Shown: piece by piece, positions 1 through 64,000 of the stretch
How the letters are laid out: every line of letters begins with the position of its first letter
How positions within the stretch are numbered: position 1 is the stretch's first letter
IMG/VR virus record: IMGVR_UViG_3300032322_001517
Location: 1-64,000 of that record
Length of the DNA stretch: 64,000 bases
Direction: 5' to 3' (one strand)
Source: a virus
The notes under the pieces: model-generated
What the model saw: the letters and a program-made list of their open reading frames with translations, nothing else
Told to the model about the DNA's origin: nothing
Database searches by the model: none
Position numbers and translations under genes: made by a program

Positions 1-411
1 ACGTTTTATCCAATTGTATCATTGAGATTAAAAGCCACAGCACTAGATGCTGTAGTCATTCTCACTGCTATATCTTGCATAGCCGACACATCAAGTAACT
101 TCAACTGGCAGGTAAGAGCAAACGCCACCACAGCAGCTGGGACATGGGTAAGTGCAGGTACTGATAGTTCTGTTGAATATAATATAACAGGTACTAGTAC
201 CTCGGGTGGAAGAATCCTTGCCTCTGGTTACTTTACGGCGACGCAAAGCACCAGCGTGTCTGTGGATATTCTCAAAGAAGCACTATTCAGCTTTCAGCTA
301 GAGAGAAACACTTTGACCGGAACACCGTTTGAGATTTCTCTTGTGCTTGCAGCTAAAACTAATGGCGAGGGTGTCTATGCATCAATGGACTGGGAAGAGG
401 TCTCAAGATAA
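1..411 (+). CDS. C-terminal part of a virion-like protein (cut by window edge)
   Basis: The frame is open from base 1 to a TAA at 409-411, so the true start lies outside the window; the TTG at base 22 is not a convincing start. The visible ~136 residues are rich in Ser, Thr, Ala and Gly with alternating beta-type hydrophobics and no charged core, as in beta-sandwich phage head-decoration, neck or fibre proteins. No named family is recognised. A late promoter follows the stop, and the next genes are virion-type, which fits a structural role. Function is inferred only from composition and place. Confidence 0.6.
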   Translation, partial: TFYPIVSLRLKATALDAVVILTAISCIADTSSNFNWQVRANATTAAGTWVSAGTDSSVEYNITGTSTSGGRILASGYFTATQSTSVSVDILKEALFSFQLERNTLTGTPFEISLVLAAKTNGEGVYASMDWEEVSR

Positions 412-418
412 TATTTTT

Positions 419-426
419 TATAAATA
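419..426 (+). promoter_or_regulatory. T4-type late promoter TATAAATA
   Basis: Exact match to the T4 late -10 element (TATAAATA), which is recognised in T4 by gp55 with gp33/gp45. It lies in the short gap between two virion-type genes, about 70 nt before the ATG at 496. The phage encodes gp55 and gp45 in this same window. Confidence 0.7.
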
Positions 427-495
427 ATAACGTTAGTGCGATAAGGCTACGGCAGACTCGCAGATGTTCTTGGATAAGCCTACAGGGAAACTCCA

Positions 496-3378
496 ATGGT
501 AAAAAAGTATAACACATTTGAACCTCAGCTAGTAATTGCAGAACGCAACGAGTCTGCCGTAGTACTCACTAACGAGCAAAAACTATCACTTTATAAAAAA
601 TCCCAAAAAACAGGCATTTCAACCGATATTCTTGAAGAAGTTTATCGTAGAGGACATGTCATATGGAAAGAATCATTCGGTCAAACAGCTGAGCAGTTCG
701 CGTTTGATCGTGTAAACTCATTTATCGCAGGAGGATTTGCTGCCGACCTAGACGAAGATTTACGTCAGTGGTTTGACCCAAAGCACCCAAAAGGTGGATG
801 GAAAAGATACAATTCTAAAGGCGAAGCTGTTGGACCTTGTGCTAGAGAGCCAGGGGAAGCCAAACCTAAATGCATGTCTAATGAAAAGGCTGCTTCGTTA
901 TCTAAAAAAGAAAGAGCCGCAGCTGTTGCTGCTAAAAGACGTCATGACCCTAACCCAGAACGTAAGGGTAAACCTATTAATGTTTCCAATGTTGGCAAAG
1001 GAAAAATATCTGAAATGACTGACATCAACGAAGAAAATAAACCAACGAATCCATCTTTATGGTCAAAAGCTAAGTCATTAGCTAAACAAAAGTTTGATGT
1101 TTATCCATCAGCTTATGCTAATGGTTGGGCTGCTAAGTGGTACAAGGCTAGAGGCGGTGGCTGGAAGTCTGTTAGCGAAGAAGTTACCAATGAAGATTGC
1201 TGGGATGGATACAAAAGAGTTGGTATGAAGAAAAAAGGCAAAAGAATGGTACCAAACTGCGTACCAGAAGAGACTACAGAAAAGCACTCTAAAGATAAGA
1301 ACAAACCATCTTCAAGATTTGAAGGTTCTGATGAGTTAGTTGGTGTTTATAAGAAGGATACTCCTGGTCAATCTACTAAAAAAACTGTTAAAAACGTAAT
1401 TAAAGAAAATCGTCAAAGCTATAGAATTACAAGAGGCAAAACTCTCTCAGATATATCAAAAAGAACAGGAGTTTCTGTTCCAGATTTAGCAAGATTTAAT
1501 AATATCAGCGATGTCAATAACATACGAGCTGGTGATACATTAAGACTTACTGACCCATCTAAAAAAACAGCTACTCCTGGAGCAAGCGCAAAAACTAGAG
1601 CAACAACTACATCTCCTACTCCTAGATCAACGACTGCGGAACCTACTCCTAGAGCATTAACTTCGGTTGCTAAAACAAAAGATGTTATTCCTGGTGAAGA
1701 TGCAGCAAATGATGTTGTTAAAAACACTGCCAAAAGAATTATTGCAAGAGCTCAAGAAGTTGACAGAGGCAATATCACACCACAGCTAGCTTTGGGTACA
1801 GCAGCTAGAGAAGGATTAAATCGTCGTACTCTAACATCAAGAACATATTCTAATCCTGATGCTGGTGGAACTTCTTATGGTCCATTCCAATTATATTCTG
1901 CCTCAAAAAATCCTGATAGAATTGCTAGTGGTGGTATGGCTAAAGAATTCAAGGATAAATTTAAACAATCACCAAGCTCATCAAACCTAGATAATCAAAT
2001 TGACTTCACATTAGATAGAATGCAAACTGTTGGGCGTCAAAACTTAGGCAGAGGAGCTCCTTGGTATGGTATCAGAAGAGGCGGTGGCACTGATGCTGTA
2101 GAAAAACAGGGATGGAAATTAGCTTCTGACCTTGGCATCATTCCACCACCACCACCAAGACCTAAAAACTTAGGAGAATCGTCAATGGTATCAGAAGATT
2201 CTTACACTGTAAGAAGAGGAGATAATCTGGGTCGTATCGCTCGTCAAGCGAATATTCCTCTTAGTAAAATTAAAGAATTAAATCCAGAAATTAAAGATAT
2301 CAATAAAATAGCTCCTGGACAAAAAGTTAGAACTAGAGCTGCTGCACCTGCATCAGCGCCAGCAGCTACACCTAAAGCTGCTGAGCCTCCAAAACAAATA
2401 ACTCGCGATTTTACATTGGGCTCCAGCTCAACTGATGGTTTTAGAAAAACACCTAGAAACGAAGATCCACCAGAAAAGCCACAAGCGCCAACTACACCTA
2501 CTAAAGTTGACAGAGATTATACATTAGGTTCTTCAGCTTCACAAGGTTTTAGAACACAACGCCAACCAGAAGCACCAAAAAGCAGCACATCTGGAGCAGT
2601 AATCGCTGATCCAAACAAAGATTTTGGTAGCCAAGTTGGTGCATGGATGCAAAACTGGGTTGATGGTCAGATGAGAGCAAGACAACAACGTCAACAGCCA
2701 GAGGCTCCAAGAACACCTTCTGCTAGAACAAGAACTCCTAGTAGCGATGGTATGTTATCTCCAGAGCCAATGAAAAAACCACAAGGATCAGATATGACTC
2801 TAGGTTCACAAAGAACTTTTAGAGCAACAGATGATTCTGTTTCTGATCAACAAAAGAAAGACGTTGAAAAAATTAAAAGAGAACAAGAGTCTGGAAATTA
2901 TCTAACAACTTCTGGTAGTAGATATGGCAGAACTTCTCTTTCTACAAGTGACCTTTCTCCAGAACAAAATGCTAGAAGACAAGAAAGAGATCGTGCTAAA
3001 GAAAGAGGTGGACAGTGGGAAGCTGACTTTGATCAAAAAATGTATAGAGATTGGCCTCTTGGTCCTGTACAAAAATCTAAGAACGAAGAAACATTAAGTA
3101 CAATCAAAAGAGTTATTAATGAAGCGACTCATCAAGGTCGTAAGGTTACTTTGAATAAGCCATTCAGAACTCCAGGTGGTCCAAAAAAGTCAGCTGTATA
3201 TGTTGATCCTGATGGTGATGGTAAGGCGAAGATTGTACGTTTCGGAGATCCAAACCTAAGTATTAAGAAAAATCAGCCAGGTCGTAAGCGTTCATATTGC
3301 GCCCGTTCTTCTGGTCAGGGTAATTTAACAAAGAAAGACAGTGCTAATTATTGGTCTCGTAGAGCTTGGGATTGTTAA
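496..3378 (+). CDS. Large virion-associated protein with two LysM domains and a lysozyme-like domain
   Basis: 960 residues. Order: helical N-terminus; about residues 96-225 two short Gly-Trp/Lys-rich modules of the kind seen in T4-like cyanophage proteins (I recall them as DUF5872); LysM at about 308-352; a domain at about 410-550 with an early Glu (AAREG) and a GPFQL segment, like lytic transglycosylase or tail lysozyme folds; second LysM at about 569-615; Pro/Ala/Arg-rich linkers; C-terminal Arg/Cys/Trp-rich module at about 881-960 (I recall DUF6321). LysM binds peptidoglycan, so a role in cell-wall penetration or a virion-carried muralytic enzyme is inferred. Arginine is mostly AGA here, unlike the CGT-rich replication genes. 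Family-level confidence is good for LysM and moderate for the catalytic domain. Confidence 0.8.
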   Translation: MVKKYNTFEPQLVIAERNESAVVLTNEQKLSLYKKSQKTGISTDILEEVYRRGHVIWKESFGQTAEQFAFDRVNSFIAGGFAADLDEDLRQWFDPKHPKGGWKRYNSKGEAVGPCAREPGEAKPKCMSNEKAASLSKKERAAAVAAKRRHDPNPERKGKPINVSNVGKGKISEMTDINEENKPTNPSLWSKAKSLAKQKFDVYPSAYANGWAAKWYKARGGGWKSVSEEVTNEDCWDGYKRVGMKKKGKRMVPNCVPEETTEKHSKDKNKPSSRFEGSDELVGVYKKDTPGQSTKKTVKNVIKENRQSYRITRGKTLSDISKRTGVSVPDLARFNNISDVNNIRAGDTLRLTDPSKKTATPGASAKTRATTTSPTPRSTTAEPTPRALTSVAKTKDVIPGEDAANDVVKNTAKRIIARAQEVDRGNITPQLALGTAAREGLNRRTLTSRTYSNPDAGGTSYGPFQLYSASKNPDRIASGGMAKEFKDKFKQSPSSSNLDNQIDFTLDRMQTVGRQNLGRGAPWYGIRRGGGTDAVEKQGWKLASDLGIIPPPPPRPKNLGESSMVSEDSYTVRRGDNLGRIARQANIPLSKIKELNPEIKDINKIAPGQKVRTRAAAPASAPAATPKAAEPPKQITRDFTLGSSSTDGFRKTPRNEDPPEKPQAPTTPTKVDRDYTLGSSASQGFRTQRQPEAPKSSTSGAVIADPNKDFGSQVGAWMQNWVDGQMRARQQRQQPEAPRTPSARTRTPSSDGMLSPEPMKKPQGSDMTLGSQRTFRATDDSVSDQQKKDVEKIKREQESGNYLTTSGSRYGRTSLSTSDLSPEQNARRQERDRAKERGGQWEADFDQKMYRDWPLGPVQKSKNEETLSTIKRVINEATHQGRKVTLNKPFRTPGGPKKSAVYVDPDGDGKAKIVRFGDPNLSIKKNQPGRKRSYCARSSGQGNLTKKDSANYWSRRAWDC

Positions 3379-3395
3379 TGATAAAGGAGAAAGTT

Positions 3396-3632
3396 ATGAG
3401 TATATTAGTTTGGTTAAGAAATAAATTATTCGGCGATCCTTCTGTAAATCAGAAGGAACCAGCAGCTGCTGTTGAGGTTGTTGTACCAAAGCCAGTTGAA
3501 ATTGTTGTGCCAACTCCAGCGCCAGCACCAGAGCCAGTTGATCCACAAATCACTGACTCTATAACAGCTGGCAGACCACCAAAAAGAAAATACACAAAGA
3601 AAACTACAACTGCGAAAAAGGTTAAAAAATGA
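3396..3632 (+). CDS. Small Pro/Val-rich protein, unknown function
   Basis: 78 residues from ATG 3396, chosen because AAGGAGA sits 6 nt upstream; an earlier in-frame TTG has no such site. N-terminal short amphipathic segment, then a Pro/Val/Ala-rich linker and a strongly basic Lys/Thr tail. It overlaps the next gene by 4 nt, so it is translationally coupled. No family recognised; the composition matches neighbouring virion-type proteins. Confidence 0.7.
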   Translation: MSILVWLRNKLFGDPSVNQKEPAAAVEVVVPKPVEIVVPTPAPAPEPVDPQITDSITAGRPPKRKYTKKTTTAKKVKK

Positions 3633-4066
3633 AACAATTAATTGATGAAATGAAGGTTGGCTTGTCGACAGTGTTTTCTTTCTATTTGAAAGCGCACTAT
3701 TTCCATTGGAATGTAGAAGGTCCAAACTTCGCACAGTATCATGATTTCCTAGGCGAATTATATGCTGAAGTTTTTGGCTCAGTTGACGCATTTGCGGAGC
3801 AGTTGAGAGCATTAGGTGCGTATGCTCCTGGTTCATTAGAACGTTTCAAAGAATTGAGTAAAGTTGAAGACGAAACTAATGTTCCAGGCGCAACAGCTAT
3901 GATCAGACAATTAATGTTAGACAATGAAATTATTATTGATCAGCTTAACAAAATTAACAAGTTAGCTGATGAAAATAATAAAAAGGGTTTAACTAACTTT
4001 ATTGAAGGTAGATTAGATATTCACAGTAAGCATGCATGGATGCTTAAATCTTTCTTAAAGGGATAA
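3629..4066 (+). CDS. Dps/ferritin-like protein
   Basis: 145 residues with the Dps signature KAHYFHWNVEGPNF. Putative ferroxidase ligands are present at the expected spacing: H26, H38, D53 and E57. Known Dps proteins form 12-mers that oxidise and store Fe(II) and often protect or compact DNA. It lies among virion-type genes and starts 4 nt inside the previous stop. Whether it protects phage DNA, sequesters iron or is packaged cannot be told from sequence. The fold assignment is firm. Confidence 0.88.
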   Translation: MKQLIDEMKVGLSTVFSFYLKAHYFHWNVEGPNFAQYHDFLGELYAEVFGSVDAFAEQLRALGAYAPGSLERFKELSKVEDETNVPGATAMIRQLMLDNEIIIDQLNKINKLADENNKKGLTNFIEGRLDIHSKHAWMLKSFLKG

Positions 4067-4067
4067 A

Positions 4068-5426
4068 ATGAAAAAGTATATCAGTCTAGAGCACGCTATT
4101 AGAAAAGCAGTAGCTGAACAAAATTATAAGAAAAAGGCTCTAGATGAGTCAATTAGTCCTGTTGACTATGACAAACCAAAAGAAGTCCCTCAGGCTTTCT
4201 TCAAGCCTGTTCACATCCAGCCACGCAAAGGCGAAGATCAAATACCAGCTAGTGGACCTGTAAGATCTAGACGTAATTATGAAAAAGAAAAGTCTAGTGA
4301 AACTATGCATCCAGATTTAAAAGAAGAAGATAAAATAGAAGAAGAAGCTGCTGTTATTCGAGCTCCAACAACAACTTTACCAGATCCTTTAGAAATTGCT
4401 AAATCTGCAGCTAAAACGCTTAAAAAAAATGTTGCGCCTTTTGCTAGATCGTTTTTAGGTGGAGCTATCAAAGGCGGTGCTCGCGGTCCGGCTGTAGCAG
4501 CTGCTTCTGGTCTAGCTGCTACTTTACCACATTGGGCGCCAGAGGCTAAACCTGAAGATCAGCAGGATGTAACCAAAGCTCGCGAAGATATTGCTCAAAA
4601 AATGAGAAGAAGAGCTACTGGCGTAAGCCCACAAACTACACCTCCTCCAGCTGCTGTATCTAGAGAAGCAGATAAACCAGCAGCAGCTCCTCCTGCGCCA
4701 CCTGCAGCAGTAGAAGCTCCTAAACCTGCTAATCAAAATTTTAGAAGACAATTTAGAGCAGGAACAACACAACAAACTAGCCCACAGACAGCTCCTGCTG
4801 CAGCTGAAGTCACTCCTAGAGATATTGCAGCTGATAAACCTCAAACTCAGCAAATACCAGGAGCTGCTGTTCCAGTAGCAACAGGTGCCAAGCCAGAAGA
4901 TAAGACGCAAGCTCAAACTACTGTGCCTGCAGCAGTAGCTGTACCTTTAGCTGGCGCTGCAGCGGGAGCGGGGGCTGCAGCACAAACTAGAGCTGCAACT
5001 AAAGCAACAGCTGCAACTAAAGCAGCAGAAAGAACAGCTACTGCGCCTAGCAGACCAGCAAGAGGCGTTCCATTGCCTTTTGGGGGTTCCGGTGATGCAT
5101 CCGACAACAGCGCTAAAATATTTAATAGATCTCATGTTCCTTCTAGAATTTCTATTCCGCCCAAAAGAAGAAAAGCTCATTTTGAAGAAACTAGATATGA
5201 CATCAAAAATGTGGCTAGACCAGAAGATAATCGCGATGAAGAAATTGTAGGTAGACCAAGATCTAAATATAAATTATCAAAACAAGCTGAAATAATTAGA
5301 AAAGTTGTTGAAGAGCAAAAAATTATTATCAAAAAAGATAAAGAAGAAAAAATGGGCAAAAACCCGTTAGTTGATACCGAACCAAAATTAAAGCACCACA
5401 CCTTAGATCAGGAATCTGCAAAATGA
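4068..5426 (+). CDS. Ala/Pro-rich low-complexity virion-type protein
   Basis: 452 residues, ATG one base after the previous stop. N-terminal ~90 residues are charged; residues ~105-150 form a Gly/Ala-rich hydrophobic stretch (FLGGAIKGGARGPAVAAA); residues ~150-330 are a long Ala/Pro/Thr linker; the C-terminus is basic and helical. No domain recognised. It sits in a run of similarly Ala/Pro-rich genes (496-7723), suggesting flexible virion or tail components. The Gly/Ala stretch could be membrane-active, which is speculation. Confidence 0.7.
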   Translation: MKKYISLEHAIRKAVAEQNYKKKALDESISPVDYDKPKEVPQAFFKPVHIQPRKGEDQIPASGPVRSRRNYEKEKSSETMHPDLKEEDKIEEEAAVIRAPTTTLPDPLEIAKSAAKTLKKNVAPFARSFLGGAIKGGARGPAVAAASGLAATLPHWAPEAKPEDQQDVTKAREDIAQKMRRRATGVSPQTTPPPAAVSREADKPAAAPPAPPAAVEAPKPANQNFRRQFRAGTTQQTSPQTAPAAAEVTPRDIAADKPQTQQIPGAAVPVATGAKPEDKTQAQTTVPAAVAVPLAGAAAGAGAAAQTRAATKATAATKAAERTATAPSRPARGVPLPFGGSGDASDNSAKIFNRSHVPSRISIPPKRRKAHFEETRYDIKNVARPEDNRDEEIVGRPRSKYKLSKQAEIIRKVVEEQKIIIKKDKEEKMGKNPLVDTEPKLKHHTLDQESAK

Positions 5427-7723
5427 CAGATAAAAATAAAACAATGAAAGAACTTCTAGAAGAAGTCAAGTTTAAATCTCAGAGTATACTAGAAAAAGAA
5501 AATCATCAAAAAGTGATGGAACAAAACTCTTTATATCCTCCGCATTCGTCGACGAATGCGCAGCCTGGTTCTAGTGATACCCCTCTGCAAAAAATAAGAA
5601 ATTGGTTTTTTAGTAGAAATCAATCATCAAACGCAAATACAACGCCTGCTGCTTCTTCTACGTTAACAAGAACAATGACTCCTAGAAATTTAGCAACAAG
5701 AATTGGTCCAACAGGAACTGATGTAGATAGAGTAGTAGTCACACAAAACACACCAGGCGCTATACCCATAAACAGACGTGGTGATGTATCTAGTATCAAT
5801 ATATCGGACGAAAATATAGATAGAGTATTAAGATCAAGTGGTAGTTTTGATGGTGCAGAAAAACAAATTAAAAAAACTGTGCAAAGTGATACTGCTGGAG
5901 GGGCAGGTAGAGTAATTTCAAGAACAACAGCTTGGAATGGATCTTCTACAGCTGTACCAAGAGCACCAGCACCAGCTGGCGAAACATCACAAGCAGCTAC
6001 TGCACCAAGAACAGCAGCTGCTTCTACAGCTGTACCAAGAGCACCAGCAGCAAATAATGCACAAAGCAAAGTGGGTGAGGCTGGAAATTCTGCAGGTGCT
6101 CCAAGAGAACCTTCAGTTGAAGATATGTATGCAAGTGTCGGTAAAGACTCACAATCTGCTGCACCAAAACCTAGAGAACCAGATTTAACTCCACAAGGTA
6201 TAGCAGACAGGACAAGAACTGGAACAAATTTACAGAGTACATCTAATCCGCCACCACCTCCACCAAGACCAGCAGCAAGACCAGCAGCACCTGCGCCAAG
6301 ACCAGCAGCGCCTGCACCAAGACCTGCGCCAGACCCTAACGCTACATCAAGAGCAATGTTTCAGCGTATGAGCGATAAGGGCGATGATGCTACTTCCGCT
6401 GACTTTTTTAGAGCTGACGCACAAAGAACGAGAGAATTAAGATCACAAAGAACAAACGAGGAAACTAAAATGTCATCACCAATGATTCAAGCATTTTTAA
6501 AGCTACAAGAAAAAAATTCTCATAATCTTTTTTCTGAAGCCAAAAAGAAACGTTTAGATCCTGTCGGAAAAGAAGATGGAGATATTGATAACGACGGCGA
6601 TACAGACAAGTCAGATCAATACCTTCACAATCGTCGCAAGGCTATCGGCAAAGCTATCAGAGAAGCTGGCGACGAAGGAACTGCAGGCAGTGTTGTTAGA
6701 AACGGTAGAACATCAGTTTCTCCAACTGCTCCAGGCGGCGCTGGTTATAAGAAGGAAGGTCCATCTGATAAAGAGCGCGAAGCTTTGACTAATAAGATCA
6801 AGGACATTCAGAAAAAAGATAATGACAAAATTGTTAAAGAAGATATGAAGCGCGATCCAGGAGATACTATGGGCGCAGGTAATAGACTAGGTAGACGAAA
6901 TCCTGTAAAACTCGACCGCGAAAAAGATGCTGCTATGAAAGTTATTGCAATGAAAAACGCGAGCGCAGAATCTGATGAACCTGCAGGAAAAATTACTGAC
7001 AGAGTTCCTTCTGATAAGCCATATGGTGATTTACAAGGCGCAAAAAAGGCAATGGCTAATGAAGAAGTAGAACAGATTGATGAAGTTCTTGATAAGGCTA
7101 AAGATAAGATCAGATATGCGCAAAAAGCTGCTGATCAAATCGATAATGTAAATCCTTATGGATCTGATAAAAAAGACGACAAAATTCTTCAAAAGCGTCG
7201 AAAGGGCATTTTGATGCTCAAGAGAAAAGTTGAAAGAGGTGGTATGGGTTCTATGGATGAAGATGTAGAGTTCTCAGATGCAGAGCTAGAACACTTCGCT
7301 TCTATCCTTGAGATGTCAGTTGCACCAACACCTGATGATTACTCTGGTTCTCGCCATGGTGTATCAAAGCGCGATCTTTCAGACGAAACTATCGTAGAAA
7401 CTAAGAAGAAAGATCCAAGCGAACTAAAGCAGCGCGGGCGTAAGGCTGGCGTTAAAGTTGGCGCTTATAAGATGAAGGGTATGGATGATGTTGAAGGCGA
7501 TGAAGCAAAGGCTGAACCAAAGAACCTTGTAGCTCAGAACCCTCGTACATACAACAAGGAAGGCAGAAACTTGGTTGATCTTGAGCATCCATCTAAGCCA
7601 GGCGTGAAGAGAACTGTTCCTGCTAAGGAATACGACTCTTTCAGAAGCAGCTATCTAAACGCTGAAAAGCCAGAGCATAAGACAAAGATGCATGATGCTT
7701 ATGTAAAGAGAGTGTTCAATTAA
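5423..7723 (+). CDS. Large low-complexity protein with Asp-rich calcium-loop motif
   Basis: 766 residues, overlapping the previous gene by 4 nt (ATGA). Residues ~150-310 are Ala/Pro/Arg low complexity with repeated STAVPRAPA and PAPRPAAPAPRPA units. At about 383 there is an Asp ladder (DGDIDNDGDTDKSD) typical of dockerin/thrombospondin-like Ca2+ loops and found in large T4-like cyanophage proteins. The C-terminal third is Lys/Glu-rich and helical, ending in a compact MHDAYVKRVF tail. Probable virion or tail protein; no enzymatic motif. Function unknown. Confidence 0.72.
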   Translation: MTDKNKTMKELLEEVKFKSQSILEKENHQKVMEQNSLYPPHSSTNAQPGSSDTPLQKIRNWFFSRNQSSNANTTPAASSTLTRTMTPRNLATRIGPTGTDVDRVVVTQNTPGAIPINRRGDVSSINISDENIDRVLRSSGSFDGAEKQIKKTVQSDTAGGAGRVISRTTAWNGSSTAVPRAPAPAGETSQAATAPRTAAASTAVPRAPAANNAQSKVGEAGNSAGAPREPSVEDMYASVGKDSQSAAPKPREPDLTPQGIADRTRTGTNLQSTSNPPPPPPRPAARPAAPAPRPAAPAPRPAPDPNATSRAMFQRMSDKGDDATSADFFRADAQRTRELRSQRTNEETKMSSPMIQAFLKLQEKNSHNLFSEAKKKRLDPVGKEDGDIDNDGDTDKSDQYLHNRRKAIGKAIREAGDEGTAGSVVRNGRTSVSPTAPGGAGYKKEGPSDKEREALTNKIKDIQKKDNDKIVKEDMKRDPGDTMGAGNRLGRRNPVKLDREKDAAMKVIAMKNASAESDEPAGKITDRVPSDKPYGDLQGAKKAMANEEVEQIDEVLDKAKDKIRYAQKAADQIDNVNPYGSDKKDDKILQKRRKGILMLKRKVERGGMGSMDEDVEFSDAELEHFASILEMSVAPTPDDYSGSRHGVSKRDLSDETIVETKKKDPSELKQRGRKAGVKVGAYKMKGMDDVEGDEAKAEPKNLVAQNPRTYNKEGRNLVDLEHPSKPGVKRTVPAKEYDSFRSSYLNAEKPEHKTKMHDAYVKRVFN

Positions 7724-8007
7724 TGCCATTGATTGTCAAAGGTAATTATAAGGTTGGGGAAGAAATAAAGCAAGCTCCCCAACCAATTAATAACCAAAAC
7801 AGCACACAACCTATTCGTACTATGCAAGAAATCAGAGAAGAAGCTTCTACTGGAAAAGTTACTATTAAAAGAGCTGTTCCAGTAAAAACTGAATCTGAAC
7901 CTGAAGAAACATATCTTAAAATTGAAGAAGCTGAGTTGATAAAACATTTCAACAAAAAATCTTCTTATCTTTCAGATATGATCAGTTTTAACATAGAATC
8001 AAAATAA
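7723..8007 (+). CDS. Small hypothetical protein
   Basis: 94 residues; ATG 7723 overlaps the upstream TAA by one base (TAATG), so translation is probably coupled. Mixed-charge sequence with a helical, hydrophobic C-terminus. No family recognised. It ends the virion-type run, immediately before a late promoter. Confidence 0.7.
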   Translation: MPLIVKGNYKVGEEIKQAPQPINNQNSTQPIRTMQEIREEASTGKVTIKRAVPVKTESEPEETYLKIEEAELIKHFNKKSSYLSDMISFNIESK

Positions 8008-8015
8008 TATAAATA
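8008..8015 (+). promoter_or_regulatory. T4-type late promoter TATAAATA
   Basis: Exact TATAAATA 29 nt before ATG 8044, with a strong AGGAGG ribosome site between them (8030-8036). This is the same promoter class that precedes gp23 and gp22 in this window, which marks 8044-8742 as an abundant late product. Confidence 0.8.
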
Positions 8016-8043
8016 TTAAAACTAATTCTAGGAGGATTAAAAA

Positions 8044-8742
8044 ATGCCACTATGGGGTAGAAACGATCAAGCTGTTACTGCTAACAGCACTACAACAGTC
8101 GAAACATCAAACGGTGCACCAATCGGCACATATACTGCAGTAAAGCTTGGTGGTGGCGCAAACGCCCACTTCGGCAATACTTCAGCTGGTTCGCGTGCTA
8201 ATGTTGATGTTAGAATGTTTAACAACACAACTCCTTCAGCTTTCCTTTCTGGTCAGGCTGTTGGTGTATTCGGTGTTGACACTACAGAAATCGCAGTAAG
8301 TAATACAGCTGGTATTGCTCATGCTGGTTGGAATCTACGCCGCGCCGGTACAGGTCCAATCGTACGTGTAGGTTACACTGGCACTGCTACAGGTTACCAC
8401 AATACAGACGTTATCACAGTATCTTCACCAGTTGCTGGTGGTAATGCTACTGCTACTGTTTCAACTAACTCAAGCGGCGGCGCTCTTAACATCACAATTA
8501 CTGCTGCTGGTTTAGGATTTACTGTTGTAAACGCTACTGCTAACGTATCTATTGCTAATTCTAGCGGTGGTTCTTCAAATGGTTCCGGTGCTACATTTAA
8601 TGCTACTGCAGGTGGACGTGCTGGTCGCGTTCATTATGAAACTCTAGTAGCTATGGGATCTCTTGGCGCTCAAACAGCTGCTTTTGGTACTCCAGCACTA
8701 GTAGCAGACGCTTCGGACGACACTATTCTCCCAGATTCTTGA
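8044..8742 (+). CDS. Virion structural protein, beta-rich
   Basis: 232 residues with an exact late promoter and AGGAGG. The start MPLWGRND resembles the MxLWG-type N-terminus of a conserved T4-like cyanophage virion protein. The rest is Gly/Ala/Ser/Thr/Asn-rich with short beta repeats and almost no Lys, as in head-decoration or fibre proteins. High expression is inferred from promoter and ribosome site. Exact position in the virion is unknown. Confidence 0.75.
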   Translation: MPLWGRNDQAVTANSTTTVETSNGAPIGTYTAVKLGGGANAHFGNTSAGSRANVDVRMFNNTTPSAFLSGQAVGVFGVDTTEIAVSNTAGIAHAGWNLRRAGTGPIVRVGYTGTATGYHNTDVITVSSPVAGGNATATVSTNSSGGALNITITAAGLGFTVVNATANVSIANSSGGSSNGSGATFNATAGGRAGRVHYETLVAMGSLGAQTAAFGTPALVADASDDTILPDS

Positions 8743-8752
8743 TAGCTGGGAG
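8728..8752 (+). terminator. Hairpin at end of structural gene, possible terminator
   Basis: A 7-bp inverted repeat CTCCCAG / CTGGGAG with an 11-nt loop spans the stop codon of the 8044 gene. No run of T follows, so it may be an mRNA-stabilising hairpin rather than an intrinsic terminator. Confidence 0.35.
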
Positions 8753-8761
8753 TAAATATTT

Positions 8762-9034
8762 ATGGCAGATAATTCGAAAAAGGTATCCGAACTACCTACA
8801 GCTTCTAATGTTGCGTTAACAGACAGGGTTTTAATCCTCCGAAGCCCTGATATTAACGCTTCGGTTAGAACAGTCACTATGGCAAATTTTTCTGCTAACA
8901 TAACCATTTCAAATTCAGTGCCAGCTAATTCTAGTGCAAACGGAATAGCTGGCACTATTCGTTTTGATACGAGTTATGTTTATGTTTGTGTTGCTAACAA
9001 CACTTGGAAAAGAGCTACTTTAAGTACTTGGTAA
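8762..9034 (+). CDS. Small fibre/tail-type structural protein
   Basis: 90 residues. The N-terminal KVSELPTASNVALTDRVL pattern is common at the start of phage tail-fibre or appendage proteins; the rest is beta-rich and ends with a WKRATLSTW-like tip. A TAAATATTTA sequence just upstream may be a weak late promoter. Likely virion component; exact role unknown. Confidence 0.65.
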   Translation: MADNSKKVSELPTASNVALTDRVLILRSPDINASVRTVTMANFSANITISNSVPANSSANGIAGTIRFDTSYVYVCVANNTWKRATLSTW

Positions 9035-9035
9035 A

Positions 9036-9428
9036 ATGAATGATATAAAATTGACTGAAGATAACTTTTTATTATATTGTGCTCATCATTATGACAATTC
9101 CAAATATACTTCGACAGAAGATTTTATGGAAGATTTGAACAGAATTAAATATATTAAGAAACTTATCACTAGATATACTGAAAATCATGATTTGAAAGAA
9201 AGATTAATTTTAAATCATATTATTGTATTAAACAATTGTTTTGGTCCTGAAATTTTAAGTAAGATATTATACTTTAAACTTAAATCGCAGATGAAATATA
9301 TTAAACCGTTTTTGATTCTTATCAACGCTCTACCAGAAAAAATATATAATGTTGGAGATGAGTTAGTAGTTGATACTAATTGCATTGAAATAGATATAAA
9401 CATAGCCAAGAAACTAAGGAAAGTATAA
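9036..9428 (+). CDS. Conserved T4-like phage protein, unknown function
   Basis: 130 residues, Lys/Ile-rich, all-helical in appearance, beginning near LYCAHHYDN. I recall close relatives with the same block in T4-like cyanophages, without known function. ATG follows the previous TAA by 1 nt and its stop overlaps the next ATG (TAATG). No catalytic motif visible. Confidence 0.75.
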   Translation: MNDIKLTEDNFLLYCAHHYDNSKYTSTEDFMEDLNRIKYIKKLITRYTENHDLKERLILNHIIVLNNCFGPEILSKILYFKLKSQMKYIKPFLILINALPEKIYNVGDELVVDTNCIEIDINIAKKLRKV

Positions 9429-9649
9429 TGGATTTTGTACCTGCTAATCACATGGGACTTTCGGGACCTAATTCAGGACCAATAGAACATCCAGAAAAGC
9501 CATTAAAAACTCTTCAACCAATGTTAAGAAGGCAAAAGCCACTTCGTGCTATTATCGGAACAGTAGGCAAGAAACCTATCGGCCAAAATCAAGTAATCGG
9601 TCAATCTATGAAGAAAGAGATGAAGAGAGATGAACGCGCAGGTATCTGA
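9428..9649 (+). CDS. Small Pro/Lys-rich hypothetical protein
   Basis: 73 residues with Gly/Pro-rich N-terminus (NHMGLSGPNSGP) and basic C-terminus. Coupled to the upstream stop (TAATG) and overlapping the downstream start by 20 nt. No family recognised. Confidence 0.65.
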   Translation: MDFVPANHMGLSGPNSGPIEHPEKPLKTLQPMLRRQKPLRAIIGTVGKKPIGQNQVIGQSMKKEMKRDERAGI

Positions 9650-10031
9650 TTTAGACAGAAGACAGGATAGATTAGAAGATGCCATTGAACGTTTGACGGA
9701 AATTTCTGCAGACTTGAATAAGATGTTGGCTGTGCAAGATCAAAAACTAACCCAACAAGAGAAAAGCGTAAACTTATTAACGGAAATAATGGAAAGACGT
9801 AGAGAAGAGTATGACAAAAAATTACAAAATGTCTATGATGTTATGAGGGACGAAGATAAAAAAGTCTTATTCGAACTTGAGGAAATGAGAAAAGAGCAGA
9901 AAGAGCAACACAAGTATCTTTCTGAAAAGATGTCAGCACTTGAAAAAATTATTTGGACCTATCTCGGTGGATTCAGCGTCGTAGTATTTTTAATTACATA
10001 CGGTCCAACTCTTTTGAAATTAATTAAATAA
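9630..10031 (+). CDS. Coiled-coil protein with C-terminal membrane anchor
   Basis: 133 residues. Residues 1-~105 are a charged heptad-like coiled coil; residues ~110-130 (YLGGFSVVVFLITYG) are a single transmembrane helix followed by a short Lys tail. This layout is seen in holin-accessory (XhlA-like) and other phage membrane proteins, but no lysis partner is adjacent, so a lysis role is only a guess. It closes the first gene block; a promoter follows. Confidence 0.7.
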   Translation: MNAQVSDLDRRQDRLEDAIERLTEISADLNKMLAVQDQKLTQQEKSVNLLTEIMERRREEYDKKLQNVYDVMRDEDKKVLFELEEMRKEQKEQHKYLSEKMSALEKIIWTYLGGFSVVVFLITYGPTLLKLIK

Positions 10032-10039
10032 AAAACGCT

Positions 10040-10067
10040 TTGACATTTACCAATTTGTCAGTATAAT
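10040..10067 (+). promoter_or_regulatory. Sigma70-type promoter upstream of primase
   Basis: TTGACA (10040-10045), 16-nt spacer, TATAAT (10062-10067), both perfect consensus. It lies in the 67-nt gap before the primase gene and probably starts the replication/nucleotide operon (10.1-16.8 kb). Its -10 box is the first part of a 29-nt element found again at 57.7 kb. Confidence 0.8.
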
Positions 10068-10089
10068 CACTTTGTGGTCATGATAATAT
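10061..10089. repeat. 29-nt element shared with 57686-57714
   Basis: GTATAATCACTTTGTG, three variable bases, then ATGATAATAT. It matches 57686-57714 at 26 of 29 positions. The ends (ATAATCA / TGATAAT) form an imperfect inverted repeat, as in an operator. Here it overlaps the -10 box of the primase promoter. Confidence 0.6.
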
Positions 10090-10098
10090 TAGGATTAT

Positions 10099-11127
10099 AT
10101 GATGGATTGGTTACTACACAAGTACATTGGATTTGTATCACCGCGACTACAAAAGTTTAAGCGCAAGGGTCCAAGTCTTTATAACTTTCGTTGCCCGATT
10201 TGTGGCGATTCCGACTCTAATCGGAATAAGGCGAGAGGATATATTTACGAAAAGAAAGGTAACATGTTGTTCCACTGTCACAACTGTGGAGCTAGTGCAT
10301 CAGTGCCTAATTTTATTAAGATGCTTGATCAAAATCTGTATAATGAAATGCAGATGGAAAAGCTCATGGATATGAAAACTCCTGAGCAAATTGATTACGA
10401 GCAGTTTGTAGAAAAGATGAAGAAGCCTGTCTTTATGAAGTCAGGTCCATTGAAGGGATTGAAGAAGATCAGTCAGCTTTCTCCTGATCATAGAACTAAG
10501 AAGTTTGTCGACTCTAGGAAAATCCCTAATCCATATCATGCCAAGCTGTTTAATTGCCCTAACTTTAAACAGTTTACTAATAACCTTGTTCCTGGTAAGT
10601 TCGACGCATCTTCAATCGAACGTGATGAAACGAGACTGTTGATTCCATTCTTTACAAAGGAAAAAACATTACATGCTTATCAAGGTCGTGCTCTAGGTTC
10701 GTCAATGGTTAAGTATATCACTATCATCCTTGATGAATCTGTTCCTAAAGTGTATGGTTTGGATAGTGTAGATTTCAATAAGAAGTCTTATGTTTTCGAA
10801 GGACCGATTGACTCGATGTTCATTTCTAACTCTATCGCAACTGCAGGTGGTGACTTGGTTAGTGCGATTGGAACGCTGAACATCAAGCAAAATACATGCG
10901 TTGTTTACGACAACGAGCCTCGTTCGCGCGAGACAATTAAAAAACTTGACAAGGCTATTCTGAACGGGTATAATGTTTGTATATGGCCAGAGAACCTAGA
11001 ACATAAAGATGTTAACGATATGATCCTTGCTGGTCTTTCTCCTGACTTTATCAAGCATATTATCAATACGAATACACATCGTGACTTGGCGGCGAAGCTC
11101 GCTCTTACAAAATGGAGTAAAGTGTGA
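10099..11127 (+). CDS. 61: DNA primase (T4 gp61-like)
   Basis: 342 residues, the same length as T4 gp61. N-terminal zinc site C32-x2-C35 and C60-x2-C63; Toprim-type acidic motifs at E234 (FEGPIDSM) and D271 (VYDNEP). It lays RNA primers for lagging-strand synthesis in the phage primosome with the helicase (not in this window). First gene after the consensus promoter; the following gene overlaps its stop by 4 nt. Assignment is firm. Confidence 0.92.
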   Translation: MMDWLLHKYIGFVSPRLQKFKRKGPSLYNFRCPICGDSDSNRNKARGYIYEKKGNMLFHCHNCGASASVPNFIKMLDQNLYNEMQMEKLMDMKTPEQIDYEQFVEKMKKPVFMKSGPLKGLKKISQLSPDHRTKKFVDSRKIPNPYHAKLFNCPNFKQFTNNLVPGKFDASSIERDETRLLIPFFTKEKTLHAYQGRALGSSMVKYITIILDESVPKVYGLDSVDFNKKSYVFEGPIDSMFISNSIATAGGDLVSAIGTLNIKQNTCVVYDNEPRSRETIKKLDKAILNGYNVCIWPENLEHKDVNDMILAGLSPDFIKHIINTNTHRDLAAKLALTKWSKV

Positions 11128-11375
11128 ACGGATATATTGCAATGAAGGATGAACTGTTCTACAATATTCGTCATCTGAAAAAGTTCATGGAACTTTCTGG
11201 TAACGAAAAGTCAGTATGGAAGTTTCGTTGGAATGATGGAAGTCCAATCGAAGTGTATGATAAGGATACTGGTAGAGTCCTATTTACTATCGAGAGTCAT
11301 GACCCACATCTTGCCTCGTATGTTTGTTTTATGCAGAACATGATCAATACACTTATCAAGGAAGCGGAGGGTTAA
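11124..11375 (+). CDS. Small hypothetical protein (GTG start)
   Basis: 83 residues. GTG 11124 overlaps the primase TGA (GTGTGA) and has GGAG 6-7 nt upstream; a later ATG at 11142 is possible. One helical domain with no recognised motif. Part of the primase-to-ThyX overlap chain. Confidence 0.7.
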   Translation: MNGYIAMKDELFYNIRHLKKFMELSGNEKSVWKFRWNDGSPIEVYDKDTGRVLFTIESHDPHLASYVCFMQNMINTLIKEAEG

Positions 11376-11376
11376 T

Positions 11377-11625
11377 ATGTCTAACGACATCAGGTATGTT
11401 GTAGATTCAGAAACTGATAAATGGATTCACGGTTTAACTTACCAAGGAAATACTTTATTTTGTAAATGGGTTAAATATAAGCTGAGTGGTAATCCTCCTA
11501 CGCCTGAACAACTAGCAGAAACTGAGCGCAAGCGCATGGAAAATGCTGAAGCGTATCGTTTGGCTAATCCTAGGGAACCGTCTAAAGAATATCACGAAGC
11601 ATGTAAGAGGTGGCCACTGAAATGA
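11377..11625 (+). CDS. Small hypothetical protein
   Basis: 82 residues; AGCGGAGG-type ribosome site just upstream. Beta-like N-terminal half (WIHGLTYQGNTLFCKWVKY) and a charged helical C-terminal half. No family recognised. Its TGA overlaps the next ATG (ATGA). Confidence 0.7.
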   Translation: MSNDIRYVVDSETDKWIHGLTYQGNTLFCKWVKYKLSGNPPTPEQLAETERKRMENAEAYRLANPREPSKEYHEACKRWPLK

Positions 11626-11891
11626 TCAATGTAACTAAAGAAGAGATGGAAGACATTTGGCAGAATAAGCCATATGGCTATTGGGATAGTTTTAGGAAAC
11701 AGCACAAGGGGCGTAAGAGGTATAAGGTAAAGTTGCAGCCTTTTCGTAAAGATTATTACGAAGAAAAAGAATTTACCGTTATTGCTAAAAGCTCAGACGA
11801 AGCTTATAATATTGCTAAAAGTCAAATGTATGATATGTTCAAAGGTCAGCCGATTGATGGTTGGCGTCTAATGGGAGCTGTAGTTGTATGA
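11622..11891 (+). CDS. Small hypothetical protein
   Basis: 89 residues from ATG 11622, chosen over an upstream in-frame GTG because the ATGA overlap and an AAGAGGTGG site fit. Contains a WDSFRKQHKGRKRYKVKL basic stretch followed by an alpha/beta half (VIAKSSDEAYNIAKSQM). Such small domains are common in phage nucleotide-metabolism operons; no function is known. Confidence 0.7.
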   Translation: MINVTKEEMEDIWQNKPYGYWDSFRKQHKGRKRYKVKLQPFRKDYYEEKEFTVIAKSSDEAYNIAKSQMYDMFKGQPIDGWRLMGAVVV

Positions 11892-12637
11892 ATAATGCTA
11901 AGGTTATTGCTGTTACTGAGCCACTTTTGAATAATGATGATGGTCCACTTACTGTTGACGAGTTCATTGCCTACGTGGCTCGTGTTTCCAATCCTTCCAA
12001 TCAAAGTAACTCTTTGACTGCACCCAAGCTGCTTCGCTATCTCGCAAAGCACAAGCATTGGTCGCCGTTTGAGATGGTCAATATTGTGATGGAAATTGAA
12101 ACGACTCGTGATATTGCTCGTCAGATTCTCCGTCACAGATCGTTCTCATTTCAAGAGTTCAGTCAGCGATATGCTGATCCTACTCAGAGTTTGGGGTTTG
12201 TCACTCGTGAAGCTCGTCTTCAGGATCATAAGAACCGTCAGAACAGTATTGAGATTGACGATGTGATGATTGATGTTATTGTTGATTATGAATTTGTTGA
12301 AGGTAATCCTACCCTACAACCTATCTACGAAAAGCGTTCTTTGAAGTCTGAATGGGAAGCTCGTCAAACAAAACTTACAAATCATGTAGAAGAAGCTTAC
12401 CAGTTTGCAACTAAACATGATATTGCCAAGGAACAGGCTCGTGCTGTTCTGCCTGAAGGTCTGACTGTTTCACGCATGTATATGAACGGTACTCTTCGCA
12501 GCTGGATTCATTACTGCCAGTTGCGTATGGGTGTTGAGACACAGAAGGAACATCGTGAAGTTGCTGCTGATGCTTGGTATCAGATTACGGAAATTTTCCC
12601 TTCGCTGAAGGATTGTCTTGATATTGGAGAAAAGTGA
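11888..12637 (+). CDS. thyX: Flavin-dependent thymidylate synthase ThyX
   Basis: 249 residues from ATG 11888, which overlaps the previous stop (ATGA). The ThyX signature RHR-x7-S is complete at 82-92 (RHRSFSFQEFS). ThyX makes dTMP from dUMP with FAD, NADPH and methylene-tetrahydrofolate. It sits in an overlapping operon with ribonucleotide reductase, giving the phage its own dTTP supply. Relevant to the TET/JBP gene at 51 kb: no separate base-methylating synthase or C5-cytosine methyltransferase is visible, so thymine itself could be that enzyme's substrate. Confidence 0.95.
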   Translation: MNNAKVIAVTEPLLNNDDGPLTVDEFIAYVARVSNPSNQSNSLTAPKLLRYLAKHKHWSPFEMVNIVMEIETTRDIARQILRHRSFSFQEFSQRYADPTQSLGFVTREARLQDHKNRQNSIEIDDVMIDVIVDYEFVEGNPTLQPIYEKRSLKSEWEARQTKLTNHVEEAYQFATKHDIAKEQARAVLPEGLTVSRMYMNGTLRSWIHYCQLRMGVETQKEHREVAADAWYQITEIFPSLKDCLDIGEK

Positions 12638-12888
12638 TGCCTTTCTATACAAAGAAACCTATTCCGATTGAAGCACGTCAGATTACCATTGAGAATGCAG
12701 AAGAACTTGCTGCATGGTCGAAGTCTGACATCGTTCGTAGACCCGATGGCTCTATGACTGGTATGATGGTATATACTCTTGAAGGTACCATGACTGGTGC
12801 AGTTGGTGACTATCTCATCAAGGGTGTTCGTGGCGAGTTTTACTTCTGCGCCAAGGATATCTTTGAAGAATCTTACGAGGCTATATAA
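12637..12888 (+). CDS. Conserved small phage protein (GDYLIKGVRGEFY type)
   Basis: 83 residues. ATG 12637 (TGATG overlap, GGAG 7 nt upstream) is preferred to GTG 12634. The C-terminal block GDYLIKGVRGEFYFCAKDIF is widespread in phage small proteins of unknown function. Compact alpha/beta protein; next gene starts at its stop (TAATG). Confidence 0.78.
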   Translation: MPFYTKKPIPIEARQITIENAEELAAWSKSDIVRRPDGSMTGMMVYTLEGTMTGAVGDYLIKGVRGEFYFCAKDIFEESYEAI

Positions 12889-13211
12889 TGAAGAAGCTTG
12901 TGATGGTAGATTGCATTTCGCAACACCGTATTCGTTATGTTGTAGAAGTAGAAGATGACATTGATCATGCTCTTGATGAAGTGGTCGTTAAGGAAACGGA
13001 TGCTTACTTTGAAGAATTTTCACAGAAGCATTTAGGCGAGACTATTATATCTCACAGAGAAATTTCTAAAGAAGAATATCTAAAAATATTTAACGAAGAT
13101 AACGAATATCTTCAGTCGTGGGCTGAAGAGCAAAAGCTACGATTTATTAATAAGATTAATTACGAGGAAGAAGAAAATGTTAGCAACTCAAATTCAGGTA
13201 ACGAAGCGTGA
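12888..13211 (+). CDS. Conserved hypothetical protein upstream of nrdA
   Basis: 107 residues, beta-strand N-terminus (MVDCISQHRIRYVVEVEDD) then acidic helices. It overlaps nrdA by 35 nt, an unusually long overlap for this operon. Relatives next to ribonucleotide reductase genes are common in T4-like phages; no function known to me. Confidence 0.75.
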   Translation: MKKLVMVDCISQHRIRYVVEVEDDIDHALDEVVVKETDAYFEEFSQKHLGETIISHREISKEEYLKIFNEDNEYLQSWAEEQKLRFINKINYEEEENVSNSNSGNEA

Positions 13212-15471
13212 TGGTACTAAGGAACCGCTCGATCTAAACAAATTTCATAAGGTGGTTTCTTGGGCTTGTGAAGGGCTCAGTAACGTTTCAGAATCTGAAG
13301 TTGAGATTCGTTCTCGAATTCAATTTTACAATGGCATTAAAACATCTGACATTCAAGAAACTCTAATTAAGGCTGCAGCAGATCTTATTTCTGTTGATAC
13401 TCCCAGTTATCAGTATGTCGCTGGTCGTCTTGTAAATTATCATCTTAGAAAGGAAGTTTATGGCGATTACAATATTCCTGATCTTGCTACTCATATTCGC
13501 AGTGTTATCGACTTGGGATATTATGACAAAGACATTGTTACTTGGTATTCCGCTGATGATCTCAGTGTACTTAATGACTATGTCGATCATAGTAGAGATT
13601 TCAAGATTGCTTATGTAGGTATGGAGCAATTTCGCGGAAAGTACTTGATTAAAAATAGGGTTTCAGGTAAAATATATGAAACGCCACAGATGGCATACAT
13701 GCTCATCGCCATGGTGTTGTTCCGTAACTATCCTAAAGAAACACGATTGCAGTGGGTGAAAGACTTTTATGATGCAACAAGTAATTTTGAAATATCGCTG
13801 CCGACTCCTATTATGGCAGGTCTCCGCTCGCCTCAAAAGCAATTCAGCTCGTGCGTACTTATCGAGACAGACGACTCGCTTGAATCAATCAATGCGACCG
13901 CTTCTTCTATCGTTAAGTACGTTTCTCAAAAGGCGGGTATTGGGATCGGTGCTGGTCGTATTCGTGCTCTTGGCTCTCCTATTCGCAATGGGGACACTAG
14001 TCATACTGGCGTGGTGCCTTTCTTCAAGCACTTCCAGTCAGCGGTTAAGTCTTGTTCTCAAGGAGGTGTCAGAGGCGGTGCAGCAACTCTGTATTATCCT
14101 ATCTGGCATCTGGAAGTAGAAGACCTTCTGGTTCTGAAGAATAACAAAGGTACTGAAGACAATCGTATTAGAGGATTGGACTATGGCGTACAGTTCAACA
14201 AGGTTATGTATGAACGTCTTCTTTCTGGTGGCGTTATTACTCTTTTCAGCCCTGGCGACGTACCAGATTTGTACGATAGTTTCTTCACTAACACAGAAAA
14301 GTTTCGCGAGCTCTACGAAAAGTATGAACGTTCTACCCGAATCAGAAAGAAACAAATTCCCGCTATTGATTTGTTTTCGGGGTTCATGCAAGAACGTAAG
14401 GACACAGGACGTATATATCTTATGAATGTTGATCATGCAAATGATCATGGCTCATTCATCAAGGAACTTGCTCCTATTCGCCAGTCAAACCTTTGCTGTG
14501 AAATCAATCTTCCTACAAAGCCATTGAATGATATTAACGATCCGAATGGAGAAATTTCACTATGTACACTAGCAGCTATCAACTGGGGCAAGATTCGTGA
14601 TCCTAACGATTTTGAGCGACCTTGTCGTCTGGCTGTTCGTGCTCTTGATGAACTTCTGGATTATCAAGACTATCCGGTCCGAGCAGCCAAGGGGTCAACG
14701 ATGGCTCGTCGCCCTCTTGGTGTTGGTATCATTAATCTTGCATATTGGTTGGCTCGTAATGATATTAGTTACCAACATATCGACCATGATGGACTGAACC
14801 GTCTTCATGGTTATACTGAAGGTTGGGCGTATTATCTGATCAAAGCGTCTGTTGAACTTGCTAAGGAAAAGGGTGCTTGCCCTAAGAGTGGAGAAACAAA
14901 GTATGCTCAGGGTATCTTCCCGATCGACACATATAAGAAAGAAGTGGACGAATTGGCGTCTCCAACATATCGATTTGACTGGGATGCTCTTCGAGAAGAT
15001 GCACGACAGTTCGGTATTAGGAACTCTACACTCATGGCTCTCATGCCATCAGAGACATCAGCTCAGATCTCAAATGCGACAAACGGAATTGAGCCTCCAC
15101 GCTCGTTGGTATCCGTTAAGCAGAGCAAAGATGGAGTTCTTAAGCAGGTGGTTCCCGAAGTTCGCAAGCTCAAGAACAAGTATGACTTGCTTTGGGATCA
15201 AAAATCGCCAGAGGGTTATATCAAGATCTGCGCTATTCTCCAAAAGTTTATCGACCAAGGTATCTCGGTCAACACGTCGTACAACCCCAAGTTCTATGAA
15301 GAGGAAAAGATACCCATGAGTGAGATGATTGGTCACCTTCTTATGTTTTATAAATATGGCGGCAAACAGCTGTACTACTTTAATACTAACGATGGTGCTG
15401 GTGAACTTGAAGAAGCTGCTTTTCCTGCATCAGAAGTTAGCGAAGAAGATTGTGATAGTTGTAAGATATGA
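13177..15471 (+). CDS. nrdA: Class Ia ribonucleotide reductase, large subunit
   Basis: 764 residues. N-terminal ATP-cone region (about 5-90) for allosteric control; active-site block N-L-C-C-E at ~438-442; redox partner Cys in the QFSSCVLIETDDSLES segment; C-terminal shuttle pair C759/C762 (DCDSCKI). With NrdB it reduces NDPs to dNDPs. Start ATG 13177 has GAGGAAG upstream and lies inside the preceding gene. Glutaredoxin at 27159 is a plausible electron donor. Assignment is firm. Confidence 0.97.
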   Translation: MLATQIQVTKRDGTKEPLDLNKFHKVVSWACEGLSNVSESEVEIRSRIQFYNGIKTSDIQETLIKAAADLISVDTPSYQYVAGRLVNYHLRKEVYGDYNIPDLATHIRSVIDLGYYDKDIVTWYSADDLSVLNDYVDHSRDFKIAYVGMEQFRGKYLIKNRVSGKIYETPQMAYMLIAMVLFRNYPKETRLQWVKDFYDATSNFEISLPTPIMAGLRSPQKQFSSCVLIETDDSLESINATASSIVKYVSQKAGIGIGAGRIRALGSPIRNGDTSHTGVVPFFKHFQSAVKSCSQGGVRGGAATLYYPIWHLEVEDLLVLKNNKGTEDNRIRGLDYGVQFNKVMYERLLSGGVITLFSPGDVPDLYDSFFTNTEKFRELYEKYERSTRIRKKQIPAIDLFSGFMQERKDTGRIYLMNVDHANDHGSFIKELAPIRQSNLCCEINLPTKPLNDINDPNGEISLCTLAAINWGKIRDPNDFERPCRLAVRALDELLDYQDYPVRAAKGSTMARRPLGVGIINLAYWLARNDISYQHIDHDGLNRLHGYTEGWAYYLIKASVELAKEKGACPKSGETKYAQGIFPIDTYKKEVDELASPTYRFDWDALREDARQFGIRNSTLMALMPSETSAQISNATNGIEPPRSLVSVKQSKDGVLKQVVPEVRKLKNKYDLLWDQKSPEGYIKICAILQKFIDQGISVNTSYNPKFYEEEKIPMSEMIGHLLMFYKYGGKQLYYFNTNDGAGELEEAAFPASEVSEEDCDSCKI

Positions 15472-15683
15472 GTACAATAGTTCGTATTGATCCACCTATC
15501 CCATTGATGACACCGAAGGGGCGAGCAATCGCCCACTTCTTAATTGACACAGGTCTTGAGAACGATTTACAATGGGTATGTTTTCAAGATGATACAGGTG
15601 AGTGTTGGACTTGGGAAAATGCTCAGATTAGAGCAAGAGTTAATTTAACTGCTGGAAGAGAAAAGGTTAGTAATATCAAATGA
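15468..15683 (+). CDS. Small protein between nrdA and nrdB
   Basis: 71 residues, coupled at both ends by 4-nt overlaps (ATGA). Contains a WVCFQDDTGECWTWENAQIR segment with Cys/Trp; similar small genes sit at this place in other T4-like phages. Function unknown; a link to reductase activity is inferred only from position. Confidence 0.75.
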   Translation: MSTIVRIDPPIPLMTPKGRAIAHFLIDTGLENDLQWVCFQDDTGECWTWENAQIRARVNLTAGREKVSNIK

Positions 15684-16792
15684 GCTATTCAGTTTTCGAT
15701 TCTAACAATAAAAAAGATCATACAACAGTAAAGGCGTTCTTTGATGATGCACCCACTATTGCAAGATATGATAGACAAAAGTATGGATGGCTCGACAAGC
15801 TCACCGACCGTCAGCTTGGGTTCTTTTGGCGACCTGAAGAGGTTGACATCTATAAAGATGCGAAAGATTTCAAGGCGCTTACGTCGCATGAGCAACACAT
15901 CTTCACGTCGAATTTAAAGAGACAGATTCTTCTGGACTCTGTTCAAGGACGTGCGCCAACTATCGCGTTTGGTCCTATTTGTTCATTGCCAGAACTTGAA
16001 ACTTGGATTACAACTTGGGCGTTTTCCGAAACTATTCACTCACGTTCATACACTCATATTATTCGTAACATCTATCCTAATCCTTCAAAGGTATTCGATG
16101 AGATTATGGATATTGCTGAGATCGTTGATTGTGCAAAAGACATTTCTAAGTATTACGATCATTTAATTGAAATGAATAATAAAAGAGATTATCAAGATTT
16201 TGATCCACCAGATTGGGGTCAATTTGAATACGAACATAAGAAAGCACTTTGGCTTGCACTTATGTCAGTTAACGTCCTTGAAGGAGTGAGATTCTATGTC
16301 TCGTTTGCATGTTCGTGGGCTTTCGCAGAAGTTAAGAAAATGGAAGGCAATGCAAAAATCATTAAGTTTATCGCTAGAGACGAAAACCTTCACCTTGCTG
16401 GGACACAGCAACTACTCAAAGCGTTACCTAAAGAAGATGAGGAGTTCGCCCGAATTGCGGAAGAAACAAAAGAAGAGTGTATTCAACTTTTCGTCGATGC
16501 TGTTAACCAAGAAAAAGCGTGGGCAAGTTATCTATTTCGAGACGGCTCGATGGTTGGTCTTAACGAAGCGGTCTTGAGCGAATACATTGAATGGATTGCT
16601 AACAAGCGTATGTCTGCTGTTGGACTACCCTCGCCTTATAAGAATGGCAGTAATCCATTGCCATGGACTCAGAAGTGGATTTCTGGTGCAGAGGTTCAGG
16701 TAGCTCCACAGGAAACAGAAATCACTTCCTATGTTGTTGGTGGTGTCAAGAAGGATGTAACAACTGATACGTTTAAAGGATTTTCTCTATGA
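15680..16792 (+). CDS. nrdB: Class Ia ribonucleotide reductase, small subunit
   Basis: 370 residues, closely related to the enterobacterial NrdB type. Di-iron ligands and radical Tyr are in place: D86, E117, H120 and Y124 (SETIHSRSY), then further Glu in NVLEGVRFY and RDENLHL. It generates the tyrosyl radical used by NrdA. Coupled to its neighbours by ATGA overlaps on both sides. Assignment is firm. Confidence 0.97.
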   Translation: MSYSVFDSNNKKDHTTVKAFFDDAPTIARYDRQKYGWLDKLTDRQLGFFWRPEEVDIYKDAKDFKALTSHEQHIFTSNLKRQILLDSVQGRAPTIAFGPICSLPELETWITTWAFSETIHSRSYTHIIRNIYPNPSKVFDEIMDIAEIVDCAKDISKYYDHLIEMNNKRDYQDFDPPDWGQFEYEHKKALWLALMSVNVLEGVRFYVSFACSWAFAEVKKMEGNAKIIKFIARDENLHLAGTQQLLKALPKEDEEFARIAEETKEECIQLFVDAVNQEKAWASYLFRDGSMVGLNEAVLSEYIEWIANKRMSAVGLPSPYKNGSNPLPWTQKWISGAEVQVAPQETEITSYVVGGVKKDVTTDTFKGFSL

Positions 16793-17490
16793 TAAGTTTT
16801 ATCGTACCATGTTACAATGAAGAACAATATATTAGAGACTGTATTAAATCTATTAAGAAAGCAGCCTCTAATATTGACTATGAAATTATAGTAGTAGATA
16901 ATAACTGTACAGATAACACATCTGAAATCGCAAGAGATGAAGATGTTATCGTTGTAACTGAGGATAGAAAGGGTGTCGTCTTTGCTAGGCAAACTGGTTA
17001 TGAGAATGCAAAGTATGATTTGATTGCTAATATCGATGCTGATTCTCGAATACCAGAAAATTGGGTTGATGTTGCATTAAAGAATATTCAACCTGAGGAT
17101 GTAGCAGCGGTTACTGGTCCTCTTGTTTATGATGATGCAAGTATTTGGCTGAGAATCGCGACAAGATTTTACTATTACGTAGCATATATCAGCAATTTTT
17201 TCATAGGTGTTTTCTTACAAGGTGGCAACTGTCTAATCAAAAAGAAATATCTTGATGAATTAGATGGATATGATACTACTATAGCCTTCTATGGTGAAGA
17301 TACCATGACAGCTAAGAGGTTATATAAATACGGTAAGATAAAGCTATTAATGAATTTAAATCTCTATTCGTCTTCAAGAAGACTGCAAAAACAAGGCGTA
17401 TTCAAAACAACTTGGTTGTATCTGATAAACTATTTCTATGTGACTTTCAAAAATAAATCTTATTCCAACGACTACAAGGATTTTAGATGA
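16789..17490 (+). CDS. Family 2 glycosyltransferase
   Basis: 233 residues, GT-A fold: nucleotide-binding start ISFIVPCYNE, VVDNNCTDNT, DxD-like D83-A-D85, and an acidic catalytic-base region YGEDT at ~165. A hydrophobic segment (~120-145) could associate with membrane. It overlaps nrdB by 4 nt and the next gene (LpxH-like) by 4 nt. The pair suggests transfer of a sugar to a lipid or envelope acceptor; the actual substrate is unknown. An alternative is glycosylation of phage proteins. Confidence 0.88.
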   Translation: MISFIVPCYNEEQYIRDCIKSIKKAASNIDYEIIVVDNNCTDNTSEIARDEDVIVVTEDRKGVVFARQTGYENAKYDLIANIDADSRIPENWVDVALKNIQPEDVAAVTGPLVYDDASIWLRIATRFYYYVAYISNFFIGVFLQGGNCLIKKKYLDELDGYDTTIAFYGEDTMTAKRLYKYGKIKLLMNLNLYSSSRRLQKQGVFKTTWLYLINYFYVTFKNKSYSNDYKDFR

Positions 17491-18227
17491 AGTCATTTAA
17501 AACAGTATTCATTTCAGACGTTCACTTAGGCACAAAAATGTGTCAAGCAGAAAAGCTGCTTGAATTTTTTAAAACTTTCGAATGTGAAAAGATGTACCTG
17601 GTCGGAGATATAATCGATGGCTGGGCAATGAATAGAAGTAAGTATTGGCCACAATCTCATAATGACGTAATTCAGAAGTTATTAAGACGTGCTAGAAAAG
17701 GCACAGAGATAATTTACATCCCTGGCAATCACGATGAGTTTATGAGAGACTTCTGTGACTTTGAGTTCGGTCATATTATTCTAGCTAAAGAAAGTGTTCA
17801 TGTCGGAGTTGATGGGAAACTTTATCTTATTATTCATGGCGATCAGTTTGATGCTGTGATCAGTCATGCTAAATGGCTCTCCCATATTGGATCGTGGGCG
17901 TATGATGTTAGTATCATCATTAACATATATTTAAACAAGATTAGAAAATTGTTTGGTATGCCTTACTGGTCTCTGTCTTCATACCTCAAACAAACTGTTA
18001 AAGAGTCAGTTAACTTTATTGGCGATTATGAATCAACTCTATCAAACTATGTAAAATCTAAGAAACTTAATGGTGTTGTATGTGGCCACATTCATCACGC
18101 TAATATTAGTGATATGAATGGTATTCAGTATATGAACTGTGGTGATTGGGTTGAAAGTTGCACTGCTCTAGTAGAGCACCATAACGGATCATTTGAAATT
18201 ATAAAATGGGAGCATAAAAATGATTGA
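17487..18227 (+). CDS. LpxH-like metallophosphoesterase
   Basis: 246 residues with the full calcineurin-like set: D11-x-H13 (DVHLG), D41 (GDIIDGW), N81-H82 (GNHDEF), H117 (IIHGDQFD), and GHIHHA near 200. This arrangement is that of UDP-2,3-diacylglucosamine diphosphatases and relatives, which act on lipid A precursors. Adjacent GT2 supports an envelope-lipid role, for example changing host lipopolysaccharide after infection. Exact substrate is not determined by the sequence. Confidence 0.88.
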   Translation: MKSFKTVFISDVHLGTKMCQAEKLLEFFKTFECEKMYLVGDIIDGWAMNRSKYWPQSHNDVIQKLLRRARKGTEIIYIPGNHDEFMRDFCDFEFGHIILAKESVHVGVDGKLYLIIHGDQFDAVISHAKWLSHIGSWAYDVSIIINIYLNKIRKLFGMPYWSLSSYLKQTVKESVNFIGDYESTLSNYVKSKKLNGVVCGHIHHANISDMNGIQYMNCGDWVESCTALVEHHNGSFEIIKWEHKND

Positions 18228-18456
18228 ATCTGATGATTATAAAAAGGGTTGGTACGATGGTTATCAAGCAGCAAGGAAAGAGCGAGATAACCAATATATT
18301 CCAACAACACCATACATTGCACCGAAAGTAGTAACGTATGATGGTTGTACAGTTTGTGGTAGAACTGGTGTCAGTAATGTTGTTTGTTATCTTCAAAATT
18401 GCCCAAGTAGAGTTGTATCTTATAAACAAAGCGATTATATTCCTATAAACAAATAA
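18220..18456 (+). CDS. Small zinc-ribbon-like protein
   Basis: 78 residues; overlaps the previous gene by 8 nt. N-terminal helical Lys/Arg-rich part (YKKGWYDGYQAARKER) and a CTVCGRTG...VVCYLQNC four-Cys cluster at ~43-62 that could bind zinc. Unknown function. Confidence 0.75.
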   Translation: MIESDDYKKGWYDGYQAARKERDNQYIPTTPYIAPKVVTYDGCTVCGRTGVSNVVCYLQNCPSRVVSYKQSDYIPINK

Positions 18457-18467
18457 AGGGAGTAACC

Positions 18468-18632
18468 ATGGATAAAGAATACACATGCGAAGAATGTGAC
18501 GCAGAATTCAATGTAGAATATGATTTTATCGCAACACCAGAATTTTGCCCATTCTGTGGCAATAAGTTATCGTACGACGATGGTTTAGTTGACGAAGATT
18601 GGGAAGATGATGAATCAGAACGTGGTTGTTAA
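18468..18632 (+). CDS. Small acidic zinc-ribbon protein
   Basis: 54 residues, strong AAAGGGAG site 5-6 nt before ATG 18468. Two CxxC pairs (CEEC at 7-10 and CPFC at 27-30) make a zinc ribbon, followed by an acidic tail (DEDWEDDESE). Possibly an inhibitor or adaptor binding nucleic-acid enzymes; this is inference from form only. Confidence 0.72.
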   Translation: MDKEYTCEECDAEFNVEYDFIATPEFCPFCGNKLSYDDGLVDEDWEDDESERGC

Positions 18633-18771
18633 AACCATTTACTATACAGATTGTGATAAAAATCCCATAGAAAATTTTGCACAGTATGTTCGTGAGAATT
18701 ATAATCCTGGAACATATCTAATCAAGGTTTGGGACAAAGGACAGTCAATAGGATTCTTTAAAGTCTCTTGA
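18607..18771 (+). CDS. Small hypothetical protein
   Basis: About 54 residues; start is uncertain (ATG 18607 or 18610) and lies inside the preceding zinc-ribbon gene in another frame. Sequence VVVKTIYYTDCDKNP then a compact alpha/beta end (GTYLIKVWDKGQSIGFFKV). The coding frame is plausible but not proven. Confidence 0.55.
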   Translation: MMNQNVVVKTIYYTDCDKNPIENFAQYVRENYNPGTYLIKVWDKGQSIGFFKVS

Positions 18772-18799
18772 CTAAATATGGGGAACAAAGGAGTTCTCC

Positions 18800-19192
18800 A
18801 TGACATGGCTTTATAATGATAATCTTTTTGAAGATATCGCCGATTATGTCGGTTTTGTTTACTTGATAACAAACTTACAGAACGGCAGAAAATACATTGG
18901 CAAGAAAAATTTTTACTTTTCAAAGACTAGAACAGTCAAAGGAAAAAAGAAAAGAACCAAAGTTGAAAGCGATTGGAAAGAATACTTTGGCTCGAATAAA
19001 GAACTTCTGGAAGACGTTGAGAAGTTAGGTAAAGAAAATTTCAAAAGAGAAATAGTTCGTCTTTGTAAATCTAAAGGCGAATTTGGTTACTGGGAAGCCA
19101 AACTCCAATTTGAGAACAATGTTCTTGAATCCAATGATTATTATAATACTTGGATTATGGTTAGAGTGCATAAGAAACATTTGAAATTATGA
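18800..19192 (+). CDS. GIY-YIG-like (SegE-type) endonuclease
   Basis: 130 residues. The N-terminal block GFVYLITNLQNGRKYIGKKNF carries the Y...YIG pair of the GIY-YIG fold, followed by a Lys/Arg-rich segment as in T4 Seg homing nucleases. AAGGAG lies 9 nt before ATG 18800. Such genes are usually selfish endonucleases that spread between phages; it could also cut host DNA. Starts a short overlap with the PP-loop gene. Confidence 0.82.
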   Translation: MTWLYNDNLFEDIADYVGFVYLITNLQNGRKYIGKKNFYFSKTRTVKGKKKRTKVESDWKEYFGSNKELLEDVEKLGKENFKREIVRLCKSKGEFGYWEAKLQFENNVLESNDYYNTWIMVRVHKKHLKL

Positions 19193-20301
19193 TAACATAT
19201 CATCCAGATAAATTTGGATTTTATACTGTAGGAAGTTTAAAAACATACAGTAAATTCGAGGCTATCGAATTATCACAAAAAATAAACACTCCTATAGAAT
19301 GGAATTTTAATGATGAAGTTTTTTCTTCAATTGATTGGAAGAAAGAACCTGATATGCCATTGTGGGAGATGTACAAAGATAGAGCAAGACAAATCAGAGA
19401 AGCATATGACTACGTAGTTCTATGGTATTCTGGTGGTAGCGATAGTCATAACATGTTATGCGCTTGGTTAGAGGCTGGTTGTAAACTTGATGAAGTTGCA
19501 ACTACAGTTAACTACGAAGCAACTGGTGACAAAAACAATTATATGAACACTGAGATATATAATGTTGTTATGCCTCATGTTGAACTACTACAACAACGTC
19601 ATGAATTTAAATTTAGAGTTGTTGATATATCACAAATGACTTTAGATTTATTTGATGTTTGGAATACTAATTTCGAGTACAATATAAATTTTCATTTTAG
19701 TCCAAATTATCCTGCAAGATGTTTGCTTCGCGAAAAAATTGAAGATTATAAGAACATCATTAATTCAGGTAAGAAATTGTGTTTTGTTTGGGGTAAAGAA
19801 AAACCTTTTATTAAATACGATAACAAACAACATTTTTTCTTTATTGATAATGTGGACAACGCAGTTAGTCCACATGTACAGAGAAAATATTTTGATGGGT
19901 GGTACGATGAATTGTTTTACTGGACTCCAGATTATCCATTGTTACCTGTAAAAATGTCTCATGTGATAAAAAACTATCTAGATATTAGCGAAGATACAGA
20001 TAATTATTTCATCAACGAAAATAAAGCGATAAATTATTACTCAACAAAATTAGATATGTTTTTAAAACCAAATCATGTTAAGTTATTATTATATCCTAAA
20101 TGGTCTGATATTATTCATGATGCAGGTAAACCTTTATCTTTAACATATAGTCAGAGAGATTTTTGGTTTTTAAGTTCTAAAATGGATAAAAGAAATAGAT
20201 ATATAGATATAACGAATAATTATTTCGATAGATTCCAAACTCGAGATGTTTTTCGAAACGCAGTTATGATTTTTGAGAGTAAAAAATATTACCTTGAATA
20301 A
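19189..20301 (+). CDS. PP-loop ATPase family protein
   Basis: 370 residues. The P-P loop SGGSDS is complete at 81-86, so ATP is probably used to adenylate a substrate, as in tRNA thiolases, 7-cyano-deazaguanine synthase (QueC) and asparagine-synthase-type enzymes. No CxxC or other signature fixes the subfamily; about 280 residues after the loop are unfamiliar. ATGA overlap with the upstream nuclease gene. The tRNA-rich genome makes a tRNA- or base-modification role attractive, but that is inference. Confidence 0.8.
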   Translation: MITYHPDKFGFYTVGSLKTYSKFEAIELSQKINTPIEWNFNDEVFSSIDWKKEPDMPLWEMYKDRARQIREAYDYVVLWYSGGSDSHNMLCAWLEAGCKLDEVATTVNYEATGDKNNYMNTEIYNVVMPHVELLQQRHEFKFRVVDISQMTLDLFDVWNTNFEYNINFHFSPNYPARCLLREKIEDYKNIINSGKKLCFVWGKEKPFIKYDNKQHFFFIDNVDNAVSPHVQRKYFDGWYDELFYWTPDYPLLPVKMSHVIKNYLDISEDTDNYFINENKAINYYSTKLDMFLKPNHVKLLLYPKWSDIIHDAGKPLSLTYSQRDFWFLSSKMDKRNRYIDITNNYFDRFQTRDVFRNAVMIFESKKYYLE

Positions 20302-20306
20302 TTCTA

Positions 20307-20335
20307 TTGACATTTTAGATGGGGTAAGGTAATAT
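20307..20335 (+). promoter_or_regulatory. Early-type promoter before tRNA-Leu and the RNA array
   Basis: TTGACA (20307-20312), 17-nt spacer, TAATAT (20330-20335) followed by ATG. Same form as the promoters at 21115, 32335 and, on the minus strand, 37691, 42529 and 45773. It should transcribe tRNA-Leu, the 34-residue basic gene and RNA units 1-4. Confidence 0.78.
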
Positions 20336-20355
20336 ATGTATATGATGAAGTTTAC

Positions 20356-20432
20356 GCCCACGTAGACCAACAGGCAGAGTCAGGAGACTTAAAATCTCCG
20401 TAGTGTCAGTTCGAATCTGACCGTGGGCACCA
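20356..20432 (+). tRNA. tRNA-Leu(TAA) with short variable loop
   Basis: Acceptor GCCCACG / CGTGGGC, discriminator A, encoded CCA. Anticodon loop CTTAAAA on stem GGAGA / TCTCC gives TAA. T-arm GTCAG / CTGAC. The variable region is only ~5 nt (GTAGT), whereas bacterial tRNA-Leu normally has a long class II arm. Confidence 0.85.
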
Positions 20433-20451
20433 ATTTAACATGGAGTAAATA

Positions 20452-20556
20452 ATGCCGCATCCACATAAGAATCGTCCCCGTAAGGGTCGTCGTAAGGTTG
20501 GCTCTAAGAAGAGGCGTTCTCGTCGTTTGAAGGGTAAGAAGCGCGGAAATCGATAA
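20452..20556 (+). CDS. 34-residue highly basic protein
   Basis: ATG 20452 with GGAG 7-8 nt upstream encodes 34 residues with more than half Lys/Arg and no acidic residue (starts MPHPHKNRPRKGRRK). Such protamine-like peptides bind nucleic acid. It lies between tRNA-Leu and the RNA array, so it may bind those RNAs or phage/host DNA; this is inference. Similar tiny basic genes exist in other T4-like phages, as far as I recall. Confidence 0.75.
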   Translation: MPHPHKNRPRKGRRKVGSKKRRSRRLKGKKRGNR

Positions 20557-20564
20557 ATAATTTT

Positions 20565-20626
20565 GGGATCAATTCAGCATCATCGCCGTAAGGCACTTTT
20601 TTTTTGGAAAAAGCAAAGATGATCCC
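20565..20626 (+). ncRNA. RNA array unit 1 (short Y-RNA-like stem element)
   Basis: Closed by GGGATCA / TGATCCC (7 bp). After the 5' strand comes the shared ATTCAGCA motif; after the 3' strand the shared GTTAAGTTCTAG tail. Inside are GCC-GTAA-GGC and CTTTTT/AAAAAG mini-hairpins. 62 nt. The same closing stem is used by unit 5. Confidence 0.6.
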
Positions 20627-20636
20627 GTTAAGTTCT

Positions 20637-20854
20637 AGGGTAGTTACAGCATACGCCTCATAGCACCGAAGAAGTCTGCGGACTTTCTTCTCCAGTTAGA
20701 TACCTTCGGGTGATCTAACAGACTGTCTAGAGTCTTACTAGAATAGAGTGGTTGATTGTACCTTTACAGCTACTTCGTGGTACGCCATGATAGCCGAGGA
20801 AGGGTTGAGAAGTCCAACTCGATAAACTATCAAAGACGACAATCCACCTACCCT
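20637..20854 (+). ncRNA. RNA array unit 2 (long structured element)
   Basis: Closed by AGGGTAG / CTACCCT. 5' strand is followed by TTACAGCA and 3' strand by GTTTAGTTTTAG, matching the other units. The ~200-nt interior holds several clear hairpins: GAAG-AAGTC/GACTT-CTTC (20669-20690), GTTAGAT/ATCTAAC with an ACC-TTCG-GGT tip (20695-20719) and GTACC/GGTAC (20757-20782). No ORF. Longest unit of the array. Confidence 0.6.
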
Positions 20855-20864
20855 GTTTAGTTTT

Positions 20865-20981
20865 AGGTTCACTACAGCATCAAATTGCAATACCTCCCAT
20901 AAAGGAGAAGTTTCGGTGCGAATCCGAGCGGTCTCATGAGACTGTGGTGTAAGAGTAGCACGCTAAAGCAAATGTGAACCT
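20865..20981 (+). ncRNA. RNA array unit 3: permuted-tRNA (YrlA-like) Y RNA candidate
   Basis: Closed by AGGTTCAC / GTGAACCT (8 bp). Inside, in order: hairpin CTCC/GGAG; a T-arm TTCGG-TGCGAAT-CCGAG (20912-20928); a closed acceptor stem CGGTCT-CATG-AGACTG (20929-20944); a D-arm GTGT/GCAC (20947-20961). This order is a circularly permuted tRNA whose open ends lie where the anticodon stem would be. The tRNA-like module of bacterial YrlA RNAs, which bind Ro60 orthologs, is known to have this kind of layout. A Ro60-like gene follows at 21296. Confidence 0.7.
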
Positions 20982-20991
20982 GTTAAGTTTT

Positions 20992-21110
20992 AGGATTGTT
21001 TCAGCAAACAACTTTCCCAGCCAAAATTGGGACGTAGCTCATTTGGTAGAGCAAGAGTCTAATACACTCTCGGTAGTTGGTTCGATTCCAACCGTTAAAA
21101 AAGCAATCCT
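20992..21110 (+). ncRNA. RNA array unit 4 with a tRNA-like core
   Basis: Closed by AGGATTG / CAATCCT, with the shared TTTCAGCA after the 5' strand. The core has a canonical D-arm (GCTC-ATTTGGTA-GAGC), anticodon arm (AGAGT-CTAATAC-ACTCT) and T-arm (GTTGG-TTCGATT-CCAAC) in normal order. The acceptor stem is degenerate (two mismatches, no CCA), so it is unlikely to be a charged tRNA; formal anticodon AAT. Confidence 0.65.
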
Positions 21111-21114
21111 GTTA

Positions 21115-21143
21115 TTGACTTTAAATACTGTCTAAGGTAATAT
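21115..21143 (+). promoter_or_regulatory. Early-type promoter inside the RNA array
   Basis: TTGACT (21115-21120), 17-nt spacer, TAATAT (21138-21143) followed by AAG. Splits the array: units 1-4 lie upstream and units 5-6 plus the Ro60-like gene downstream. Confidence 0.78.
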
Positions 21144-21158
21144 AAGAATATTGAGTTT

Positions 21159-21211
21159 GGGATCAGTTCAGCAATCAACTGTTTTGCATTTAAACAAACC
21201 AAGTTGATCCC
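21159..21211 (+). ncRNA. RNA array unit 5 (short element)
   Basis: Closed by GGGATCA / TGATCCC as in unit 1, with GTTCAGCA after the 5' strand and GTTAATTCTAG after the 3' strand. A GTTT-TGCATTT-AAAC hairpin with a 7-nt loop is inside. 53 nt, starting about 10 nt after the expected start site of the internal promoter. Confidence 0.6.
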
Positions 21212-21220
21212 GTTAATTCT

Positions 21221-21275
21221 AGATTGACTGCCGCAACTAAACAATTACACTTGAAATGTAACCAAAGTTCAATCT
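21221..21275 (+). ncRNA. RNA array unit 6 with anticodon-arm-like hairpin
   Basis: Closed by AGATTGA / TCAATCT; 5' motif is TGCCGCA (variant of TTCAGCA) and the 3' tail GTTAA. The interior hairpin TTACA-CTTGAAA-TGTAA has a 7-nt loop like that of tRNA-Ser(TGA). 10 nt later lies the GGAG of the Ro60-like gene. Confidence 0.58.
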
Positions 21276-21295
21276 GTTAAACATGGAGAAATGAA

Positions 21296-22735
21296 ATGAC
21301 TACTTTTGCTAATGCTGTTCGTAATCAGGAAGCTCGTACTGCCAATGGCATGAAGGCTCGTGCTTCTACTGCTAATGCTTGTGTTGATCTGTTCTTCAAG
21401 ATCGGTGCATCACGTGGCAAGAACATCGTTCCTGACTTCACTGCTGCTTATGTTCAGGACCGTGATATCGCTTCACGTATTGCTCTTTGGGCTCGTGATG
21501 CTCGTGGTGGTGCTGGTGAGCGTAAGCTGTTCCGCGATATCCTCAAGGAACTTGCTGTTCATGACGCAGATCGTGCGATTGCTCTTATGCAAAAGGCTCC
21601 TTATGTTGGTCGCTGGGATGACTTGCTTGTATTTGAGGATGAAGGTGTTCTTCAGCACTACGCTTTTGAAATGATTCGTCATGCGCTCGAAGACAACAAC
21701 GGTCTTTGTGCCAAGTGGATGCCTCGTAAGGGTCCAGTAGCTGCAAAGCTACGTGCTCATCTTGGTTGGTCGCCAAAGCGTTACCGCAAGACTCTTGTGT
21801 CTTTGACCAAGGTTGTTGAGCAGCAGATGTGTGCTAATCAGTGGGATGAGATTAACTTCAATCATGTTCCCTCAGTAGCTTCTGCTCGTTACAAGAAGGC
21901 GTTTGCTCGTCATACTGAAAAGTATAAGGAGTGGACTACTGCTCTTGTTTCTACCGATCCGAAGGTTAAGGAGACTGTAAAGGTTAACGCTGGTGCAGTT
22001 TACCCTTACGATGTTCTGAAGGGTCTTATCAACGTTGGTTATCATGCCAACTATGATAAGTCAAACCTTGATCATATTGTTGCTCAGTGGGAAGCTCTGC
22101 CGAACTTCGTTGGCGATGCAAATATTTTACCTTTGGTAGACGTTTCTGGTTCAATGACTTCTAAGGCAGGTGGGCTCAACTCCAAGTCCGTTGTGACTTG
22201 TCTGGATGTTTCTGTTTCGCTGGGTCTTTATCTGGCAGACAAGAACAAGGGTAAGTTCAAGGATACGTTCTTGACTTTCTCTAGCGCCCCTCAGCTGCTG
22301 AACCTTCGTGGCAACGTTGTCGAGAAGATCAAGCAAATGGTTACTTCAGAATGGCAAATGAGCACTGACCTTCACAAGGCAATGGACAAGATCCTTAGCG
22401 TTGCTATTCAGAACACTGTTCCTCAGGAGGAAATGCCTGAGATGCTTCTGATCCTGTCAGATATGCAGTTCAACCAGTGCACTCGCTTTGATGATTCTGC
22501 AATGCAGATGATTCATCGCAAGTTCGAAAACGCTGGTTACAAGGTTCCTGCTATCGTGTTCTGGAATCTGAATGCTGCGGATAATGTTCCTGTTAAGCAC
22601 GATGCTTCTGGTGTTGCGCTTGTATCAGGGTTCTCGCCTTCTATCGTAAAGTCTATCCTGTCTGCGGATATGGAACAGTTTACTCCTGAAGGTATCATGA
22701 TGAAGACTATTATGTCGGAGCGTTACTCGCTCTGA
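21296..22735 (+). CDS. Ro60/Rsr-like RNA-binding protein (TROVE/DUF2828 with vWA domain)
   Basis: 479 residues. N-terminal ~265 residues are an all-helical repeat domain with the RDARGGAGERKLFRDIL block typical of DUF2828/TROVE proteins; C-terminal von Willebrand A domain has an intact MIDAS: D282-x-S284-x-S286 (VDVSGSM), T357 and D389. Ro60 orthologs form a ring that binds misfolded RNA and Y RNAs and, in bacteria, works with PNPase in RNA processing. The array of structured RNA units immediately upstream makes a phage Ro-type RNP likely. Phage relatives are often labelled only DUF2828 or vWA. CGT-rich codon use suggests strong expression. Confidence 0.82.
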   Translation: MTTFANAVRNQEARTANGMKARASTANACVDLFFKIGASRGKNIVPDFTAAYVQDRDIASRIALWARDARGGAGERKLFRDILKELAVHDADRAIALMQKAPYVGRWDDLLVFEDEGVLQHYAFEMIRHALEDNNGLCAKWMPRKGPVAAKLRAHLGWSPKRYRKTLVSLTKVVEQQMCANQWDEINFNHVPSVASARYKKAFARHTEKYKEWTTALVSTDPKVKETVKVNAGAVYPYDVLKGLINVGYHANYDKSNLDHIVAQWEALPNFVGDANILPLVDVSGSMTSKAGGLNSKSVVTCLDVSVSLGLYLADKNKGKFKDTFLTFSSAPQLLNLRGNVVEKIKQMVTSEWQMSTDLHKAMDKILSVAIQNTVPQEEMPEMLLILSDMQFNQCTRFDDSAMQMIHRKFENAGYKVPAIVFWNLNAADNVPVKHDASGVALVSGFSPSIVKSILSADMEQFTPEGIMMKTIMSERYSL

Positions 22736-22743
22736 CATAAATA
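22736..22743 (+). promoter_or_regulatory. Late-promoter-like CATAAATA
   Basis: CATAAATA directly follows the Ro60-like stop codon and precedes tRNA-Gly and the Bax-inhibitor gene. It differs from TATAAATA at the first base, so assignment is tentative. Confidence 0.4.
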
Positions 22744-22749
22744 CTATAC

Positions 22750-22824
22750 GCGGGTATGGCATAATGGTGGTGCATCAGCCTTCCAAGCTGACTAGGACCG
22801 GTTCGATTCCGGCTACCCGCTCCA
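22750..22824 (+). tRNA. tRNA-Gly(TCC)
   Basis: Acceptor GCGGGTA / TACCCGC, discriminator T, encoded CCA; anticodon loop CTTCCAA on stem TCAGC / GCTGA gives TCC. Reads GGA. Confidence 0.95.
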
Positions 22825-22839
22825 TATTATAGGAGATTT

Positions 22840-23535
22840 ATGATGTATCAATCTACTACATTTTCTAAAGTCCAGTATGATGAAGGACTTCGCAGTTTTA
22901 TGCTGCAAGTTTACAATTACATGACTTTTGCGCTTGCTCTTAGTGGACTTGTTTCGCTAGGTATCTCTATGTCCCCTGCTCTGATGGCAGTGATTTGGGG
23001 TACTGCATTGAAGTGGGTTGTTATTCTTGCGCCACTGGCAATGTCTATTGGCTTCGCATTTATGATTGAAAAGATTAATTCTAATACAGCAAAGCTGTTT
23101 CTGTTTGCTTTTGCTCTAGCGATGGGTTTGAGCCTGAGTTCAATCTTTGCTATCTATAAGATGGGCAGCATTATTCACGTATTTTTCATTTCAGCGGCTA
23201 CATTTGGTGCTGCTTCTTTGTATGGGTATACAACGAAGGCTGACTTGACTAAGATGGGTTCATTCCTGATTATGGGTGTTATCGGTCTTGTTATTGCTGG
23301 TCTTGTAAACCTTTTCCTACAAAGTTCAATGTTTGCCTTTGTTATTAGCTGTCTTGCAGTTCTTATCTTTACTGGTCTAACTGCATATGACACTCAGCAG
23401 ATTAAGCAGATGTACGATGAAACAGAAGGCGAAGAACAAAAGAAGGCTGGAGTTATTGGAGCTCTAATGCTTTATATGGACTTCATTAACATCTTCATCA
23501 ATCTGCTTCAAATTATCGGAGATAAGAAAGAATGA
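22840..23535 (+). CDS. Bax inhibitor-1/YbhL family membrane protein
   Basis: 231 residues, seven hydrophobic helices and the family signature TAYDTQQIK near 198-206. The N-terminal DEGLRSFMLQVYNYMTFALAL block matches alphaproteobacterial members. TMBIM proteins are membrane leak channels (calcium in known cases). Here it could damp membrane stress or delay lysis, which is inference. AGGAG lies 4 nt before ATG 22840. Overlaps the next gene by 4 nt. Likely acquired from a host. Confidence 0.9.
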   Translation: MMYQSTTFSKVQYDEGLRSFMLQVYNYMTFALALSGLVSLGISMSPALMAVIWGTALKWVVILAPLAMSIGFAFMIEKINSNTAKLFLFAFALAMGLSLSSIFAIYKMGSIIHVFFISAATFGAASLYGYTTKADLTKMGSFLIMGVIGLVIAGLVNLFLQSSMFAFVISCLAVLIFTGLTAYDTQQIKQMYDETEGEEQKKAGVIGALMLYMDFINIFINLLQIIGDKKE

Positions 23536-23954
23536 AGAAGCTCGTTTTAGTTGCGATGATGTTGATAGCATCTGTTGCTACCGCTATGGCTAACCCCTAC
23601 GATTATAGGGTGATCCGAGTGCTTGATGGTGACACAGTCGAGTTTGATGCACCATTTTTACCGAAAGAACTAAAGCATGTTCTTAAACTTCGTATTGAAG
23701 GTGTAGATACTCCTGAAAAGGGTAGACTCGCCAAGTGCGAAACAGAAAGAATGTTAGCTGAAAGAGCAACACAGTTTACACAAAGACAAGTTGCAGCAGC
23801 CAAGAAGCATCAAATAGTTATTATTGGTTGGGATAAGTATGGTGGTCGAGTAATAGGAGATCTATTGTTGGACGGTAAATCTCTAAAGAAAATGTTACTT
23901 GACTTTAAACACGCTATGCCTTATGATGGTGGTAAGAAAGCAAGTTGGTGCTGA
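23532..23954 (+). CDS. Secreted staphylococcal-nuclease-like protein
   Basis: 140 residues. Signal peptide 1-20 (hydrophobic core, AMA-N cleavage). SNase fold motifs: DGDTVEF, catalytic-type R54 and acidic residues in LRIEGVDTPEKG, and a second Arg at R106 (GGRVIGD). SNases cut DNA and RNA with calcium. Export to the periplasm would allow digestion of other incoming phage DNA or host nucleic acid at lysis; role inferred. ATGA overlap with the Bax-inhibitor gene. Confidence 0.85.
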   Translation: MKKLVLVAMMLIASVATAMANPYDYRVIRVLDGDTVEFDAPFLPKELKHVLKLRIEGVDTPEKGRLAKCETERMLAERATQFTQRQVAAAKKHQIVIIGWDKYGGRVIGDLLLDGKSLKKMLLDFKHAMPYDGGKKASWC

Positions 23955-23966
23955 AAGGGTTTATCT

Positions 23967-24446
23967 ATGAGACAGGAGTTCAATCTTGACGAAGTTGTTC
24001 AATTTATCCGGAATTCTTCGCCTTCCACCTCCATCTATATTGGAGCAGATAGTGAACGCTACCGTGGTAGGGATGACAAATGGTATGCTGACTACACAGT
24101 TGCTATTGTTATTCATGTGGACTCTTCTCGTGGATGTAAAGTTTTCGGAAAAGTAGACTCTGAACGAGACTTTGACAATCGACATGATCGCCCAGCGACA
24201 CGTTTGATGAATGAAGTTTATCGTGCTGCTCAAATGTATCTTGATCTGATTGACGCTATCGGTGATCGTCATTGCGAAGTTCACCTTGACATCAATCCTG
24301 ATGAAATGCATGGTTCGTCTTGTGTTATTCAGCAAGCAACTGGTTATATTCGTGGCATGTGTGGCTTCCCACCAAAGGTAAAGCCAGAAGCGTTCTCTGC
24401 TTCATATGCTGCGGATCGTCTCAAAGAGATCCTTGCGACCTCATAA
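23967..24446 (+). CDS. RNase H-like fold protein (YkuK/DUF458 type)
   Basis: 159 residues with the DUF458 blocks YIGADSE, HLDINPDEMHGSSCVIQQAT and a Pro-rich end (FPPKVKPEAFSASYAAD). The family adopts an RNase H-like fold with acidic residues; activity is uncharacterised. AAAGGG precedes ATG 23967. Lies between the SNase gene and a tRNA-Met gene. Confidence 0.82.
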   Translation: MRQEFNLDEVVQFIRNSSPSTSIYIGADSERYRGRDDKWYADYTVAIVIHVDSSRGCKVFGKVDSERDFDNRHDRPATRLMNEVYRAAQMYLDLIDAIGDRHCEVHLDINPDEMHGSSCVIQQATGYIRGMCGFPPKVKPEAFSASYAADRLKEILATS

Positions 24447-24453
24447 TCAATAA

Positions 24454-24529
24454 GCACGCGTAGCTTAGTGGCCAAAGCCAGCCGCTCATAACGGTTTTAT
24501 CGGGGGTTCGAGTCCCTCCGCGTGCACCA
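24454..24529 (+). tRNA. tRNA with CAT anticodon (Met or lysidine-Ile)
   Basis: Acceptor GCACGCG / CGCGTGC, discriminator A, encoded CCA. Loop CTCATAA on stem AGCCG / CGGTT gives CAT. It lacks the three G:C pairs of an initiator anticodon stem, so elongator Met or Ile2 (needs TilS) are the choices. Confidence 0.92.
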
Positions 24530-24546
24530 ATTTTCTAAGGTGAAAT

Positions 24547-24993
24547 ATGAAATACATTGTACCTCTTGATCATGAATACGCTCACCTTTTAAAAGACGAT
24601 ACTGTTAGACCAGAATTAAATTACGACTTTAGATTTTCTAATGGTAGAGAATGTTTTGCCCTAAAGGAAGATAATGATGTATATGCAATAATTTGTGTTG
24701 CATATACTCACCAAGTTCCTAAAACTGTTGAAGAACTAGACGAATATGCCTTCAACGATTTCAATGATCCTAATTCTATCGCTGTCTTTTATACAGTTTG
24801 GTCTTATAAGAACGGCGCAGGTAGAGACATTGTTTTTAACGTCGTTGACTTAATTAAGCATTTCAATCCTCACGTCAAACGTTTCGTTACTCTCAGCCCT
24901 AAAACCAAAATGGCCAGAAAGTTCCATCTTCGTAATGGAGCCATTGTTCTTAGCGACAATGAAAGCTCTGTAAATTACGAGTATAACGTATGA
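24547..24993 (+). CDS. GNAT-like conserved phage protein
   Basis: 148 residues. The end VTLSPKTKMARKFHLRNGA resembles the C-terminal part of GNAT acyltransferases (R/Q-x-x-G/A-like turn then FHLRNGA), a pattern I recall in conserved cyanophage proteins. No clear acetyl-CoA loop, so function is uncertain. ATGA overlap with the RlpA-like gene. Confidence 0.68.
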   Translation: MKYIVPLDHEYAHLLKDDTVRPELNYDFRFSNGRECFALKEDNDVYAIICVAYTHQVPKTVEELDEYAFNDFNDPNSIAVFYTVWSYKNGAGRDIVFNVVDLIKHFNPHVKRFVTLSPKTKMARKFHLRNGAIVLSDNESSVNYEYNV

Positions 24994-25343
24994 AACGTTT
25001 GCTTGTTTTAATTTCAACTTTATTCTTACTTTCCTCCGCGCCCGCACTTTCTAATTCTATAAATACAACTACCGTTGTCACCTCGTGGTACCAGCATGGT
25101 AAAAAAACTGCGAGTGGGCAACGTTTCGATCCGAATGGGCTATCTGCCGCACATCGTACCCTACCATTCGGAACTAAACTTAGGCTGACTAACCCTAATA
25201 ATGGGAGGTCCATAATTGTTACGGTTAACGACAGAGGTCCATTTATCCGTGGGACTGGGTTGGATGTTTCAAGAGGTGCTGCTCAACAACTTGGATTTAT
25301 TCGTCAAGGTAAAACAAGACTACAAATGCAAGTTTTGAAATAA
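24990..25343 (+). CDS. RlpA-like double-psi beta-barrel protein, secreted
   Basis: 117 residues. Signal peptide ~1-22, then the RlpA core: SWYQHGKKTASGQRFDPNG, AAHRTLPFGTKL and VNDRGPF. RlpA proteins cut or bind denuded peptidoglycan glycan. In the phage it may help loosen the cell wall at lysis or during infection. Next gene is another secreted wall-type protein, which supports an envelope-attack block. Confidence 0.9.
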   Translation: MKRLLVLISTLFLLSSAPALSNSINTTTVVTSWYQHGKKTASGQRFDPNGLSAAHRTLPFGTKLRLTNPNNGRSIIVTVNDRGPFIRGTGLDVSRGAAQQLGFIRQGKTRLQMQVLK

Positions 25344-25385
25344 TATATTACTCTCGCCGTAACAAAGATAAAAAGGAAAAGAGTA

Positions 25386-26066
25386 ATGAAAAAACTTATC
25401 CTCATCCTGGCAGTGATGCTAGGGTCGGTCTGGTTTACGCCACAATCAGCGGAAGCTAGGCCAAATAAGAACTATCATTATAGTCAAAAGAAAGTAAAAA
25501 AGCATACTGTTAAGAAAACGAGAGTTGTTAGGCAACAAAGACAAAGAGCTCCAGTCGTTCATCAACAAAGACAAAGAGCAGCAGTCGTTCAACAGCCTCA
25601 AGTAAATAATGTAGTTAATACTGAAGATGAGTCTGCTGCAACATTTTTTGCTAGAGAAAGGCAGGCATTGATGGAGCAAACTCAACAAGGTGTAAGACGA
25701 GCATTTTCCTACACAGAAAGAAGTATCCAATATGGAGGCGACTTAGTAGGACAAGCATCTAAGCATATTGGCGCTAGTGCTCATCAATTAGGATTGCCAT
25801 CTAGACTTTGGTGTGCAGACTTTATGAATAAGATAGTTGGTGGTACAGATCGTAGAGCTATTTCATTTGTTCATCGAGGTAAGCCAGCTTCTCATGGATG
25901 CACCAATTGTATCGCTGTTACAAGACGTAAAGGCGGGCATCATGTCGGTGTAGTAAAAGGATATGATGCACAGGGTAATCCGATTATCATTTCCGGCAAT
26001 CACAATCGAAGAGTTGGCGTAGGAGTTTATGCCAGAAATAAAGTTATTGCCTATCGCTACGTTTAG
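25386..26066 (+). CDS. Secreted cysteine-hydrolase-like wall protein (WCADF type)
   Basis: 226 residues. Signal peptide ~1-24; Gln/Arg/Lys-rich linker with the repeat QQRQRAxVV (~50-70); C-terminal domain with WCADFMNK, GHHVGVVKGYDAQGNP and ISGNHNRRV, as in the alphaproteobacterial TIGR02594/CHAP-like family. The Cys and His could form an amidase/endopeptidase active site. Candidate lysis or wall-remodelling enzyme. A terminator follows. Confidence 0.82.
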   Translation: MKKLILILAVMLGSVWFTPQSAEARPNKNYHYSQKKVKKHTVKKTRVVRQQRQRAPVVHQQRQRAAVVQQPQVNNVVNTEDESAATFFARERQALMEQTQQGVRRAFSYTERSIQYGGDLVGQASKHIGASAHQLGLPSRLWCADFMNKIVGGTDRRAISFVHRGKPASHGCTNCIAVTRRKGGHHVGVVKGYDAQGNPIIISGNHNRRVGVGVYARNKVIAYRYV

Positions 26067-26072
26067 TAGTAT

Positions 26073-26100
26073 AATAGGGGCTACCCCAGCCCCTATTTTT
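26073..26100 (+). terminator. Rho-independent terminator
   Basis: AATAGGGGCT / AGCCCCTATT (10 bp, 5-nt loop) followed by TTTTT. It ends the 22.8-26.1 kb secreted-protein block. Confidence 0.88.
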
Positions 26101-26113
26101 CTGGAGTAAAATT

Positions 26114-26278
26114 ATGAATACTGATGAAATAGTAAAAAACGCAGACTTAGCATGGTGCATCGATATCTTTCAAAGAATCGACGAAATCTTAAAAAAGACA
26201 AATGTTTCAGTAAGCGATCTAAGTCAAGTTCACTGGTTGGTTAAGCAAGGATTAAAGGTGAAGCGCGAAGATGAATGA
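26114..26278 (+). CDS. Small helical hypothetical protein
   Basis: 54 residues from ATG 26114 with GGAG 8 nt upstream; overlaps the ClpP gene start by 8 nt. Helical, charged, with DLAWCIDIFQRIDEIL. No family recognised. First gene after the terminator. Confidence 0.7.
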   Translation: MNTDEIVKNADLAWCIDIFQRIDEILKKTNVSVSDLSQVHWLVKQGLKVKREDE

Positions 26279-26834
26279 TAAAGAAGATAAGTTTGTAACA
26301 ATACCTTCCATAGAAGATCACCACTATTACTTGTTTAATAAAGATTTCACTGCTGATTCTTGTGGGGATGCTATCGCTTTTATTCTTGAGCGCAATTTGA
26401 TGCCTAAGAATAAGCCCAAGCAGATTAAGATGATTATTAATTCTTATGGTGGCGCTGTTGATTCTGCTTTTGCCTTAATTGATACCATGAAGGGTTCTCC
26501 GATTCCAATCTACACATATGGATTAGGATGCATAGCCAGTTGCGGATTGCTAACATTTATTGCAGGTAAAAAGGGTAATAGGTTTATCACTCGTAACACT
26601 TCTATCCTTTCTCATCAGTTCAGTTGGGGTTCTTTTGGTAAAGAACATGAACTCTTCGCTTCTGTTAAAGAGTTTAACAACACGCACAAGAGAATGGTCG
26701 AGCATTATCAAAAGTGCACTGGCATGAAAGAAAAGGATATTAAAAAGTATTTACTTCCACCTGAAGATGTTTGGCTTACCGCTAAAGAAGCAGTTAAATA
26801 TGGCATAGCTGATGAGATTGTTGACTTTTACTGA
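26271..26834 (+). CDS. clpP: ClpP-family serine protease
   Basis: 187 residues. ClpP fold with INSYGGAVDSAFALID, nucleophile S90 in LGCIASCGLL and H115 in LSHQFSW. The residue after the Ser is Cys rather than the usual Ala. ClpP degrades unfolded proteins with a Clp ATPase; none is seen here, so it may use host ClpX/ClpA or process phage proteins. Related clpP genes occur in T4-like phages of alphaproteobacteria and cyanobacteria. Confidence 0.9.
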   Translation: MNDKEDKFVTIPSIEDHHYYLFNKDFTADSCGDAIAFILERNLMPKNKPKQIKMIINSYGGAVDSAFALIDTMKGSPIPIYTYGLGCIASCGLLTFIAGKKGNRFITRNTSILSHQFSWGSFGKEHELFASVKEFNNTHKRMVEHYQKCTGMKEKDIKKYLLPPEDVWLTAKEAVKYGIADEIVDFY

Positions 26835-27045
26835 AATACTTGAGTGGGCTGCAACATTTGTATTGATAATAGGTGTTGCTCTAACTGCTTGGAACATTTA
26901 TCCATTAAACATATATTTTTCTTTAATCGGAAATTTTATGTGGTTGATAATAGCTTTCGTTTGGAAAAAATGGTCCTTAATTTCCGTACAAATAATCATC
27001 ACAATATTATACGTCAGCGGTTTAATAAATAACATTGTCAATTAA
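26812..27045 (+). CDS. Small membrane protein
   Basis: 77 residues overlapping clpP by 23 nt. Two to three hydrophobic helices (WAATFVLIIGVALTAWNIYP and later segments). Small genes of this pattern are common in T4-like cyanophages, with unknown function. Confidence 0.75.
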   Translation: MRLLTFTEILEWAATFVLIIGVALTAWNIYPLNIYFSLIGNFMWLIIAFVWKKWSLISVQIIITILYVSGLINNIVN

Positions 27046-27054
27046 GGGTATTAA

Positions 27055-27162
27055 ATGAAAAGCGAACTAGAACTTTTAGTTGAGTATGATATGTATATTA
27101 ATGGTTTAGACCCAAGCAATCCAGAAGATATTAAGAAATACTGGGAGGAACGTCTAGGATGA
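27055..27162 (+). CDS. 35-residue hypothetical protein
   Basis: ATG 27055 to TGA 27162; stop overlaps the glutaredoxin ATG (ATGA), and AAGGG lies 7 nt upstream of its start. Acidic helical peptide (MKSELELLVEYDMY). Coupling to the next gene supports reality. Confidence 0.6.
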   Translation: MKSELELLVEYDMYINGLDPSNPEDIKKYWEERLG

Positions 27163-27425
27163 AGCACGTTACTGTTTATACTAAGGAAAATTGCATTTAT
27201 TGTACGAAAGCAAAGATGCTTCTAGCATCAAAGGGTATTTTCTACAACGAATTAAAGTTGAATGAAGATTTCTCTAGAGAAAATTTACTCGAGCTTTATC
27301 CAAGCGCAAAAACATTTCCTGTAATTGTAGTTGATGGATTTAATATTGGTGGTGCTCAAGAGCTAGAGTTGATTTTAAATGAAGAAAACGAAATGGGTAA
27401 CAAAAAGTTCCTGATTGAAGGGTAA
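27159..27425 (+). CDS. Glutaredoxin
   Basis: 88 residues, thioredoxin fold with dithiol C12-I-Y-C15 and cis-Pro P54 (KTFPVIVVDG), GG turn later. Likely reduces phage ribonucleotide reductase, like T4 NrdC. GGAGGA lies 8 nt upstream. Confidence 0.93.
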   Translation: MKHVTVYTKENCIYCTKAKMLLASKGIFYNELKLNEDFSRENLLELYPSAKTFPVIVVDGFNIGGAQELELILNEENEMGNKKFLIEG

Positions 27426-27437
27426 TGGAGATATAGT

Positions 27438-27713
27438 ATGATTTTTAGTCGTGATGATATTCTTAAGGATCTAAGAAAAACAGTTATGGAAGTTCATTTC
27501 ACAAAGGTGAATGGTGAGAACAGAATTATGCATTGTAGTTTGATGCCTGAACTGTTGCCTGAAACATATGCAAATGATATTACTGAGGAAAAGGATTTCC
27601 ATCAAAAGAATGATGAAGTTATAGCTGCTTGGGATATTCAGAATCGAGGATGGCGTTCATTCCGCGTTGATTCTGTTATGTATCTCCAAGATATCACACA
27701 CAAATACTTTTAG
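27438..27713 (+). CDS. SH3-like fold small protein (DUF2693 type)
   Basis: 91 residues with VMEVHFTKVNGENRIMHCSL and WDIQNRGWRSFRVDSV, matching a small beta-barrel family I recall as DUF2693, frequent in T4-like phages. Function unknown. Confidence 0.75.
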   Translation: MIFSRDDILKDLRKTVMEVHFTKVNGENRIMHCSLMPELLPETYANDITEEKDFHQKNDEVIAAWDIQNRGWRSFRVDSVMYLQDITHKYF

Positions 27714-27729
27714 TTGGAGGATAAATCAA

Positions 27730-28095
27730 ATGGCATATTGGGGTTATCATCTTCTTTTAGATTGCGCAGAATTAGATCATAATGCAATCGATTCTTATGA
27801 AACTATCTACGCTTTCACCAAGCGACTAGTTAAAGACATTGATATGGTTGCTTATGGCGAACCGCAGATTGTAAATTTTGGATCTGGCAATAAGGCTGGA
27901 TATACTTTGGTTCAGTTGATCGAAACTTCAAACATCGTGGCGCATTTCGTACCTGATGATGGTATGGGTGGTAATGCTATGTATCTTGATGTTTTTTCAT
28001 GTAAAGAATATGATGATCAGATTGTCATTCAACTGGTTAAAGAATACTTCGGCGCGAAATATGTACGTCCAAACTATCTTACAAGGCAGGCTTAA
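27730..28095 (+). CDS. SpeD-like S-adenosylmethionine decarboxylase homolog
   Basis: 121 residues from ATG 27730 (GGAGG 10 nt upstream). GYHLLLDCAELD start is SpeD-like. By alignment from memory, the pyruvoyl Ser is S67, catalytic His H72 (five residues later, as in Thermotoga SpeD) and Cys C91 are kept, but the Glu before the cleavage Ser is Thr (ETSN). If active it makes decarboxylated SAM for polyamines, which could neutralise DNA or decorate bases. It heads, by TAATG coupling, the heptose operon. Confidence 0.72.
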   Translation: MAYWGYHLLLDCAELDHNAIDSYETIYAFTKRLVKDIDMVAYGEPQIVNFGSGNKAGYTLVQLIETSNIVAHFVPDDGMGGNAMYLDVFSCKEYDDQIVIQLVKEYFGAKYVRPNYLTRQA

Positions 28096-28499
28096 TGATT
28101 ATCGGTTTTACATGTAGTGCTTTTGATCTTCTACATCCTGGGCACATCGCGATGCTAAGAGAATGTAAAGATTATTGCGATTATTTGATTGTTGGGTTAC
28201 ACACTGATCCTAGTATTGATAGACCGAATGAAAAGAGTAAGCCAACTCAAACTGTTTATGAAAGATATGTTCAACTCAAAGGTTGTACGTATGTGGATGA
28301 AATTGTCCCATATGAAACTGAATATGATCTCATCAATCTTCTTGCCATTGAAAATTTTAATATCAGATTTGTTGGCGAAGAATATTCCGATACATATTTG
28401 ACTGGCCAGGATATTTGCGAAAGCCGAAATATCAAGATAATGTATAACTCTCGTAAGCATAAATATAGTTCTACAGAGTTGAGGAGTAGATTGAAATGA
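28095..28499 (+). CDS. Cytidylyltransferase-fold sugar nucleotidyltransferase (HldE-C/TagD type)
   Basis: 134 residues with HPGH (14-17) and the C-terminal YSSTELR motif of the cytidylyltransferase family. Members include ADP-heptose synthase domain of HldE and glycerol-3-P cytidylyltransferase. Neighbours (GmhA, GmhB, heptokinase) point to heptose-1-phosphate as substrate, giving ADP- or CDP-heptose; the nucleotide cannot be read from sequence. TAATG and ATGA overlaps on each side. Confidence 0.85.
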   Translation: MIIGFTCSAFDLLHPGHIAMLRECKDYCDYLIVGLHTDPSIDRPNEKSKPTQTVYERYVQLKGCTYVDEIVPYETEYDLINLLAIENFNIRFVGEEYSDTYLTGQDICESRNIKIMYNSRKHKYSSTELRSRLK

Positions 28500-29077
28500 G
28501 TTTTAGTGATAAATTTTTTAATGAAGTTGTTGACATTGCCAATGCGCTCGATAAAAATAAGGTAGAAAAATTAGTTGACAACTTACACCGAGTCAGAGAA
28601 AATCAGGGACGCGTATTTGTATTGGGAATTGGTGGTTCTGCTGGCAATGCTTCACACATGGTCAATGACTTTCGGAAGCTTTGCGGGATCGAAACATACG
28701 CACCTACTGATAATGTGTCAGAGCTTACTGCTAGAACAAATGATGAAGGTTTTGACACCATCTTTGAAGAATATCTCAAAGTCAGTAAGTTCAGCTCAAG
28801 AGATGCCATCTTCGTTCTATCCGTTGGAGGTGGCGACAAAAACAAAAATGTGTCCGTAGCTCTAATCAAAGCTATCGATTATACTAAATCTGTCAATGGT
28901 ACAGTGCTTGGTATTGTTGGCAAGGCAGATGGATATGCAGCTCAACAAGGTTGCGTAGTAGTTGTTCCTCCTCTAGAGCCTTCTAGAATTACTCCTCACA
29001 GCGAGGCATTCCAAGCAGTAGTTTGGCACTCTATTGTTTCTAATCCAAAACTTCAAATTAATAAGACAAAATGGTAA
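28496..29077 (+). CDS. gmhA: Sedoheptulose-7-phosphate isomerase (GmhA-like, SIS domain)
   Basis: 193 residues, SIS fold: GIGGSAGNASHM at 44-55, ELTARTNDEGF, a second VLSVGGGDKN loop and C-terminal EAFQAVVWHSIV. Converts sedoheptulose-7-P to D-glycero-D-manno-heptose-7-P, the first committed heptose step. The order GmhA, GmhB, kinase, nucleotidyltransferase in one overlapping operon supports this specificity over other SIS enzymes. Confidence 0.87.
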   Translation: MSFSDKFFNEVVDIANALDKNKVEKLVDNLHRVRENQGRVFVLGIGGSAGNASHMVNDFRKLCGIETYAPTDNVSELTARTNDEGFDTIFEEYLKVSKFSSRDAIFVLSVGGGDKNKNVSVALIKAIDYTKSVNGTVLGIVGKADGYAAQQGCVVVVPPLEPSRITPHSEAFQAVVWHSIVSNPKLQINKTKW

Positions 29078-29610
29078 AAAAAGCTGTATTTTTTGACCGA
29101 GATGGAGTTTTAAATTATCTTGTAGATCATGATGGTATTAAAACTGCCCCATGGTCTCTTGAAGAATTTAAATTTGTTGATGGTGCAAAAGATGCGGTTG
29201 CTTTAGTTAAGTCTGTAGGCTATACTACTCTGGTGGTAACCAATCAGCCTGACGTAAACGATGGGAAGTTAAAAGCCAACGACCTACAATTTATGACTAG
29301 GATGGTTAAAACCTGGCTTGGTATAGACGATGTTTACTGTGCTTACGAAAGAAACACCAAATACTACAAGCCCAACAATGGTATGATAGAATTTTTCATA
29401 TCTAAATACAATATATCTCGCAGCAAAAGTTTTTTAGTAGGTGATCGTTGGAAAGATATTGTTGCTGGAAAAAAGAGCGAACTAACAACAATATACATTG
29501 GTGATGAATATACTGCCCCAGAAGAATATTCAGATATCAAGCCAGATTATATTGTGAATAATGTACTACAAGCATGTGTTTTAATTATGGAGCTTGACAA
29601 TTATGACTGA
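29071..29610 (+). CDS. gmhB: Heptose-1,7-bisphosphate phosphatase (GmhB-like HAD)
   Basis: 179 residues, HAD signatures D9-R-D11 (FFDRDGVLN), TNQP (57-60), YKPNNGM (K100 region) and GDRWKD (D125). The zinc-loop Cys/His residues usual in GmhB between ~88 and 105 are mostly missing (only C90), so this is a zinc-poor variant. Removes the 7-phosphate before nucleotide activation. Overlaps GmhA by 7 nt. Confidence 0.85.
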   Translation: MVKKAVFFDRDGVLNYLVDHDGIKTAPWSLEEFKFVDGAKDAVALVKSVGYTTLVVTNQPDVNDGKLKANDLQFMTRMVKTWLGIDDVYCAYERNTKYYKPNNGMIEFFISKYNISRSKSFLVGDRWKDIVAGKKSELTTIYIGDEYTAPEEYSDIKPDYIVNNVLQACVLIMELDNYD

Positions 29611-30325
29611 TATTTATGCAGATGGCGCTGACTATAATGGTATTATGGAAGCTGCTAAAAATCCCCTCGTCAAAGGGTTTACGACCAATCCCACTCTTAT
29701 GCGCGCAGCTGGTGTAACTGACTACGAACAGTTTGCTCGCAAAGTTATCAATGAATTGATGCAGATTCGCCCAGAAACTAACATCAGCCTTGAAGTATTT
29801 GCTGATGAACCTAGTGAGATGTTTCGTCAGGCTAAGATTATTTCTAGTTGGGCTGATGAATATGATTATCAAGTTTATGTTAAGATCCCTGTAATGAATA
29901 CTAAGGGTGAAAACAACTATGGTTTGATTCAGGATCTCAACAAAGAAGGTGTGCACTTAAACGTAACAGCTGTGTTCACTTCAGGGCAATCAGTTGCCAT
30001 TCTCAATTCCCTCAAGCGCAGGTTCCCTACAATCATTTCAGTTTTCGCAGGTAGAATTGCTGACACCTGTCGTGATCCTGAAAAGTATGTCAAGGAATGC
30101 ATGTCTTTCCGTAAGCCTGGCGAAGATCATGTAAAGTTCCTTTGGGCTTCTTGCCGTGAAGTATTCAACTACGTTCAAGCTCAGCGTTGCGAATGTGATA
30201 TTATTACAATGACACATGATCAGATCAAGAAGCTTTCGCTTTCTGGTAAGAGACTTCACGATTATTCGCGTGAAACAGTAGAAATGTTCTATAATGATGC
30301 ACTCAAGTCGGGGTATAATATCTAA
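29603..30325 (+). CDS. tal: Transaldolase
   Basis: 240 residues from ATG 29603 (GGAGC ~9 nt upstream; an earlier in-frame TTG is less likely). TalB/TalC-like barrel: TTNPTLM (27-33), Schiff-base Lys K94 in VKIPVMNT, LNVTAVFT and SVFAGRIAD. Transaldolase makes sedoheptulose-7-P from fructose-6-P and erythrose-4-P. T4-like cyanophages carry talC to divert carbon to the pentose pathway; here it lies inside a heptose operon, so supplying S7P for GmhA is the simplest reading. Confidence 0.92.
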   Translation: MTDIYADGADYNGIMEAAKNPLVKGFTTNPTLMRAAGVTDYEQFARKVINELMQIRPETNISLEVFADEPSEMFRQAKIISSWADEYDYQVYVKIPVMNTKGENNYGLIQDLNKEGVHLNVTAVFTSGQSVAILNSLKRRFPTIISVFAGRIADTCRDPEKYVKECMSFRKPGEDHVKFLWASCREVFNYVQAQRCECDIITMTHDQIKKLSLSGKRLHDYSRETVEMFYNDALKSGYNI

Positions 30326-31332
30326 TGGTTGGTTTTGAAGAGAATGAAGTTTCCGTTAACGCTAATGGTGGAACGGAAATCGCAAAGAGAAAGTTGGCAG
30401 AGTTAATTGATCCTAAGCTGCTTGATAACTTTCAGATTATCTGTTCTAGGCAGAGGAATTACAATCCAGAAAAGATTAGAGTTTTTTGGTGTCACGATTT
30501 GCCCGAAGATCCTGAGTCTTCAAAGTTTAGGGACACTGAATTTCAGAGGAACATCCACAAGTATATTTTTATTTCAAATTGGCAATGGCAGCGTTACCAG
30601 CTGTTCCACAATGTAAAGTATGATGCTAAGTCCGATGTTATCGAGTCTGGTATTCAACCAGCTCCAGAGTCAGCTCTTATTAAGCCAGACGATGGTAAGA
30701 TTCATATTGCTTATACATCTACTCCTCAGAGAGGATTAGAAATTCTTTTGCCAGTGTTTAACTTCTTGGCTCAGAAGTATCCTAACATTCATCTTCATGT
30801 ATTTTCTAGCTTTAAGATTTATGGTTGGGAAGATGCTGATAAGAATTACGAAAACATGTACAATGAAATTCGTAACCATCCTCAGATGACTTATCATGGG
30901 TTTGTTCCTAACGATGAACTCAAGGAATCGCTAAACAAGTTCCATATTTTTGCATACCCATCTATCTGGCTTGAAACCAGCTGTCGTGCTATGCTTGAAG
31001 CTATGTCTGCTGGTTTGGTTTGTGTTCATCCTAACTTCGGTGCACTCGCAGAAACCTCTGGTGGGTTGAACATTATGTATCGTGGTGACTTTGATGACAA
31101 GCAACATCACTGCAACATTTTTGTTCAGCATCTTGACAGAGCTATTCAGCTTGTTCAAAGTCAGCAGCATAATAATCTAATTGCTTTTAACAAGGCATTT
31201 GTTGATAGGCGTTATCACATTGATAAGATTGTTAATCAGTGGGAAGTTATGATGGATGATATGCTCCATAAGTATCCTACGATTGAATCCCGTAATCCTC
31301 CCAAGCCTATGTTTGTTTATAAGACAATCTAA
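30325..31332 (+). CDS. Family 4-type glycosyltransferase (GT-B)
   Basis: 335 residues. C-terminal Rossmann half shows IAYTSTPQRGLEILLPVF, YHGFVPNDEL and the E-x7-E-like ETSCRAMLEAMSAGL (about 218-232) of GT4 retaining enzymes. N-terminal half includes VFWCHDLPEDPES. Sits between transaldolase and heptokinase in the operon with one-base overlaps, so it probably transfers the heptose made here; acceptor unknown (DNA base, protein or lipopolysaccharide). Confidence 0.87.
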   Translation: MVGFEENEVSVNANGGTEIAKRKLAELIDPKLLDNFQIICSRQRNYNPEKIRVFWCHDLPEDPESSKFRDTEFQRNIHKYIFISNWQWQRYQLFHNVKYDAKSDVIESGIQPAPESALIKPDDGKIHIAYTSTPQRGLEILLPVFNFLAQKYPNIHLHVFSSFKIYGWEDADKNYENMYNEIRNHPQMTYHGFVPNDELKESLNKFHIFAYPSIWLETSCRAMLEAMSAGLVCVHPNFGALAETSGGLNIMYRGDFDDKQHHCNIFVQHLDRAIQLVQSQQHNNLIAFNKAFVDRRYHIDKIVNQWEVMMDDMLHKYPTIESRNPPKPMFVYKTI

Positions 31333-32324
31333 TGCTCATTTCAAAAACACCTCTTAGAATTAGTTTCTTTAGCGGTGGTAGTGACATGCCATCCTTCTAT
31401 AAAAAGGAGGATGGCGCAGCTTTGTCCGCTACCATTGACAAGTACATCTATGTAATCGCACATAAGACGCCTCACTTGGGTGTTAGAATTATGTATGATT
31501 CAGTCGAAGAGTTTTCTGATGTAGAACAGATGCATCATTTAATTACAAAGGAAACTCTTAAATACTACAACGTCAGTAAAGAAATTACACTTGCTTCTAT
31601 ATCAGATATCCTTTCGAAGGGTTCTGGTTTGGGTTCTTCTTCTGCATTTACAGTAGGATTAATCAATGCAATCGCCAGTTACAAATGGGAGATAGCTTCT
31701 AAGAGATATCTTGCAGATATGGCTTGTGTTATTGAAATGGAAAAGTGCGGCTATCCTGTAGGCAAACAGGATCAATATGCAGCTGCATTTGGCGGATTCA
31801 ATTTATTTGAATTTCATAAGAACGAAGAAGTTTCCGTTCATAATTTGATTATCGATAAGAATCACATTTATGGTTTAGAAAACAAACTTCTTCTGGTGTA
31901 CAGTGGCAGAGGCAGATCAGCTAATGCTATTCTTCAGAAGCAGCAGTCTGCTATGAGCGACAAGGATAAGTTTAATCTTGTAAAAAGAAGTCGTAATAAA
32001 GCATATACAGGCAGAGATTATCTTGTTAAAGGTCAACTTGATGATTTCGGCAACCTGCTACACGAGGCTTGGATGGATAAGAAAGGCGTCGTGAGTGAAA
32101 TATCTCAAGACTATTTCGATGTGGTATATGATAAAGCAATGAAAGCTGGTGCTCTTGGAGGTAAACTTTTAGGAGCTGGTGGTGGTGGATTCTTTTTGTT
32201 CTATGTTCCTGAAGAGAACAGAGAAAATGTTATCGAAGAAATAACAACTGGCACAGAATGCAAGGTTTATGATTTTAAGTTTTCTGGACATGGAAGTCGA
32301 ATCACAACGAGCATGATAGACTAA
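31332..32324 (+). CDS. hddA: Heptose-7-phosphate kinase (HddA-like GHMP kinase)
   Basis: 330 residues. GHMP blocks: TPLRISFFSGGSDMPSFY near the N-terminus, phosphate loop GSGLGSSSAF (98-107), PVGKQDQYAAAFGG and C-terminal GKLLGAGGGGFFLF. These match D-glycero-D-manno-heptose-7-P 1-kinases (HddA) closely. Completes the route S7P, heptose-7-P, heptose-1,7-P2, heptose-1-P, NDP-heptose. Last gene of the operon; a promoter follows. Confidence 0.9.
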   Translation: MLISKTPLRISFFSGGSDMPSFYKKEDGAALSATIDKYIYVIAHKTPHLGVRIMYDSVEEFSDVEQMHHLITKETLKYYNVSKEITLASISDILSKGSGLGSSSAFTVGLINAIASYKWEIASKRYLADMACVIEMEKCGYPVGKQDQYAAAFGGFNLFEFHKNEEVSVHNLIIDKNHIYGLENKLLLVYSGRGRSANAILQKQQSAMSDKDKFNLVKRSRNKAYTGRDYLVKGQLDDFGNLLHEAWMDKKGVVSEISQDYFDVVYDKAMKAGALGGKLLGAGGGGFFLFYVPEENRENVIEEITTGTECKVYDFKFSGHGSRITTSMID

Positions 32325-32334
32325 ATAAAAGATA

Positions 32335-32363
32335 TTGACATTAAATCATAATCGATTTAATAT
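32335..32363 (+). promoter_or_regulatory. Early-type promoter before RNase H/PhoH block
   Basis: TTGACA (32335-32340), 17-nt spacer, TAATAT (32358-32363). Same class as 20307 and 21115. Starts the 32.4-36 kb replication/processing genes. Confidence 0.78.
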
Positions 32364-32388
32364 ATGTTATGGAACAATGGATCAGTAA

Positions 32389-32769
32389 ATGGATAATAGT
32401 AACAATATAATATCTTTTCCTAGACCATACATTGGACCAAAAAACGAGTTAGACTCTGCTGAAATAGCTCGTAATTTAGAAATGATGAAACACTATCACA
32501 TTCAAGAAACGATTGCTAATATCACACCAATTGTTTTCGCGCAGTTAGAAGTAGCTGGCTTCGATATATCTGATGAAGATACATTCGATGTGAAGGATGG
32601 TGCGTTTTTGGTAGAATCATTGAGGTCTATGTTATGTAAATACTATGGTATGTATCATCCATTCCAGCAAATATCAGAGAATGTTTTCTTCCCAGATAAA
32701 GAAGAAATTGGCGCTCTGAAAATTGCTGACTCTATAAATCTCAATCTTAAAAAGAGTGAAACCAACTAA
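32389..32769 (+). CDS. Conserved hypothetical protein
   Basis: 126 residues, helical, beginning MDNSNNIISFPRPYIG; conserved relatives precede RNase H in some T4-like phages, as far as I recall. No catalytic motif. Confidence 0.75.
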   Translation: MDNSNNIISFPRPYIGPKNELDSAEIARNLEMMKHYHIQETIANITPIVFAQLEVAGFDISDEDTFDVKDGAFLVESLRSMLCKYYGMYHPFQQISENVFFPDKEEIGALKIADSINLNLKKSETN

Positions 32770-32779
32770 CAGGTGATTT

Positions 32780-33652
32780 GTGATTATTGTAGACTTGAAC
32801 CAAGTGATGCTTTCTAATTTGTTGATGTCTCTCGGTAAGCATACTAATGCTTCAATCGAAGAAAATATGGTTCGACATATGGTGCTAAACTCTCTGCGTT
32901 CTTATCGCGTAAAGTTTGGCGAAGAGTACGGCGAGCTTGTTATCGCTTGCGATAACACCAACTACTGGCGCCGTCAGCTATTCCCTTATTACAAGGCTAA
33001 TCGCAAGAAGAACCAGGAAGCTTCTGAGCTTGATTGGAAAGCTATCTTCGAATGTCTCAACAAGATCCGTCAAGAACTGAAGGATTACTTCCCTTATCGA
33101 GTTATTGATATTGAATCAGCAGAAGCTGATGATATTATCGGTACACTTGTTAAGGAATTTGGCACAGGCGAAGAGGTAATGTTTGGCCTCGACGAAAAGA
33201 TCCTTATCCTTTCTGGTGATAAGGATTTTATCCAACTTCATGTTTATAAGAATGTGAAGCAGTATGATCCTACTCGTAAGAAGTGGGTTTCCCATACGGA
33301 CCCAGATAAGTATCTATATGAACATATCCTTAAAGGAGATGCGGGCGATGGCGTTCCTAACGTACTTTCTTCTGACAATTGTTTTGTTGTTGGGGTACGC
33401 CAGAAACCACTAACTCAAAAGAAAATAGATTCTCTTGAGGAACTTGGTTTGGATGGTAAGTTTGACCACCCATTGTATCGCAATTATATGCGCAACAAGC
33501 AGTTGATCGATCTTAGGCATACACCGAAACAAATTTGTGAAAAGGTTATGGAGTCCTTCAAAAATCAAGAAGGCAAGGACCGTTCTAAGCTAATGAATTA
33601 TTTTATTACTAATAAGCTTCGTAATTTAACAGAACATATTGGAGAATTTTAA
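32780..33652 (+). CDS. rnh: RNase H / 5'-3' exonuclease (T4 Rnh-like, FEN fold)
   Basis: 290 residues, GTG start 32780 with AGGTGA upstream. FEN-type acidic motifs: IIVDLN at the N-terminus, ACDNTNYWRR, ESAEADDIIGTL, LSGDKDF and GDAGDGVPN. Removes RNA primers and flaps on the lagging strand, working with gp32/gp45 in T4. TAATG coupling to the next gene. Assignment is firm. Confidence 0.93.
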   Translation: MIIVDLNQVMLSNLLMSLGKHTNASIEENMVRHMVLNSLRSYRVKFGEEYGELVIACDNTNYWRRQLFPYYKANRKKNQEASELDWKAIFECLNKIRQELKDYFPYRVIDIESAEADDIIGTLVKEFGTGEEVMFGLDEKILILSGDKDFIQLHVYKNVKQYDPTRKKWVSHTDPDKYLYEHILKGDAGDGVPNVLSSDNCFVVGVRQKPLTQKKIDSLEELGLDGKFDHPLYRNYMRNKQLIDLRHTPKQICEKVMESFKNQEGKDRSKLMNYFITNKLRNLTEHIGEF

Positions 33653-34104
33653 TGGCTGTTTCTGTAGCACATTTTCTAGATAAAGTAGGTAAACTGAAGA
33701 GAACGCAAGAAAAGATCGATGCTCTCAAGTTCAATGACAGTTATGTTTTGCGCATAGCACTTCAGGGAATTTATGATCCAAACATTAAGTTTGATCTGCC
33801 TGAAGGCACTCCCCCATTCAAGCCAAATGAACTTGTAGATCAAGAGCATGTTTTCATCAGCGATGCTAGATACATCACATACTTTATCAAAGAAATGCAT
33901 CCAGATATTTTACCTATGAAGCGGGAATCTCTCTTCATCGAGTTTCTAGAAAGGTTGGATCCAAGAGATGCTAACCTTGTAATTCAGATGAAGGAAAAGA
34001 AGCCCATCAAAGGTATTACGCTTCAGCATGTTGTTGAAGCATTGCCAGGATTGATTCCTGGAGTTGAGCCTACGAAACAGGAACTAGAGGAGCAAAATGT
34101 CTAA
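33652..34104 (+). CDS. Conserved T4-like phage protein, unknown function
   Basis: 150 residues, helical N-terminus (FLDKVGKLKRTQEKIDALKF), then FDLPEGTPPFKPNE and IKGITLQHVVEALPGLIP. Widespread directly after RNase H in the cyanophage group (I recall DUF6433). No known role. Confidence 0.78.
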   Translation: MAVSVAHFLDKVGKLKRTQEKIDALKFNDSYVLRIALQGIYDPNIKFDLPEGTPPFKPNELVDQEHVFISDARYITYFIKEMHPDILPMKRESLFIEFLERLDPRDANLVIQMKEKKPIKGITLQHVVEALPGLIPGVEPTKQELEEQNV

Positions 34105-34327
34105 AAACGGTTTCAAAAAGTTTAAGAAGAACGACTATTCTTATGAAGACGAGGAGTATGAAGATAAGCCTCGTTCTCATTATCTAGATCGAAAAAAGGA
34201 ACGTAGAATAGAAAGAGCTCTACGCACCAAGGATATTTCTATTCTAACGGAAGAAGAGTACGAGGATCTAGAAACTTTGGACCATTGGTCTCAAGAAGAT
34301 TATAAAAACTCTATGAGAGGGCAATAA
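34097..34327 (+). CDS. Small highly charged protein
   Basis: 76 residues, overlapping the previous gene by 8 nt; Lys/Arg and Asp/Glu account for more than half of it, with no hydrophobic core apart from a short C-terminal part. Unknown function. Confidence 0.72.
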   Translation: MSKNGFKKFKKNDYSYEDEEYEDKPRSHYLDRKKERRIERALRTKDISILTEEEYEDLETLDHWSQEDYKNSMRGQ

Positions 34328-34331
34328 TTTA

Positions 34332-34574
34332 ATGCCCACATATCGTTTTCTTAATAATGAAACAAGTGAGGAGTACGAGGAATTTATGAGCATATCAGCT
34401 CTAGATGTTTATCTTAAAGATAATCCTCATTTAACGCAACTCGTAAACGGTGCACCTCTAATCGCATCTGGCAGAGGAATGGGGAAGCCTGAACAAGGCT
34501 TCCGCGATCTTCTAAAAGAAATCAAAAAGAAAAACCAAAGAGGTATTTCAAGGAGCACCATTAATACTTTTTAA
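34332..34574 (+). CDS. FmdB-like small protein lacking the zinc cysteines
   Basis: 80 residues. MPTYRFLNNETSEEYEEFMS has the beta pattern of FmdB-type zinc ribbons but contains no Cys; such Cys-less relatives precede PhoH in T4-like phages. Function unknown. Confidence 0.72.
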   Translation: MPTYRFLNNETSEEYEEFMSISALDVYLKDNPHLTQLVNGAPLIASGRGMGKPEQGFRDLLKEIKKKNQRGISRSTINTF

Positions 34575-34583
34575 AGGTTAATA

Positions 34584-35324
34584 ATGGAAGAGACAAAGAG
34601 ACTAACAAGAAAAGAAAAAAGAATTCTTCGTCAAAATGGAAAGGTAGTGCCTCAAGAAAAATTAAACTTTAATCTTAAACATTTTGAGCCATTAACAAAA
34701 AATCAAAGACTTTCTTTTGAAGCATATGATGCGGGTAAAAATCTTATGCTTCATGGAATCGCTGGTACAGGGAAGAGCTTCATCTCTATGTACCTTGCTT
34801 TAAAACAAGTTCTTACAGAAAACAGTCCCTTTAAGAAAGTTGTTATTGTTAGAAGTGTCGTTCCTACAAGAGACATGGGTTTCCTACCTGGAAATTCTAA
34901 AGAGAAGGCGAAGGTATACGAAGCACCTTACTACGCCATCTGTACAGAACTTTTCGGTAGAGGAGACGCGTATGAGTATCTCAAGTCGAAGGGTATTGTC
35001 GAGTTTATTAGCACATCTTTCATTAGGGGCATCACTCTTAATGATACTATCATTATCGTTGATGAAATGGCTAACATGACCCTTCACGAACTTGACTCTG
35101 TCATTACTCGAGTTGGTAAAAACTGCCGAATTATTTTTTGCGGCGACTTTAGACAGTCTGACTTCATTAAGAAGCAAGATAAAGATGGACTTATGGACTT
35201 CATGCGTATTATTGAGCGCATGAAGTCTTTTATTTTTGTGGACTTTATTGAACAAGATATCGTTAGAAGTTCCATGGTTAAGGACTATATTATTATGAAG
35301 GATAGATTAGGAATTGTCGCGTAA
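34584..35324 (+). CDS. phoH: PhoH-like P-loop ATPase
   Basis: 246 residues. Walker A GIAGTGKS (58-65), Walker B IIIVDEMAN (~154-162), later arginine-finger-type region near the C-terminus. PhoH domains are helicase-like ATPases on RNA; in phages the gene is very widespread and of uncertain function. AAAGGT precedes ATG 34584. Confidence 0.92.
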   Translation: MEETKRLTRKEKRILRQNGKVVPQEKLNFNLKHFEPLTKNQRLSFEAYDAGKNLMLHGIAGTGKSFISMYLALKQVLTENSPFKKVVIVRSVVPTRDMGFLPGNSKEKAKVYEAPYYAICTELFGRGDAYEYLKSKGIVEFISTSFIRGITLNDTIIIVDEMANMTLHELDSVITRVGKNCRIIFCGDFRQSDFIKKQDKDGLMDFMRIIERMKSFIFVDFIEQDIVRSSMVKDYIIMKDRLGIVA

Positions 35325-35979
35325 AACATTCAAACATAGGTTCGTGCCTTTCGCCGAACTAACAACAGAAACGATCAACGGGCAGCGACATTACGTCCTG
35401 CCCGATGGCGTAACTAAGCTCAAGTCAGTGACCACTATCTTATCTGAAAAGATGGATAAAACTGCATTGTTGGAGTGGAAAAAGAGAGTTGGGCATGAAG
35501 AAGCACAAAAGATATCTACACAAGCAGCTCGTAGAGGAACAGCTATACATTCTATGGCTGAACGATATGTACTAAACGAACCTCAGTACATTAAAGAAAA
35601 CGAGATGCCTGTCAATGTGGATTCGTTCAAACCTATTCAAAAAGAACTGGATCTTCATGTAGACAACATCATGGGCATTGAGCTACCATTATATTCTAAG
35701 GCGCTCAAATGCGCTGGTAGGACTGATTTGGTAGCTGAATACGATGGTACTCTTTCGATTATTGATTTTAAAACAAGTAAAAGATTAAAGCAGCCTGAGT
35801 GGATCGAAAGCTATTTCTTGCAGTCCACCATATATTCTATGATGTTTGAATGGACATATAGAATAGCAGTGCCTCAGATCGTCATCATTATCTCTGTCGA
35901 TAATGAAATGACGCCCCAGGTGTTTAAGCTGGGGCGTTCTCAATTCGTCAACAGAGCGTTAGAAATTTTTACTGGATAA
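35314..35979 (+). CDS. PD-(D/E)XK exonuclease (MGME1-like)
   Basis: 221 residues. Nuclease core D138 (CAGRTDLVAEY) and D151-F-K153 (IIDFKTSK), with an ARRGTAIHSMAERY helix typical of RecB/MGME1-type exonucleases. TTG start at 35314, inside phoH, is needed to keep the conserved N-terminal FKHRFVPFAEL block; no closer ATG exists. Likely a recombination or DNA-recycling nuclease. Its end overlaps the opposing gene by 21 nt. Confidence 0.85.
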   Translation: MSRKTFKHRFVPFAELTTETINGQRHYVLPDGVTKLKSVTTILSEKMDKTALLEWKKRVGHEEAQKISTQAARRGTAIHSMAERYVLNEPQYIKENEMPVNVDSFKPIQKELDLHVDNIMGIELPLYSKALKCAGRTDLVAEYDGTLSIIDFKTSKRLKQPEWIESYFLQSTIYSMMFEWTYRIAVPQIVIIISVDNEMTPQVFKLGRSQFVNRALEIFTG

Positions 35980-36612
35980 TATTTTATTTTTTTGTTCTAT
36001 AAATTTACGATAATCTATGTCAACAATTTTTTCTCGTATCAATACATTTGATACTAATGATACACGCTTTACTTCGCTTTGATTTGTTTCTGTACCATGT
36101 AACAACCAAGCAGGTATTACGATAGCTTGGCCGATTTTTGGTTTGTGTTGATAGATCATATTAGTTTGTCTGTCTTTGTTGACAAATTCACCTTTTCGTG
36201 GACCCATCCATCCTCTGTTTCCTCGAGGATCATATACGTCAAAGTCACCTGTTTTTGAATCAACATATACATAATATGTAATGGCTAACGTATTAGCGCC
36301 ATGTTCATGTGGACGTTGATGCTTTCCTGGCGGAATAGTTTTTAGCCAACCATGTACCAGTTCAAAATCTGATGGTTCGTAATTTGCATTATAATGATGG
36401 TTGACAAACTGTGCAGACATGTAAAGAAAGTAGTCGTACATTTTTTGTACGCCTATATTTTCTTTTCTTAAATTCCAGATTTGTTTCTCTTCGCTAAATC
36501 CCCATTGATTATTATCTGACAATGGTAAAATATGCTTGTTTATTTCTTCATATTCTGGAACTTCAAATACACTTAAAGGTGTAGGAAATAACTTATGATG
36601 AGTTGTATCCAT
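35959..36612 (-). CDS. 2OG-Fe(II) oxygenase
   Basis: 217 residues from ATG 36612 (AAAGG upstream; an earlier TTG rejected). Double-stranded beta-helix iron site H102-E-H104 (QRPHEHGANTLAITYYVY), distal H172 (LLHGTETN) and R183 for 2-oxoglutarate. Matches the TIGR02466-type phage oxygenases. Substrate unknown: candidates are virion proteins or nucleic acid. First minus-strand gene at the convergence point, directly after tRNA-Ser. Confidence 0.85.
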   Translation of the reverse strand: MDTTHHKLFPTPLSVFEVPEYEEINKHILPLSDNNQWGFSEEKQIWNLRKENIGVQKMYDYFLYMSAQFVNHHYNANYEPSDFELVHGWLKTIPPGKHQRPHEHGANTLAITYYVYVDSKTGDFDVYDPRGNRGWMGPRKGEFVNKDRQTNMIYQHKPKIGQAIVIPAWLLHGTETNQSEVKRVSLVSNVLIREKIVDIDYRKFIEQKNKILSSKNF

Positions 36613-36632
36613 TCTAAACCTTTTCAAGTCAA

Positions 36633-36716
36633 TGGCGGAGGGTAAAGGAATCGAACCATCAACCTTTCGGTGGCAGAGTTTTCAAGACTCGTTGAGCACC
36701 ATGCTCGCTACCCTCC
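36633..36716 (-). tRNA. tRNA-Ser(TGA)
   Basis: Acceptor GGAGGGT / ACCCTCC, discriminator G, encoded CCA; loop CTTGAAA gives TGA. Long class II variable arm present. Reads TCA. Confidence 0.95.
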
Positions 36717-36720
36717 AAAT

Positions 36721-36796
36721 TGGCACCCCACCGAGGACTCGAACCCCGCTCGTCGGTTTTGGAGACCGATACATCGCCCCTGAATGCTTGTGGGAT
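36721..36796 (-). tRNA. tRNA-Trp(CCA)
   Basis: Loop CTCCAAA on stem TCGGT / ACCGA gives CCA; acceptor ATCCCAC / GTGGGGT, discriminator G, encoded CCA end. Confidence 0.93.
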
Positions 36797-36802
36797 ATAC
36801 TA

Positions 36803-36810
36803 TATTTATA
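36803..36810 (-). promoter_or_regulatory. Late-promoter-like TATAAATA inside the tRNA cluster
   Basis: Exact TATAAATA on the minus strand between tRNA-Ser(GCT) and tRNA-Trp. It could give late transcription of tRNA-Trp, tRNA-Ser(TGA) and the oxygenase gene. Confidence 0.55.
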
Positions 36811-36900
36811 TGGCGGAAGGTGAGAGATTCGAACTCTCGGTAGAGTTTACCCTACGTCTCGTTAGCAGTGAGGTGCCTTAAACCACTCGGCCAACCTTCC
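36811..36900 (-). tRNA. tRNA-Ser(GCT)
   Basis: Acceptor GGAAGGT / ACCTTCC, discriminator G, encoded CCA; loop CTGCTAA gives GCT; long variable arm. The anticodon stem has an A-C mismatch next to the loop. Confidence 0.9.
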
Positions 36901-36909
36901 GTGTTAAAA

Positions 36910-36987
36910 TGGTCTGCGTGGAGAGATTTGAACTCCCGTTATTCTTCGTCCCAAACGAAGTGCCATACCAGGCTAGGCGACACGCAG
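36910..36987 (-). tRNA. tRNA-Pro(TGG)
   Basis: Loop TTTGGGA on stem CTTCG / CGAAG gives TGG; acceptor CTGCGTG / CACGCAG, A, CCA. Its first 15 nt are also the last codons and stop of the HNH gene. Confidence 0.95.
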
Positions 36988-37452
36988 ATATTTTTTTAAA
37001 TATGCATCGATAATAGGTTGAACTTCATCTTTATATCTACTATGCACATATTGATGATGTGTAGGACACAAAGGTACAAGGTTCTCAGGTCTATTATCTT
37101 TCTTGTTCTCATTTACATGATGAGCCGCAACAATTTTACTTTCTTCACACACCAAACATTTTTTTCCGTGATGATAAAAACATGTCGATTGATACGACTC
37201 TTCTTTCCAATTACCATTATTTATGCCTGTTCTAAAATACTTATTGGAACATGAGTACGAACAAGTAGCACTTTTTTTACTGTGTATTTTTTTACAAACA
37301 GGACACTCTTTTTGATTTTGTGGATTAGATCTACAAGATCTTTCATGTTTGTTTATGTTTGCTAATGATGTTTCTTTAGCACAATGTACACATTTTCTTT
37401 TTTCGTTATTAGCTCTGTTTAAATTAGATAGAGAATTTTTGTTAACTTGCAT
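36973..37452 (-). CDS. HNH endonuclease with zinc fingers
   Basis: 159 residues. Several CxxC-type zinc pairs (CVHC, CPVC, CSYSC, CLVC) and an HNH core AAHHVNENKKDNRPENLVPLC...HH. Typical free-standing homing endonuclease of T4-like phages. It has its own exact late promoter 19 nt upstream and ends inside tRNA-Pro, as expected of a mobile gene inserted in the tRNA cluster. Confidence 0.88.
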   Translation of the reverse strand: MQVNKNSLSNLNRANNEKRKCVHCAKETSLANINKHERSCRSNPQNQKECPVCKKIHSKKSATCSYSCSNKYFRTGINNGNWKEESYQSTCFYHHGKKCLVCEESKIVAAHHVNENKKDNRPENLVPLCPTHHQYVHSRYKDEVQPIIDAYLKKYLRVA

Positions 37453-37470
37453 AAATTACCTCCATACAAG

Positions 37471-37478
37471 TATTTATA
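37471..37478 (-). promoter_or_regulatory. T4-type late promoter for HNH gene
   Basis: Exact TATAAATA on the minus strand, 19 nt before the HNH ATG (37452); GGAGG-type ribosome site lies between. Confidence 0.75.
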
Positions 37479-37505
37479 AAAACTCAAATCTCAAACTCTA
37501 AACTC

Positions 37506-37582
37506 TGGTGCTGAAGATTGGCATCGAACCAATTTTAACTGGGGTATGAGTCCAGTGCGATAGCCAATACCGCCCCATCAGC
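37506..37582 (-). tRNA. tRNA with CAT anticodon (Met or Ile2)
   Basis: Acceptor GCTGATG / CTTCAGC (one T-T mismatch), discriminator A, CCA. Anticodon arm CTGGA-CTCATAC-CCCAG gives CAT with an A-C mismatch at 31-39. Confidence 0.85.
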
Positions 37583-37588
37583 ATATTA

Positions 37589-37675
37589 TGGTGGGTAGAG
37601 AAGGATTCGAACCTCCAACGCCTATAAGGAACGAATTTACAGTCCGTCGCAGTCCACCGTCTCTGCAGTCTACCC
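37589..37675 (-). tRNA. tRNA-Tyr(GTA)
   Basis: Acceptor GGGTAGA / TCTACCC, A, CCA; loop CTGTAAA gives GTA; long class II variable arm typical of bacterial Tyr. Confidence 0.94.
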
Positions 37676-37690
37676 AAACTTTATACTCTT

Positions 37691-37719
37691 ATATTACCCT
37701 AGACCGGAATTAAAGTCAA
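37691..37719 (-). promoter_or_regulatory. Early promoter in tRNA cluster
   Basis: Minus strand: TTGACT (37719-37714), 17-nt spacer beginning TTAATTCCGG, TAATAT (37696-37691). Sits between tRNA-His and tRNA-Tyr. Nearly the same sequence as 42529-42557 and 45773-45801. Confidence 0.85.
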
Positions 37720-37720
37720 C

Positions 37721-37796
37721 TGGTACCCACTCTTGGATTCGAACCAAGTCTTCAAGATCCACAATCTCGCGTGCTGACCAACAACACTAAGTGAGC
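37721..37796 (-). tRNA. tRNA-His(GTG)
   Basis: Loop TTGTGGA on stem CGAGA / TCTTG gives GTG; acceptor GCTCACT / AGTGGGT, CCA encoded. Confidence 0.93.
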
Positions 37797-37801
37797 ATAA
37801 C

Positions 37802-37878
37802 TGGTGCCCGTGGAGGGAGTCGAACCCCCAACACTCGGAGTTTGAAGCCGATGCCTCTGCCAATTGGACTACACGGGC
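37802..37878 (-). tRNA. tRNA-Leu(CAA), short variable loop (anticodon less certain)
   Basis: Acceptor GCCCGTG / CACGGGC, A, CCA. Best stem TCGGC / TCCGA around loop TTCAAAC gives CAA (Leu). The alternative loop CTTCAAA would read TCA (opal) but leaves the stem unpaired. Variable loop is short, as in the other phage Leu tRNAs here. Confidence 0.72.
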
Positions 37879-37883
37879 GAAAA

Positions 37884-37959
37884 TGGTGCTGCTGGAGAGG
37901 CTCGAACTCCCGACTTGCTGATTACTAATCAGCTACTCTACCAACTGAGTTACAGCAGC
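37884..37959 (-). tRNA. tRNA-Thr(AGT)
   Basis: Acceptor GCTGCTG / CAGCAGC, A, CCA; stem GCTGA / TCAGC with loop TTAGTAA gives AGT. A at position 34 is unusual for bacterial Thr. Confidence 0.9.
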
Positions 37960-37963
37960 GATT

Positions 37964-38040
37964 TGGTGCCCCAGGTCAGATTCGAACTGACAACCTTCGG
38001 TTTCTAAGACCGACACCTCTACCAGTTGGGCTACAGGGGC
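37964..38040 (-). tRNA. tRNA-Leu(TAG), short variable loop
   Basis: Acceptor GCCCCTG / CTGGGGC (last pair aside), A, CCA; loop CTTAGAA on CGGT / ACCG gives TAG. Class I-like variable loop. Its first 10 nt overlap the end of the 38031 gene. Confidence 0.88.
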
Positions 38041-39029
38041 TTGACTTTTTTCAATTCTGCAATTATTGCAGATGTTTTAGAACTTCTATCATTTTGCTCA
38101 GTGAGATTAGCTATCTCAATTTCTATCAAGTCATTCAAAATTCGAGGATCATAATTGTTCGAATTGGTGATCAACGTCTGAACTCTGTTTTCCATATTAC
38201 AAAATTCATATACAAGATGTTCAGAATATTCTCCGATCAAACCCTTTACAGTTTCTCGGCTAATGTCAAGATTATGTTTAAAGTATTTTGTTCCGTATAT
38301 AGAATGATACAGCCCAGCAAGTAAAACATCATCAGTAAGTTTTTGATTTTCTAAAATCATCATTGTATTAAATAAATGTTCGAAAAAAGATTTACCACTA
38401 TGTTTTATATTAGTAGTGTTGTTCTGAACAAATTTGACAGGTTCGCTAATAATTCTAGGATCAAATGTTTTAAAAACAAGAACTGTTCTAAGAACATTAC
38501 AAATTCTTGATAACGGACGAGCAGCATGGAGAACATCAGAATCAAAAACTAGAACCCTGCCATATTTAGGTAATATCGAAGCAGAAATTTCTTTATCATC
38601 ATCGAAAAGAACTGTTTCTCCACACCAATTAATATCCCATTCTTTGTTTAAATAAAGAATAACAGTTTCAGAAAGAGCCTTTTTTCCATGAATTACGTTG
38701 ATAGCTGAGTCATCAACATGAGCATAACCATCTGTGCCATAAGTATATCCATTAACATATACTCTCATTAATGCTCTATGGCCAATGCTTGCGCAAATAA
38801 TATTCCAAAGATCATTTATTTCTGTAGCACTACTCATCGTTGGCAATTTAGCTAGATCGCATGGAAACCTTTGAGAATTAGAAAATATTTTGCGATTCCA
38901 ATGACCTTGGTCGAATGTAAGATGAGTACTTGATTTCCAACCATATCTTAAACCAGTTTGGATATATTTTCTATTAACTACTTCTAATAAAAATAAATGT
39001 TCTTGATCAAGTTGAAAAGTGCCAATCAT
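38031..39029 (-). CDS. 2OG-Fe(II) oxygenase fused to an HD-like domain
   Basis: 332 residues. N-terminal ~195 residues: oxygenase with H104-V-D106 (GYAHVDDSAI), distal H168 (VLHAARP) and Arg at 171/181. C-terminal ~130 residues: helical domain with SFFEHLFNTMMIL (H219) and LLAGLYHSIYGT (H242), like HD-type phosphohydrolases (I recall DUF6817). The fusion implies sequential chemistry on one substrate. Substrate unknown. Stop codon lies inside tRNA-Leu(TAG). Confidence 0.82.
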   Translation of the reverse strand: MIGTFQLDQEHLFLLEVVNRKYIQTGLRYGWKSSTHLTFDQGHWNRKIFSNSQRFPCDLAKLPTMSSATEINDLWNIICASIGHRALMRVYVNGYTYGTDGYAHVDDSAINVIHGKKALSETVILYLNKEWDINWCGETVLFDDDKEISASILPKYGRVLVFDSDVLHAARPLSRICNVLRTVLVFKTFDPRIISEPVKFVQNNTTNIKHSGKSFFEHLFNTMMILENQKLTDDVLLAGLYHSIYGTKYFKHNLDISRETVKGLIGEYSEHLVYEFCNMENRVQTLITNSNNYDPRILNDLIEIEIANLTEQNDRSSKTSAIIAELKKVKPL

Positions 39030-39048
39030 ATTATACTTCCTTTTATTA

Positions 39049-39123
39049 TGGAGCGGGTAGTCGGGATCGAACCGACGACCTTCACGTTGGCAACGTGACG
39101 CACTACCGCTGTGCTATACCCGC
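39049..39123 (-). tRNA. tRNA-Gly(GCC)
   Basis: Acceptor GCGGGTA / TACCCGC, T, CCA; stem TCACG / CGTGA, loop TTGCCAA gives GCC. Confidence 0.95.
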
Positions 39124-39128
39124 ATTAA

Positions 39129-39205
39129 TGGTGATCAGGGAAGGACTCAAACCCTCAACCTTCGCGTTCGTAGCGCGATGCTCTATTCAGTTGAGCTACC
39201 TGATC
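39129..39205 (-). tRNA. tRNA-Arg(ACG)
   Basis: Acceptor GATCAGG / CCTGATC, A, CCA; stem TCGCG / CGCGA, loop CTACGAA gives ACG. Only Arg tRNA seen in the window. Overlaps the 3' part of the 39155 gene. Confidence 0.95.
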
Positions 39206-39364
39206 ATCGAAAGGATCAATACCCTTTCTGTAATACTTATTGTAAAAGAAAAGCTCTGCCATATCAGAAGGATATTCTTTAAACTTCTTACGCTCGGCAG
39301 AGCTTATATTGTCAAACCAATTCCAAAATTGTTTCTTGAACTCTGGCTTGTCGAATACGTCCAT
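39155..39364 (-). CDS. Small conserved phage protein running into tRNA-Arg
   Basis: 69 residues; ATG 39364 overlaps the TAA of the methyltransferase gene (TAATG). MDVFDKPEFKKQFWNWFDNI and SDMAELFFYNKYYRK resemble a small phage protein family of unknown function. The last ~17 codons are read through tRNA-Arg, so the natural C-terminus may be non-essential. Confidence 0.68.
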   Translation of the reverse strand: MDVFDKPEFKKQFWNWFDNISSAERKKFKEYPSDMAELFFYNKYYRKGIDPFDDQVAQLNRASRYEREG

Positions 39365-39948
39365 TAGATATTAGAAAGGGTTTTATTTTGCTTGAAACAA
39401 AACCAGCAAGTGGAAGGTGTAACACCAACACTTTCATTGGCTAGATGCTCTGTAACAGCCTTTCTGATTCCAGGATATGGCTCAGCGAAATCATGTCCAC
39501 CAATAAGACCACCAACCTTTACCTTTGGGAACCACGCCTTTAGATCTCCAAGGAAAGACTTGTAGTCATGAGAAGCATCAATGAATACAAAGTCGAGAGA
39601 CTCATCTTCATAAAGGCTGGCTGACTCAGTGCTATCTCCCTTGATAGCAGTATAGAGACCTTCAACTGGCTTCATGTTATTGACGAACACTTCCATCAAC
39701 TTTCCTGCCTGGTTGTCTCTATCAAGCATCTGGCCAGGTTCAATAACAGAACCAGTGAAGTTGTCAATACAATCTAGCTTGATGTTCTTTCCACTGTTAA
39801 CAATTTCTACAGCAAGGAAGGCTGAACTCTGACCCTTCCAAGTTCCAATCTCAACAAAGTGAGCATCCTGCGGTGCAGTTTCTACTGCATATGCAAACAT
39901 GTCAGGGTAATTAAACCAACCTTCAACTGTGTGATAAAAATGATCCAT
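39364..39948 (-). CDS. Class I SAM-dependent methyltransferase
   Basis: 194 residues from ATG 39948 with AGGAGAG upstream. SAM-binding loop VEIGTWKGQSSAFLA (~32-46), acidic LDCIDNF, and FVFIDASHDYKSFLGDL typical of the Methyltransf_24 group (cephalosporin-hydroxylase-like sugar/lipid methyltransferases). Target unknown; it is not a recognisable DNA methyltransferase (no DPPY or PCQ motif). Confidence 0.82.
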   Translation of the reverse strand: MDHFYHTVEGWFNYPDMFAYAVETAPQDAHFVEIGTWKGQSSAFLAVEIVNSGKNIKLDCIDNFTGSVIEPGQMLDRDNQAGKLMEVFVNNMKPVEGLYTAIKGDSTESASLYEDESLDFVFIDASHDYKSFLGDLKAWFPKVKVGGLIGGHDFAEPYPGIRKAVTEHLANESVGVTPSTCWFCFKQNKTLSNI

Positions 39949-39960
39949 CAATCTCTCCTA

Positions 39961-40632
39961 TTAATCCGTATCCATAACAATGTCGCCAGAAACAGCAATT
40001 CGATAATCATCTGACGTATAGAACGGATTCACCGAATGACCCAAACCCTTGGGGAACACGCAAATAATTCCTTCGTATTCCTTATCAACAGGAACTGGGT
40101 GACTATGAACCTGACCCAAAATATCTGTGTAATAGAAGGTGAACATCGAAGCGCACTTATAAGTTGCGTTCGGGAATACTGCCATCTCATCTTCAATATT
40201 ATAAGGGATTTTGGTCCAAATAACAAACGAATAAACACCGCCATGAATATGATGAGGATGAAACTCATGCTTCTTCTGGAAGTTTGCCCATACATCCTTG
40301 AACTTGAACTTCCTAGGATGAGAAGCAACGTTCACGACCTGATTGATAAAGTGTGGTCGAGAATGGTGATCGTGCATTTGAATCAAGCTACAAATATAAT
40401 CCAACAGTACAGGAGCTAGTTCCTTTGTAAAATCAAATTCCTTAGCAATGTTAGCTGTTAGCTTGTACCCTGCTTCCATACCACCTTCAAAATCCTTGTC
40501 GACAAGGCTGTTAGTTACATCCCTAACCTTGGACATAATTTCTTCAGGAACACGATGGAATACTACACCGTTATTGGGGAACGTATAGAAAAGAGCTTGG
40601 TCGCCCTGTAAACTCGAAATTGCATCTGCCAT
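39961..40632 (-). CDS. 2OG-Fe(II) oxygenase-like protein
   Basis: 223 residues from ATG 40632 (AAAGGTGA upstream). His-rich HEFHPHHIHGGVYSFVIW at 122-139 could hold the iron pair (H125-H130), with a distal GLGHSVNPFYTSDDYRIAVSGD (His near 206, Arg near 217). Matches the jelly-roll layout of T4-like phage prolyl-hydroxylase-type proteins. Third such oxygenase in 5 kb. Confidence 0.75.
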   Translation of the reverse strand: MADAISSLQGDQALFYTFPNNGVVFHRVPEEIMSKVRDVTNSLVDKDFEGGMEAGYKLTANIAKEFDFTKELAPVLLDYICSLIQMHDHHSRPHFINQVVNVASHPRKFKFKDVWANFQKKHEFHPHHIHGGVYSFVIWTKIPYNIEDEMAVFPNATYKCASMFTFYYTDILGQVHSHPVPVDKEYEGIICVFPKGLGHSVNPFYTSDDYRIAVSGDIVMDTD

Positions 40633-40663
40633 TATTATCACCTTTCATTATAGATATGTCTTA

Positions 40664-40837
40664 TCAGACATTATTATTTAGTAACATCTTTGATTCGTTA
40701 ATTTCTTTTAGATGTTCTTTCTTCAACTCACGCTCACGAAAGTCCAAACAAACACAACAACGACAACGCATGAGCTTGTATTTTTTGCCCTTCATATTAA
40801 CGTTACCAGCGTGATTTGCAACAGGACTTTTTGGCAT
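40664..40837 (-). CDS. Small Cys-rich basic protein
   Basis: 57 residues, AGAGGT 6 nt before ATG 40837. Basic middle with a CRCCVC cluster (about 25-30) that may bind zinc, then a charged helix. No family recognised. Confidence 0.65.
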   Translation of the reverse strand: MPKSPVANHAGNVNMKGKKYKLMRCRCCVCLDFRERELKKEHLKEINESKMLLNNNV

Positions 40838-40848
40838 ATGATTACCTC

Positions 40849-40980
40849 TTAGAGATCATACAGAAGTCTTGCACCATAGTGTTGCAAAGCATCTGCGAAA
40901 AGAACAGCGTCGTAGTAAGATAGAAACTCCTGAACGAGATCACCAGTAACATCGTCAGGAATGACAACGATCCAACTCAT
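40849..40980 (-). CDS. 43-residue hypothetical protein
   Basis: ATG 40980 with AAGGAAGTG upstream; sequence starts MSWIVVIPDDVTGDLVQEF and is amphipathic. Directly follows tRNA-Cys. No family recognised. Confidence 0.6.
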   Translation of the reverse strand: MSWIVVIPDDVTGDLVQEFLSYYDAVLFADALQHYGARLLYDL

Positions 40981-40998
40981 ATTCACTTCCTTTTGTTA

Positions 40999-41076
40999 TG
41001 GAGGGGAAAACGAGACTCGAACTCGCATTCGTAGGTTTTGCAGACCCTGCCGTAACCAATTCCGGCGCACTTCCCC
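40999..41076 (-). tRNA. tRNA-Cys(GCA)
   Basis: Acceptor GGGGAAG / TTTCCCC, T, CCA; loop CTGCAAA gives GCA. Confidence 0.93.
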
Positions 41077-41090
41077 TTATACATATTTAT

Positions 41091-41166
41091 TGGCTGGGGA
41101 TCAAGGACTCGAACCTCGGACATCCAGAGTCAGAGTCTGGCGTTCTACCAACTGAACTAATCCCCA
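41091..41166 (-). tRNA. tRNA-Gln(CTG)
   Basis: Acceptor TGGGGAT / ATCCCCA, G, CCA; stem CCAGA / TCTGG, loop CTCTGAC gives CTG. Confidence 0.94.
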
Positions 41167-41170
41167 ATAA

Positions 41171-41246
41171 TGGCGCAACTAACGAGTATCGATCTCGCCA
41201 AACCTGGATTGACAGTCCAGTGGGTTCACCTGCTCCCTCTAGTTGC
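41171..41246 (-). tRNA. tRNA-Asp(GTC)
   Basis: Acceptor GCAACTA / TAGTTGC, G, CCA; stem CTGGA / TCCAG, loop CTGTCAA gives GTC. Confidence 0.94.
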
Positions 41247-41251
41247 ATTAA

Positions 41252-41328
41252 TGGTTGCGAGAGGTTGGACTTGCACCAACGGTCTCCAGTTTATGAGACT
41301 GGCGAGATAGCTACTTCTCTACTCCGCA
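41252..41328 (-). tRNA. tRNA with CAT anticodon (Met type)
   Basis: Stem CCAGT / ACTGG, loop CTCATAA gives CAT. Acceptor TGCGGAG pairs with CTCTCGCA only if one T is bulged; T1-A72 at the end. No G:C triplet of an initiator. Encoded CCA. Confidence 0.85.
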
Positions 41329-41338
41329 ATAAATCTGT

Positions 41339-41403
41339 GGTGGGTTAATTGAGGTCCACCCACCTAAAACCTATCACCTTTGCATTATACCCACGCAGCG
41401 TGG
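41339..41403. other. Structured spacer in the tRNA cluster
   Basis: The 116-nt gap between tRNA-Met and tRNA-Thr holds a 7-bp hairpin GGTGGGT / ACCCACC (41339-41364) and a CCACG / CGTGG hairpin (41391-41403). No gene is seen. Could be a processing signal or small RNA. Confidence 0.45.
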
Positions 41404-41444
41404 ACGACGCCTACCTATCGTCCGGTGACCCGACATTTCAGTTC

Positions 41445-41520
41445 TGGTGCTGCTGGAGAGAATCGAACTCCCGACCTGATCATTACAAGTGAACTGCTCT
41501 ACCAACTGAGCTACAACAGC
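41445..41520 (-). tRNA. tRNA-Thr(TGT)
   Basis: Acceptor GCTGTTG / CAGCAGC, A, CCA; loop CTTGTAA gives TGT. Acceptor close to tRNA-Thr(AGT), suggesting duplication. Confidence 0.93.
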
Positions 41521-41527
41521 AAATCGT

Positions 41528-42124
41528 TTAAATATTATTGAATGATCGAGGAGCAACCTGACCGCCAGAAGCCTGACCATCCGGATAAAGATCAACTCCA
41601 CGTGCTACATCAACACAATTAGAAATCTCTGTGAGAGTCCTAGAAGAACCAGTCAAATCGATTTCTGCATTCTGAATTGAACCAGGCATCACAAAGAATA
41701 CCCTCGAGTTATTAGCGAACAATGGAATGAACTGTTCCTTGATAATATTTCGAATAACGATAGTGTTCTTATTGACTAGGCGATACTCAAAATTCAAACC
41801 AGAAATCTGACCAGAACGATTATGGAAATTCATACGCATACGGTAATTACCCGGAGGATCTGAAATATTCCATGTGTTATTACGCAAGAAGATATAAAGT
41901 TCACCATCAGCAAGATCACGGATCAACTGAAAACGAGAACCATCTCGCCAATTGATTTCTGCGTAACATGCAGGGTTATCATTCTTTTCAACGTTAGCAG
42001 TCACACCATAAACATAGTATGGACCTGGACGAACGTCAACATTAAAAAACTGTTGAGATGCTGCAAAAGCTGAACTCGTGAAAAGCATCGCAGCAAGTGT
42101 TCCACTAATAATCTTCTTCATCAT
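41528..42124 (-). CDS. Secreted protein of unknown function
   Basis: 198 residues from ATG 42124 (AAAGGTGA upstream). Clear signal peptide (MMKKIISGTLAAMLFTSSAFA). Mature part is beta-rich with two Cys (C52, near 172) that could form a disulfide. Resembles small periplasmic proteins of alphaproteobacteria; no domain recognised. An exported phage protein in the tRNA cluster may affect superinfection or the envelope (inference). Confidence 0.75.
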   Translation of the reverse strand: MMKKIISGTLAAMLFTSSAFAASQQFFNVDVRPGPYYVYGVTANVEKNDNPACYAEINWRDGSRFQLIRDLADGELYIFLRNNTWNISDPPGNYRMRMNFHNRSGQISGLNFEYRLVNKNTIVIRNIIKEQFIPLFANNSRVFFVMPGSIQNAEIDLTGSSRTLTEISNCVDVARGVDLYPDGQASGGQVAPRSFNNI

Positions 42125-42204
42125 TTTATTCACCTTTGCAGTAGTTAAAAGATATGGGCTAACCGTGGACCCACGCGAGCTTATTACGTAGCCACCCGAA
42201 GAGC

Positions 42205-42272
42205 TTGACACGCTATCGCCAACGACAGTCGATAGTAACGGACGATTTGAGTCGCTGTGTTGCCCGTGTCAA
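42205..42272 (-). ncRNA. Structured RNA element next to tRNA-Ala
   Basis: An 8-bp perfect closing stem (TTGACACG 42205-42212 with CGTGTCAA 42265-42272) encloses a second hairpin CTATCG / CGATAG (42213-42235). It lies 2 nt beyond the CCA end of tRNA-Ala in a 150-nt gene-free gap (42125-42274). Shape resembles the stem-closed units of the 20.6 kb array, but the shared TTCAGCA/GTTAA motifs are not seen. Confidence 0.5.
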
Positions 42273-42274
42273 CT

Positions 42275-42350
42275 TGGTGGAGACATGCGGGATCGAACCG
42301 CAGACCTGAAGCTTGCAAAGCTACCGCTCTCCCAACTGAGCTATGTCCCC
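42275..42350 (-). tRNA. tRNA-Ala(TGC)
   Basis: Acceptor GGGGACA / TGTCTCC, A, CCA; loop TTTGCAA gives TGC. Confidence 0.94.
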
Positions 42351-42354
42351 AATA

Positions 42355-42429
42355 TGGTAGTCCGTGACAGGGTTGAACTGCCGACCTTCTCCGTGTAAAG
42401 GAGTTGCTCTTCCACTGAGCTAACGGACC
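42355..42429 (-). tRNA. tRNA-Val(TAC)
   Basis: Acceptor GGTCCGT / ACGGACT, A, CCA; stem CTCC / GGAG, loop TTTACAC gives TAC. Confidence 0.94.
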
Positions 42430-42433
42430 AAAC

Positions 42434-42510
42434 TGGCTCGCATGGTAGGATTCGAACCTACAGTGGCCTGATTAACAGTCAGGTCCCGATACCAATTCGG
42501 GTTCATGCGA
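42434..42510 (-). tRNA. tRNA-Asn(GTT)
   Basis: Acceptor TCGCATG / CATGCGA, G, CCA; stem CCTGA / TCAGG, loop CTGTTAA gives GTT. Confidence 0.95.
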
Positions 42511-42528
42511 ATGAACTTTATATTACTT

Positions 42529-42557
42529 ATATTACTCTAGACCGGAATTAAAGTCAA
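42529..42557 (-). promoter_or_regulatory. Early promoter before Asn-Val-Ala tRNAs
   Basis: Minus strand: TTGACT (42557-42552), 17-nt spacer starting TTAATTCCGG, TAATAT (42534-42529). Overlaps the stop codon of the carbamoyltransferase gene. Confidence 0.85.
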
Positions 42558-44077
42558 TAATGTATTTTATTCCCAACAACCAACATATCGATGCTTTTTG
42601 AAGCGAATTCTTTTTCAGCCGAAGATATCTTACTAGCTATTGGCTTCCCCGAAACATTAAGACTAGTATTCAGCAACGCTGGGCATTCAGTAATTTTATA
42701 AAACTCTTCTAATATAGATCTCAAAGCAGTACCATTTTTAGAAACTGTTTGAACTCTACATGTACCATCAACATGAGTTACCGATGGAACCGATATCTTA
42801 GGTACTCCGACATATAGCATATATGGATTTTCATACATTAACCCAAAGCTATCTTTATGTTCTTCTAAAACAGAAGCACCAAATGGTCTGAAATATTCTC
42901 TATTCTTTATCTGATTGATAATATCTTTACCATTGGTAACTCTAGGATCAAAGAGTATAGATCTATTACCTAATGCTCTTGGACCTATTTCACCATTGCC
43001 TTGATAAAGAGCTACGACTGCACCATCAGCTAAATGTTTAGCAACTATTTTTGCATTTTCCATACTTAGAAAGTCTTTAGGAGCCTCATCAGTTGTGCTA
43101 AATGGGAAATTCTTCAACTTCATTTTAGGAAGATTGTATTTTCTCCTAAGCATTTCCATTGCACCAATAGATAAACCTTCATCTCCGCAATACGGAACTA
43201 CAACAAGATTAGGATATTTGTTTTTTAATAAAGTATTCCATATAACATTCTGCGCTACACCACCAGAATAACCTACACGATCATTTGGGGATACAAATTT
43301 ATCAAACAACTCTAAAACGATTTCCCCTGTTCTTTCGTGAACAGTTCGAACCCAATTTAATTTTTGTTGTTTCGATAAACTTTGGGTGTTTAGAAAATTT
43401 AAATAATTATCCATATTAAAGAGAGTGTCGCCACCAGATACCCTCTTTCTATAAAGAGCATTTACATTGTAAATATTATATTTTTGTAATACTTCAAGGT
43501 ATTCATAATCTATGTTACCGTAAGATTGTAAACCCATCAATTTTCCAGGTCTGTCGATAGGTCTTCCGGTATTACTAAGTTCGTCAAAGAGATATGAAAT
43601 ATATGTTATGCCATGACCTATAGATCCATAATCTTGAACAATACCTTTAGTTATTAATTCATCACCAAAGTATACATGCCAACAATCATTAACTAATCTA
43701 TCAGCAGAATCTCTGTACTGAGGTCCAGATCCATCTAACACAATATTTTTATCTACGTCATGCATAAAACAAACGCTCAATGCGTGAGCTAGATGATGAT
43801 TGATAGATGTTATGTTTTTATTGACGCCTGTATCAAGTAATAATTGATAGAGTAAACTGTCAACGACAACGATTTCATCCATATTTTGGAAAGATGTATT
43901 CCAGTATTTGGAAAAAATGCTATTAAAAAATGTTACACAAAGGTCAACATTAATCTTTTTAAGGCCAAAATGTTTAGAATCTAAAATTCTTTCCAACTTT
44001 AGATAATGTGTATTATCGCCATCAAAATAAGTAATATTTGTGTCGTGAGAATAACCACCAATAGATAATAATTTCAT
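42554..44077 (-). CDS. Carbamoyltransferase (NodU/TobZ family)
   Basis: 507 residues. N-terminal ASKHA-type domain: INHHLAHAL (H94, H95, H98), VLDGSG; C-terminal YrdC-like domain: YQGNGEIGPRALGNRS and LFDPR. NodU/TobZ enzymes place carbamoyl groups on sugar or other hydroxyls using carbamoyl phosphate and ATP. In a phage with TET-like dioxygenase and glycosyltransferases, a hydroxymethyl base or base-linked sugar is a candidate acceptor; lipopolysaccharide is another. Flanked by tRNAs. Confidence 0.9.
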   Translation of the reverse strand: MKLLSIGGYSHDTNITYFDGDNTHYLKLERILDSKHFGLKKINVDLCVTFFNSIFSKYWNTSFQNMDEIVVVDSLLYQLLLDTGVNKNITSINHHLAHALSVCFMHDVDKNIVLDGSGPQYRDSADRLVNDCWHVYFGDELITKGIVQDYGSIGHGITYISYLFDELSNTGRPIDRPGKLMGLQSYGNIDYEYLEVLQKYNIYNVNALYRKRVSGGDTLFNMDNYLNFLNTQSLSKQQKLNWVRTVHERTGEIVLELFDKFVSPNDRVGYSGGVAQNVIWNTLLKNKYPNLVVVPYCGDEGLSIGAMEMLRRKYNLPKMKLKNFPFSTTDEAPKDFLSMENAKIVAKHLADGAVVALYQGNGEIGPRALGNRSILFDPRVTNGKDIINQIKNREYFRPFGASVLEEHKDSFGLMYENPYMLYVGVPKISVPSVTHVDGTCRVQTVSKNGTALRSILEEFYKITECPALLNTSLNVSGKPIASKISSAEKEFASKSIDMLVVGNKIHY

Positions 44078-44098
44078 AAGTTATCCTATGTTTTTTAT

Positions 44099-44106
44099 TA
44101 TTTATT
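44099..44106 (-). promoter_or_regulatory. Late-promoter-like AATAAATA
   Basis: AATAAATA on the minus strand 22 nt before the carbamoyltransferase ATG; one base off TATAAATA. Tentative. Confidence 0.4.
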
Positions 44107-44182
44107 TGGTAGACCGTGAGGGATTCGAACCCCCGTCAAGAGATTAAGAGTCTCCTGCTAAAACCAACTCAGCTAACGGTCC
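44107..44182 (-). tRNA. tRNA-Lys(CTT)
   Basis: Acceptor GGACCGT / ACGGTCT, A, CCA; stem GGAGA / TCTCT, loop CTCTTAA gives CTT. Confidence 0.93.
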
Positions 44183-44187
44183 GTGTT

Positions 44188-44265
44188 TGGTCCTCTGTAT
44201 CGGATTTGAACCGATGCTCTCCGCGCTTGAAAGGCGGGTATGTTTGACCGCTACACCAACAGAGG
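44188..44265 (-). tRNA. tRNA-Glu(TTC)
   Basis: Acceptor CCTCTGT / ACAGAGG, A, CCA; loop CTTTCAA gives TTC; one C-C mismatch in the anticodon stem. Confidence 0.91.
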
Positions 44266-44317
44266 AAATTCTAAGACCCGTAACTTGATGAGGCGCCAGC
44301 GGAGTCACGGGCGCAAA

Positions 44318-44391
44318 TGGTGCTTCTGGATGGTATCGATCCAACGTCTCTCGATTATCAGTCGAGTGCTCTACCTTTGAGCTACAGAAGC
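44318..44391 (-). tRNA. tRNA-Ile(GAT)
   Basis: Acceptor GCTTCTG / CAGAAGC, A, CCA; stem CTCGA / TCGAG, loop CTGATAA gives GAT. The 52-nt gap before tRNA-Glu holds a CCCGT/ACGGG hairpin. Confidence 0.95.
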
Positions 44392-44392
44392 A

Positions 44393-44468
44393 TGGTGCTT
44401 CGCCACGGAATCGAACCGCATCCTCTGGTTCTTCAGACCAGCGTACGCACCAGCTATACCAGCGAAGC
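44393..44468 (-). tRNA. tRNA-Phe(GAA)
   Basis: Acceptor GCTTCGC / GCGAAGC, A, CCA; stem CTGGT / ACCAG, loop CTGAAGA gives GAA. Only 1 nt from tRNA-Ile. Confidence 0.95.
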
Positions 44469-44473
44469 ATTAA

Positions 44474-44556
44474 TGGAGGACTGGGTGGGACTCGAACCCA
44501 CGATGTTGTATAGCAGATTAAAAGTCTGCGCCGTTCGCCACTACGGTAACCAGTCC
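44474..44556 (-). tRNA. tRNA-Lys(TTT)
   Basis: Acceptor GGACTGG / CCAGTCC, T, CCA; stem GCAGA / TCTGC, loop CTTTTAA gives TTT. Variable region is unusually long (~11 nt). Confidence 0.93.
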
Positions 44557-44627
44557 AATTTATGTGGCTTACGACTTAACACAGACTACATCCATCGACT
44601 TTCGTCTTTGGCTATACACATCAATCT

Positions 44628-44703
44628 TGGCTCGGGGTGATGGGCTCGAACCACCAACACACAGATTCAAAGTCTGTAGTTCTACCAATTGAACTAACCC
44701 CGA
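44628..44703 (-). tRNA. tRNA-Gln(TTG)
   Basis: Acceptor TCGGGGT / ACCCCGA, G, CCA; stem ACAGA / TCTGT, loop CTTTGAA gives TTG. First tRNA after the 44.9 kb promoter. Confidence 0.95.
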
Positions 44704-44919
44704 ATGTTGTTTCTACATAAACACTACATGTAGCCTAATTTTGGAGTCGGTTGCAGCCGTCCTTAGCTTCTGGCTCTGGTTATATCAGGACTGGAAAGAA
44801 GCCTTACCAGCCCGCCTAGATCGTGCGTCCACGAACGCTACCCAGTGCAGTGTTTATGAAGAAACAACCTTTCGATTGTTTCTAATTTCTAACGATATCA
44901 AACAGCAACTTATATTCTT
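44704..44919 (-). ncRNA. Gene-free structured leader before the tRNA cluster
   Basis: About 215 nt with no supported ORF between the promoter at 44920 and tRNA-Gln. Contains a 7-bp hairpin GAAACAA / TTGTTTC (44861-44882), a CGTG/CACG hairpin (44822-44833) and GC-rich pairs around 44745-44820. Likely transcribed as the 5' leader of the tRNA transcript or as a separate RNA; nothing more is recognised. Confidence 0.5.
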
Positions 44920-44948
44920 ATCTTACTTTATGCCGGAATAAAAATCAA
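44920..44948 (-). promoter_or_regulatory. Early promoter for the distal tRNA cluster
   Basis: Minus strand: TTGATT (44948-44943), 17-nt spacer with TTCCGG, TAAGAT (44925-44920). Slightly weaker copy of the early consensus. Confidence 0.72.
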
Positions 44949-44952
44949 GCAT

Positions 44953-44984
44953 AAAAAAAAGCGGGACTTTTTATGGTCCCGCTT
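44953..44984 (-). terminator. Rho-independent terminator
   Basis: AAGCGGGAC / GTCCCGCTT stem followed on the minus strand by eight T. Ends the transcript of the 45006 gene just before the next promoter. Confidence 0.92.
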
Positions 44985-45005
44985 GAGTAACCTTATTCAG
45001 GAAAC

Positions 45006-45266
45006 TTAAACGAGACCCATCGCCTTGGCTTTATAACCAGCAGCGATAAGTTCACGCGATGGAGTACCAAAACGGTACTTTTGCGTGACGCGACCTTTAC
45101 TATCTACATGACGATTGAGATAGATCGGGTAGCCGTCCATACGGAGCTGATAAACAGCATCATGCGGATTGGCAACATTATAACGTGCAGCAATCTGCTT
45201 GGCAGTGAGCTGTTCGCCGTTGACGACGAGAGCCTCATATACACGATCAACCTTGGTATTAGACAT
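45006..45266 (-). CDS. Small helix-turn-helix-type protein
   Basis: 86 residues from ATG 45266 (AGGAGA 7 nt upstream; the earlier ATG at 45272 is too close). TAKQIAARYNVANPHDAVYQLRMDGY is a winged-helix-like recognition segment common in small phage proteins; the end is basic. Single-gene unit with own early promoter and terminator, so it may be an early transcription regulator (inference). Confidence 0.78.
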   Translation of the reverse strand: MSNTKVDRVYEALVVNGEQLTAKQIAARYNVANPHDAVYQLRMDGYPIYLNRHVDSKGRVTQKYRFGTPSRELIAAGYKAKAMGLV

Positions 45267-45297
45267 CAACATTCTCCTAAAGTTACATTATTTAGTC

Positions 45298-45326
45298 ATT
45301 ATAAAGCATGCCGGAATAAAAATCAA
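45298..45326 (-). promoter_or_regulatory. Early promoter for the HTH gene
   Basis: Minus strand: TTGATT (45326-45321), 17-nt spacer with TTCCGGCAT, TATAAT (45303-45298). A CTAAATA sequence (45289-45295) nearby might add late expression. Confidence 0.8.
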
Positions 45327-45337
45327 TAAGTTTTTTA

Positions 45338-45742
45338 TCACCGACGACTCTTAGTTCCAACAGTAGCCATATCAGTTTCGGGAGTAGCATACTGCAAACC
45401 ACCCTTATTGAACAATGGCATCACACGACTCGCCTTATCGAGGATTTCCTTGCGGACATGCTCGGGCTCTTTATGAAGGTTGGTCATTACACCGCGTTTC
45501 ACAGTAGAAGACGCATCACCTGACAACCCAGCTGAAACGTAGTCGCTTCGATCAACTTTCATACTATCAGTATACTTCTGTTTCCAATTTTTGTCAAGCG
45601 TTTTTTTCTTGGCGATTTGACCAGGAAGAAGACCTTTCTCAAGAAGCCACTGCTCGTGCTTTGTCGTAGCAGCAGACTTTGCCTTGAGTTTAGAACTACG
45701 CTTGGTGTTATTGGTAGTGAAGTAAGCAGGTAGAATAGGCAT
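45338..45742 (-). CDS. Conserved hypothetical protein
   Basis: 134 residues from ATG 45742 (AAAGG upstream). N-terminal MPILPAYFTTNNTKR and Lys-rich middle; C-terminal MATVGTKSRR. I recall relatives in T4-like cyanophages; no function. Basic and probably nucleic-acid associated. Confidence 0.75.
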   Translation of the reverse strand: MPILPAYFTTNNTKRSSKLKAKSAATTKHEQWLLEKGLLPGQIAKKKTLDKNWKQKYTDSMKVDRSDYVSAGLSGDASSTVKRGVMTNLHKEPEHVRKEILDKASRVMPLFNKGGLQYATPETDMATVGTKSRR

Positions 45743-45772
45743 AGTCAACCTTTCGATTTATCCTATATCCTT

Positions 45773-45801
45773 ATATTACCTCTTGCCGGAATTAAAGTCA
45801 A
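45773..45801 (-). promoter_or_regulatory. Early promoter
   Basis: Minus strand: TTGACT (45801-45796), 17-nt spacer TTAATTCCGG..., TAATAT (45778-45773). It overlaps the end of the 45776 gene and drives 45338-45742. Confidence 0.85.
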
Positions 45802-45982
45802 CCTCTATTTGATCAAGCTTGACTATGAGCTCTTTGACGATTGGGTCGTATTGTGTTTCTTTGATATGGAAAAACTGTCGATAATTGTTGTATTGTTTTT
45901 CAGCCATCATCGTAAATCTAATATCCATCATTTGCTCTATTAGATTTACTATGGATTCAGAATGTTTCTCTTGCTTCAACAT
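45776..45982 (-). CDS. Small helical hypothetical protein
   Basis: 68 residues, overlapping the upstream gene by 26 nt. Charged helices (LIEQMMDIRFTMMAEKQYNNYRQF is split by no known motif). Unknown function; last gene of the RegA transcript. Confidence 0.65.
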   Translation of the reverse strand: MLKQEKHSESIVNLIEQMMDIRFTMMAEKQYNNYRQFFHIKETQYDPIVKELIVKLDQIEVDFNSGKR

Positions 45983-46313
45983 CTTGATTATCCCCGTCGT
46001 CTACGATGATATACTTTGCTTCATTATCTAATTGTGCATATGCTTCAAGTAACCTTCTAGCATCGTTCAATCTATCTACTACTTTACTGATAGTTTTTCG
46101 AGCAACAGGGTCGTTATGACCTTCTTCTAAATCCATTAAGACTGCATCTAAGTTAGAATCTACAGAATAGTCTATATGGAATTTTACCTTAGTTCCGTCG
46201 TTGCCCATTTCTTCTTTTAATTCTAACGGCGGAAACAATATCTTTTTAATCTGCTCTAGCTTTTCGTCTGCTGGAGTTTCTACTTTCTTTTCAATTTTCC
46301 ACGGAAATCTCAT
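45957..46313 (-). CDS. Conserved hypothetical protein
   Basis: 118 residues from ATG 46313 (TAATG overlap with upstream stop). Acidic alpha/beta protein with KVKFHIDYSVDSNLDAVLMD and a C-terminal acidic tail. Similar genes lie after regA in related phages, from memory. Function unknown. Confidence 0.72.
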   Translation of the reverse strand: MRFPWKIEKKVETPADEKLEQIKKILFPPLELKEEMGNDGTKVKFHIDYSVDSNLDAVLMDLEEGHNDPVARKTISKVVDRLNDARRLLEAYAQLDNEAKYIIVDDGDNQDVEARETF

Positions 46314-46504
46314 TACGAACAATACTCCCTAGCACTTTTCCAACATTCACATTTTTCACATTGTAACAAAGGACTTTCCGAATCGCATCTCTGTTGTTCG
46401 GAAAGATGCCTATATGTTTTATACTTTTTAAGTTCGCGCTTGTTTTGTTTTAAAGTTTTTCTGAGTTCGTTTATTTCTCTTTGAACGTCAGCGCAAGTTT
46501 TCAC
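46313..46504 (-). CDS. Small coiled-coil/zinc-knuckle protein (GTG start)
   Basis: 63 residues; GTG 46504 overlaps the regA stop (GTGA). N-terminal Lys/Glu coiled coil, C-terminal Cys cluster (LLQCEKCECWKSAREYC). Unknown function. Confidence 0.65.
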   Translation of the reverse strand: MKTCADVQREINELRKTLKQNKRELKKYKTYRHLSEQQRCDSESPLLQCEKCECWKSAREYCS

Positions 46505-46902
46505 TTCTTTTTACGTCCCATATTGTACTTAGCTTCAAGCGTCCAATCATTCTTTTCTTTATGGTTGATAATCTTAATCTGACTCATAGAAGCTAGAGGT
46601 TCCTTAATCCGATCAGATTCAACGATCTTTAACAGACCCCAATCTTGAAGAAGTTCAGCTATCTTATTTCTGCGACCCTTGTCTTCTTCAGAAAAATTAG
46701 ATGGCTTACCATCGATAGCAAACATTTCTTTAAAGTGCACGATATAATACTTGCCTTGCTTGTGAAAAATATGACAAGATTGGTAGAGCTTTTTTTCTTT
46801 GCGAGAAGCAACGCCTATGCGAGTTAGAGTTTCTTTAATTTTTAGAAAGTCTTCTTCTTCAGCGATCCTCACCTCAATTAAGTTATCTAGCATTTCATTC
46901 AT
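46501..46902 (-). CDS. regA: RegA translational repressor
   Basis: 133 residues. Strong RegA blocks: EEEDFLKIKETLTRIGVASR, LYQSCHIFHKQGKYYIVHFK and LQDWGLLKIVE. RegA binds start regions of early mRNAs and blocks translation, including clamp-loader genes in T4. It sits after gp62 as in T4 (gp45-44-62-regA order conserved). Confidence 0.95.
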   Translation of the reverse strand: MNEMLDNLIEVRIAEEEDFLKIKETLTRIGVASRKEKKLYQSCHIFHKQGKYYIVHFKEMFAIDGKPSNFSEEDKGRRNKIAELLQDWGLLKIVESDRIKEPLASMSQIKIINHKEKNDWTLEAKYNMGRKKK

Positions 46903-46903
46903 T

Positions 46904-47374
46904 TCATCCGCCTTTTATTTTCTTTTTTATATATTCCAATTGATCCTTAGTGAGGATCTTTCTAGCTGCCTTTGCTTTGGCAATATTGTATTTATAATAT
47001 TCTCGTATTAGGCGGAGTTCTTGCTGTTCTTTCTCGATTTCTCTTTCTTTTTCAATATCTTCTTTGGTTTTCTTTTTACCAAACCTCTTAACCTTTCTAA
47101 TCGAATGGAAAAGATAGTGATAGTGCATTTTGTCAGTAAGATGATAGTTAATATTCATCTCATTGGCAGCAAATATTGTATCAGAAAAATTAGAAAGGGA
47201 ACTATTGGTTCTCCATTGGTCGTACTTAAACTCTTGTACACCATCTAAACTCAACAGTTCTTTTCCATAATTGATTGAGTTCTCAAATCTCCAATCGTAC
47301 TTTGGTTTTACAACAACTTCTTGTTCTTTTTTTGCCTCTCTAGGCTGAAGAGTAACATCTAGAAACTGTTTCAT
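46904..47374 (-). CDS. 62: Clamp loader small subunit (gp62)
   Basis: 156 residues, basic, with YHLTDKMHYHYLFHSIRKVKRF typical of cyanophage-type gp62. Forms a 4:1 clamp loader with gp44. Overlaps gp44 by 4 nt and is placed between gp44 and regA as in T4. Confidence 0.9.
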   Translation of the reverse strand: MKQFLDVTLQPREAKKEQEVVVKPKYDWRFENSINYGKELLSLDGVQEFKYDQWRTNSSLSNFSDTIFAANEMNINYHLTDKMHYHYLFHSIRKVKRFGKKKTKEDIEKEREIEKEQQELRLIREYYKYNIAKAKAARKILTKDQLEYIKKKIKGG

Positions 47375-48309
47375 ACCAACTCTGCTTCAAGCATAATTTC
47401 AGACAAAAATGCAGCGAAGTTGATTTCCGGATTGGCCGAAAACGCATTTTGATATTGATACTTTGCAATCAACATAATCAAAATGGGTAAAGTTCTCTTA
47501 GAAAAATACTCAGAAGCATTGTCATAAAATTCATTGTACAACTGATTGACATCTGTATCAATGTTATTCTTAACCCACTTTCTGATCTCAGTGAGATTCT
47601 TATCCTTCATCAAGGCGATAAGTTCCTTGATAGAAGTTTGCTGCATGTTAGCGAGAATACCAGAGTCGATTTTGCCTGTAGCTGAATACCGCTGAAGTTC
47701 ATTAAGAACACGACGCCAATCTGGAAAGTGCTTGTTGATTACTTCAGCAACAACAGCAGGATCAAACTCAATGGTTTCCTTCTTGAGGATGCACTGGACA
47801 CGCTTAAAGAACTGACCAGCGAGCTTGGCCATATCCTTCTTGCTGATCTTAAAGTCTACAACTGAGCAACGCGAATGAAGTGGATCGATGATGCGATTCT
47901 TAAAGTTACAGGTGAGGATGAATCCACAATTCTTGCTAAATTCCTCCATAAAATTTCGCAAAGCTGGCTGTGTTGAGTTTGCGTTAAGGTAATCTGCTTC
48001 GTCAAGGATAACGTACTTACGACCTCCAGAAAGAGATACACTGGACGCGAAGTTGAGAATTTCATTTCGCAGGGTATCGATATTACCATTCATAGATCCG
48101 TTAATTACAATATAGTCACATCCAAGTTGTTCAAGCATAGCTCTTGCTACTGTTGTTTTACCAACACCAGCGGATCCAGATAGGATAAGATTAGGGATAT
48201 TTTTTTGATCAACGAATCGTTGAAAAGTTGCTTTTAAATCAACAGGTAGGATAGTCTCTTCAATAGTTTTCGGACGATACTTTTCAACCCACAAAAAATC
48301 ATCAAGCAT
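47371..48309 (-). CDS. 44: Clamp loader ATPase subunit (gp44)
   Basis: 312 residues from ATG 48309 (GGAG 6 nt upstream; two earlier ATG lie against the terminator). AAA+ motifs: Walker A GSAGVGKT (45-52), DEAD D103-E-A-D106, and SRC in LHSRCSVVDF. Loads the gp45 clamp on primed DNA. Confidence 0.95.
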   Translation of the reverse strand: MLDDFLWVEKYRPKTIEETILPVDLKATFQRFVDQKNIPNLILSGSAGVGKTTVARAMLEQLGCDYIVINGSMNGNIDTLRNEILNFASSVSLSGGRKYVILDEADYLNANSTQPALRNFMEEFSKNCGFILTCNFKNRIIDPLHSRCSVVDFKISKKDMAKLAGQFFKRVQCILKKETIEFDPAVVAEVINKHFPDWRRVLNELQRYSATGKIDSGILANMQQTSIKELIALMKDKNLTEIRKWVKNNIDTDVNQLYNEFYDNASEYFSKRTLPILIMLIAKYQYQNAFSANPEINFAAFLSEIMLEAELV

Positions 48310-48323
48310 AGTATTCTCCATCA

Positions 48324-48354
48324 TAAAAAAAGGGGAGCCTTATTTTAGCTCCCC
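48324..48354 (-). terminator. Terminator between gp45 and gp44
   Basis: GGGGAGC / GCTCCCC stem with seven T after it on the minus strand. It should attenuate read-through from the clamp gene into the clamp loader, allowing more gp45 than gp44/62. The gp44 ribosome site begins just after it. Confidence 0.9.
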
Positions 48355-48371
48355 TGACACTTTAAGTCAAC

Positions 48372-49025
48372 TTAGAAAGTTGACGATTGTTCAACAGCAA
48401 TCCAATACTCAGCTTCCTTGCCAGAGAAGTGCGAAATACCTCGCGAACAAATACTAACTTCATAATCTCCAGGAATGATCTTAATATTTTCCAGCTTGAA
48501 GATAGCCTTAAATGTCTTTGTCGTTTCACCAACTTCAATAGAAAAAGTATTTCCATTAGTCAGCTTTGTATCATCAGCCTGAAGATACAACTTAGAACCA
48601 TCGCCAACTATTACCATTTCAGGAAGGCTGTTAATACCAGCAGCCTTTTCAATCTTCTTAAAATGATCCTGAGAAAGCGTAAAAGAAACATCAATGGATG
48701 GCAAATTGATTTCCTTTTCAGGCGGAGCCTTAATTGCGCTTTCATCAGCGAAAGGAATTACCTGCTTGAGATTACCCTCACGGATAACAAGCTGAGCATC
48801 GCCTAGCTTAACCTCAGGATCATTGAACATGCTCAAATTAGCAATGAATGAATCAAGGTTGTAGATAGCAAACCTCTTATCGAAAGAGGTTTGAACTTGA
48901 GCCTTGGCCATTACAGTCTTTGAAGTTGAAATGGTCTTCAAAGTGTTTCCTTCCTGAATAATAATGGAAGGATTAATCTTAGCAAAATTCTTAAGGATAT
49001 TCACAGTATTGGTATCAATCTTCAT
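48372..49025 (-). CDS. 45: Sliding clamp (gp45)
   Basis: 217 residues. N-terminal NILKNFAKINPSIIIQEGN and the two-domain PCNA-like pattern are those of T4-type clamps. Trimeric processivity factor for the polymerase and, in T4, co-activator of late transcription with gp55. Preceded by a GTTATACTATG -10-like sequence at ~49056. Confidence 0.94.
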   Translation of the reverse strand: MKIDTNTVNILKNFAKINPSIIIQEGNTLKTISTSKTVMAKAQVQTSFDKRFAIYNLDSFIANLSMFNDPEVKLGDAQLVIREGNLKQVIPFADESAIKAPPEKEINLPSIDVSFTLSQDHFKKIEKAAGINSLPEMVIVGDGSKLYLQADDTKLTNGNTFSIEVGETTKTFKAIFKLENIKIIPGDYEVSICSRGISHFSGKEAEYWIAVEQSSTF

Positions 49026-49082
49026 ATCAAACTCCTTTAGTGGATACTTTCATAGTATAACTTACATACTATAATTTGGCAA

Positions 49083-49937
49083 TTACTTTTTGCCCTTCTT
49101 AAGAGCAGTGGGATCAGCTGTTGCTGCAGCCCCAATAGTCGCAAGATCAGCGAGCGAACCACCGAAGATGTAAGTACCAACATGCTGCATCTTCATCCAT
49201 GGGCAGAACCATGTCTTCAAACCAATTTCCTGCGCCTTCTGACAGAACCAATAATCCTCAGAAAGATAACGCTTAGAAGCAGGATCGACTTCAGCCTGGA
49301 AGTACATCATAATTTCGCGAGAACCATCGAAATGTTCAGTACGAACATGGTCTGGCTTATAGTTATACTGAGGATAGCTATCATTGAACTTCTTCATAGC
49401 TTCCTTGCTTACCATCATGAAACCTGTACCAATCTCAAGTACTTCGCATGGCTCGCTGATCTGAATGCTCTGTTGACCACCCTTGGGATTAAAGACATAA
49501 TCGCCAACAAACTTTTCAAGAACGTTAGGATCTTCGTCAGCAACGCCCTTATCTACAGCTTGCTTGATCTTTTCCCAACTGATACACTTCTTAGGATATG
49601 GACCACCAATGATGTCATACTTTTCAGTTTCTATTGTCTGCAAAGCCATCAATGCAATAACATCTTGAGGATTAAACCCAATGTCTGAGTCAATAAACAT
49701 AAGATGCTGTGCGTCTGAACGCATAAACTCATCACAACAATAGTTTCTTGCACGAGTAATCAAAGATTCGTTGAACAAGAAATACATCTGAAGTGGGATG
49801 CCATAATTGGCACAAAGAGCTGAAAGGTCTGCTACAGAACGAGCAAACATACCAGCGCATTGCCCGCCATACATAGGCGTAGCAATAAATAACTTTCTTT
49901 CGCGAAGCTGTTCAATCGGGATTTGAATTTCCATCAT
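49083..49937 (-). CDS. GT-A glycosyltransferase
   Basis: 284 residues. FIATPMYGGQCAGMFARS start, metal-binding D83-S-D85 (MFIDSDIGFNP), GGPYPKK, IGTGFMMVSKEAM and SEDYWFCQKAQEIG (catalytic Asp region), as in phage GT-A enzymes of 280-300 residues. Placed in an overlapping chain with the TET-type genes (TGATG with the upstream gene), so a role in glycosylating a hydroxylated base or base-linked sugar is inferred. Confidence 0.85.
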   Translation of the reverse strand: MMEIQIPIEQLRERKLFIATPMYGGQCAGMFARSVADLSALCANYGIPLQMYFLFNESLITRARNYCCDEFMRSDAQHLMFIDSDIGFNPQDVIALMALQTIETEKYDIIGGPYPKKCISWEKIKQAVDKGVADEDPNVLEKFVGDYVFNPKGGQQSIQISEPCEVLEIGTGFMMVSKEAMKKFNDSYPQYNYKPDHVRTEHFDGSREIMMYFQAEVDPASKRYLSEDYWFCQKAQEIGLKTWFCPWMKMQHVGTYIFGGSLADLATIGAAATADPTALKKGKK

Positions 49938-50257
49938 TTACCATCCTTATAATGATCTACGTATAAACACATCAATACATAATGTATTGTTTTCATAAGA
50001 TCGTCTTTATTAGAGCCGTTCTTTTTTCCGTAACGCCAAAGATATTTTAATGCAGTATTTCTAAAGGTAGGAGTAGAATCACCAAGAGCAATCCAAGCAT
50101 CAAAACATTCAATTGACTGTTGTTCAGTCTTATAATGCTGACTATAAGTCTTATCGATATAAGATTTGAAGTCGGCTATAATACGATCTTCAGCATATTT
50201 ATATTCTATTTCTTCCTTCTTGTATGTGTTTTGGTGTACTAAGGAAAAATCTTTCAT
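49934..50257 (-). CDS. DUF3310-like protein
   Basis: 107 residues from ATG 50257 (AAGAGG upstream). ECFDAWIALGDSTPTFRNTALKYLWRYGKKNGSNKDD follows the DUF3310 pattern (conserved KYLxR and K-x-N/DL). Members are small helical phage proteins, one linked to nucleotide kinase activity in T7. Sits between the two glycosyltransferases. Confidence 0.75.
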   Translation of the reverse strand: MKDFSLVHQNTYKKEEIEYKYAEDRIIADFKSYIDKTYSQHYKTEQQSIECFDAWIALGDSTPTFRNTALKYLWRYGKKNGSNKDDLMKTIHYVLMCLYVDHYKDGK

Positions 50258-50267
50258 TATGAACCTC

Positions 50268-51056
50268 TTAAAAAAATGAATCCAATGTCGCTCCAATTTG
50301 TTTACTATTATCCTTTAATCTAAGCTCAGCCATACCAGTTGTTTCGCGTATGTACATGGTGCAGTAATCTGGAAACATCTCAGCAATTTTACTGATAGAT
50401 TCATGAACATATTCTTTGGTTCTAATTGTTTGAAGACCACCATCTTCCTTGTAGTAATTTGACTTTACAGTATAGTCATCAAATCGAACAACAGCACCGT
50501 TACGAATATACTGACGAATAGAATATTCATAATCTTCACCATGATTAGTTACGCGAGCAAGGTCATCATGATGTTCGACAATAACACCAAACATCGAAGC
50601 AATGATATAGCAGAGCTTAGTATAAACTCTTTCCTTCATAAAGTATGCATTGGCAGCAGCGTAAATACCAAATGTTTTAGCGCCTACCTTTTCGCACTCT
50701 TCAAAGCCACGAAGAATAATTTCCTTCTCAAGGTCATCAACACGACCCAACTTCTGTTCGCTGATTTTCTTTTGAACCTCTTCAACGTCATCATCAAACA
50801 TCATAAGGTAAGTACCTTCTGGGTAATACCTTTCAATGAAGTTACGTTGAGCGCCAATAGTAGGAACACCAACTACAATGTTTTGGTAGGGAGTATCCTT
50901 AAGAGAAAACTTGTATGCTTCATATTCGTTTTCATCAGCAACAAATATGGTGATCTTTGAAGGTTCTATATTGTAGCTTTCTAGAACCTTCAAAGTTTTC
51001 TTTTTAATTGTTTCAGGTCGCTTATATGAAGGAATCGCGATCTCATAATTAATCAT
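50268..51056 (-). CDS. TET-associated-type glycosyltransferase (GT-A)
   Basis: 262 residues: EIAIPSYKRPETIKKKTL start, FVADENEYE, GAQRNFIERY and metal site F-D88-D-D90 (LMMFDDDVEEV). I recall this architecture as the TET-Associated Glycosyltransferase family. Its ATG overlaps the TET/JBP-like stop (ATGA), the classic neighbour relationship. Proposed to attach sugar to a 5-hydroxymethylpyrimidine in DNA. Confidence 0.85.
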   Translation of the reverse strand: MINYEIAIPSYKRPETIKKKTLKVLESYNIEPSKITIFVADENEYEAYKFSLKDTPYQNIVVGVPTIGAQRNFIERYYPEGTYLMMFDDDVEEVQKKISEQKLGRVDDLEKEIILRGFEECEKVGAKTFGIYAAANAYFMKERVYTKLCYIIASMFGVIVEHHDDLARVTNHGEDYEYSIRQYIRNGAVVRFDDYTVKSNYYKEDGGLQTIRTKEYVHESISKIAEMFPDYCTMYIRETTGMAELRLKDNSKQIGATLDSFF

Positions 51057-52363
51057 GCAAAAAAGCTCTCCAAATTAACTGTTTTATTTTTACCGTATGG
51101 ATCCTTCATATCATGCTTATGAAGGTAATCATACCATTCCTGATCTTCCCACATTCCTGGAGAAACACCATTCCACAGATTACGCTGAAGAGGATGATCC
51201 TTATTCAAGCGGCGCTCATCAACATACTGCTTGCGGAGATTTTCATATTCCCAAGACTGGAGTTCAAGCATCTTTTCGCGGAAGTATGCAACAATAGTCA
51301 TACGGTCGTTATCATCACCTAGAAGAGCATCATTACCATGAATACCACCATGGTTATTTACAAGCAACATGTCTCCAGGTTGGATATTGATTGCGATACG
51401 ATACTCAGGAAGAATAAACTCACCACCTCGCCAACCCTTACCGTCGGGTCCAGTTACACCACAGATGTTAGAGAAACCTTCGTGAAGGTCGCCAGCATCT
51501 CGGTGACAGGCAGTACGCCAGTTGTGATTAACTGTAAGGGTAGTAAAAACAGTATCCGAAATACGGAAACGATGATCAAGTTGTTGAGCAGCGTTGTTTT
51601 GCTTAGCCCAACGATTAGGAAGAAGTTCCTTGAACTGCTGATCCAACTTGCGCAGATAAGGATACGAAAGCGCAAACTTCTCAAGGTTCTTTTCAGTATA
51701 AGAAGTTGCACGTCCATAAGGAATGCGAGGATAACGATCAAAGTAACCAGCGATGCCAGACATAACGGACTGAGCGTAATTAGTTTCAGAAATGTAATTC
51801 TTAGCTACATACTCAGCTTCTTTACGCTGTTCTTCGCGTGTCATATTACCTAGACCATCAACCCACTTGTCGAACCAACCGTGGTATTCAGGATACTTCT
51901 TGGTAACTTCTGAACGAAGCCATACTTGACCGCGAGTTTCTTCTTTCTTTGAAGATGCCTGGTGACGAGCACGAATTGAGTCAATGCTATCATCTTCAAC
52001 AATAGCATTCTCAGGTCTTAGAAGAAAATCGAGTATGTCAATATGATATTCCGTAACCCAATCTCTACCGCCGCGACCATTAGCGCCAAGCATATCGCCA
52101 CGTGGTCCTGCAGCCAACCCGCGATTTTGTGACTCAACAGCAGCTTCTCGTAAACCAGCATACGCAGCATCTTGCTCTTCCTTTGTAAAAACATTTTTTC
52201 TATACTTAAAAATTATGTTTTCTTCAGAGATAGATCCATCAAGCGACTCAGCATACAAGTCACAATCTTCGTTGATTACACGATCAGCGTAATCCTTAAC
52301 TGTGATGAAAGCACCAAGAGTTTCTTCTGAATCAATTTTTTTTCTAACTATAATTTCTACCAT
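51053..52363 (-). CDS. TET/JBP-like 2OG-Fe(II) dioxygenase
   Basis: 436 residues. Core at ~270-365: TLTVNHNWRTACHRDAGD with iron pair H287-x-D289, GGEFILPEYRIAINIQPGDMLL, distal His 338/342 (NNHGGIHGN) and R354 (NDRMTIVAYF) for 2-oxoglutarate. This matches phage TET/JBP enzymes that oxidise the methyl of 5-methylcytosine or thymine in DNA. Known phage TETs pair with a C5-methyltransferase; none is in this window, so thymine or a methyltransferase elsewhere must supply the methyl. Directly coupled to the glycosyltransferase. Confidence 0.85.
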   Translation of the reverse strand: MVEIIVRKKIDSEETLGAFITVKDYADRVINEDCDLYAESLDGSISEENIIFKYRKNVFTKEEQDAAYAGLREAAVESQNRGLAAGPRGDMLGANGRGGRDWVTEYHIDILDFLLRPENAIVEDDSIDSIRARHQASSKKEETRGQVWLRSEVTKKYPEYHGWFDKWVDGLGNMTREEQRKEAEYVAKNYISETNYAQSVMSGIAGYFDRYPRIPYGRATSYTEKNLEKFALSYPYLRKLDQQFKELLPNRWAKQNNAAQQLDHRFRISDTVFTTLTVNHNWRTACHRDAGDLHEGFSNICGVTGPDGKGWRGGEFILPEYRIAINIQPGDMLLVNNHGGIHGNDALLGDDNDRMTIVAYFREKMLELQSWEYENLRKQYVDERRLNKDHPLQRNLWNGVSPGMWEDQEWYDYLHKHDMKDPYGKNKTVNLESFFA

Positions 52364-52409
52364 ATTACGCTCCTGTTGTTAGTGAATTACCATAGTATAT
52401 ATGCAACAA

Positions 52410-52820
52410 TTATAGCGTAATTATGTCATTAATCAAATTTTCTCTTTCATTTTGCAAAATTTTTGCAACATTCGGTGGTTGCCACCCAGCTGGCTTGAGG
52501 ATTTTGCCATCTTCACGACGGAGAGGTTTACCATCCACCAACTTTGCCATGTTAGAATTATGAACTTCTTCGAAAACCTTATCAAGGGGAATACCATAAG
52601 ACACAGCTGTACCACAAGCAATGTAAATAATATCTGCTAGCGCATCAGCGATCTCAACGAGATCGTTGTTATGCTCTGCATCCTTGTATTCTGTAAATTC
52701 TTCAGTTAGAAGCTTGACTCTCAATGCTCTCTCAGCCTCGCCAGGAAGCTCAGGAAGCCTTCCTACACGCTGACCGAAAGAACGATGAAAGTCCATTACA
52801 TCTCTATACCAATTACTCAT
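52410..52820 (-). CDS. MazG-like nucleotide pyrophosphohydrolase
   Basis: 136 residues. LLTEEFTEYKDAE and EIADALADIIYIA give the EExxE...ExxD metal motifs of the all-alpha NTP-PPase family. Hydrolyses (d)NTPs; in phages thought to shape nucleotide pools and possibly remove unwanted dNTPs, which could matter for base modification. Overlaps the upstream gene by 8 nt. Confidence 0.88.
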   Translation of the reverse strand: MSNWYRDVMDFHRSFGQRVGRLPELPGEAERALRVKLLTEEFTEYKDAEHNNDLVEIADALADIIYIACGTAVSYGIPLDKVFEEVHNSNMAKLVDGKPLRREDGKILKPAGWQPPNVAKILQNERENLINDIITL

Positions 52821-53352
52821 TAATCCACTCCGGAGGTTGACGGTTAGTCCACTTATGCATGGAAACTTTACCTAGTCTATAATAATTACGATAGTTTGTC
52901 AATGGGTCATTAGAAACTTTGTACTCGTCTGCCATAGCGGAAGGCATTGGTGTTGCCTCGTATCGCTTGAGATTATTTGGCGGAGATTGAAGCATATAAG
53001 AAAGCTCGCCGTAACACTTATGTTCTTTGTTGTAACGATAAGTGTATTCTGCCATCAGTGCATAAAAGTGATCAGTAAGCCAATTGTAATTCTCAACTGA
53101 CTCACGGCACCAAACAGCTGAAGGATGATTGATGTGCGTTGCTTGATACACAACAGGGTCGCGTGCATCATCAAGAATCCAACGGCGAGCTTTACGCCCA
53201 GTCTTAGACTTACCTTCTACTTCACGACCATCGAGCAAGCGATGAGCAGTAGAAAGAAGTTGTGCTGACTCGAGGATCATTTTGACAACATGCTTGTCAA
53301 CCATCCACTGAGCAGCTTGCGCTGGGTCTTTATCGATGTAGAAGATATTCAT
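52813..53352 (-). CDS. Conserved phage protein of unknown function (MNIFYxDxDP family)
   Basis: 179 residues. MNIFYIDKDPAQAAQWMVDKHVVKM, STAHRLLDG, HINHPSAVWCRES and PPEW are highly conserved in many myoviruses, in my memory without proven function (some relatives are discussed in base-hypermodification contexts). All-helical with invariant His/Trp/Asp, so an enzyme is plausible. Overlaps deformylase by 23 nt. Confidence 0.8.
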   Translation of the reverse strand: MNIFYIDKDPAQAAQWMVDKHVVKMILESAQLLSTAHRLLDGREVEGKSKTGRKARRWILDDARDPVVYQATHINHPSAVWCRESVENYNWLTDHFYALMAEYTYRYNKEHKCYGELSYMLQSPPNNLKRYEATPMPSAMADEYKVSNDPLTNYRNYYRLGKVSMHKWTNRQPPEWINE

Positions 53353-53869
53353 ATGAGCCCAAATTAGATTTGATGTTGATCGAAGATTTAATACCTCGAC
53401 GCCATTTGTCTAGTGCTTTATCACGATGAACGCGATTAGCTTTGTTGAAAAATATAACGCCGTCTAGATGATCTAGCTCATGCTGGAAAATACGAGCTGA
53501 CATACCAGTAAACTGCTTAGTCAAGGTATCTCCATTAGGAGTTTGGAATCTTACTCTTACATGTTGAGAACGTTTAATTTTAACGTATAAACCTGGATAA
53601 GTCAAGCACCCTTCTTCAAGGACTACCTCAGCCTCTGAGGGCTGAACAATTTTCGGATTGAAACAAACAAAGTTCTCAGGAGCAGCACGCATAGCAAAAA
53701 TACGATATGGCACTCCCACTTGATTGGCAGCAAGACCGATACCGTTGTTATCATACATACACTTAACCAACTCCTTAGAAAAGTCAATGGGATCAAAAGG
53801 AGGATGTGAAAAATCAAAATGCTTGCAAGGATTAGTAAGTATAGGATCGTCATTCTTCACTAAATTCAT
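53330..53869 (-). CDS. def: Peptide deformylase
   Basis: 179 residues. All three motifs: GIGLAANQ (43-50), EGCLT (86-90, metal ligand C88), H130-ELDH134. Removes N-formyl groups from new proteins; phage copies occur widely in marine T4-like phages. Overlaps the previous gene by 20 nt. Confidence 0.96.
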   Translation of the reverse strand: MNLVKNDDPILTNPCKHFDFSHPPFDPIDFSKELVKCMYDNNGIGLAANQVGVPYRIFAMRAAPENFVCFNPKIVQPSEAEVVLEEGCLTYPGLYVKIKRSQHVRVRFQTPNGDTLTKQFTGMSARIFQHELDHLDGVIFFNKANRVHRDKALDKWRRGIKSSINIKSNLGSYEYLLHR

Positions 53870-54035
53870 TTTTCTTATCCGTTAATGTGTAGGTTCCATT
53901 TTTGTTATCAATCCAAAAAAGATCTGTTCCTTCTGCCCACCCCATTTGAGAAAGCAGATCAACAGGAATAGGAAGAATCAATTCTCCAGTTTCAATATCT
54001 TCTTGAACTTCTACCGTATATGTATTTGCTACCAA
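53850..54035 (-). CDS. Small AbrB/SpoVT-like protein (TTG start)
   Basis: 61 residues starting at TTG 54035, with GGAG ~10 nt upstream; no ATG fits. TGELILPIPVDLLSQMGWAEGT resembles swapped-hairpin AbrB/MazE DNA-binding domains (LPIP...LGW). Possibly a DNA-binding regulator. Confidence 0.62.
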   Translation of the reverse strand: MVANTYTVEVQEDIETGELILPIPVDLLSQMGWAEGTDLFWIDNKNGTYTLTDKKNEFSEE

Positions 54036-54178
54036 TGTCTTATAACTCCAGCTATGATAAACAAGTTAGTTATAATATAACAAAATACTATTAGAGTTCT
54101 AATCAAAGCAATTTTATCTGCTTCTTTATCGTTTACACCTGCTTTTTCACCAAGAGCTTTAGACCAAAGACGCCACAT
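54029..54178 (-). CDS. Small single-pass membrane protein
   Basis: 49 residues; ATG 54178 overlaps the gp46 TAA (TAATG). MWRLWSKALGEKAGVNDKE, then a transmembrane helix (LIVFCYIITNLFIIAGVI). I recall near-identical small genes next to gp46 in cyanophages. Function unknown. Confidence 0.78.
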   Translation of the reverse strand: MWRLWSKALGEKAGVNDKEADKIALIRTLIVFCYIITNLFIIAGVIRHW

Positions 54179-55884
54179 TACAATATCCTAGAAAAGTTTT
54201 TATGTTTTCCAAACTTGATGACCTTCTCGAACTTGTCATAAAGCTGATCTGTTTTATGAGATATAATAAACGTATTTGTATCAGAAGTCAACTCATTTAT
54301 TATCTTGAGGAATTCCTCTGTGCCATTAGAATCCAGAGATGAATCAAAGACCTCGTCCATAATAAGAATGTTAGTATTGATAGAGTTACGTAGCTTGGCG
54401 AGAGAACGCCAAGTGAAAAGAATGGCAAGATTAATACGCATCTTTTCGCCTTCTGAGAAAGAAGCATACGAAAATTCATCTCTATACCTCGACTTAATTG
54501 TTTCGTTGAACTCTTCATCAAGTTCGAACTGACACATAAACTCCATAGAAGAAAGATACTTGTTGATTAGCTTGTTGATGATAGGAATATACTGCTTGAT
54601 GATACGAGCTTTAATACCACCATCTTTCAGCAATGAAGAAGTAACATTCAATAAGTTTTTATCTTCAGAAAGTTCATTGAACTCTGCTTCTATTTGCCTC
54701 AACTCTTTTTCTAATTCAGGTATCTTGTTATCTTCTTTAACAGAGTCTGACTTACCAAGAGTTTTTAACTCTTCCTCTAGTCTATCTCTATATTCTATAA
54801 CGGAAGATATTCTAGTTCTTACACTGTTTATCTCCATACGAATATCATTTATTTTGGATTGAGTTTCCAAAATTTGTTTTAGTTCACTGTTCTTTTCTTC
54901 GTATTGCTTAGTAAGCAGTTCTAAACCAGAGTTGTATTCTTCAATTTGTTTATTTTTTGTGTCAATAGTTTCGCACTTGAACTCTTCATTTATTTCTTGC
55001 TTACAGGTTGGACAGTTGTCATGTTTTTCAAAAAACGTAACTTCTTTTTTAACCAATACCAAGTTAGCTTCTATTTGATGCCTTAACTTAGAAAGTTTTT
55101 GTAGCATTTTAGAAACACATTCAGAATCAGGAATGTTTTCTATTAAATCTTTTCTTTCGTTTTCTAACTTCCAATAATCCTTATTAAGTTGATCAATTTT
55201 TTTATTCGTGTCTTGAATCAACTCTTTCTTTTCATTAATCAGCTGATCTGTATTGTTCTGAAGTTGCTTAAGATGATCTTTGATAAAATCAATTTTTTCT
55301 TGAGTTACTTTTTTCTTCGTTTGAATTTCAAAAAGTTTTTCAGTATTATTAAGCAATTTATTTTTAAGAATAGAGTTCATCGTAGTAAAGATTTGAAGGT
55401 CAAGAAGATCTTCAATAATTTCTCTACGCTGACCAGCAGACAACTGCATAAAAGGTTGGAACGTAGCAGATCCAAGAACTACTACCTGACAAAAAGACTT
55501 ATGGTTAATCTTAAGAATTTGCTTCTCAAGAATTTCTTGATAGTCTTTCATCTCCGCTGACTGATTCATCAGCTTATCATCTTTGTAAACTTCAAAAACG
55601 TTGGGCTTCATACCACGAACAATTTTAAAGTTGTTCTTGGCGATAGAAAACTCAACTTCAACTACAAGTTGTTTCTGAGTTATAGTATTAATAAGCTGTG
55701 GCTTGTTGATTTTACGAAACGCCTTGCCAAACAAAACAAATGACAATGCGTCAAGAATGGTAGATTTACCTGCACCATTCTCACCAACAATCAAAGTTGT
55801 ATTGTACTTGTTAAGTTCGATTTCAGTAAAAACATTACCAGTGGATAGTAAGTTTTTCCATCGCAGTTTCTTAAATAAAATCAT
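54178..55884 (-). CDS. 46: Recombination nuclease subunit gp46 (SbcC/Rad50-like)
   Basis: 568 residues. Walker A GENGAGKS (34-41), long coiled coils around a zinc-hook CPTC (~290), C-terminal signature FSEGEKMR and Walker B ILIMDEVFD. With gp47 it resects DNA ends for recombination-dependent replication and host DNA breakdown. Overlaps gp47 by 4 nt. Confidence 0.95.
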   Translation of the reverse strand: MILFKKLRWKNLLSTGNVFTEIELNKYNTTLIVGENGAGKSTILDALSFVLFGKAFRKINKPQLINTITQKQLVVEVEFSIAKNNFKIVRGMKPNVFEVYKDDKLMNQSAEMKDYQEILEKQILKINHKSFCQVVVLGSATFQPFMQLSAGQRREIIEDLLDLQIFTTMNSILKNKLLNNTEKLFEIQTKKKVTQEKIDFIKDHLKQLQNNTDQLINEKKELIQDTNKKIDQLNKDYWKLENERKDLIENIPDSECVSKMLQKLSKLRHQIEANLVLVKKEVTFFEKHDNCPTCKQEINEEFKCETIDTKNKQIEEYNSGLELLTKQYEEKNSELKQILETQSKINDIRMEINSVRTRISSVIEYRDRLEEELKTLGKSDSVKEDNKIPELEKELRQIEAEFNELSEDKNLLNVTSSLLKDGGIKARIIKQYIPIINKLINKYLSSMEFMCQFELDEEFNETIKSRYRDEFSYASFSEGEKMRINLAILFTWRSLAKLRNSINTNILIMDEVFDSSLDSNGTEEFLKIINELTSDTNTFIISHKTDQLYDKFEKVIKFGKHKNFSRIL

Positions 55885-56945
55885 TCAACAGCCAATGCCT
55901 CATTATACAGATCTACAATTTTTCTAGAAAGTTTATCTTTGTTGACGTTTTTCAAATCGTAATTGTCAATATACTTTTTGAAAATATCAAGAGTCGATTC
56001 AGCTTCATTAATAATATCCATATCGTCTTCTAGATCTAGATTAAGATGATCTTCAACGATCTGAATATCGATAGGGGTTTCGCTTTCAATATTTTCGATA
56101 AACTTATCGAACCAGTATGGATTAGTTTTATTTGTTACAATAACCTTCAGCAATGTATTTTTAAAACTAGAGTAATCTACATCAGCATTTAGGAAATTTT
56201 CGTCAACGTCATTATACCATACCTTCTTAAACATCTTATATGGATTTTCAATGAAAGTCAACTCACGCGTTTCTGTATCCAAGATATGAAACCCTCTAGG
56301 ATCATCATAATCAGACCAGGTAAACTCGCCATGAGAACCAAGATAGAAAATAGTACCATCAGTGGAACGGTGATGATAATGACCGCTAAGAACCATGTCA
56401 AAGCGCCCAAATAAAGAACGGTCACTGCCATGAGATACGATACTTCCGCGATACATTTCGAAACCTTGTATCTCAAGGTGTCCTGCGCACACTGACGTAT
56501 TAGCATTCTCAATCGCTGAAAGGATTTGTTTGTTGTTGTCATCACATATCCATGGAATAAAAAGAATAGGAAGGTTATCGAACGTTACTGTTTCAGCATA
56601 ACGATCGTAGATATGAAACGGATACTTACCATAAACAAGTTCACGAAGTGCATTAATCTCATTCGTGTTTTTAAAGTAAGTATCATGATTACCAGCAATC
56701 AGATGAACCTCAAGGTTTCTACCTAAAAGTGGATCAAGGAAATCATTTTTTAAACGGTTCCCAGTATTGTAGTTAATATATTTACGCCTATCAACGAGAT
56801 CCCCAAGGTGAACAACATTACGAATTCCATGTTTTTCCAAATAAGGAAAAAAAGTATTATCAAGGAACAACTTGCTGTTGTCAAGAAACGCCAAGTTATC
56901 ATTACGAACTCCCCAATGAGTATCTGTTATCAGTGCAATTTTCAA
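55881..56945 (-). CDS. 47: Recombination nuclease subunit gp47 (SbcD/Mre11-like)
   Basis: 354 residues. Phosphoesterase motifs: DTHWG (D8, H10), GDLVDRR, GNHD, GHLEIQG and GHYHHRS. Partner of gp46; order gp55-gp47-gp46 as in T4-like cyanophages. Confidence 0.95.
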   Translation of the reverse strand: MKIALITDTHWGVRNDNLAFLDNSKLFLDNTFFPYLEKHGIRNVVHLGDLVDRRKYINYNTGNRLKNDFLDPLLGRNLEVHLIAGNHDTYFKNTNEINALRELVYGKYPFHIYDRYAETVTFDNLPILFIPWICDDNNKQILSAIENANTSVCAGHLEIQGFEMYRGSIVSHGSDRSLFGRFDMVLSGHYHHRSTDGTIFYLGSHGEFTWSDYDDPRGFHILDTETRELTFIENPYKMFKKVWYNDVDENFLNADVDYSSFKNTLLKVIVTNKTNPYWFDKFIENIESETPIDIQIVEDHLNLDLEDDMDIINEAESTLDIFKKYIDNYDLKNVNKDKLSRKIVDLYNEALAVE

Positions 56946-57136
56946 CGCATAACTCTCGTGTTAGGTCTAGTAACTGGCTTGCTGGTGTTATGTTTGTTGA
57001 TTACAACAGAACAATAATCTCTAATAGCTTCTAGTCTCAAAATATAGTTCATTTTTTCATTCTCACGAACTGTTGGCGAGTTAGATTTTTCACCTATATC
57101 TAAAACTATAGGTGGAATCAAATGTTCATTTTTCAT
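56942..57136 (-). CDS. Small hypothetical protein between gp55 and gp47
   Basis: 64 residues, overlapping gp55 by 11 nt and gp47 by 4 nt. Starts MKNEHLIPPIVLDIGEKSN; basic C-terminus (VTRPNTRVMR). Small genes occur here in relatives; unknown function. Confidence 0.68.
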   Translation of the reverse strand: MKNEHLIPPIVLDIGEKSNSPTVRENEKMNYILRLEAIRDYCSVVINKHNTSKPVTRPNTRVMR

Positions 57137-57659
57137 TATTATCTCCTAAAAATTTTTCTATTCCAGATATTTTATCCTCTTTTTTTGGTTTAGTCAACTT
57201 ATTTTCATAAGATCGAACTACCTCAGCAGAGTACTCATTAACTCCTATCTGAATATCATTATCGCCATTGAACAACTCGTTCATCAAATACAAGTTCTCA
57301 AAGTTTTTGTGTTTAATATAAGTCTGCTTCTTTTCCTTGTGGATCCTTCGGATGAAGGCATTCCATGCGATCTGAGTAAAATAAGCAAAAGGGTTGTTGG
57401 TTTTATCTGGATTAAAGTTATCTACTGCAGCTATACAATCAATCATAGCATCAGAGATCATGTCTTCTTTGTATGTGTATCCAGAAAAGTTAGGCTTCTT
57501 GGCTAGATTGTTACAAATTAAAACAATAGATTCACCTATGTACCTAGGAACTTGTGGCTTCTTTTTATTTTTTTGTTCAGCTTCCCTAAGAGAGTTCTTA
57601 TAATGAATCATAGCACCATAAAGAGTTTTGTTATTAATGTAATTATTAGTTCTTGCCAT
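57126..57659 (-). CDS. 55: Late-gene sigma factor gp55
   Basis: 177 residues. AYFTQIAWNAFIRRIHKEKKQ and MISDAMIDCIAAVDNFNPDK match the sigma region 2-like core of gp55. Directs host RNA polymerase to TATAAATA late promoters, several of which are seen in this window. AAAGG precedes the ATG. Confidence 0.93.
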   Translation of the reverse strand: MARTNNYINNKTLYGAMIHYKNSLREAEQKNKKKPQVPRYIGESIVLICNNLAKKPNFSGYTYKEDMISDAMIDCIAAVDNFNPDKTNNPFAYFTQIAWNAFIRRIHKEKKQTYIKHKNFENLYLMNELFNGDNDIQIGVNEYSAEVVRSYENKLTKPKKEDKISGIEKFLGDNNEK

Positions 57660-57685
57660 TTTACTTTACCTTTTCAATTTTCATA

Positions 57686-57714
57686 GTATAATCACTTTGT
57701 GCCAATGATAATAT
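57686..57714. repeat. 29-nt element shared with 10061-10089
   Basis: GTATAATCACTTTGTG, then CCA, then ATGATAATAT; 26 of 29 bases equal the element at the primase promoter. Here it lies 26 nt upstream of gp55 and next to the UvsW stop. On the minus strand it reads GTGATTATAC, giving a TATACT -10-like box for gp55. Confidence 0.6.
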
Positions 57715-57717
57715 ATC

Positions 57718-59169
57718 TTAGATAGTCAATGCTACTTTATAGATCTTGTATTCAAACTTCTCTTCGTTGTAAGTCTTAATACGTTCCATAAAATGGAGAA
57801 GAGTGTAATTTTTCTTAGTTTTCCAAGACATATCGTCAGCAATATCAAATAGAGTAGCTGAATCTTTAGTATCCGACTTACGTAGTCCTCTACCAATCGA
57901 CTGTAAGTTTCTTACCTTCGATTTCGAAGGCGAAGCAAATATAACGTTGTGGAGGTTCTTGATGTTAACACCAGTGGAAAATGTACCAAACGATGCAACG
58001 ATGATAGAATTCTTTTCAGTTTCTACTATCTTACGTATACGTTCTCTATCATCTCCATCAACTTCGCCGGAAACATAGAATACTTTCTTATCGCCAGCTT
58101 CTCTCTGAATCATATCATGTAAAACTTTACCATGTTTTTCCACGAACTGAAACAGCAACAGAGTGTTACCTTCTAAGGATAGAGTAAGATTCTTGATGAA
58201 ATTATTGCGTGCTTGAAGTTTGACAATATAATCTATCTCTGCCTGATAGTCAGAAGCTCTAGTAATCATCTGACGTATTTCGTCAGGATATGTAAGAACT
58301 ATTGCTTTGATCTTGAAAGCAGCGAGGTGCTTTTGCTCAATGAGTTCTGCTGTTGTTGTAACTCTTCTAACGGGTCCGAAAAGTCCTTCAAGAACAAGCT
58401 TGTGAGTTTGTGTGCCATCCAAGGTGCCAGTAAAACCAAAGCGATACTTGCAAGTATCCAGCTTACTGAGAATAGAAGTGAGTGACTTAGCTTTAAATAA
58501 ATGCGCTTCATCGCCTATGACCACATCAAATTGTTGGAAATATTCTTTAGGAAGTTTATAAATCGATTGCCAGGTTGAGATGGTAATTTGTTTATCTGTT
58601 TGTTTATCTTGCCCTGCGTAGATTCTATGGACATGCTTATTGGCATCAAAACCATAATCAGCAAAGTCACTGGCAAGCTGACTAACAAGAGAAGTAGTTG
58701 GCACAATAATAAGAGTACGGGCATTATAGTACCTCGTTATAAGATAGATAATAAACGACTTACCGGAAGCCGTCGGAGATAATAACAAAGCTCGACGCTC
58801 TCTTACTGCATGTACAAAAGCGTCGAGCTGATAATCTCTTGGTTGTAGTTTTAAATTTAATTTGTTTGTATATTCTTTAGCTTCTTTAATAGAAAATTCT
58901 TCGCTTGAATTATCGTAATCGTATTCTATTTCGTATTTTCTTGACTTACAAAACTCTTCTAGATACTTTGTTAAACCGACATATAAAGTACAAGTTAAAG
59001 CATTGAACAATCTTATTTTTCCATCCCAGATTTTATTTCTAAAAGCTGGCATAAATTTAGCTCCTGGTACATCAAAGGTGAAATAATCATTCAACTCATA
59101 TGCTGTACTAGGTTCGCATTCAATCTTATTATATATTTCGTCTAACTTATGTATTACAATTTTTTCCAT
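57718..59169 (-). CDS. uvsW: UvsW helicase
   Basis: 483 residues. SF2 motifs: SPTASGKSF (Walker A ~132-140), GDEAHL, GFTGTL, SFGTFSTGVNIKNL and GRGLRKSD (motif VI). Unwinds R-loops and branched DNA, shifting T4 from origin to recombination-dependent replication. Overlaps uvsY by 1 nt. Confidence 0.95.
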   Translation of the reverse strand: MEKIVIHKLDEIYNKIECEPSTAYELNDYFTFDVPGAKFMPAFRNKIWDGKIRLFNALTCTLYVGLTKYLEEFCKSRKYEIEYDYDNSSEEFSIKEAKEYTNKLNLKLQPRDYQLDAFVHAVRERRALLLSPTASGKSFIIYLITRYYNARTLIIVPTTSLVSQLASDFADYGFDANKHVHRIYAGQDKQTDKQITISTWQSIYKLPKEYFQQFDVVIGDEAHLFKAKSLTSILSKLDTCKYRFGFTGTLDGTQTHKLVLEGLFGPVRRVTTTAELIEQKHLAAFKIKAIVLTYPDEIRQMITRASDYQAEIDYIVKLQARNNFIKNLTLSLEGNTLLLFQFVEKHGKVLHDMIQREAGDKKVFYVSGEVDGDDRERIRKIVETEKNSIIVASFGTFSTGVNIKNLHNVIFASPSKSKVRNLQSIGRGLRKSDTKDSATLFDIADDMSWKTKKNYTLLHFMERIKTYNEEKFEYKIYKVALTI

Positions 59170-59600
59170 TATGTTCCCATAGTAAACTTTCTATAATCAA
59201 TAGCAGCTTTAATATTATAACCTCTGTATTGAAAAGATTTTATTATAGATTCTAAAAATTCGATTTTTTCTTGTTGATAACCTATCTTTAATGAATGTTC
59301 AACAATTTCTTTATCTGCTTCTATGTAAGAAGGTATATCTGATTTTAATATCATACCCCTAGCTGGGAGTTTCCAATGCTTAGGAGTATCTTCGTTTGGA
59401 CCTTGTGTATAAAATTCTACCTTATCTAGTTTTAGTTTTTTAAATTCAGCTTCGTATTTTCTTAAAAGTAATTTTTCTTTTATGTAAATCTCATAATACT
59501 TATGATGAAGCTTGGCAATTTTGATAGCTTCAATATCCAGATCAGCTGTATCTATTTTAGAATCAACTTCCCAGAGAGCTAAAATTTCATCAATATTCAT
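59169..59600 (-). CDS. uvsY: UvsY recombination mediator
   Basis: 143 residues. Helical; DSKIDTADLDIEAIKIAKLH and C-terminal IIKSFQYRGYNIKAAIDYRKF align with T4 UvsY (SRGFAIKHIQDMRAF). Loads UvsX on gp32-coated ssDNA. Immediately upstream of uvsW, as in relatives. Confidence 0.9.
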   Translation of the reverse strand: MNIDEILALWEVDSKIDTADLDIEAIKIAKLHHKYYEIYIKEKLLLRKYEAEFKKLKLDKVEFYTQGPNEDTPKHWKLPARGMILKSDIPSYIEADKEIVEHSLKIGYQQEKIEFLESIIKSFQYRGYNIKAAIDYRKFTMGT

Positions 59601-59659
59601 TGCTTTACTTTCCTTTAAAACCTTAGTATTATTATACTATAGATCCTCGAAAAGTAAAG

Positions 59660-60184
59660 TTATATCTTGGTTATTGTGTAAATTGTGTATCTAAATTCTA
59701 CTCTAGCCTCTAGATATTTTACGTCAGTATTAGTTGTATTAAAAGTCATAGCAGATAAAGTAGTTGGAAACGCATCGATAAAAGCTATATCGTAATTTGG
59801 CATTTTAGTGCTTGATAAAACTATTAATGATATATCAGAATATAAACCTTTACCGCTACCAGGAGGAGCGTTTTGTAGAGCTTCGTAATCGCCGTCTCTA
59901 CCATAATCTCCTAAAGCTTTAATCCAATTGAATATTTCTAGATAATTTTGTAAATCTTCATCAACTTTAAACTTCAAACTTAAAGGAGAAAAAGTAACAT
60001 GTTCTCCATGTATTGGAATATTAATTAAAATGTTGGAATAAACAGGAGTAGGATTAATAGATATTTGAGGTAAGATAACTTCTTGTAAAAAAAAGTTCAT
60101 ATGTGGCGCTCTTTTTAAGACGAGCTTAAAATTAAGCGGTGATAAAAAGTTTTTGTTTTCCGGTATATTTTCTATAGCAGTCAT
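59660..60184 (-). CDS. Tail-tube-fold (gp19-like) virion protein
   Basis: 174 residues from ATG 60184 with GGAGG upstream and an exact late promoter. PLNFKLVLKRAPHMNFFLQ and the C-terminal VKYLEARVEFRYTIY show the beta-barrel tube pattern of the gp19 family. Could be a second tube-like or tail-completion protein rather than the main tube. Located just after gp23. Confidence 0.75.
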   Translation of the reverse strand: MTAIENIPENKNFLSPLNFKLVLKRAPHMNFFLQEVILPQISINPTPVYSNILINIPIHGEHVTFSPLSLKFKVDEDLQNYLEIFNWIKALGDYGRDGDYEALQNAPPGSGKGLYSDISLIVLSSTKMPNYDIAFIDAFPTTLSAMTFNTTNTDVKYLEARVEFRYTIYTITKI

Positions 60185-60203
60185 AGTAACCTCCAATTAT
60201 CAT

Positions 60204-60211
60204 TATTTATA
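60204..60211 (-). promoter_or_regulatory. T4-type late promoter
   Basis: Exact TATAAATA on the minus strand, 20 nt before ATG 60184; GGAGGTTACT ribosome site between. It lies right after the gp23 terminator. Confidence 0.85.
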
Positions 60212-60239
60212 ATAAAAAAAGGGGAGCCGTAGCTCCCCT
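60212..60239 (-). terminator. Terminator after gp23
   Basis: GGGGAGC-TACG-GCTCCCC stem followed by seven T on the minus strand, 36 nt past the gp23 stop. Confidence 0.92.
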
Positions 60240-60274
60240 CGGATAGTTGTCGATCTTTTGATCGCTTTATTATC

Positions 60275-61633
60275 TTACATAAGATTGTTAACAATAACGC
60301 GACGATAGTACTTGTTAGTGCTAATGGTAGTAGTACGACCATTACCCTTAGTAAGACCTTCAGCGAATGGGTTTGCAACCATGCCGTAACGAGTCTTAAA
60401 GCCAATCTTAGGCTGGAAGCTGTCCTGGTCAACAGCACGTACCATCTGTAGTGGAACGTATGGGCAATAGAAGAGACCTGCGTCGAATGCAGAAGAACCC
60501 TTATAACCAACAGTCAAGTAGTTACCACCGATTGCGTATGGGTCGATGTAAACACGGAGACGACCGTTAAGAACACCAGCGAAAGTGTTACCAGTGTCGT
60601 CTACCTGGAGGTTGTTTGAGTTAAGAGCAGGAGCGTAGTCAAGAACACCAGCCATCTGTAGAGCGGAAGCAACGTCCGAAGAACAGATAACGATGTTACC
60701 CTTACCACGACGAGTCTGCTTAGCAATCTGGTTAGCTTCGCGTTCTAGCTGGAACATAAGACCCTTGAACTTTTCAACTGACCAACGACCGTTTGAGTCA
60801 GTGTCAAGATCGAAAATACCAGCAGTTGTAGTATTTTCCTGAGCACCAGCTTCAGCAGTGATGTTGATAGTACGAACTACTTCACGGTTAATTTCAGCAA
60901 GAATTTCAGCTGAAAGAATGTTAGCAAGTTCAGTTTCTGCGTCTAGACCATGGATTGCCTTAAGATCCTGGGCAAGTTCCATAGTGTACTCTGCCTTGAG
61001 AGCGCGAGTGTTAGCAGTTACAGTAACCTTCTCGATTGAGAAAGCCATCTGTGGGAATGCTGCGTTACTAGTAGTACCAAGAGCTTCAGCCTGAGCACGA
61101 GCCATACCAACACCAGTGTTATAGGTGTTAACAGCAGTAAGAGGTGAAGTGTTAGTTGCGCCTGGGATAGTACCAATGAAACGGCTACCTAGAACGTTGT
61201 TAGCACCAGTTGGAACAGTTGAGAACGCAGTGTTAACTTCGTTGTAGAATGTTTCATCGCCAGTCTGGTTGCTGTAGCGTGAACGCATAGCAAAGATAAG
61301 TCCAGTTGGACCAGTCATTGGCTGAACACCGCAGATGTCATAAGCCATAAGGTTTGGCATTGCACGGCGAACGAGAGAGATAAGAACTGGGTCGAAAGTA
61401 TCGATACCACCAGCGCCAGCTGTTGAGCTTGATGCGCCCATGAAGTTTACAGGAATATCACCTTCTGTAAGAGTCTGATACTGACCATGAGCAGCTGCTT
61501 CTCTGAGAGACTTTTCAGTGTTCTCAAGCATAACAGCAGTTACTGAACGACGGTGAGCGTCCTTGATAACGCCAAGAGCGTCATGGTCAAGAACTGGTGC
61601 CCACTTATTTTGAATTTCCTCAGCTAGATACAT
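60275..61633 (-). CDS. 23: Major capsid protein gp23
   Basis: 452 residues. Typical T4-type capsid blocks: LVRRAMPNLMAYDICGVQPM, FAMRSRYS, AEYTMELAQDLKAIHGLDAE, NIVICSSDVASALQMAG and a basic NKYYRRVIVNNLM end. HK97-fold shell subunit, cut near the N-terminus by gp21 (expected after the scaffold-binding ~60-70 residues). Exact late promoter 39 nt upstream and a strong terminator show high expression. CGT/CGC-rich, unlike the AGA-rich accessory genes. Confidence 0.97.
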   Translation of the reverse strand: MYLAEEIQNKWAPVLDHDALGVIKDAHRRSVTAVMLENTEKSLREAAAHGQYQTLTEGDIPVNFMGASSSTAGAGGIDTFDPVLISLVRRAMPNLMAYDICGVQPMTGPTGLIFAMRSRYSNQTGDETFYNEVNTAFSTVPTGANNVLGSRFIGTIPGATNTSPLTAVNTYNTGVGMARAQAEALGTTSNAAFPQMAFSIEKVTVTANTRALKAEYTMELAQDLKAIHGLDAETELANILSAEILAEINREVVRTINITAEAGAQENTTTAGIFDLDTDSNGRWSVEKFKGLMFQLEREANQIAKQTRRGKGNIVICSSDVASALQMAGVLDYAPALNSNNLQVDDTGNTFAGVLNGRLRVYIDPYAIGGNYLTVGYKGSSAFDAGLFYCPYVPLQMVRAVDQDSFQPKIGFKTRYGMVANPFAEGLTKGNGRTTTISTNKYYRRVIVNNLM

Positions 61634-61671
61634 TTAAGTTTCCTTTCTTTTATAACTAGGATTCTAATTTT

Positions 61672-61679
61672 TATTTATA
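61672..61679 (-). promoter_or_regulatory. T4-type late promoter for gp23
   Basis: Exact TATAAATA, minus strand, 39 nt before the gp23 ATG; AAAGGAAAC ribosome site follows. Confidence 0.9.
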
Positions 61680-61684
61680 AAAAC

Positions 61685-62725
61685 TTATTTCTTAACAGTT
61701 TTCGAGATAGCCTGTACATAACGATTTACTTGTGGATCGATATGATGAGTGCTTTCTGTCAATTCGCCTTCAAAAGTTTCTTCTTCAATATTTGAAGAAT
61801 TGAATGAAGCTTCGCCCTTGAAATAATTTTCTTTGATGATTCTCAACTTCTTTTCATAAGTTTCAAGATTACCATCAAACTCGATACCTTCAGCAAGAGC
61901 TGCGAACTTTTCCTGCTGTGTTAGTGCAAGGTCAGAAGAAAGACCTTCGAAAATTTCATGAGCATGAGATTCTACAAGAACACCCTTTAACTCAGTATTT
62001 TCTAGGATTACTTCATCGAGTTTACCTTCAAGTGCTTCTACCTTTTCAGCTAGAGCTTCAATAACGTCAACCTTTTCCTGAGGAATATTGATAAAATGCT
62101 CAGCGAAAAGATTCTTCAAACCTTCCATAAACTCTTCAGTGAGTTCGTTACGAAGAGTTGATTCAATAGCTACTTCATTATCGCTCATCCATTGTTCCAC
62201 AACATAATCGAGATAAGAATCTAGTCTAGAGTTAACTTCATTTTGGAACTGAGCTAGTTCTTCCTGAAGCATTAATTCATATTCTTCTTCAAGGCGAGCA
62301 GTTTCCAAAGTCAAGCGAGCAGAAACAGCAGCTTCGAATAGAGTTTCTACGCTTTCCTTAAATTCTTCTGAGAGGTCGTGTCCAGCAAACATTTCTTCAA
62401 TGTCTTCCTTAACATTAACCTTACCCTTCATTGCAATAGTTGCAGCGTTTTTCTTTGAATTGTCGCCAACGCCATAGTCTTTATTTGGTCCAAACTGTGA
62501 CATAGTAGCAGCAAATTTGTTTAGGTCATCTTTTGACATACCACCAGCTGCTGACATAATTGAACTCAACAAGCCCAATTTCGATTTATCATCAGAAACT
62601 GACTTTGCTCCTGGCTTCAATGTGCTAGCAGCAAGAGTTTCTTCATCAAGTTCTTCATCAGCCTCAGACGCGTCAACCTGATCAACGATATCGTCTTCTA
62701 GCTCATTAGTTCTTTTGTTAGCCAT
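61685..62725 (-). CDS. 22: Prohead scaffolding core protein gp22
   Basis: 346 residues, highly acidic and helical, Glu-rich coiled coil (~100-270) typical of gp22. Forms the prohead core, later degraded by gp21. Lies between gp21 and gp23 as in T4, with its own late promoter. Confidence 0.9.
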   Translation of the reverse strand: MANKRTNELEDDIVDQVDASEADEELDEETLAASTLKPGAKSVSDDKSKLGLLSSIMSAAGGMSKDDLNKFAATMSQFGPNKDYGVGDNSKKNAATIAMKGKVNVKEDIEEMFAGHDLSEEFKESVETLFEAAVSARLTLETARLEEEYELMLQEELAQFQNEVNSRLDSYLDYVVEQWMSDNEVAIESTLRNELTEEFMEGLKNLFAEHFINIPQEKVDVIEALAEKVEALEGKLDEVILENTELKGVLVESHAHEIFEGLSSDLALTQQEKFAALAEGIEFDGNLETYEKKLRIIKENYFKGEASFNSSNIEEETFEGELTESTHHIDPQVNRYVQAISKTVKK

Positions 62726-62755
62726 TAGAAAGGTCTCCTTTTAAAGAATTTAAAT

Positions 62756-62763
62756 TATTTATA
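62756..62763 (-). promoter_or_regulatory. T4-type late promoter for gp22
   Basis: Exact TATAAATA, minus strand, overlapping the gp21 stop and 31 nt before the gp22 ATG; AAGGAGA ribosome site between. Confidence 0.88.
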
Positions 62764-63436
62764 TGTTTTTATTTTTTGAGGCTAATGAAGATAAAAACTC
62801 TTCAAAAATAGCCAAACGTTGTTCTTCTAATTTTTTAGATGATAATCTATGAACTGATTTTTTGATTGACTCTGCTTTTTCTTGCAACCAAACACCATTA
62901 GCTTCATCATAGAACCATTCTACATTTTCCATAATACCTTTAACAAAAGCTTCTGGTGCTGAAGGATCAGCAACAATGTCAGCAGCTGTTGAAAGTTTAA
63001 GATCGCTCTGAACAACCATAACTCCACGTTCTTCTTTAAGAGAACCCATAGCTCTAGAAGAAACACCAAGCTGACCGCCTGACTCCATAATACCACGAGC
63101 AATATTGCCCATTGGCGTTTCGGTAATTTTAGCTTTACCAATAAAGTTGTTCTTATCTCTTTTTAGTTCAGTGATAATATGAGATACACGATCAAGATTA
63201 ATTGATGGACCAGAAGGATGACCTAGTTCGCCGTAAGCACGGTTATGTGATACGACCTCTGTCATATAACGCTTAACTTCGCTCTCAAGAACATTGATAG
63301 GATACATACGACCGTTACGGTTTTTGATTTCTGCCTGAAGGAAAATACCCTCAATGTACATATCCTTCTTGCCAGACTTTTCGTTGGCTTCAGTAACGTA
63401 CTGAACATTTTCTGTAAGTTCTGTAATGAGTTTCAT
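62759..63436 (-). CDS. 21: Prohead core protease gp21
   Basis: 225 residues from ATG 63436 (GAGGA upstream). GIFLQAEIKNRNGRMYP, AYGELGHPSG (catalytic His) and GVSSRAMGSL (catalytic Ser) are conserved in U35/gp21 proteases. Cleaves gp23, gp22 and core proteins during head maturation. Confidence 0.94.
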   Translation of the reverse strand: MKLITELTENVQYVTEANEKSGKKDMYIEGIFLQAEIKNRNGRMYPINVLESEVKRYMTEVVSHNRAYGELGHPSGPSINLDRVSHIITELKRDKNNFIGKAKITETPMGNIARGIMESGGQLGVSSRAMGSLKEERGVMVVQSDLKLSTAADIVADPSAPEAFVKGIMENVEWFYDEANGVWLQEKAESIKKSVHRLSSKKLEEQRLAIFEEFLSSLASKNKNI

Positions 63437-63437
63437 T

Positions 63438-63683
63438 TTATCCTCTATAAGCAGAAGCTGTAGCAAAAACTGCTACGTTTGACGCTATTGTATCTGTTGG
63501 GTTCTTAGAAACAAAAATGTATTGATTAGCAGGAATAGTAAATGTTCCTAGTGTTGTTCCTGTATTGGAAGCAACAGTGATCAAGGCTGCTGATGGTGCA
63601 CCAATATAAACAATCGGTGAGTTGTAAACATTATTAGCAGTAGTTAAAGATATTTGATTAGCTGATGCTTTAATAATATTCAT
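63438..63683 (-). CDS. Small beta-rich structural-type protein
   Basis: 81 residues, ATG 63683 overlapping the upstream stop. Ser/Thr/Ala/Val-rich with IGTFTIPANQYIF-like strands; one compact beta domain. Located upstream of gp21 in the head operon, so a head or decoration protein is likely. Unknown family. Confidence 0.7.
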   Translation of the reverse strand: MNIIKASANQISLTTANNVYNSPIVYIGAPSAALITVASNTGTTLGTFTIPANQYIFVSKNPTDTIASNVAVFATASAYRG

Positions 63684-64000
63684 TATACTCTTCCTGTATC
63701 GCCAACCATGCTACTTGGAGTAGCAACGTGAGTATCTGCTTGTTCGCTCTTCATAGCCTTTTTACGGATGTAGGCAAAGTAAACTTTTTTGCCTTTTTCA
63801 TCACCATACTGCTTTTGCATATTGGCTTTCATACCTGAATCGTCGTATTTTGACTTTAGCTTCTCTTCTCTTTTTTTGTCAGCTGCAGTCATTTCGCGTT
63901 CTTCAATTTTCTTTCTATCAGTGATAAGCTGACGACCTTCCTTTTTCTTACCATTATATCTTGGCTCTTTATCTGTAGCGCCAGCTGACTTGTCCTCTGA
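63683..64000 (-). CDS. Partial protein, N-terminus beyond window (MKANMQKQYG motif)
   Basis: The frame stays open to base 64000, so at least 36 codons precede the internal Met at 63892. Lys/Glu-rich helical sequence with SGMKANMQKQYGDEKGKKVYFAYIRKKAM, a motif I recall in small T4-like phage proteins near gp20/gp21. Possibly a prohead core component (gp67/68 position); not proven. Confidence 0.65.
   Translation of the reverse strand, partial: SEDKSAGATDKEPRYNGKKKEGRQLITDRKKIEEREMTAADKKREEKLKSKYDDSGMKANMQKQYGDEKGKKVYFAYIRKKAMKSEQADTHVATPSSMVGDTGRV

What the first reader, a model, noticed from the sequence alone, without database searches (positions are those of the whole stretch)
20865..20981. 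Unit 3 folds as a circularly permuted tRNA (YrlA-like)
Inside an 8-bp closing stem the order is T-arm (TGCGAAT loop), closed acceptor-like stem with CATG loop, then D-arm. This is tRNA order with the ends moved to the anticodon position, the layout known for the tRNA-mimic module of bacterial YrlA RNAs. It ties the array to the Ro60/Y-RNA world independently of the neighbouring gene.
Basis: partly seen in the sequence, partly recalled or inferred. Interest (0 to 1): 0.8.

Follow-up and report, generated by a model that had tools for sequence, protein, structure and literature searches.

The report
Phage array of tRNA-mimic Y RNAs
Next to a gene for a Ro60-shaped RNA-binding protein, this bacterial virus carries a row of small RNAs that share one closing stem but each display a different piece of fake tRNA, including one tRNA with its parts in rotated order; hundreds of relatives occur across phages, and they could be baits that fool enzymes acting on tRNA.

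Summary
Unit 3 (20865-20981) folds as described, and 28 relatives show strong covariation in every arm. It is one of six tandem units (20565-21275) that end 20 nt before a gene (21296-22735) whose predicted structure is a Ro60/TROVE fold, although it fails the Pfam TROVE model. All units share a closing stem, a CAGCA bulge and a GUU tail. The same motif forms hundreds of units in phage contigs and occurs in cultured phages from Listeria, Mycobacterium, Aeromonas, Vibrio and others, in step with the Ro-like gene. Interiors are tRNA mimics of several designs: anticodon arm alone (114 of 227 short units; 3 expected), tRNA body without a normal acceptor stem, and complete tRNAs in rotated order. 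Un-rotating the last kind makes 33 of 41 recognisable as tRNA; none is before. The YrlA link holds for the layout, not for membership: unit 3 has no YrlA score, and the new ends lie between D-arm and anticodon arm. Most likely these are phage Y-RNA-like scaffolds bound by the Ro-like protein that present tRNA decoys, possibly against host anticodon nucleases. Structure and genetic linkage are shown; binding and decoy function are inferred.

The parts
20307..20335 (+). promoter-like site TTGACA-17-TAATAT upstream of tRNA-Leu and the array
   Evidence: consensus scan, 10 of 12 matches; not evidence of function
20565..20626 (+). unit 1: closing stem GGGAUCA/UGAUCCC, AUUCAGCAU, GUUAA tail
   Evidence: stem scan; model R1 50.7 bits, E 7.6e-11 (training sequence)
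20637..20854 (+). unit 2 (218 nt): same closing stem and CAGCA bulge, large structured interior of unassigned type; homologs of 218-219 nt in L001 and L003
20865..20981 (+). unit 3, the finding: permuted tRNA mimic inside an 8-bp closing stem
   Evidence: model R1 32.6 bits, E 8e-6, not in its training set
20875..20879 (+). CAGCA motif of unit 3 in the bulge 3' of the closing stem
   Evidence: invariant or nearly so across units
20894..20907 (+). hairpin CUCC-CAUAAA-GGAG in the place where relatives have the anticodon arm
   Evidence: fold; relatives with 5-bp/7-nt anticodon arms
20912..20928 (+). T-arm, loop UGCGAAU (G at position 55)
20928..20945 (+). closed acceptor-like hairpin, 6-7 bp, loop CAUG
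20947..20961 (+). D-arm, loop AAGAGUA (A18 G19 in place of GG, as in the other units with G55)
20992..21110 (+). unit 4: tRNA body in normal order (D-arm, anticodon arm AAU, T-arm) inside a unit; called tRNA-Ile by ARAGORN and Rfam, acceptor stem with two non-standard pairs and no CCA
   Evidence: model R1 36.3 bits, E 7e-7, not in its training set
21115..21143 (+). promoter-like site TTGACT-17-TAATAT upstream of units 5-6 and the Ro-like gene
   Evidence: consensus scan, 9 of 12 matches
21159..21211 (+). unit 5
   Evidence: R1 54.7 bits (training sequence)
21221..21275 (+). unit 6: anticodon-arm module UUACA-CUUGAAA-UGUAA (anticodon UGA) at 21245-21261; ends 20 nt before the start codon of the Ro-like gene
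   Evidence: R1 54.1 bits (training sequence)
21296..22735 (+). Ro60-like protein, 479 aa, helical N-terminal part plus vWA-like part with DVSGSM motif; Pfam DUF2828/DUF7788, PHROG 850 RNA-binding protein

Best explanation
The array is a phage version of the Ro60/Y-RNA system. Each unit is a small RNA whose ends pair in a 7-9 bp stem followed by a conserved CAGCA(A) bulge and a GUU tail. This shared end is most likely the binding site of the neighbouring Ro-like protein. The interior is an interchangeable module that imitates part or all of a tRNA: an anticodon arm, a tRNA body without a usable acceptor stem, or, as in unit 3, a whole tRNA in rotated order with its acceptor end closed so that it cannot be charged. 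The complexes would present these mimics to enzymes that act on tRNA and occupy them. The use I think most likely is decoying of tRNA-targeting enzymes, in particular host anticodon nucleases, during infection. Shown here: the RNA structure, the covariation, the tRNA mimicry and the co-occurrence with the Ro-like gene. Inferred: protein binding (about 0.75), decoy or bait use of the modules (about 0.4), nucleases as the specific target (about 0.3).
For: Closing motif: in units found by end motifs alone, four free stem positions all pair in 177 of 218 (dealt-out mean 20.1, max 34), with 40 different stems; 245 units against 2 in shuffled DNA. Linkage to the Ro-like gene: 73 of 77 loci have a unit upstream, and in 72 the last one ends within 100 nt of the start codon. 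Found by motif alone, 26 of 43 unit-bearing records have the gene against 1 of 15 without units. In cultured phages, 12 of 16 with the gene have units and 0 of 6 without it. Ro60 fold: best PDB matches are a TROVE domain, Ro60 of Thermus phage phiLo, and Ro with misfolded RNA. tRNA mimicry: 114 of 227 short units hold an anticodon-type arm (shuffle mean 3.1, max 7); 33 of 41 rotated units are recognised as tRNA, 0 unrotated; T55 goes with D-loop GG in 35 and G55 with AG in 4. Decoy reading: displayed anticodons are dominated by UUU and UGU, with GUU also present; these are the targets of the PARIS nuclease AriB (PMC12409363). Acceptor ends are closed. A decoy role was proposed for the YrlA tRNA domain (PMC7790460).
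Against: No binding, transcription or function was measured. The displayed anticodons also include UCU, UGA and GUA, which AriB is not reported to cut. The bias to A/U at position 36 could reflect recognition by A37-modifying enzymes or AT-rich phage composition instead. Short units in some cultured phages (e.g. Ochrobactrum, Aeromonas) often lack a clear anticodon arm. Four of 16 cultured phages with the gene had no hit to the short-unit model in the whole-record search, although a looser scan found candidate units beside the gene in several of them. A Ro-like fold does not prove Y-RNA binding.
Confidence: 0.55

Rival explanations
1. The units are scaffolds that tether the Ro-like ring to a nuclease, as Y RNA tethers Rsr to PNPase in Deinococcus, so that the phage steers RNA decay or quality control. 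The tRNA mimics serve as docking or gating modules rather than decoys.
For: Ro60 fold of the neighbour. Same two-part architecture as Y RNAs: Ro stem plus effector module. This role was suggested for the Listeria phage CKA15 homolog (PMC12282133).
Against: It does not explain why so many different anticodon arms are displayed, nor the bare anticodon-arm units.
Confidence: 0.2
2. The modules are baits for tRNA-modifying or processing enzymes rather than for nucleases, so that host tRNA maturation is redirected to the dense phage tRNA set.
For: Anticodon arms mostly carry A or U at position 36 followed by A37 A38 (148 of 168 against 1308 of 2270 in tRNAs of the same loci), the context of A37 modifications (own knowledge of t6A and i6A substrates). 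T-arm and D-arm features are kept. Units sit 5-6 nt after tRNA 3' ends in about a third of cases. Bacterial Y RNAs are modified like tRNA (Chen 2014, cited in PMC12282133; not read here).
Against: Composition may explain part of the A/U36 bias; the pseudoknot module and the large units have no place in it.
Confidence: 0.15
3. The unit next to the gene is a cis-acting leader through which the Ro-like protein controls its own translation; the other units are duplicates.
For: In 72 of 77 loci the last unit ends within 100 nt of the start codon and in 38 within 30 nt.
Against: Most phages have several units, many far away among tRNA genes, and their interiors differ by design.
Confidence: 0.07
4. 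Decayed tRNA genes or chance folding in an AT-rich tRNA region.
For: The units lie among tRNA genes. Tandem tRNAs by themselves give weak YrlA-model scores up to 24 bits, and some acceptor loops keep a vestige of CCA.
Against: The shared closing stem, the covariation of every arm and the absence in shuffled and bacterial DNA.
Confidence: 0.03

Closest known systems
YrlA, bacterial Y RNA-like RNA (Rfam RF02553) of rsr-yrlBA-rtcBA operons
   Same: T-arm, closed acceptor stem, two nucleotides, D-arm in the same order; ends paired in a terminal stem; encoded beside a Ro60-fold protein; can be tandem
   Different: Terminal stem sequence (AGGNNNN...CAGCAA...NNNNCCUGUU instead of GGCGAAUGC...UUGUCGCC). 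Phage units usually keep an anticodon arm, YrlA replaces it by a stem. Unit 3 has no model score. Other units carry different modules.
Ro60 / Rsr (TROVE, PF05731)
   Same: Predicted fold: best PDB matches are TROVE/Ro60 structures including Ro60 of Thermus phage phiLo; vWA part with DxSGSM
   Different: No TROVE match by Pfam in the own record, matches DUF2828 and DUF7788 instead; no PDB match by sequence profile
Highly transcribed non-coding RNAs upstream of the DUF2828 gene CKA15_055 in Listeria phage CKA15 (PMC12282133)
   Same: Same protein family and position; the authors suggested Y RNAs; the protein was found in mature virions
   Different: No structure or motif was given. Judging by distance from the gene in a relative, the most abundant region (26,236-26,727) lies further upstream than the three CAGCA units seen in phage LMTA-57, so it may be another RNA.
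Phage tRNAs that counter tRNA-cutting defence (T5 tRNA-Lys/Thr/Asn against PARIS AriB, PMC12409363)
   Same: Same anticodons UUU, UGU, GUU prominent in the list
   Different: Those are functional, cleavage-resistant tRNAs; the units here cannot be charged.

Membership tests
YrlA (RF02553) | order T-arm, closed acceptor stem, D-arm | tested here: met
YrlA (RF02553) | gathering score of the Rfam model (69 bits) | tested here: not met
   no match of unit 3 up to E 10; sister units 39.8 and 34.3 bits; tandem-tRNA background up to 24.1 bits
YrlA (RF02553) | terminal stem and loop GGCGAAUGC ... UUGUCGCC | tested here: not met
   comparison
YrlA (RF02553) | encoded next to a Ro60 protein | tested here: met
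   neighbour has the Ro60 fold by structure comparison, though it is not TROVE by sequence
YrlA (RF02553) | bound by Ro60 and modified like tRNA | not testable with these tools
   needs biochemistry
vertebrate-type Y RNA (RF00019) | Rfam model match | tested here: not met
   no match up to E 10 in 20300-21300
Ro60 / TROVE (PF05731) | Pfam model match | tested here: not met
Ro60 / TROVE (PF05731) | fold | tested here: met
   Foldseek E 4.9e-9 to TROVE domain 9kop, TM 0.52; model pLDDT 76
tRNA (unit 4) | intact acceptor stem with CCA | tested here: not met
   two of seven acceptor pairs non-standard and no CCA, despite 48.4 bits
CAGCA-stem unit family defined here (model R1) | match of units 3 and 4, which were not used for the model | tested here: met
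   32.6 bits E 8e-6 and 36.3 bits E 7e-7

The most novel reading that the evidence does not exclude
A widespread phage counter-defence made of RNA: a Ro60-like ring loaded with a panel of uncharged tRNA look-alikes (anticodon arms for Lys, Thr, Arg, Ser, Tyr, Asn and others, and whole rotated tRNAs) that soak up host anticodon nucleases. Because the Listeria homolog of the protein was found in virions, the complex might even be carried in with the phage.
Probability: 0.28. Interest if true: 0.95.

Novelty: new variant of a known kind. Interest (0 to 1): 0.82.

Why it matters
Bacterial Y RNAs have been studied in few systems and their tRNA-like domain has no settled use. Here the same idea recurs in hundreds of phage RNAs with swappable tRNA modules, many of them bare anticodon arms, beside a Ro60-like protein in phages of Gram-positive and Gram-negative hosts. 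That makes the long-standing question of what Ro60 and Y RNAs do testable in lytic phages. It also suggests a new class of RNA decoy against tRNA-cutting immunity. No Rfam family matched these units, and some are annotated as tRNA or pseudo-tRNA genes.

Tried and rejected
Rfam search of the array with permissive thresholds: only tRNAs and chance; of 13 related loci: only tRNA among the 150 matches listed. YrlA model on the own record: weak hits fall on tandem tRNA junctions, a useful warning that T-arm/acceptor/D-arm order arises between neighbouring tRNA genes. First version of the non-circular pairing test had an off-by-one pattern and found 5 cases; corrected. Motif search in bacterial genomes: 118 loci, 7 stem hits that look like chance, as expected for only 15 fixed bases; best model score 23.6 bits. 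Sequence profile of the Ro-like protein against PDB: nothing. RtcB in the own record: none. Idea that a unit carries the anticodon of the tRNA just upstream: rejected, 2 of 77 agree. Coding potential of the array: all six frames interrupted. Considered filing unit 3 as YrlA: rejected, because score and terminal stem fail. Considered 'ordinary decayed tRNA': rejected by the covariation.

Full report
Observation. Unit 3 at 20865-20981 is real and correctly placed. Folded alone it gives an 8-bp closing stem and, inside it, a 4-bp hairpin with a 6-nt loop, a T-arm, a closed acceptor-like stem with a CAUG loop and a D-arm, with MFE and centroid identical (z -2.9, 0 of 200 shuffles as good). Aligned with 27 relatives, 18 pairs in closing stem, T-arm, acceptor and D-arm are 99.4% paired, with 153 cells changed on both sides against 53 in shuffles, and a covariation score of 0.770 against 0.210 in shuffles and at most 0.16 for slid partners. 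A second test asked only for the T-arm and D-arm sequence motifs. The two 7-nt acceptor strands between them then pair at 6 or more of 7 positions in 39 of 45 units (dealt-out mean 3.3, max 9), with 34 different acceptor stems. Related sequences do not count as independent events, but the slid controls keep relatedness and fail.

The array. Unit 3 is one of six units between tRNA-Leu and a gene for a 479-aa protein: 20565-20626, 20637-20854, 20865-20981, 20992-21110, 21159-21211 and 21221-21275. Each has a 7-9 bp stem of form AGGNNNN/NNNNCCU (or GGG/CCC), a bulge ending in CAGCA or CCGCA, and a GUU tail; linkers between neighbouring units are about 10 nt. Units found by end motifs alone pair at all four free stem positions in 177 of 218 cases (dealt-out mean 20.1, max 34), with 40 different stem sequences. 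A stem scan of 817 kb of related loci finds 245 units against 2 in shuffled sequence. A covariance model of 48 short units, R1, finds units 3 and 4, which were not used to build it, at E 8e-6 and 7e-7.

Distribution. The 5' motif alone brought 120 viral stretches, of which 102 hold full units (305 in all). The same search in 257 billion bases of bacterial and archaeal genomes brought 118 stretches with 7 stem hits that look like chance, and R1 gives at most 23.6 bits there. In loci brought by the Ro-like protein, 73 of 77 have a unit upstream, and in 72 the last unit ends within 100 nt of the start codon. Going the other way, 26 of 43 unit-bearing records contain the protein domain DUF7788 against 1 of 15 without units; in records of 40 kb or more the figures are 18 of 21 and 1 of 4. 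Among cultured phages, 12 of 16 with the gene have R1 hits somewhere in the genome, including KVP40 (49.0 bits), LAh_8 (nine), Ochrobactrum OC (four), Listeria LMTA-57 (three) and Citrobacter Ci1. None of T4, SPO1, P-SSM2, V5 (rv5), phiKZ and G1, which lack the gene, has one (Fisher p 0.003). About a third of distinct units begin a few nt, mostly 5-6, after a tRNA 3' end, so they are probably cut out of tRNA-rich transcripts (inference).

The protein. Pfam gives DUF7788 and DUF2828, not TROVE; PHROG 850 calls it RNA-binding. The predicted structure (pLDDT 76, pTM 0.69) has its best PDB matches to a TROVE domain (E 4.9e-9), Ro60 of Thermus phage phiLo (1.2e-7), Ro with misfolded RNA (2.1e-6) and human Ro60 (5.5e-5). 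It is therefore a Ro60-fold protein that these sequence models miss.

What the interiors are. (a) Short units (45-70 nt, 227 distinct): 144 contain a 5-bp/7-nt hairpin (shuffle mean 21, max 36) and 114 an anticodon-type loop with U33 and a purine at 37 (shuffle mean 3.1, max 7). The loop consensus is C32 U33 NNN A37 A38. Anticodons over all unit lengths: UUU 29, UGU 28, UCU 18, UGA 17, GUA 12, GGA 8, GUU 8 and fewer of others. Window unit 6 has UUACA-CUUGAAA-UGUAA. (b) tRNA bodies in normal order without a normal acceptor stem, such as unit 4, which is called tRNA-Ile(AAU) but has two non-standard acceptor pairs and no CCA. (c) Permuted tRNAs such as unit 3: anticodon arm, variable region, T-arm, 7-bp acceptor stem closed by a loop, U-A or U-G, D-arm. 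After un-rotating, ARAGORN recognises 33 of 41 as tRNAs, none before rotation and none when shuffled; unit 3 itself is not recognised, because its anticodon-arm hairpin has drifted to a 6-nt loop. U55 in the T-loop goes with GG in the D-loop in 35 units, and G55 goes with AG in 4, including the unit 3 sequence, as expected if the D-loop and T-loop touch as in tRNA. (d) A pseudoknot module in 31 short units (shuffle mean 0.08, max 1), with covariation such as GCTA/TAGC, GACT/AGTC and GAAC/GTTC. (e) Large units of 200-280 nt of unassigned type.

Origin. Two tandem tRNA genes contain the permuted order at their junction, and the YrlA model indeed gives weak scores there. Several permuted units keep a discriminator-CCA at the start of the acceptor loop: ACCAACUUUAU in the L003 relative of unit 3, GCCAUCUAU in L143, GCCAUUUAU in L210. 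A joining of tRNA ends or of neighbouring tRNA genes is the simplest origin (inference).

Mechanism. Shown: structure, modularity, linkage to a Ro60-fold gene. Inferred: the constant stem and CAGCA bulge is the protein site, by analogy with Y RNAs, which have a Ro-binding stem and an effector module. Inferred with less certainty: the modules are uncharged tRNA decoys. The displayed anticodons are strongly biased: 55% are UUU, UGU, UCU or UGA against 11% of tRNAs in the same loci, and 88% have A or U at position 36 against 58%. UUU and UGU are the two main targets and GUU the third target of the PARIS nuclease AriB, and expressing the T5 versions of those tRNAs inhibits PARIS (PMC12409363). A competitive-inhibitor role for the YrlA tRNA domain was proposed in PMC7790460. 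Rivals are a tether for RNA decay as in Deinococcus, a bait for tRNA-modifying enzymes, and autoregulation by the unit in the gene's leader.

Comparison with known systems. Real YrlA RNAs were fetched and aligned to Rfam. The module order is the same, but YrlA encloses it by a stem at the anticodon position and ends in GGCGAAUGC...UUGUCGCC, which phage units lack. Unit 3 does not score. Sister units in Mycobacterium phage AvadaKedavra (L090:4528-4649) and Enterococcus phage EfV12-phi1 (L346:5245-5366), next to the same gene, have YrlA as best family at 39.8 and 34.3 bits, below the gathering score. Working like a Y RNA is well supported; membership in YrlA is not. Y RNAs have been reported in mycobacteriophages before (Chen 2014, as cited in PMC12282133; not held and not read here). 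In Listeria phage CKA15 the DUF2828 protein was found in virions and strong non-coding transcripts upstream were suggested to be Y RNAs (PMC12282133). As far as the searches here reach, new are the shared closing motif, its spread, the anticodon-arm, acceptor-less and full permuted designs, and their statistical support.

Limits. No transcription or binding data were available for these units. Most loci are metagenome contigs. R1 models only the ends and short interiors. Literature search covered open-licence papers only.

Noticed in passing
L119:7694-7752, L146, L163, L139 and others: Short units with an H-type pseudoknot module (GCTA ... TGTC TAGC GACA), 31 of 227 against 0.08 in shuffles, with covariation.
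   Followed up: partly
window 20637-20854; L001:295-512; L003:3681-3899: Unit 2 class, 218-219 nt, conserved in length, and similar 200-280 nt units elsewhere; interior function unknown.
   Followed up: no
window 20452-20556: A 34-codon very basic ORF (MPHPHKNRPRKGRRKVGSKKRRSRRLKGKKRGNR) between tRNA-Leu and unit 1; no Pfam match.
   Followed up: no
window 21027-21101: The tRNA-Ile(AAU) called by ARAGORN and Rfam is the interior of unit 4 and probably not a working tRNA.
   Followed up: partly
L089:2420-3040 (Listeria phage LMTA-57): A stretch without annotated genes between a tRNA and a small ORF, at about the distance from the DUF2828 gene where phage CKA15 has its most abundant non-coding transcript; it does not carry the CAGCA motif.
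   Followed up: no
L092:4895-5125 (Citrobacter Ci1) and L353:7896-8138 (Cronobacter S13): Oversized tRNA-like genes (113-121 nt) just downstream of the Ro-like gene, in Ci1 with a long insert in the anticodon region that contains ACAGCAA; possibly the reverse arrangement, a unit stem inside a tRNA.
   Followed up: no
window 36633-44703: About 24 tRNA genes on the minus strand, including one called tRNA-SeC(TCA); two more tRNAs only seen by Rfam (41002-41076, 41174-41246).
   Followed up: no
window 22840-23535: Phage gene of the Bax inhibitor-1 family (PF01027) next to the Ro-like gene.
   Followed up: no
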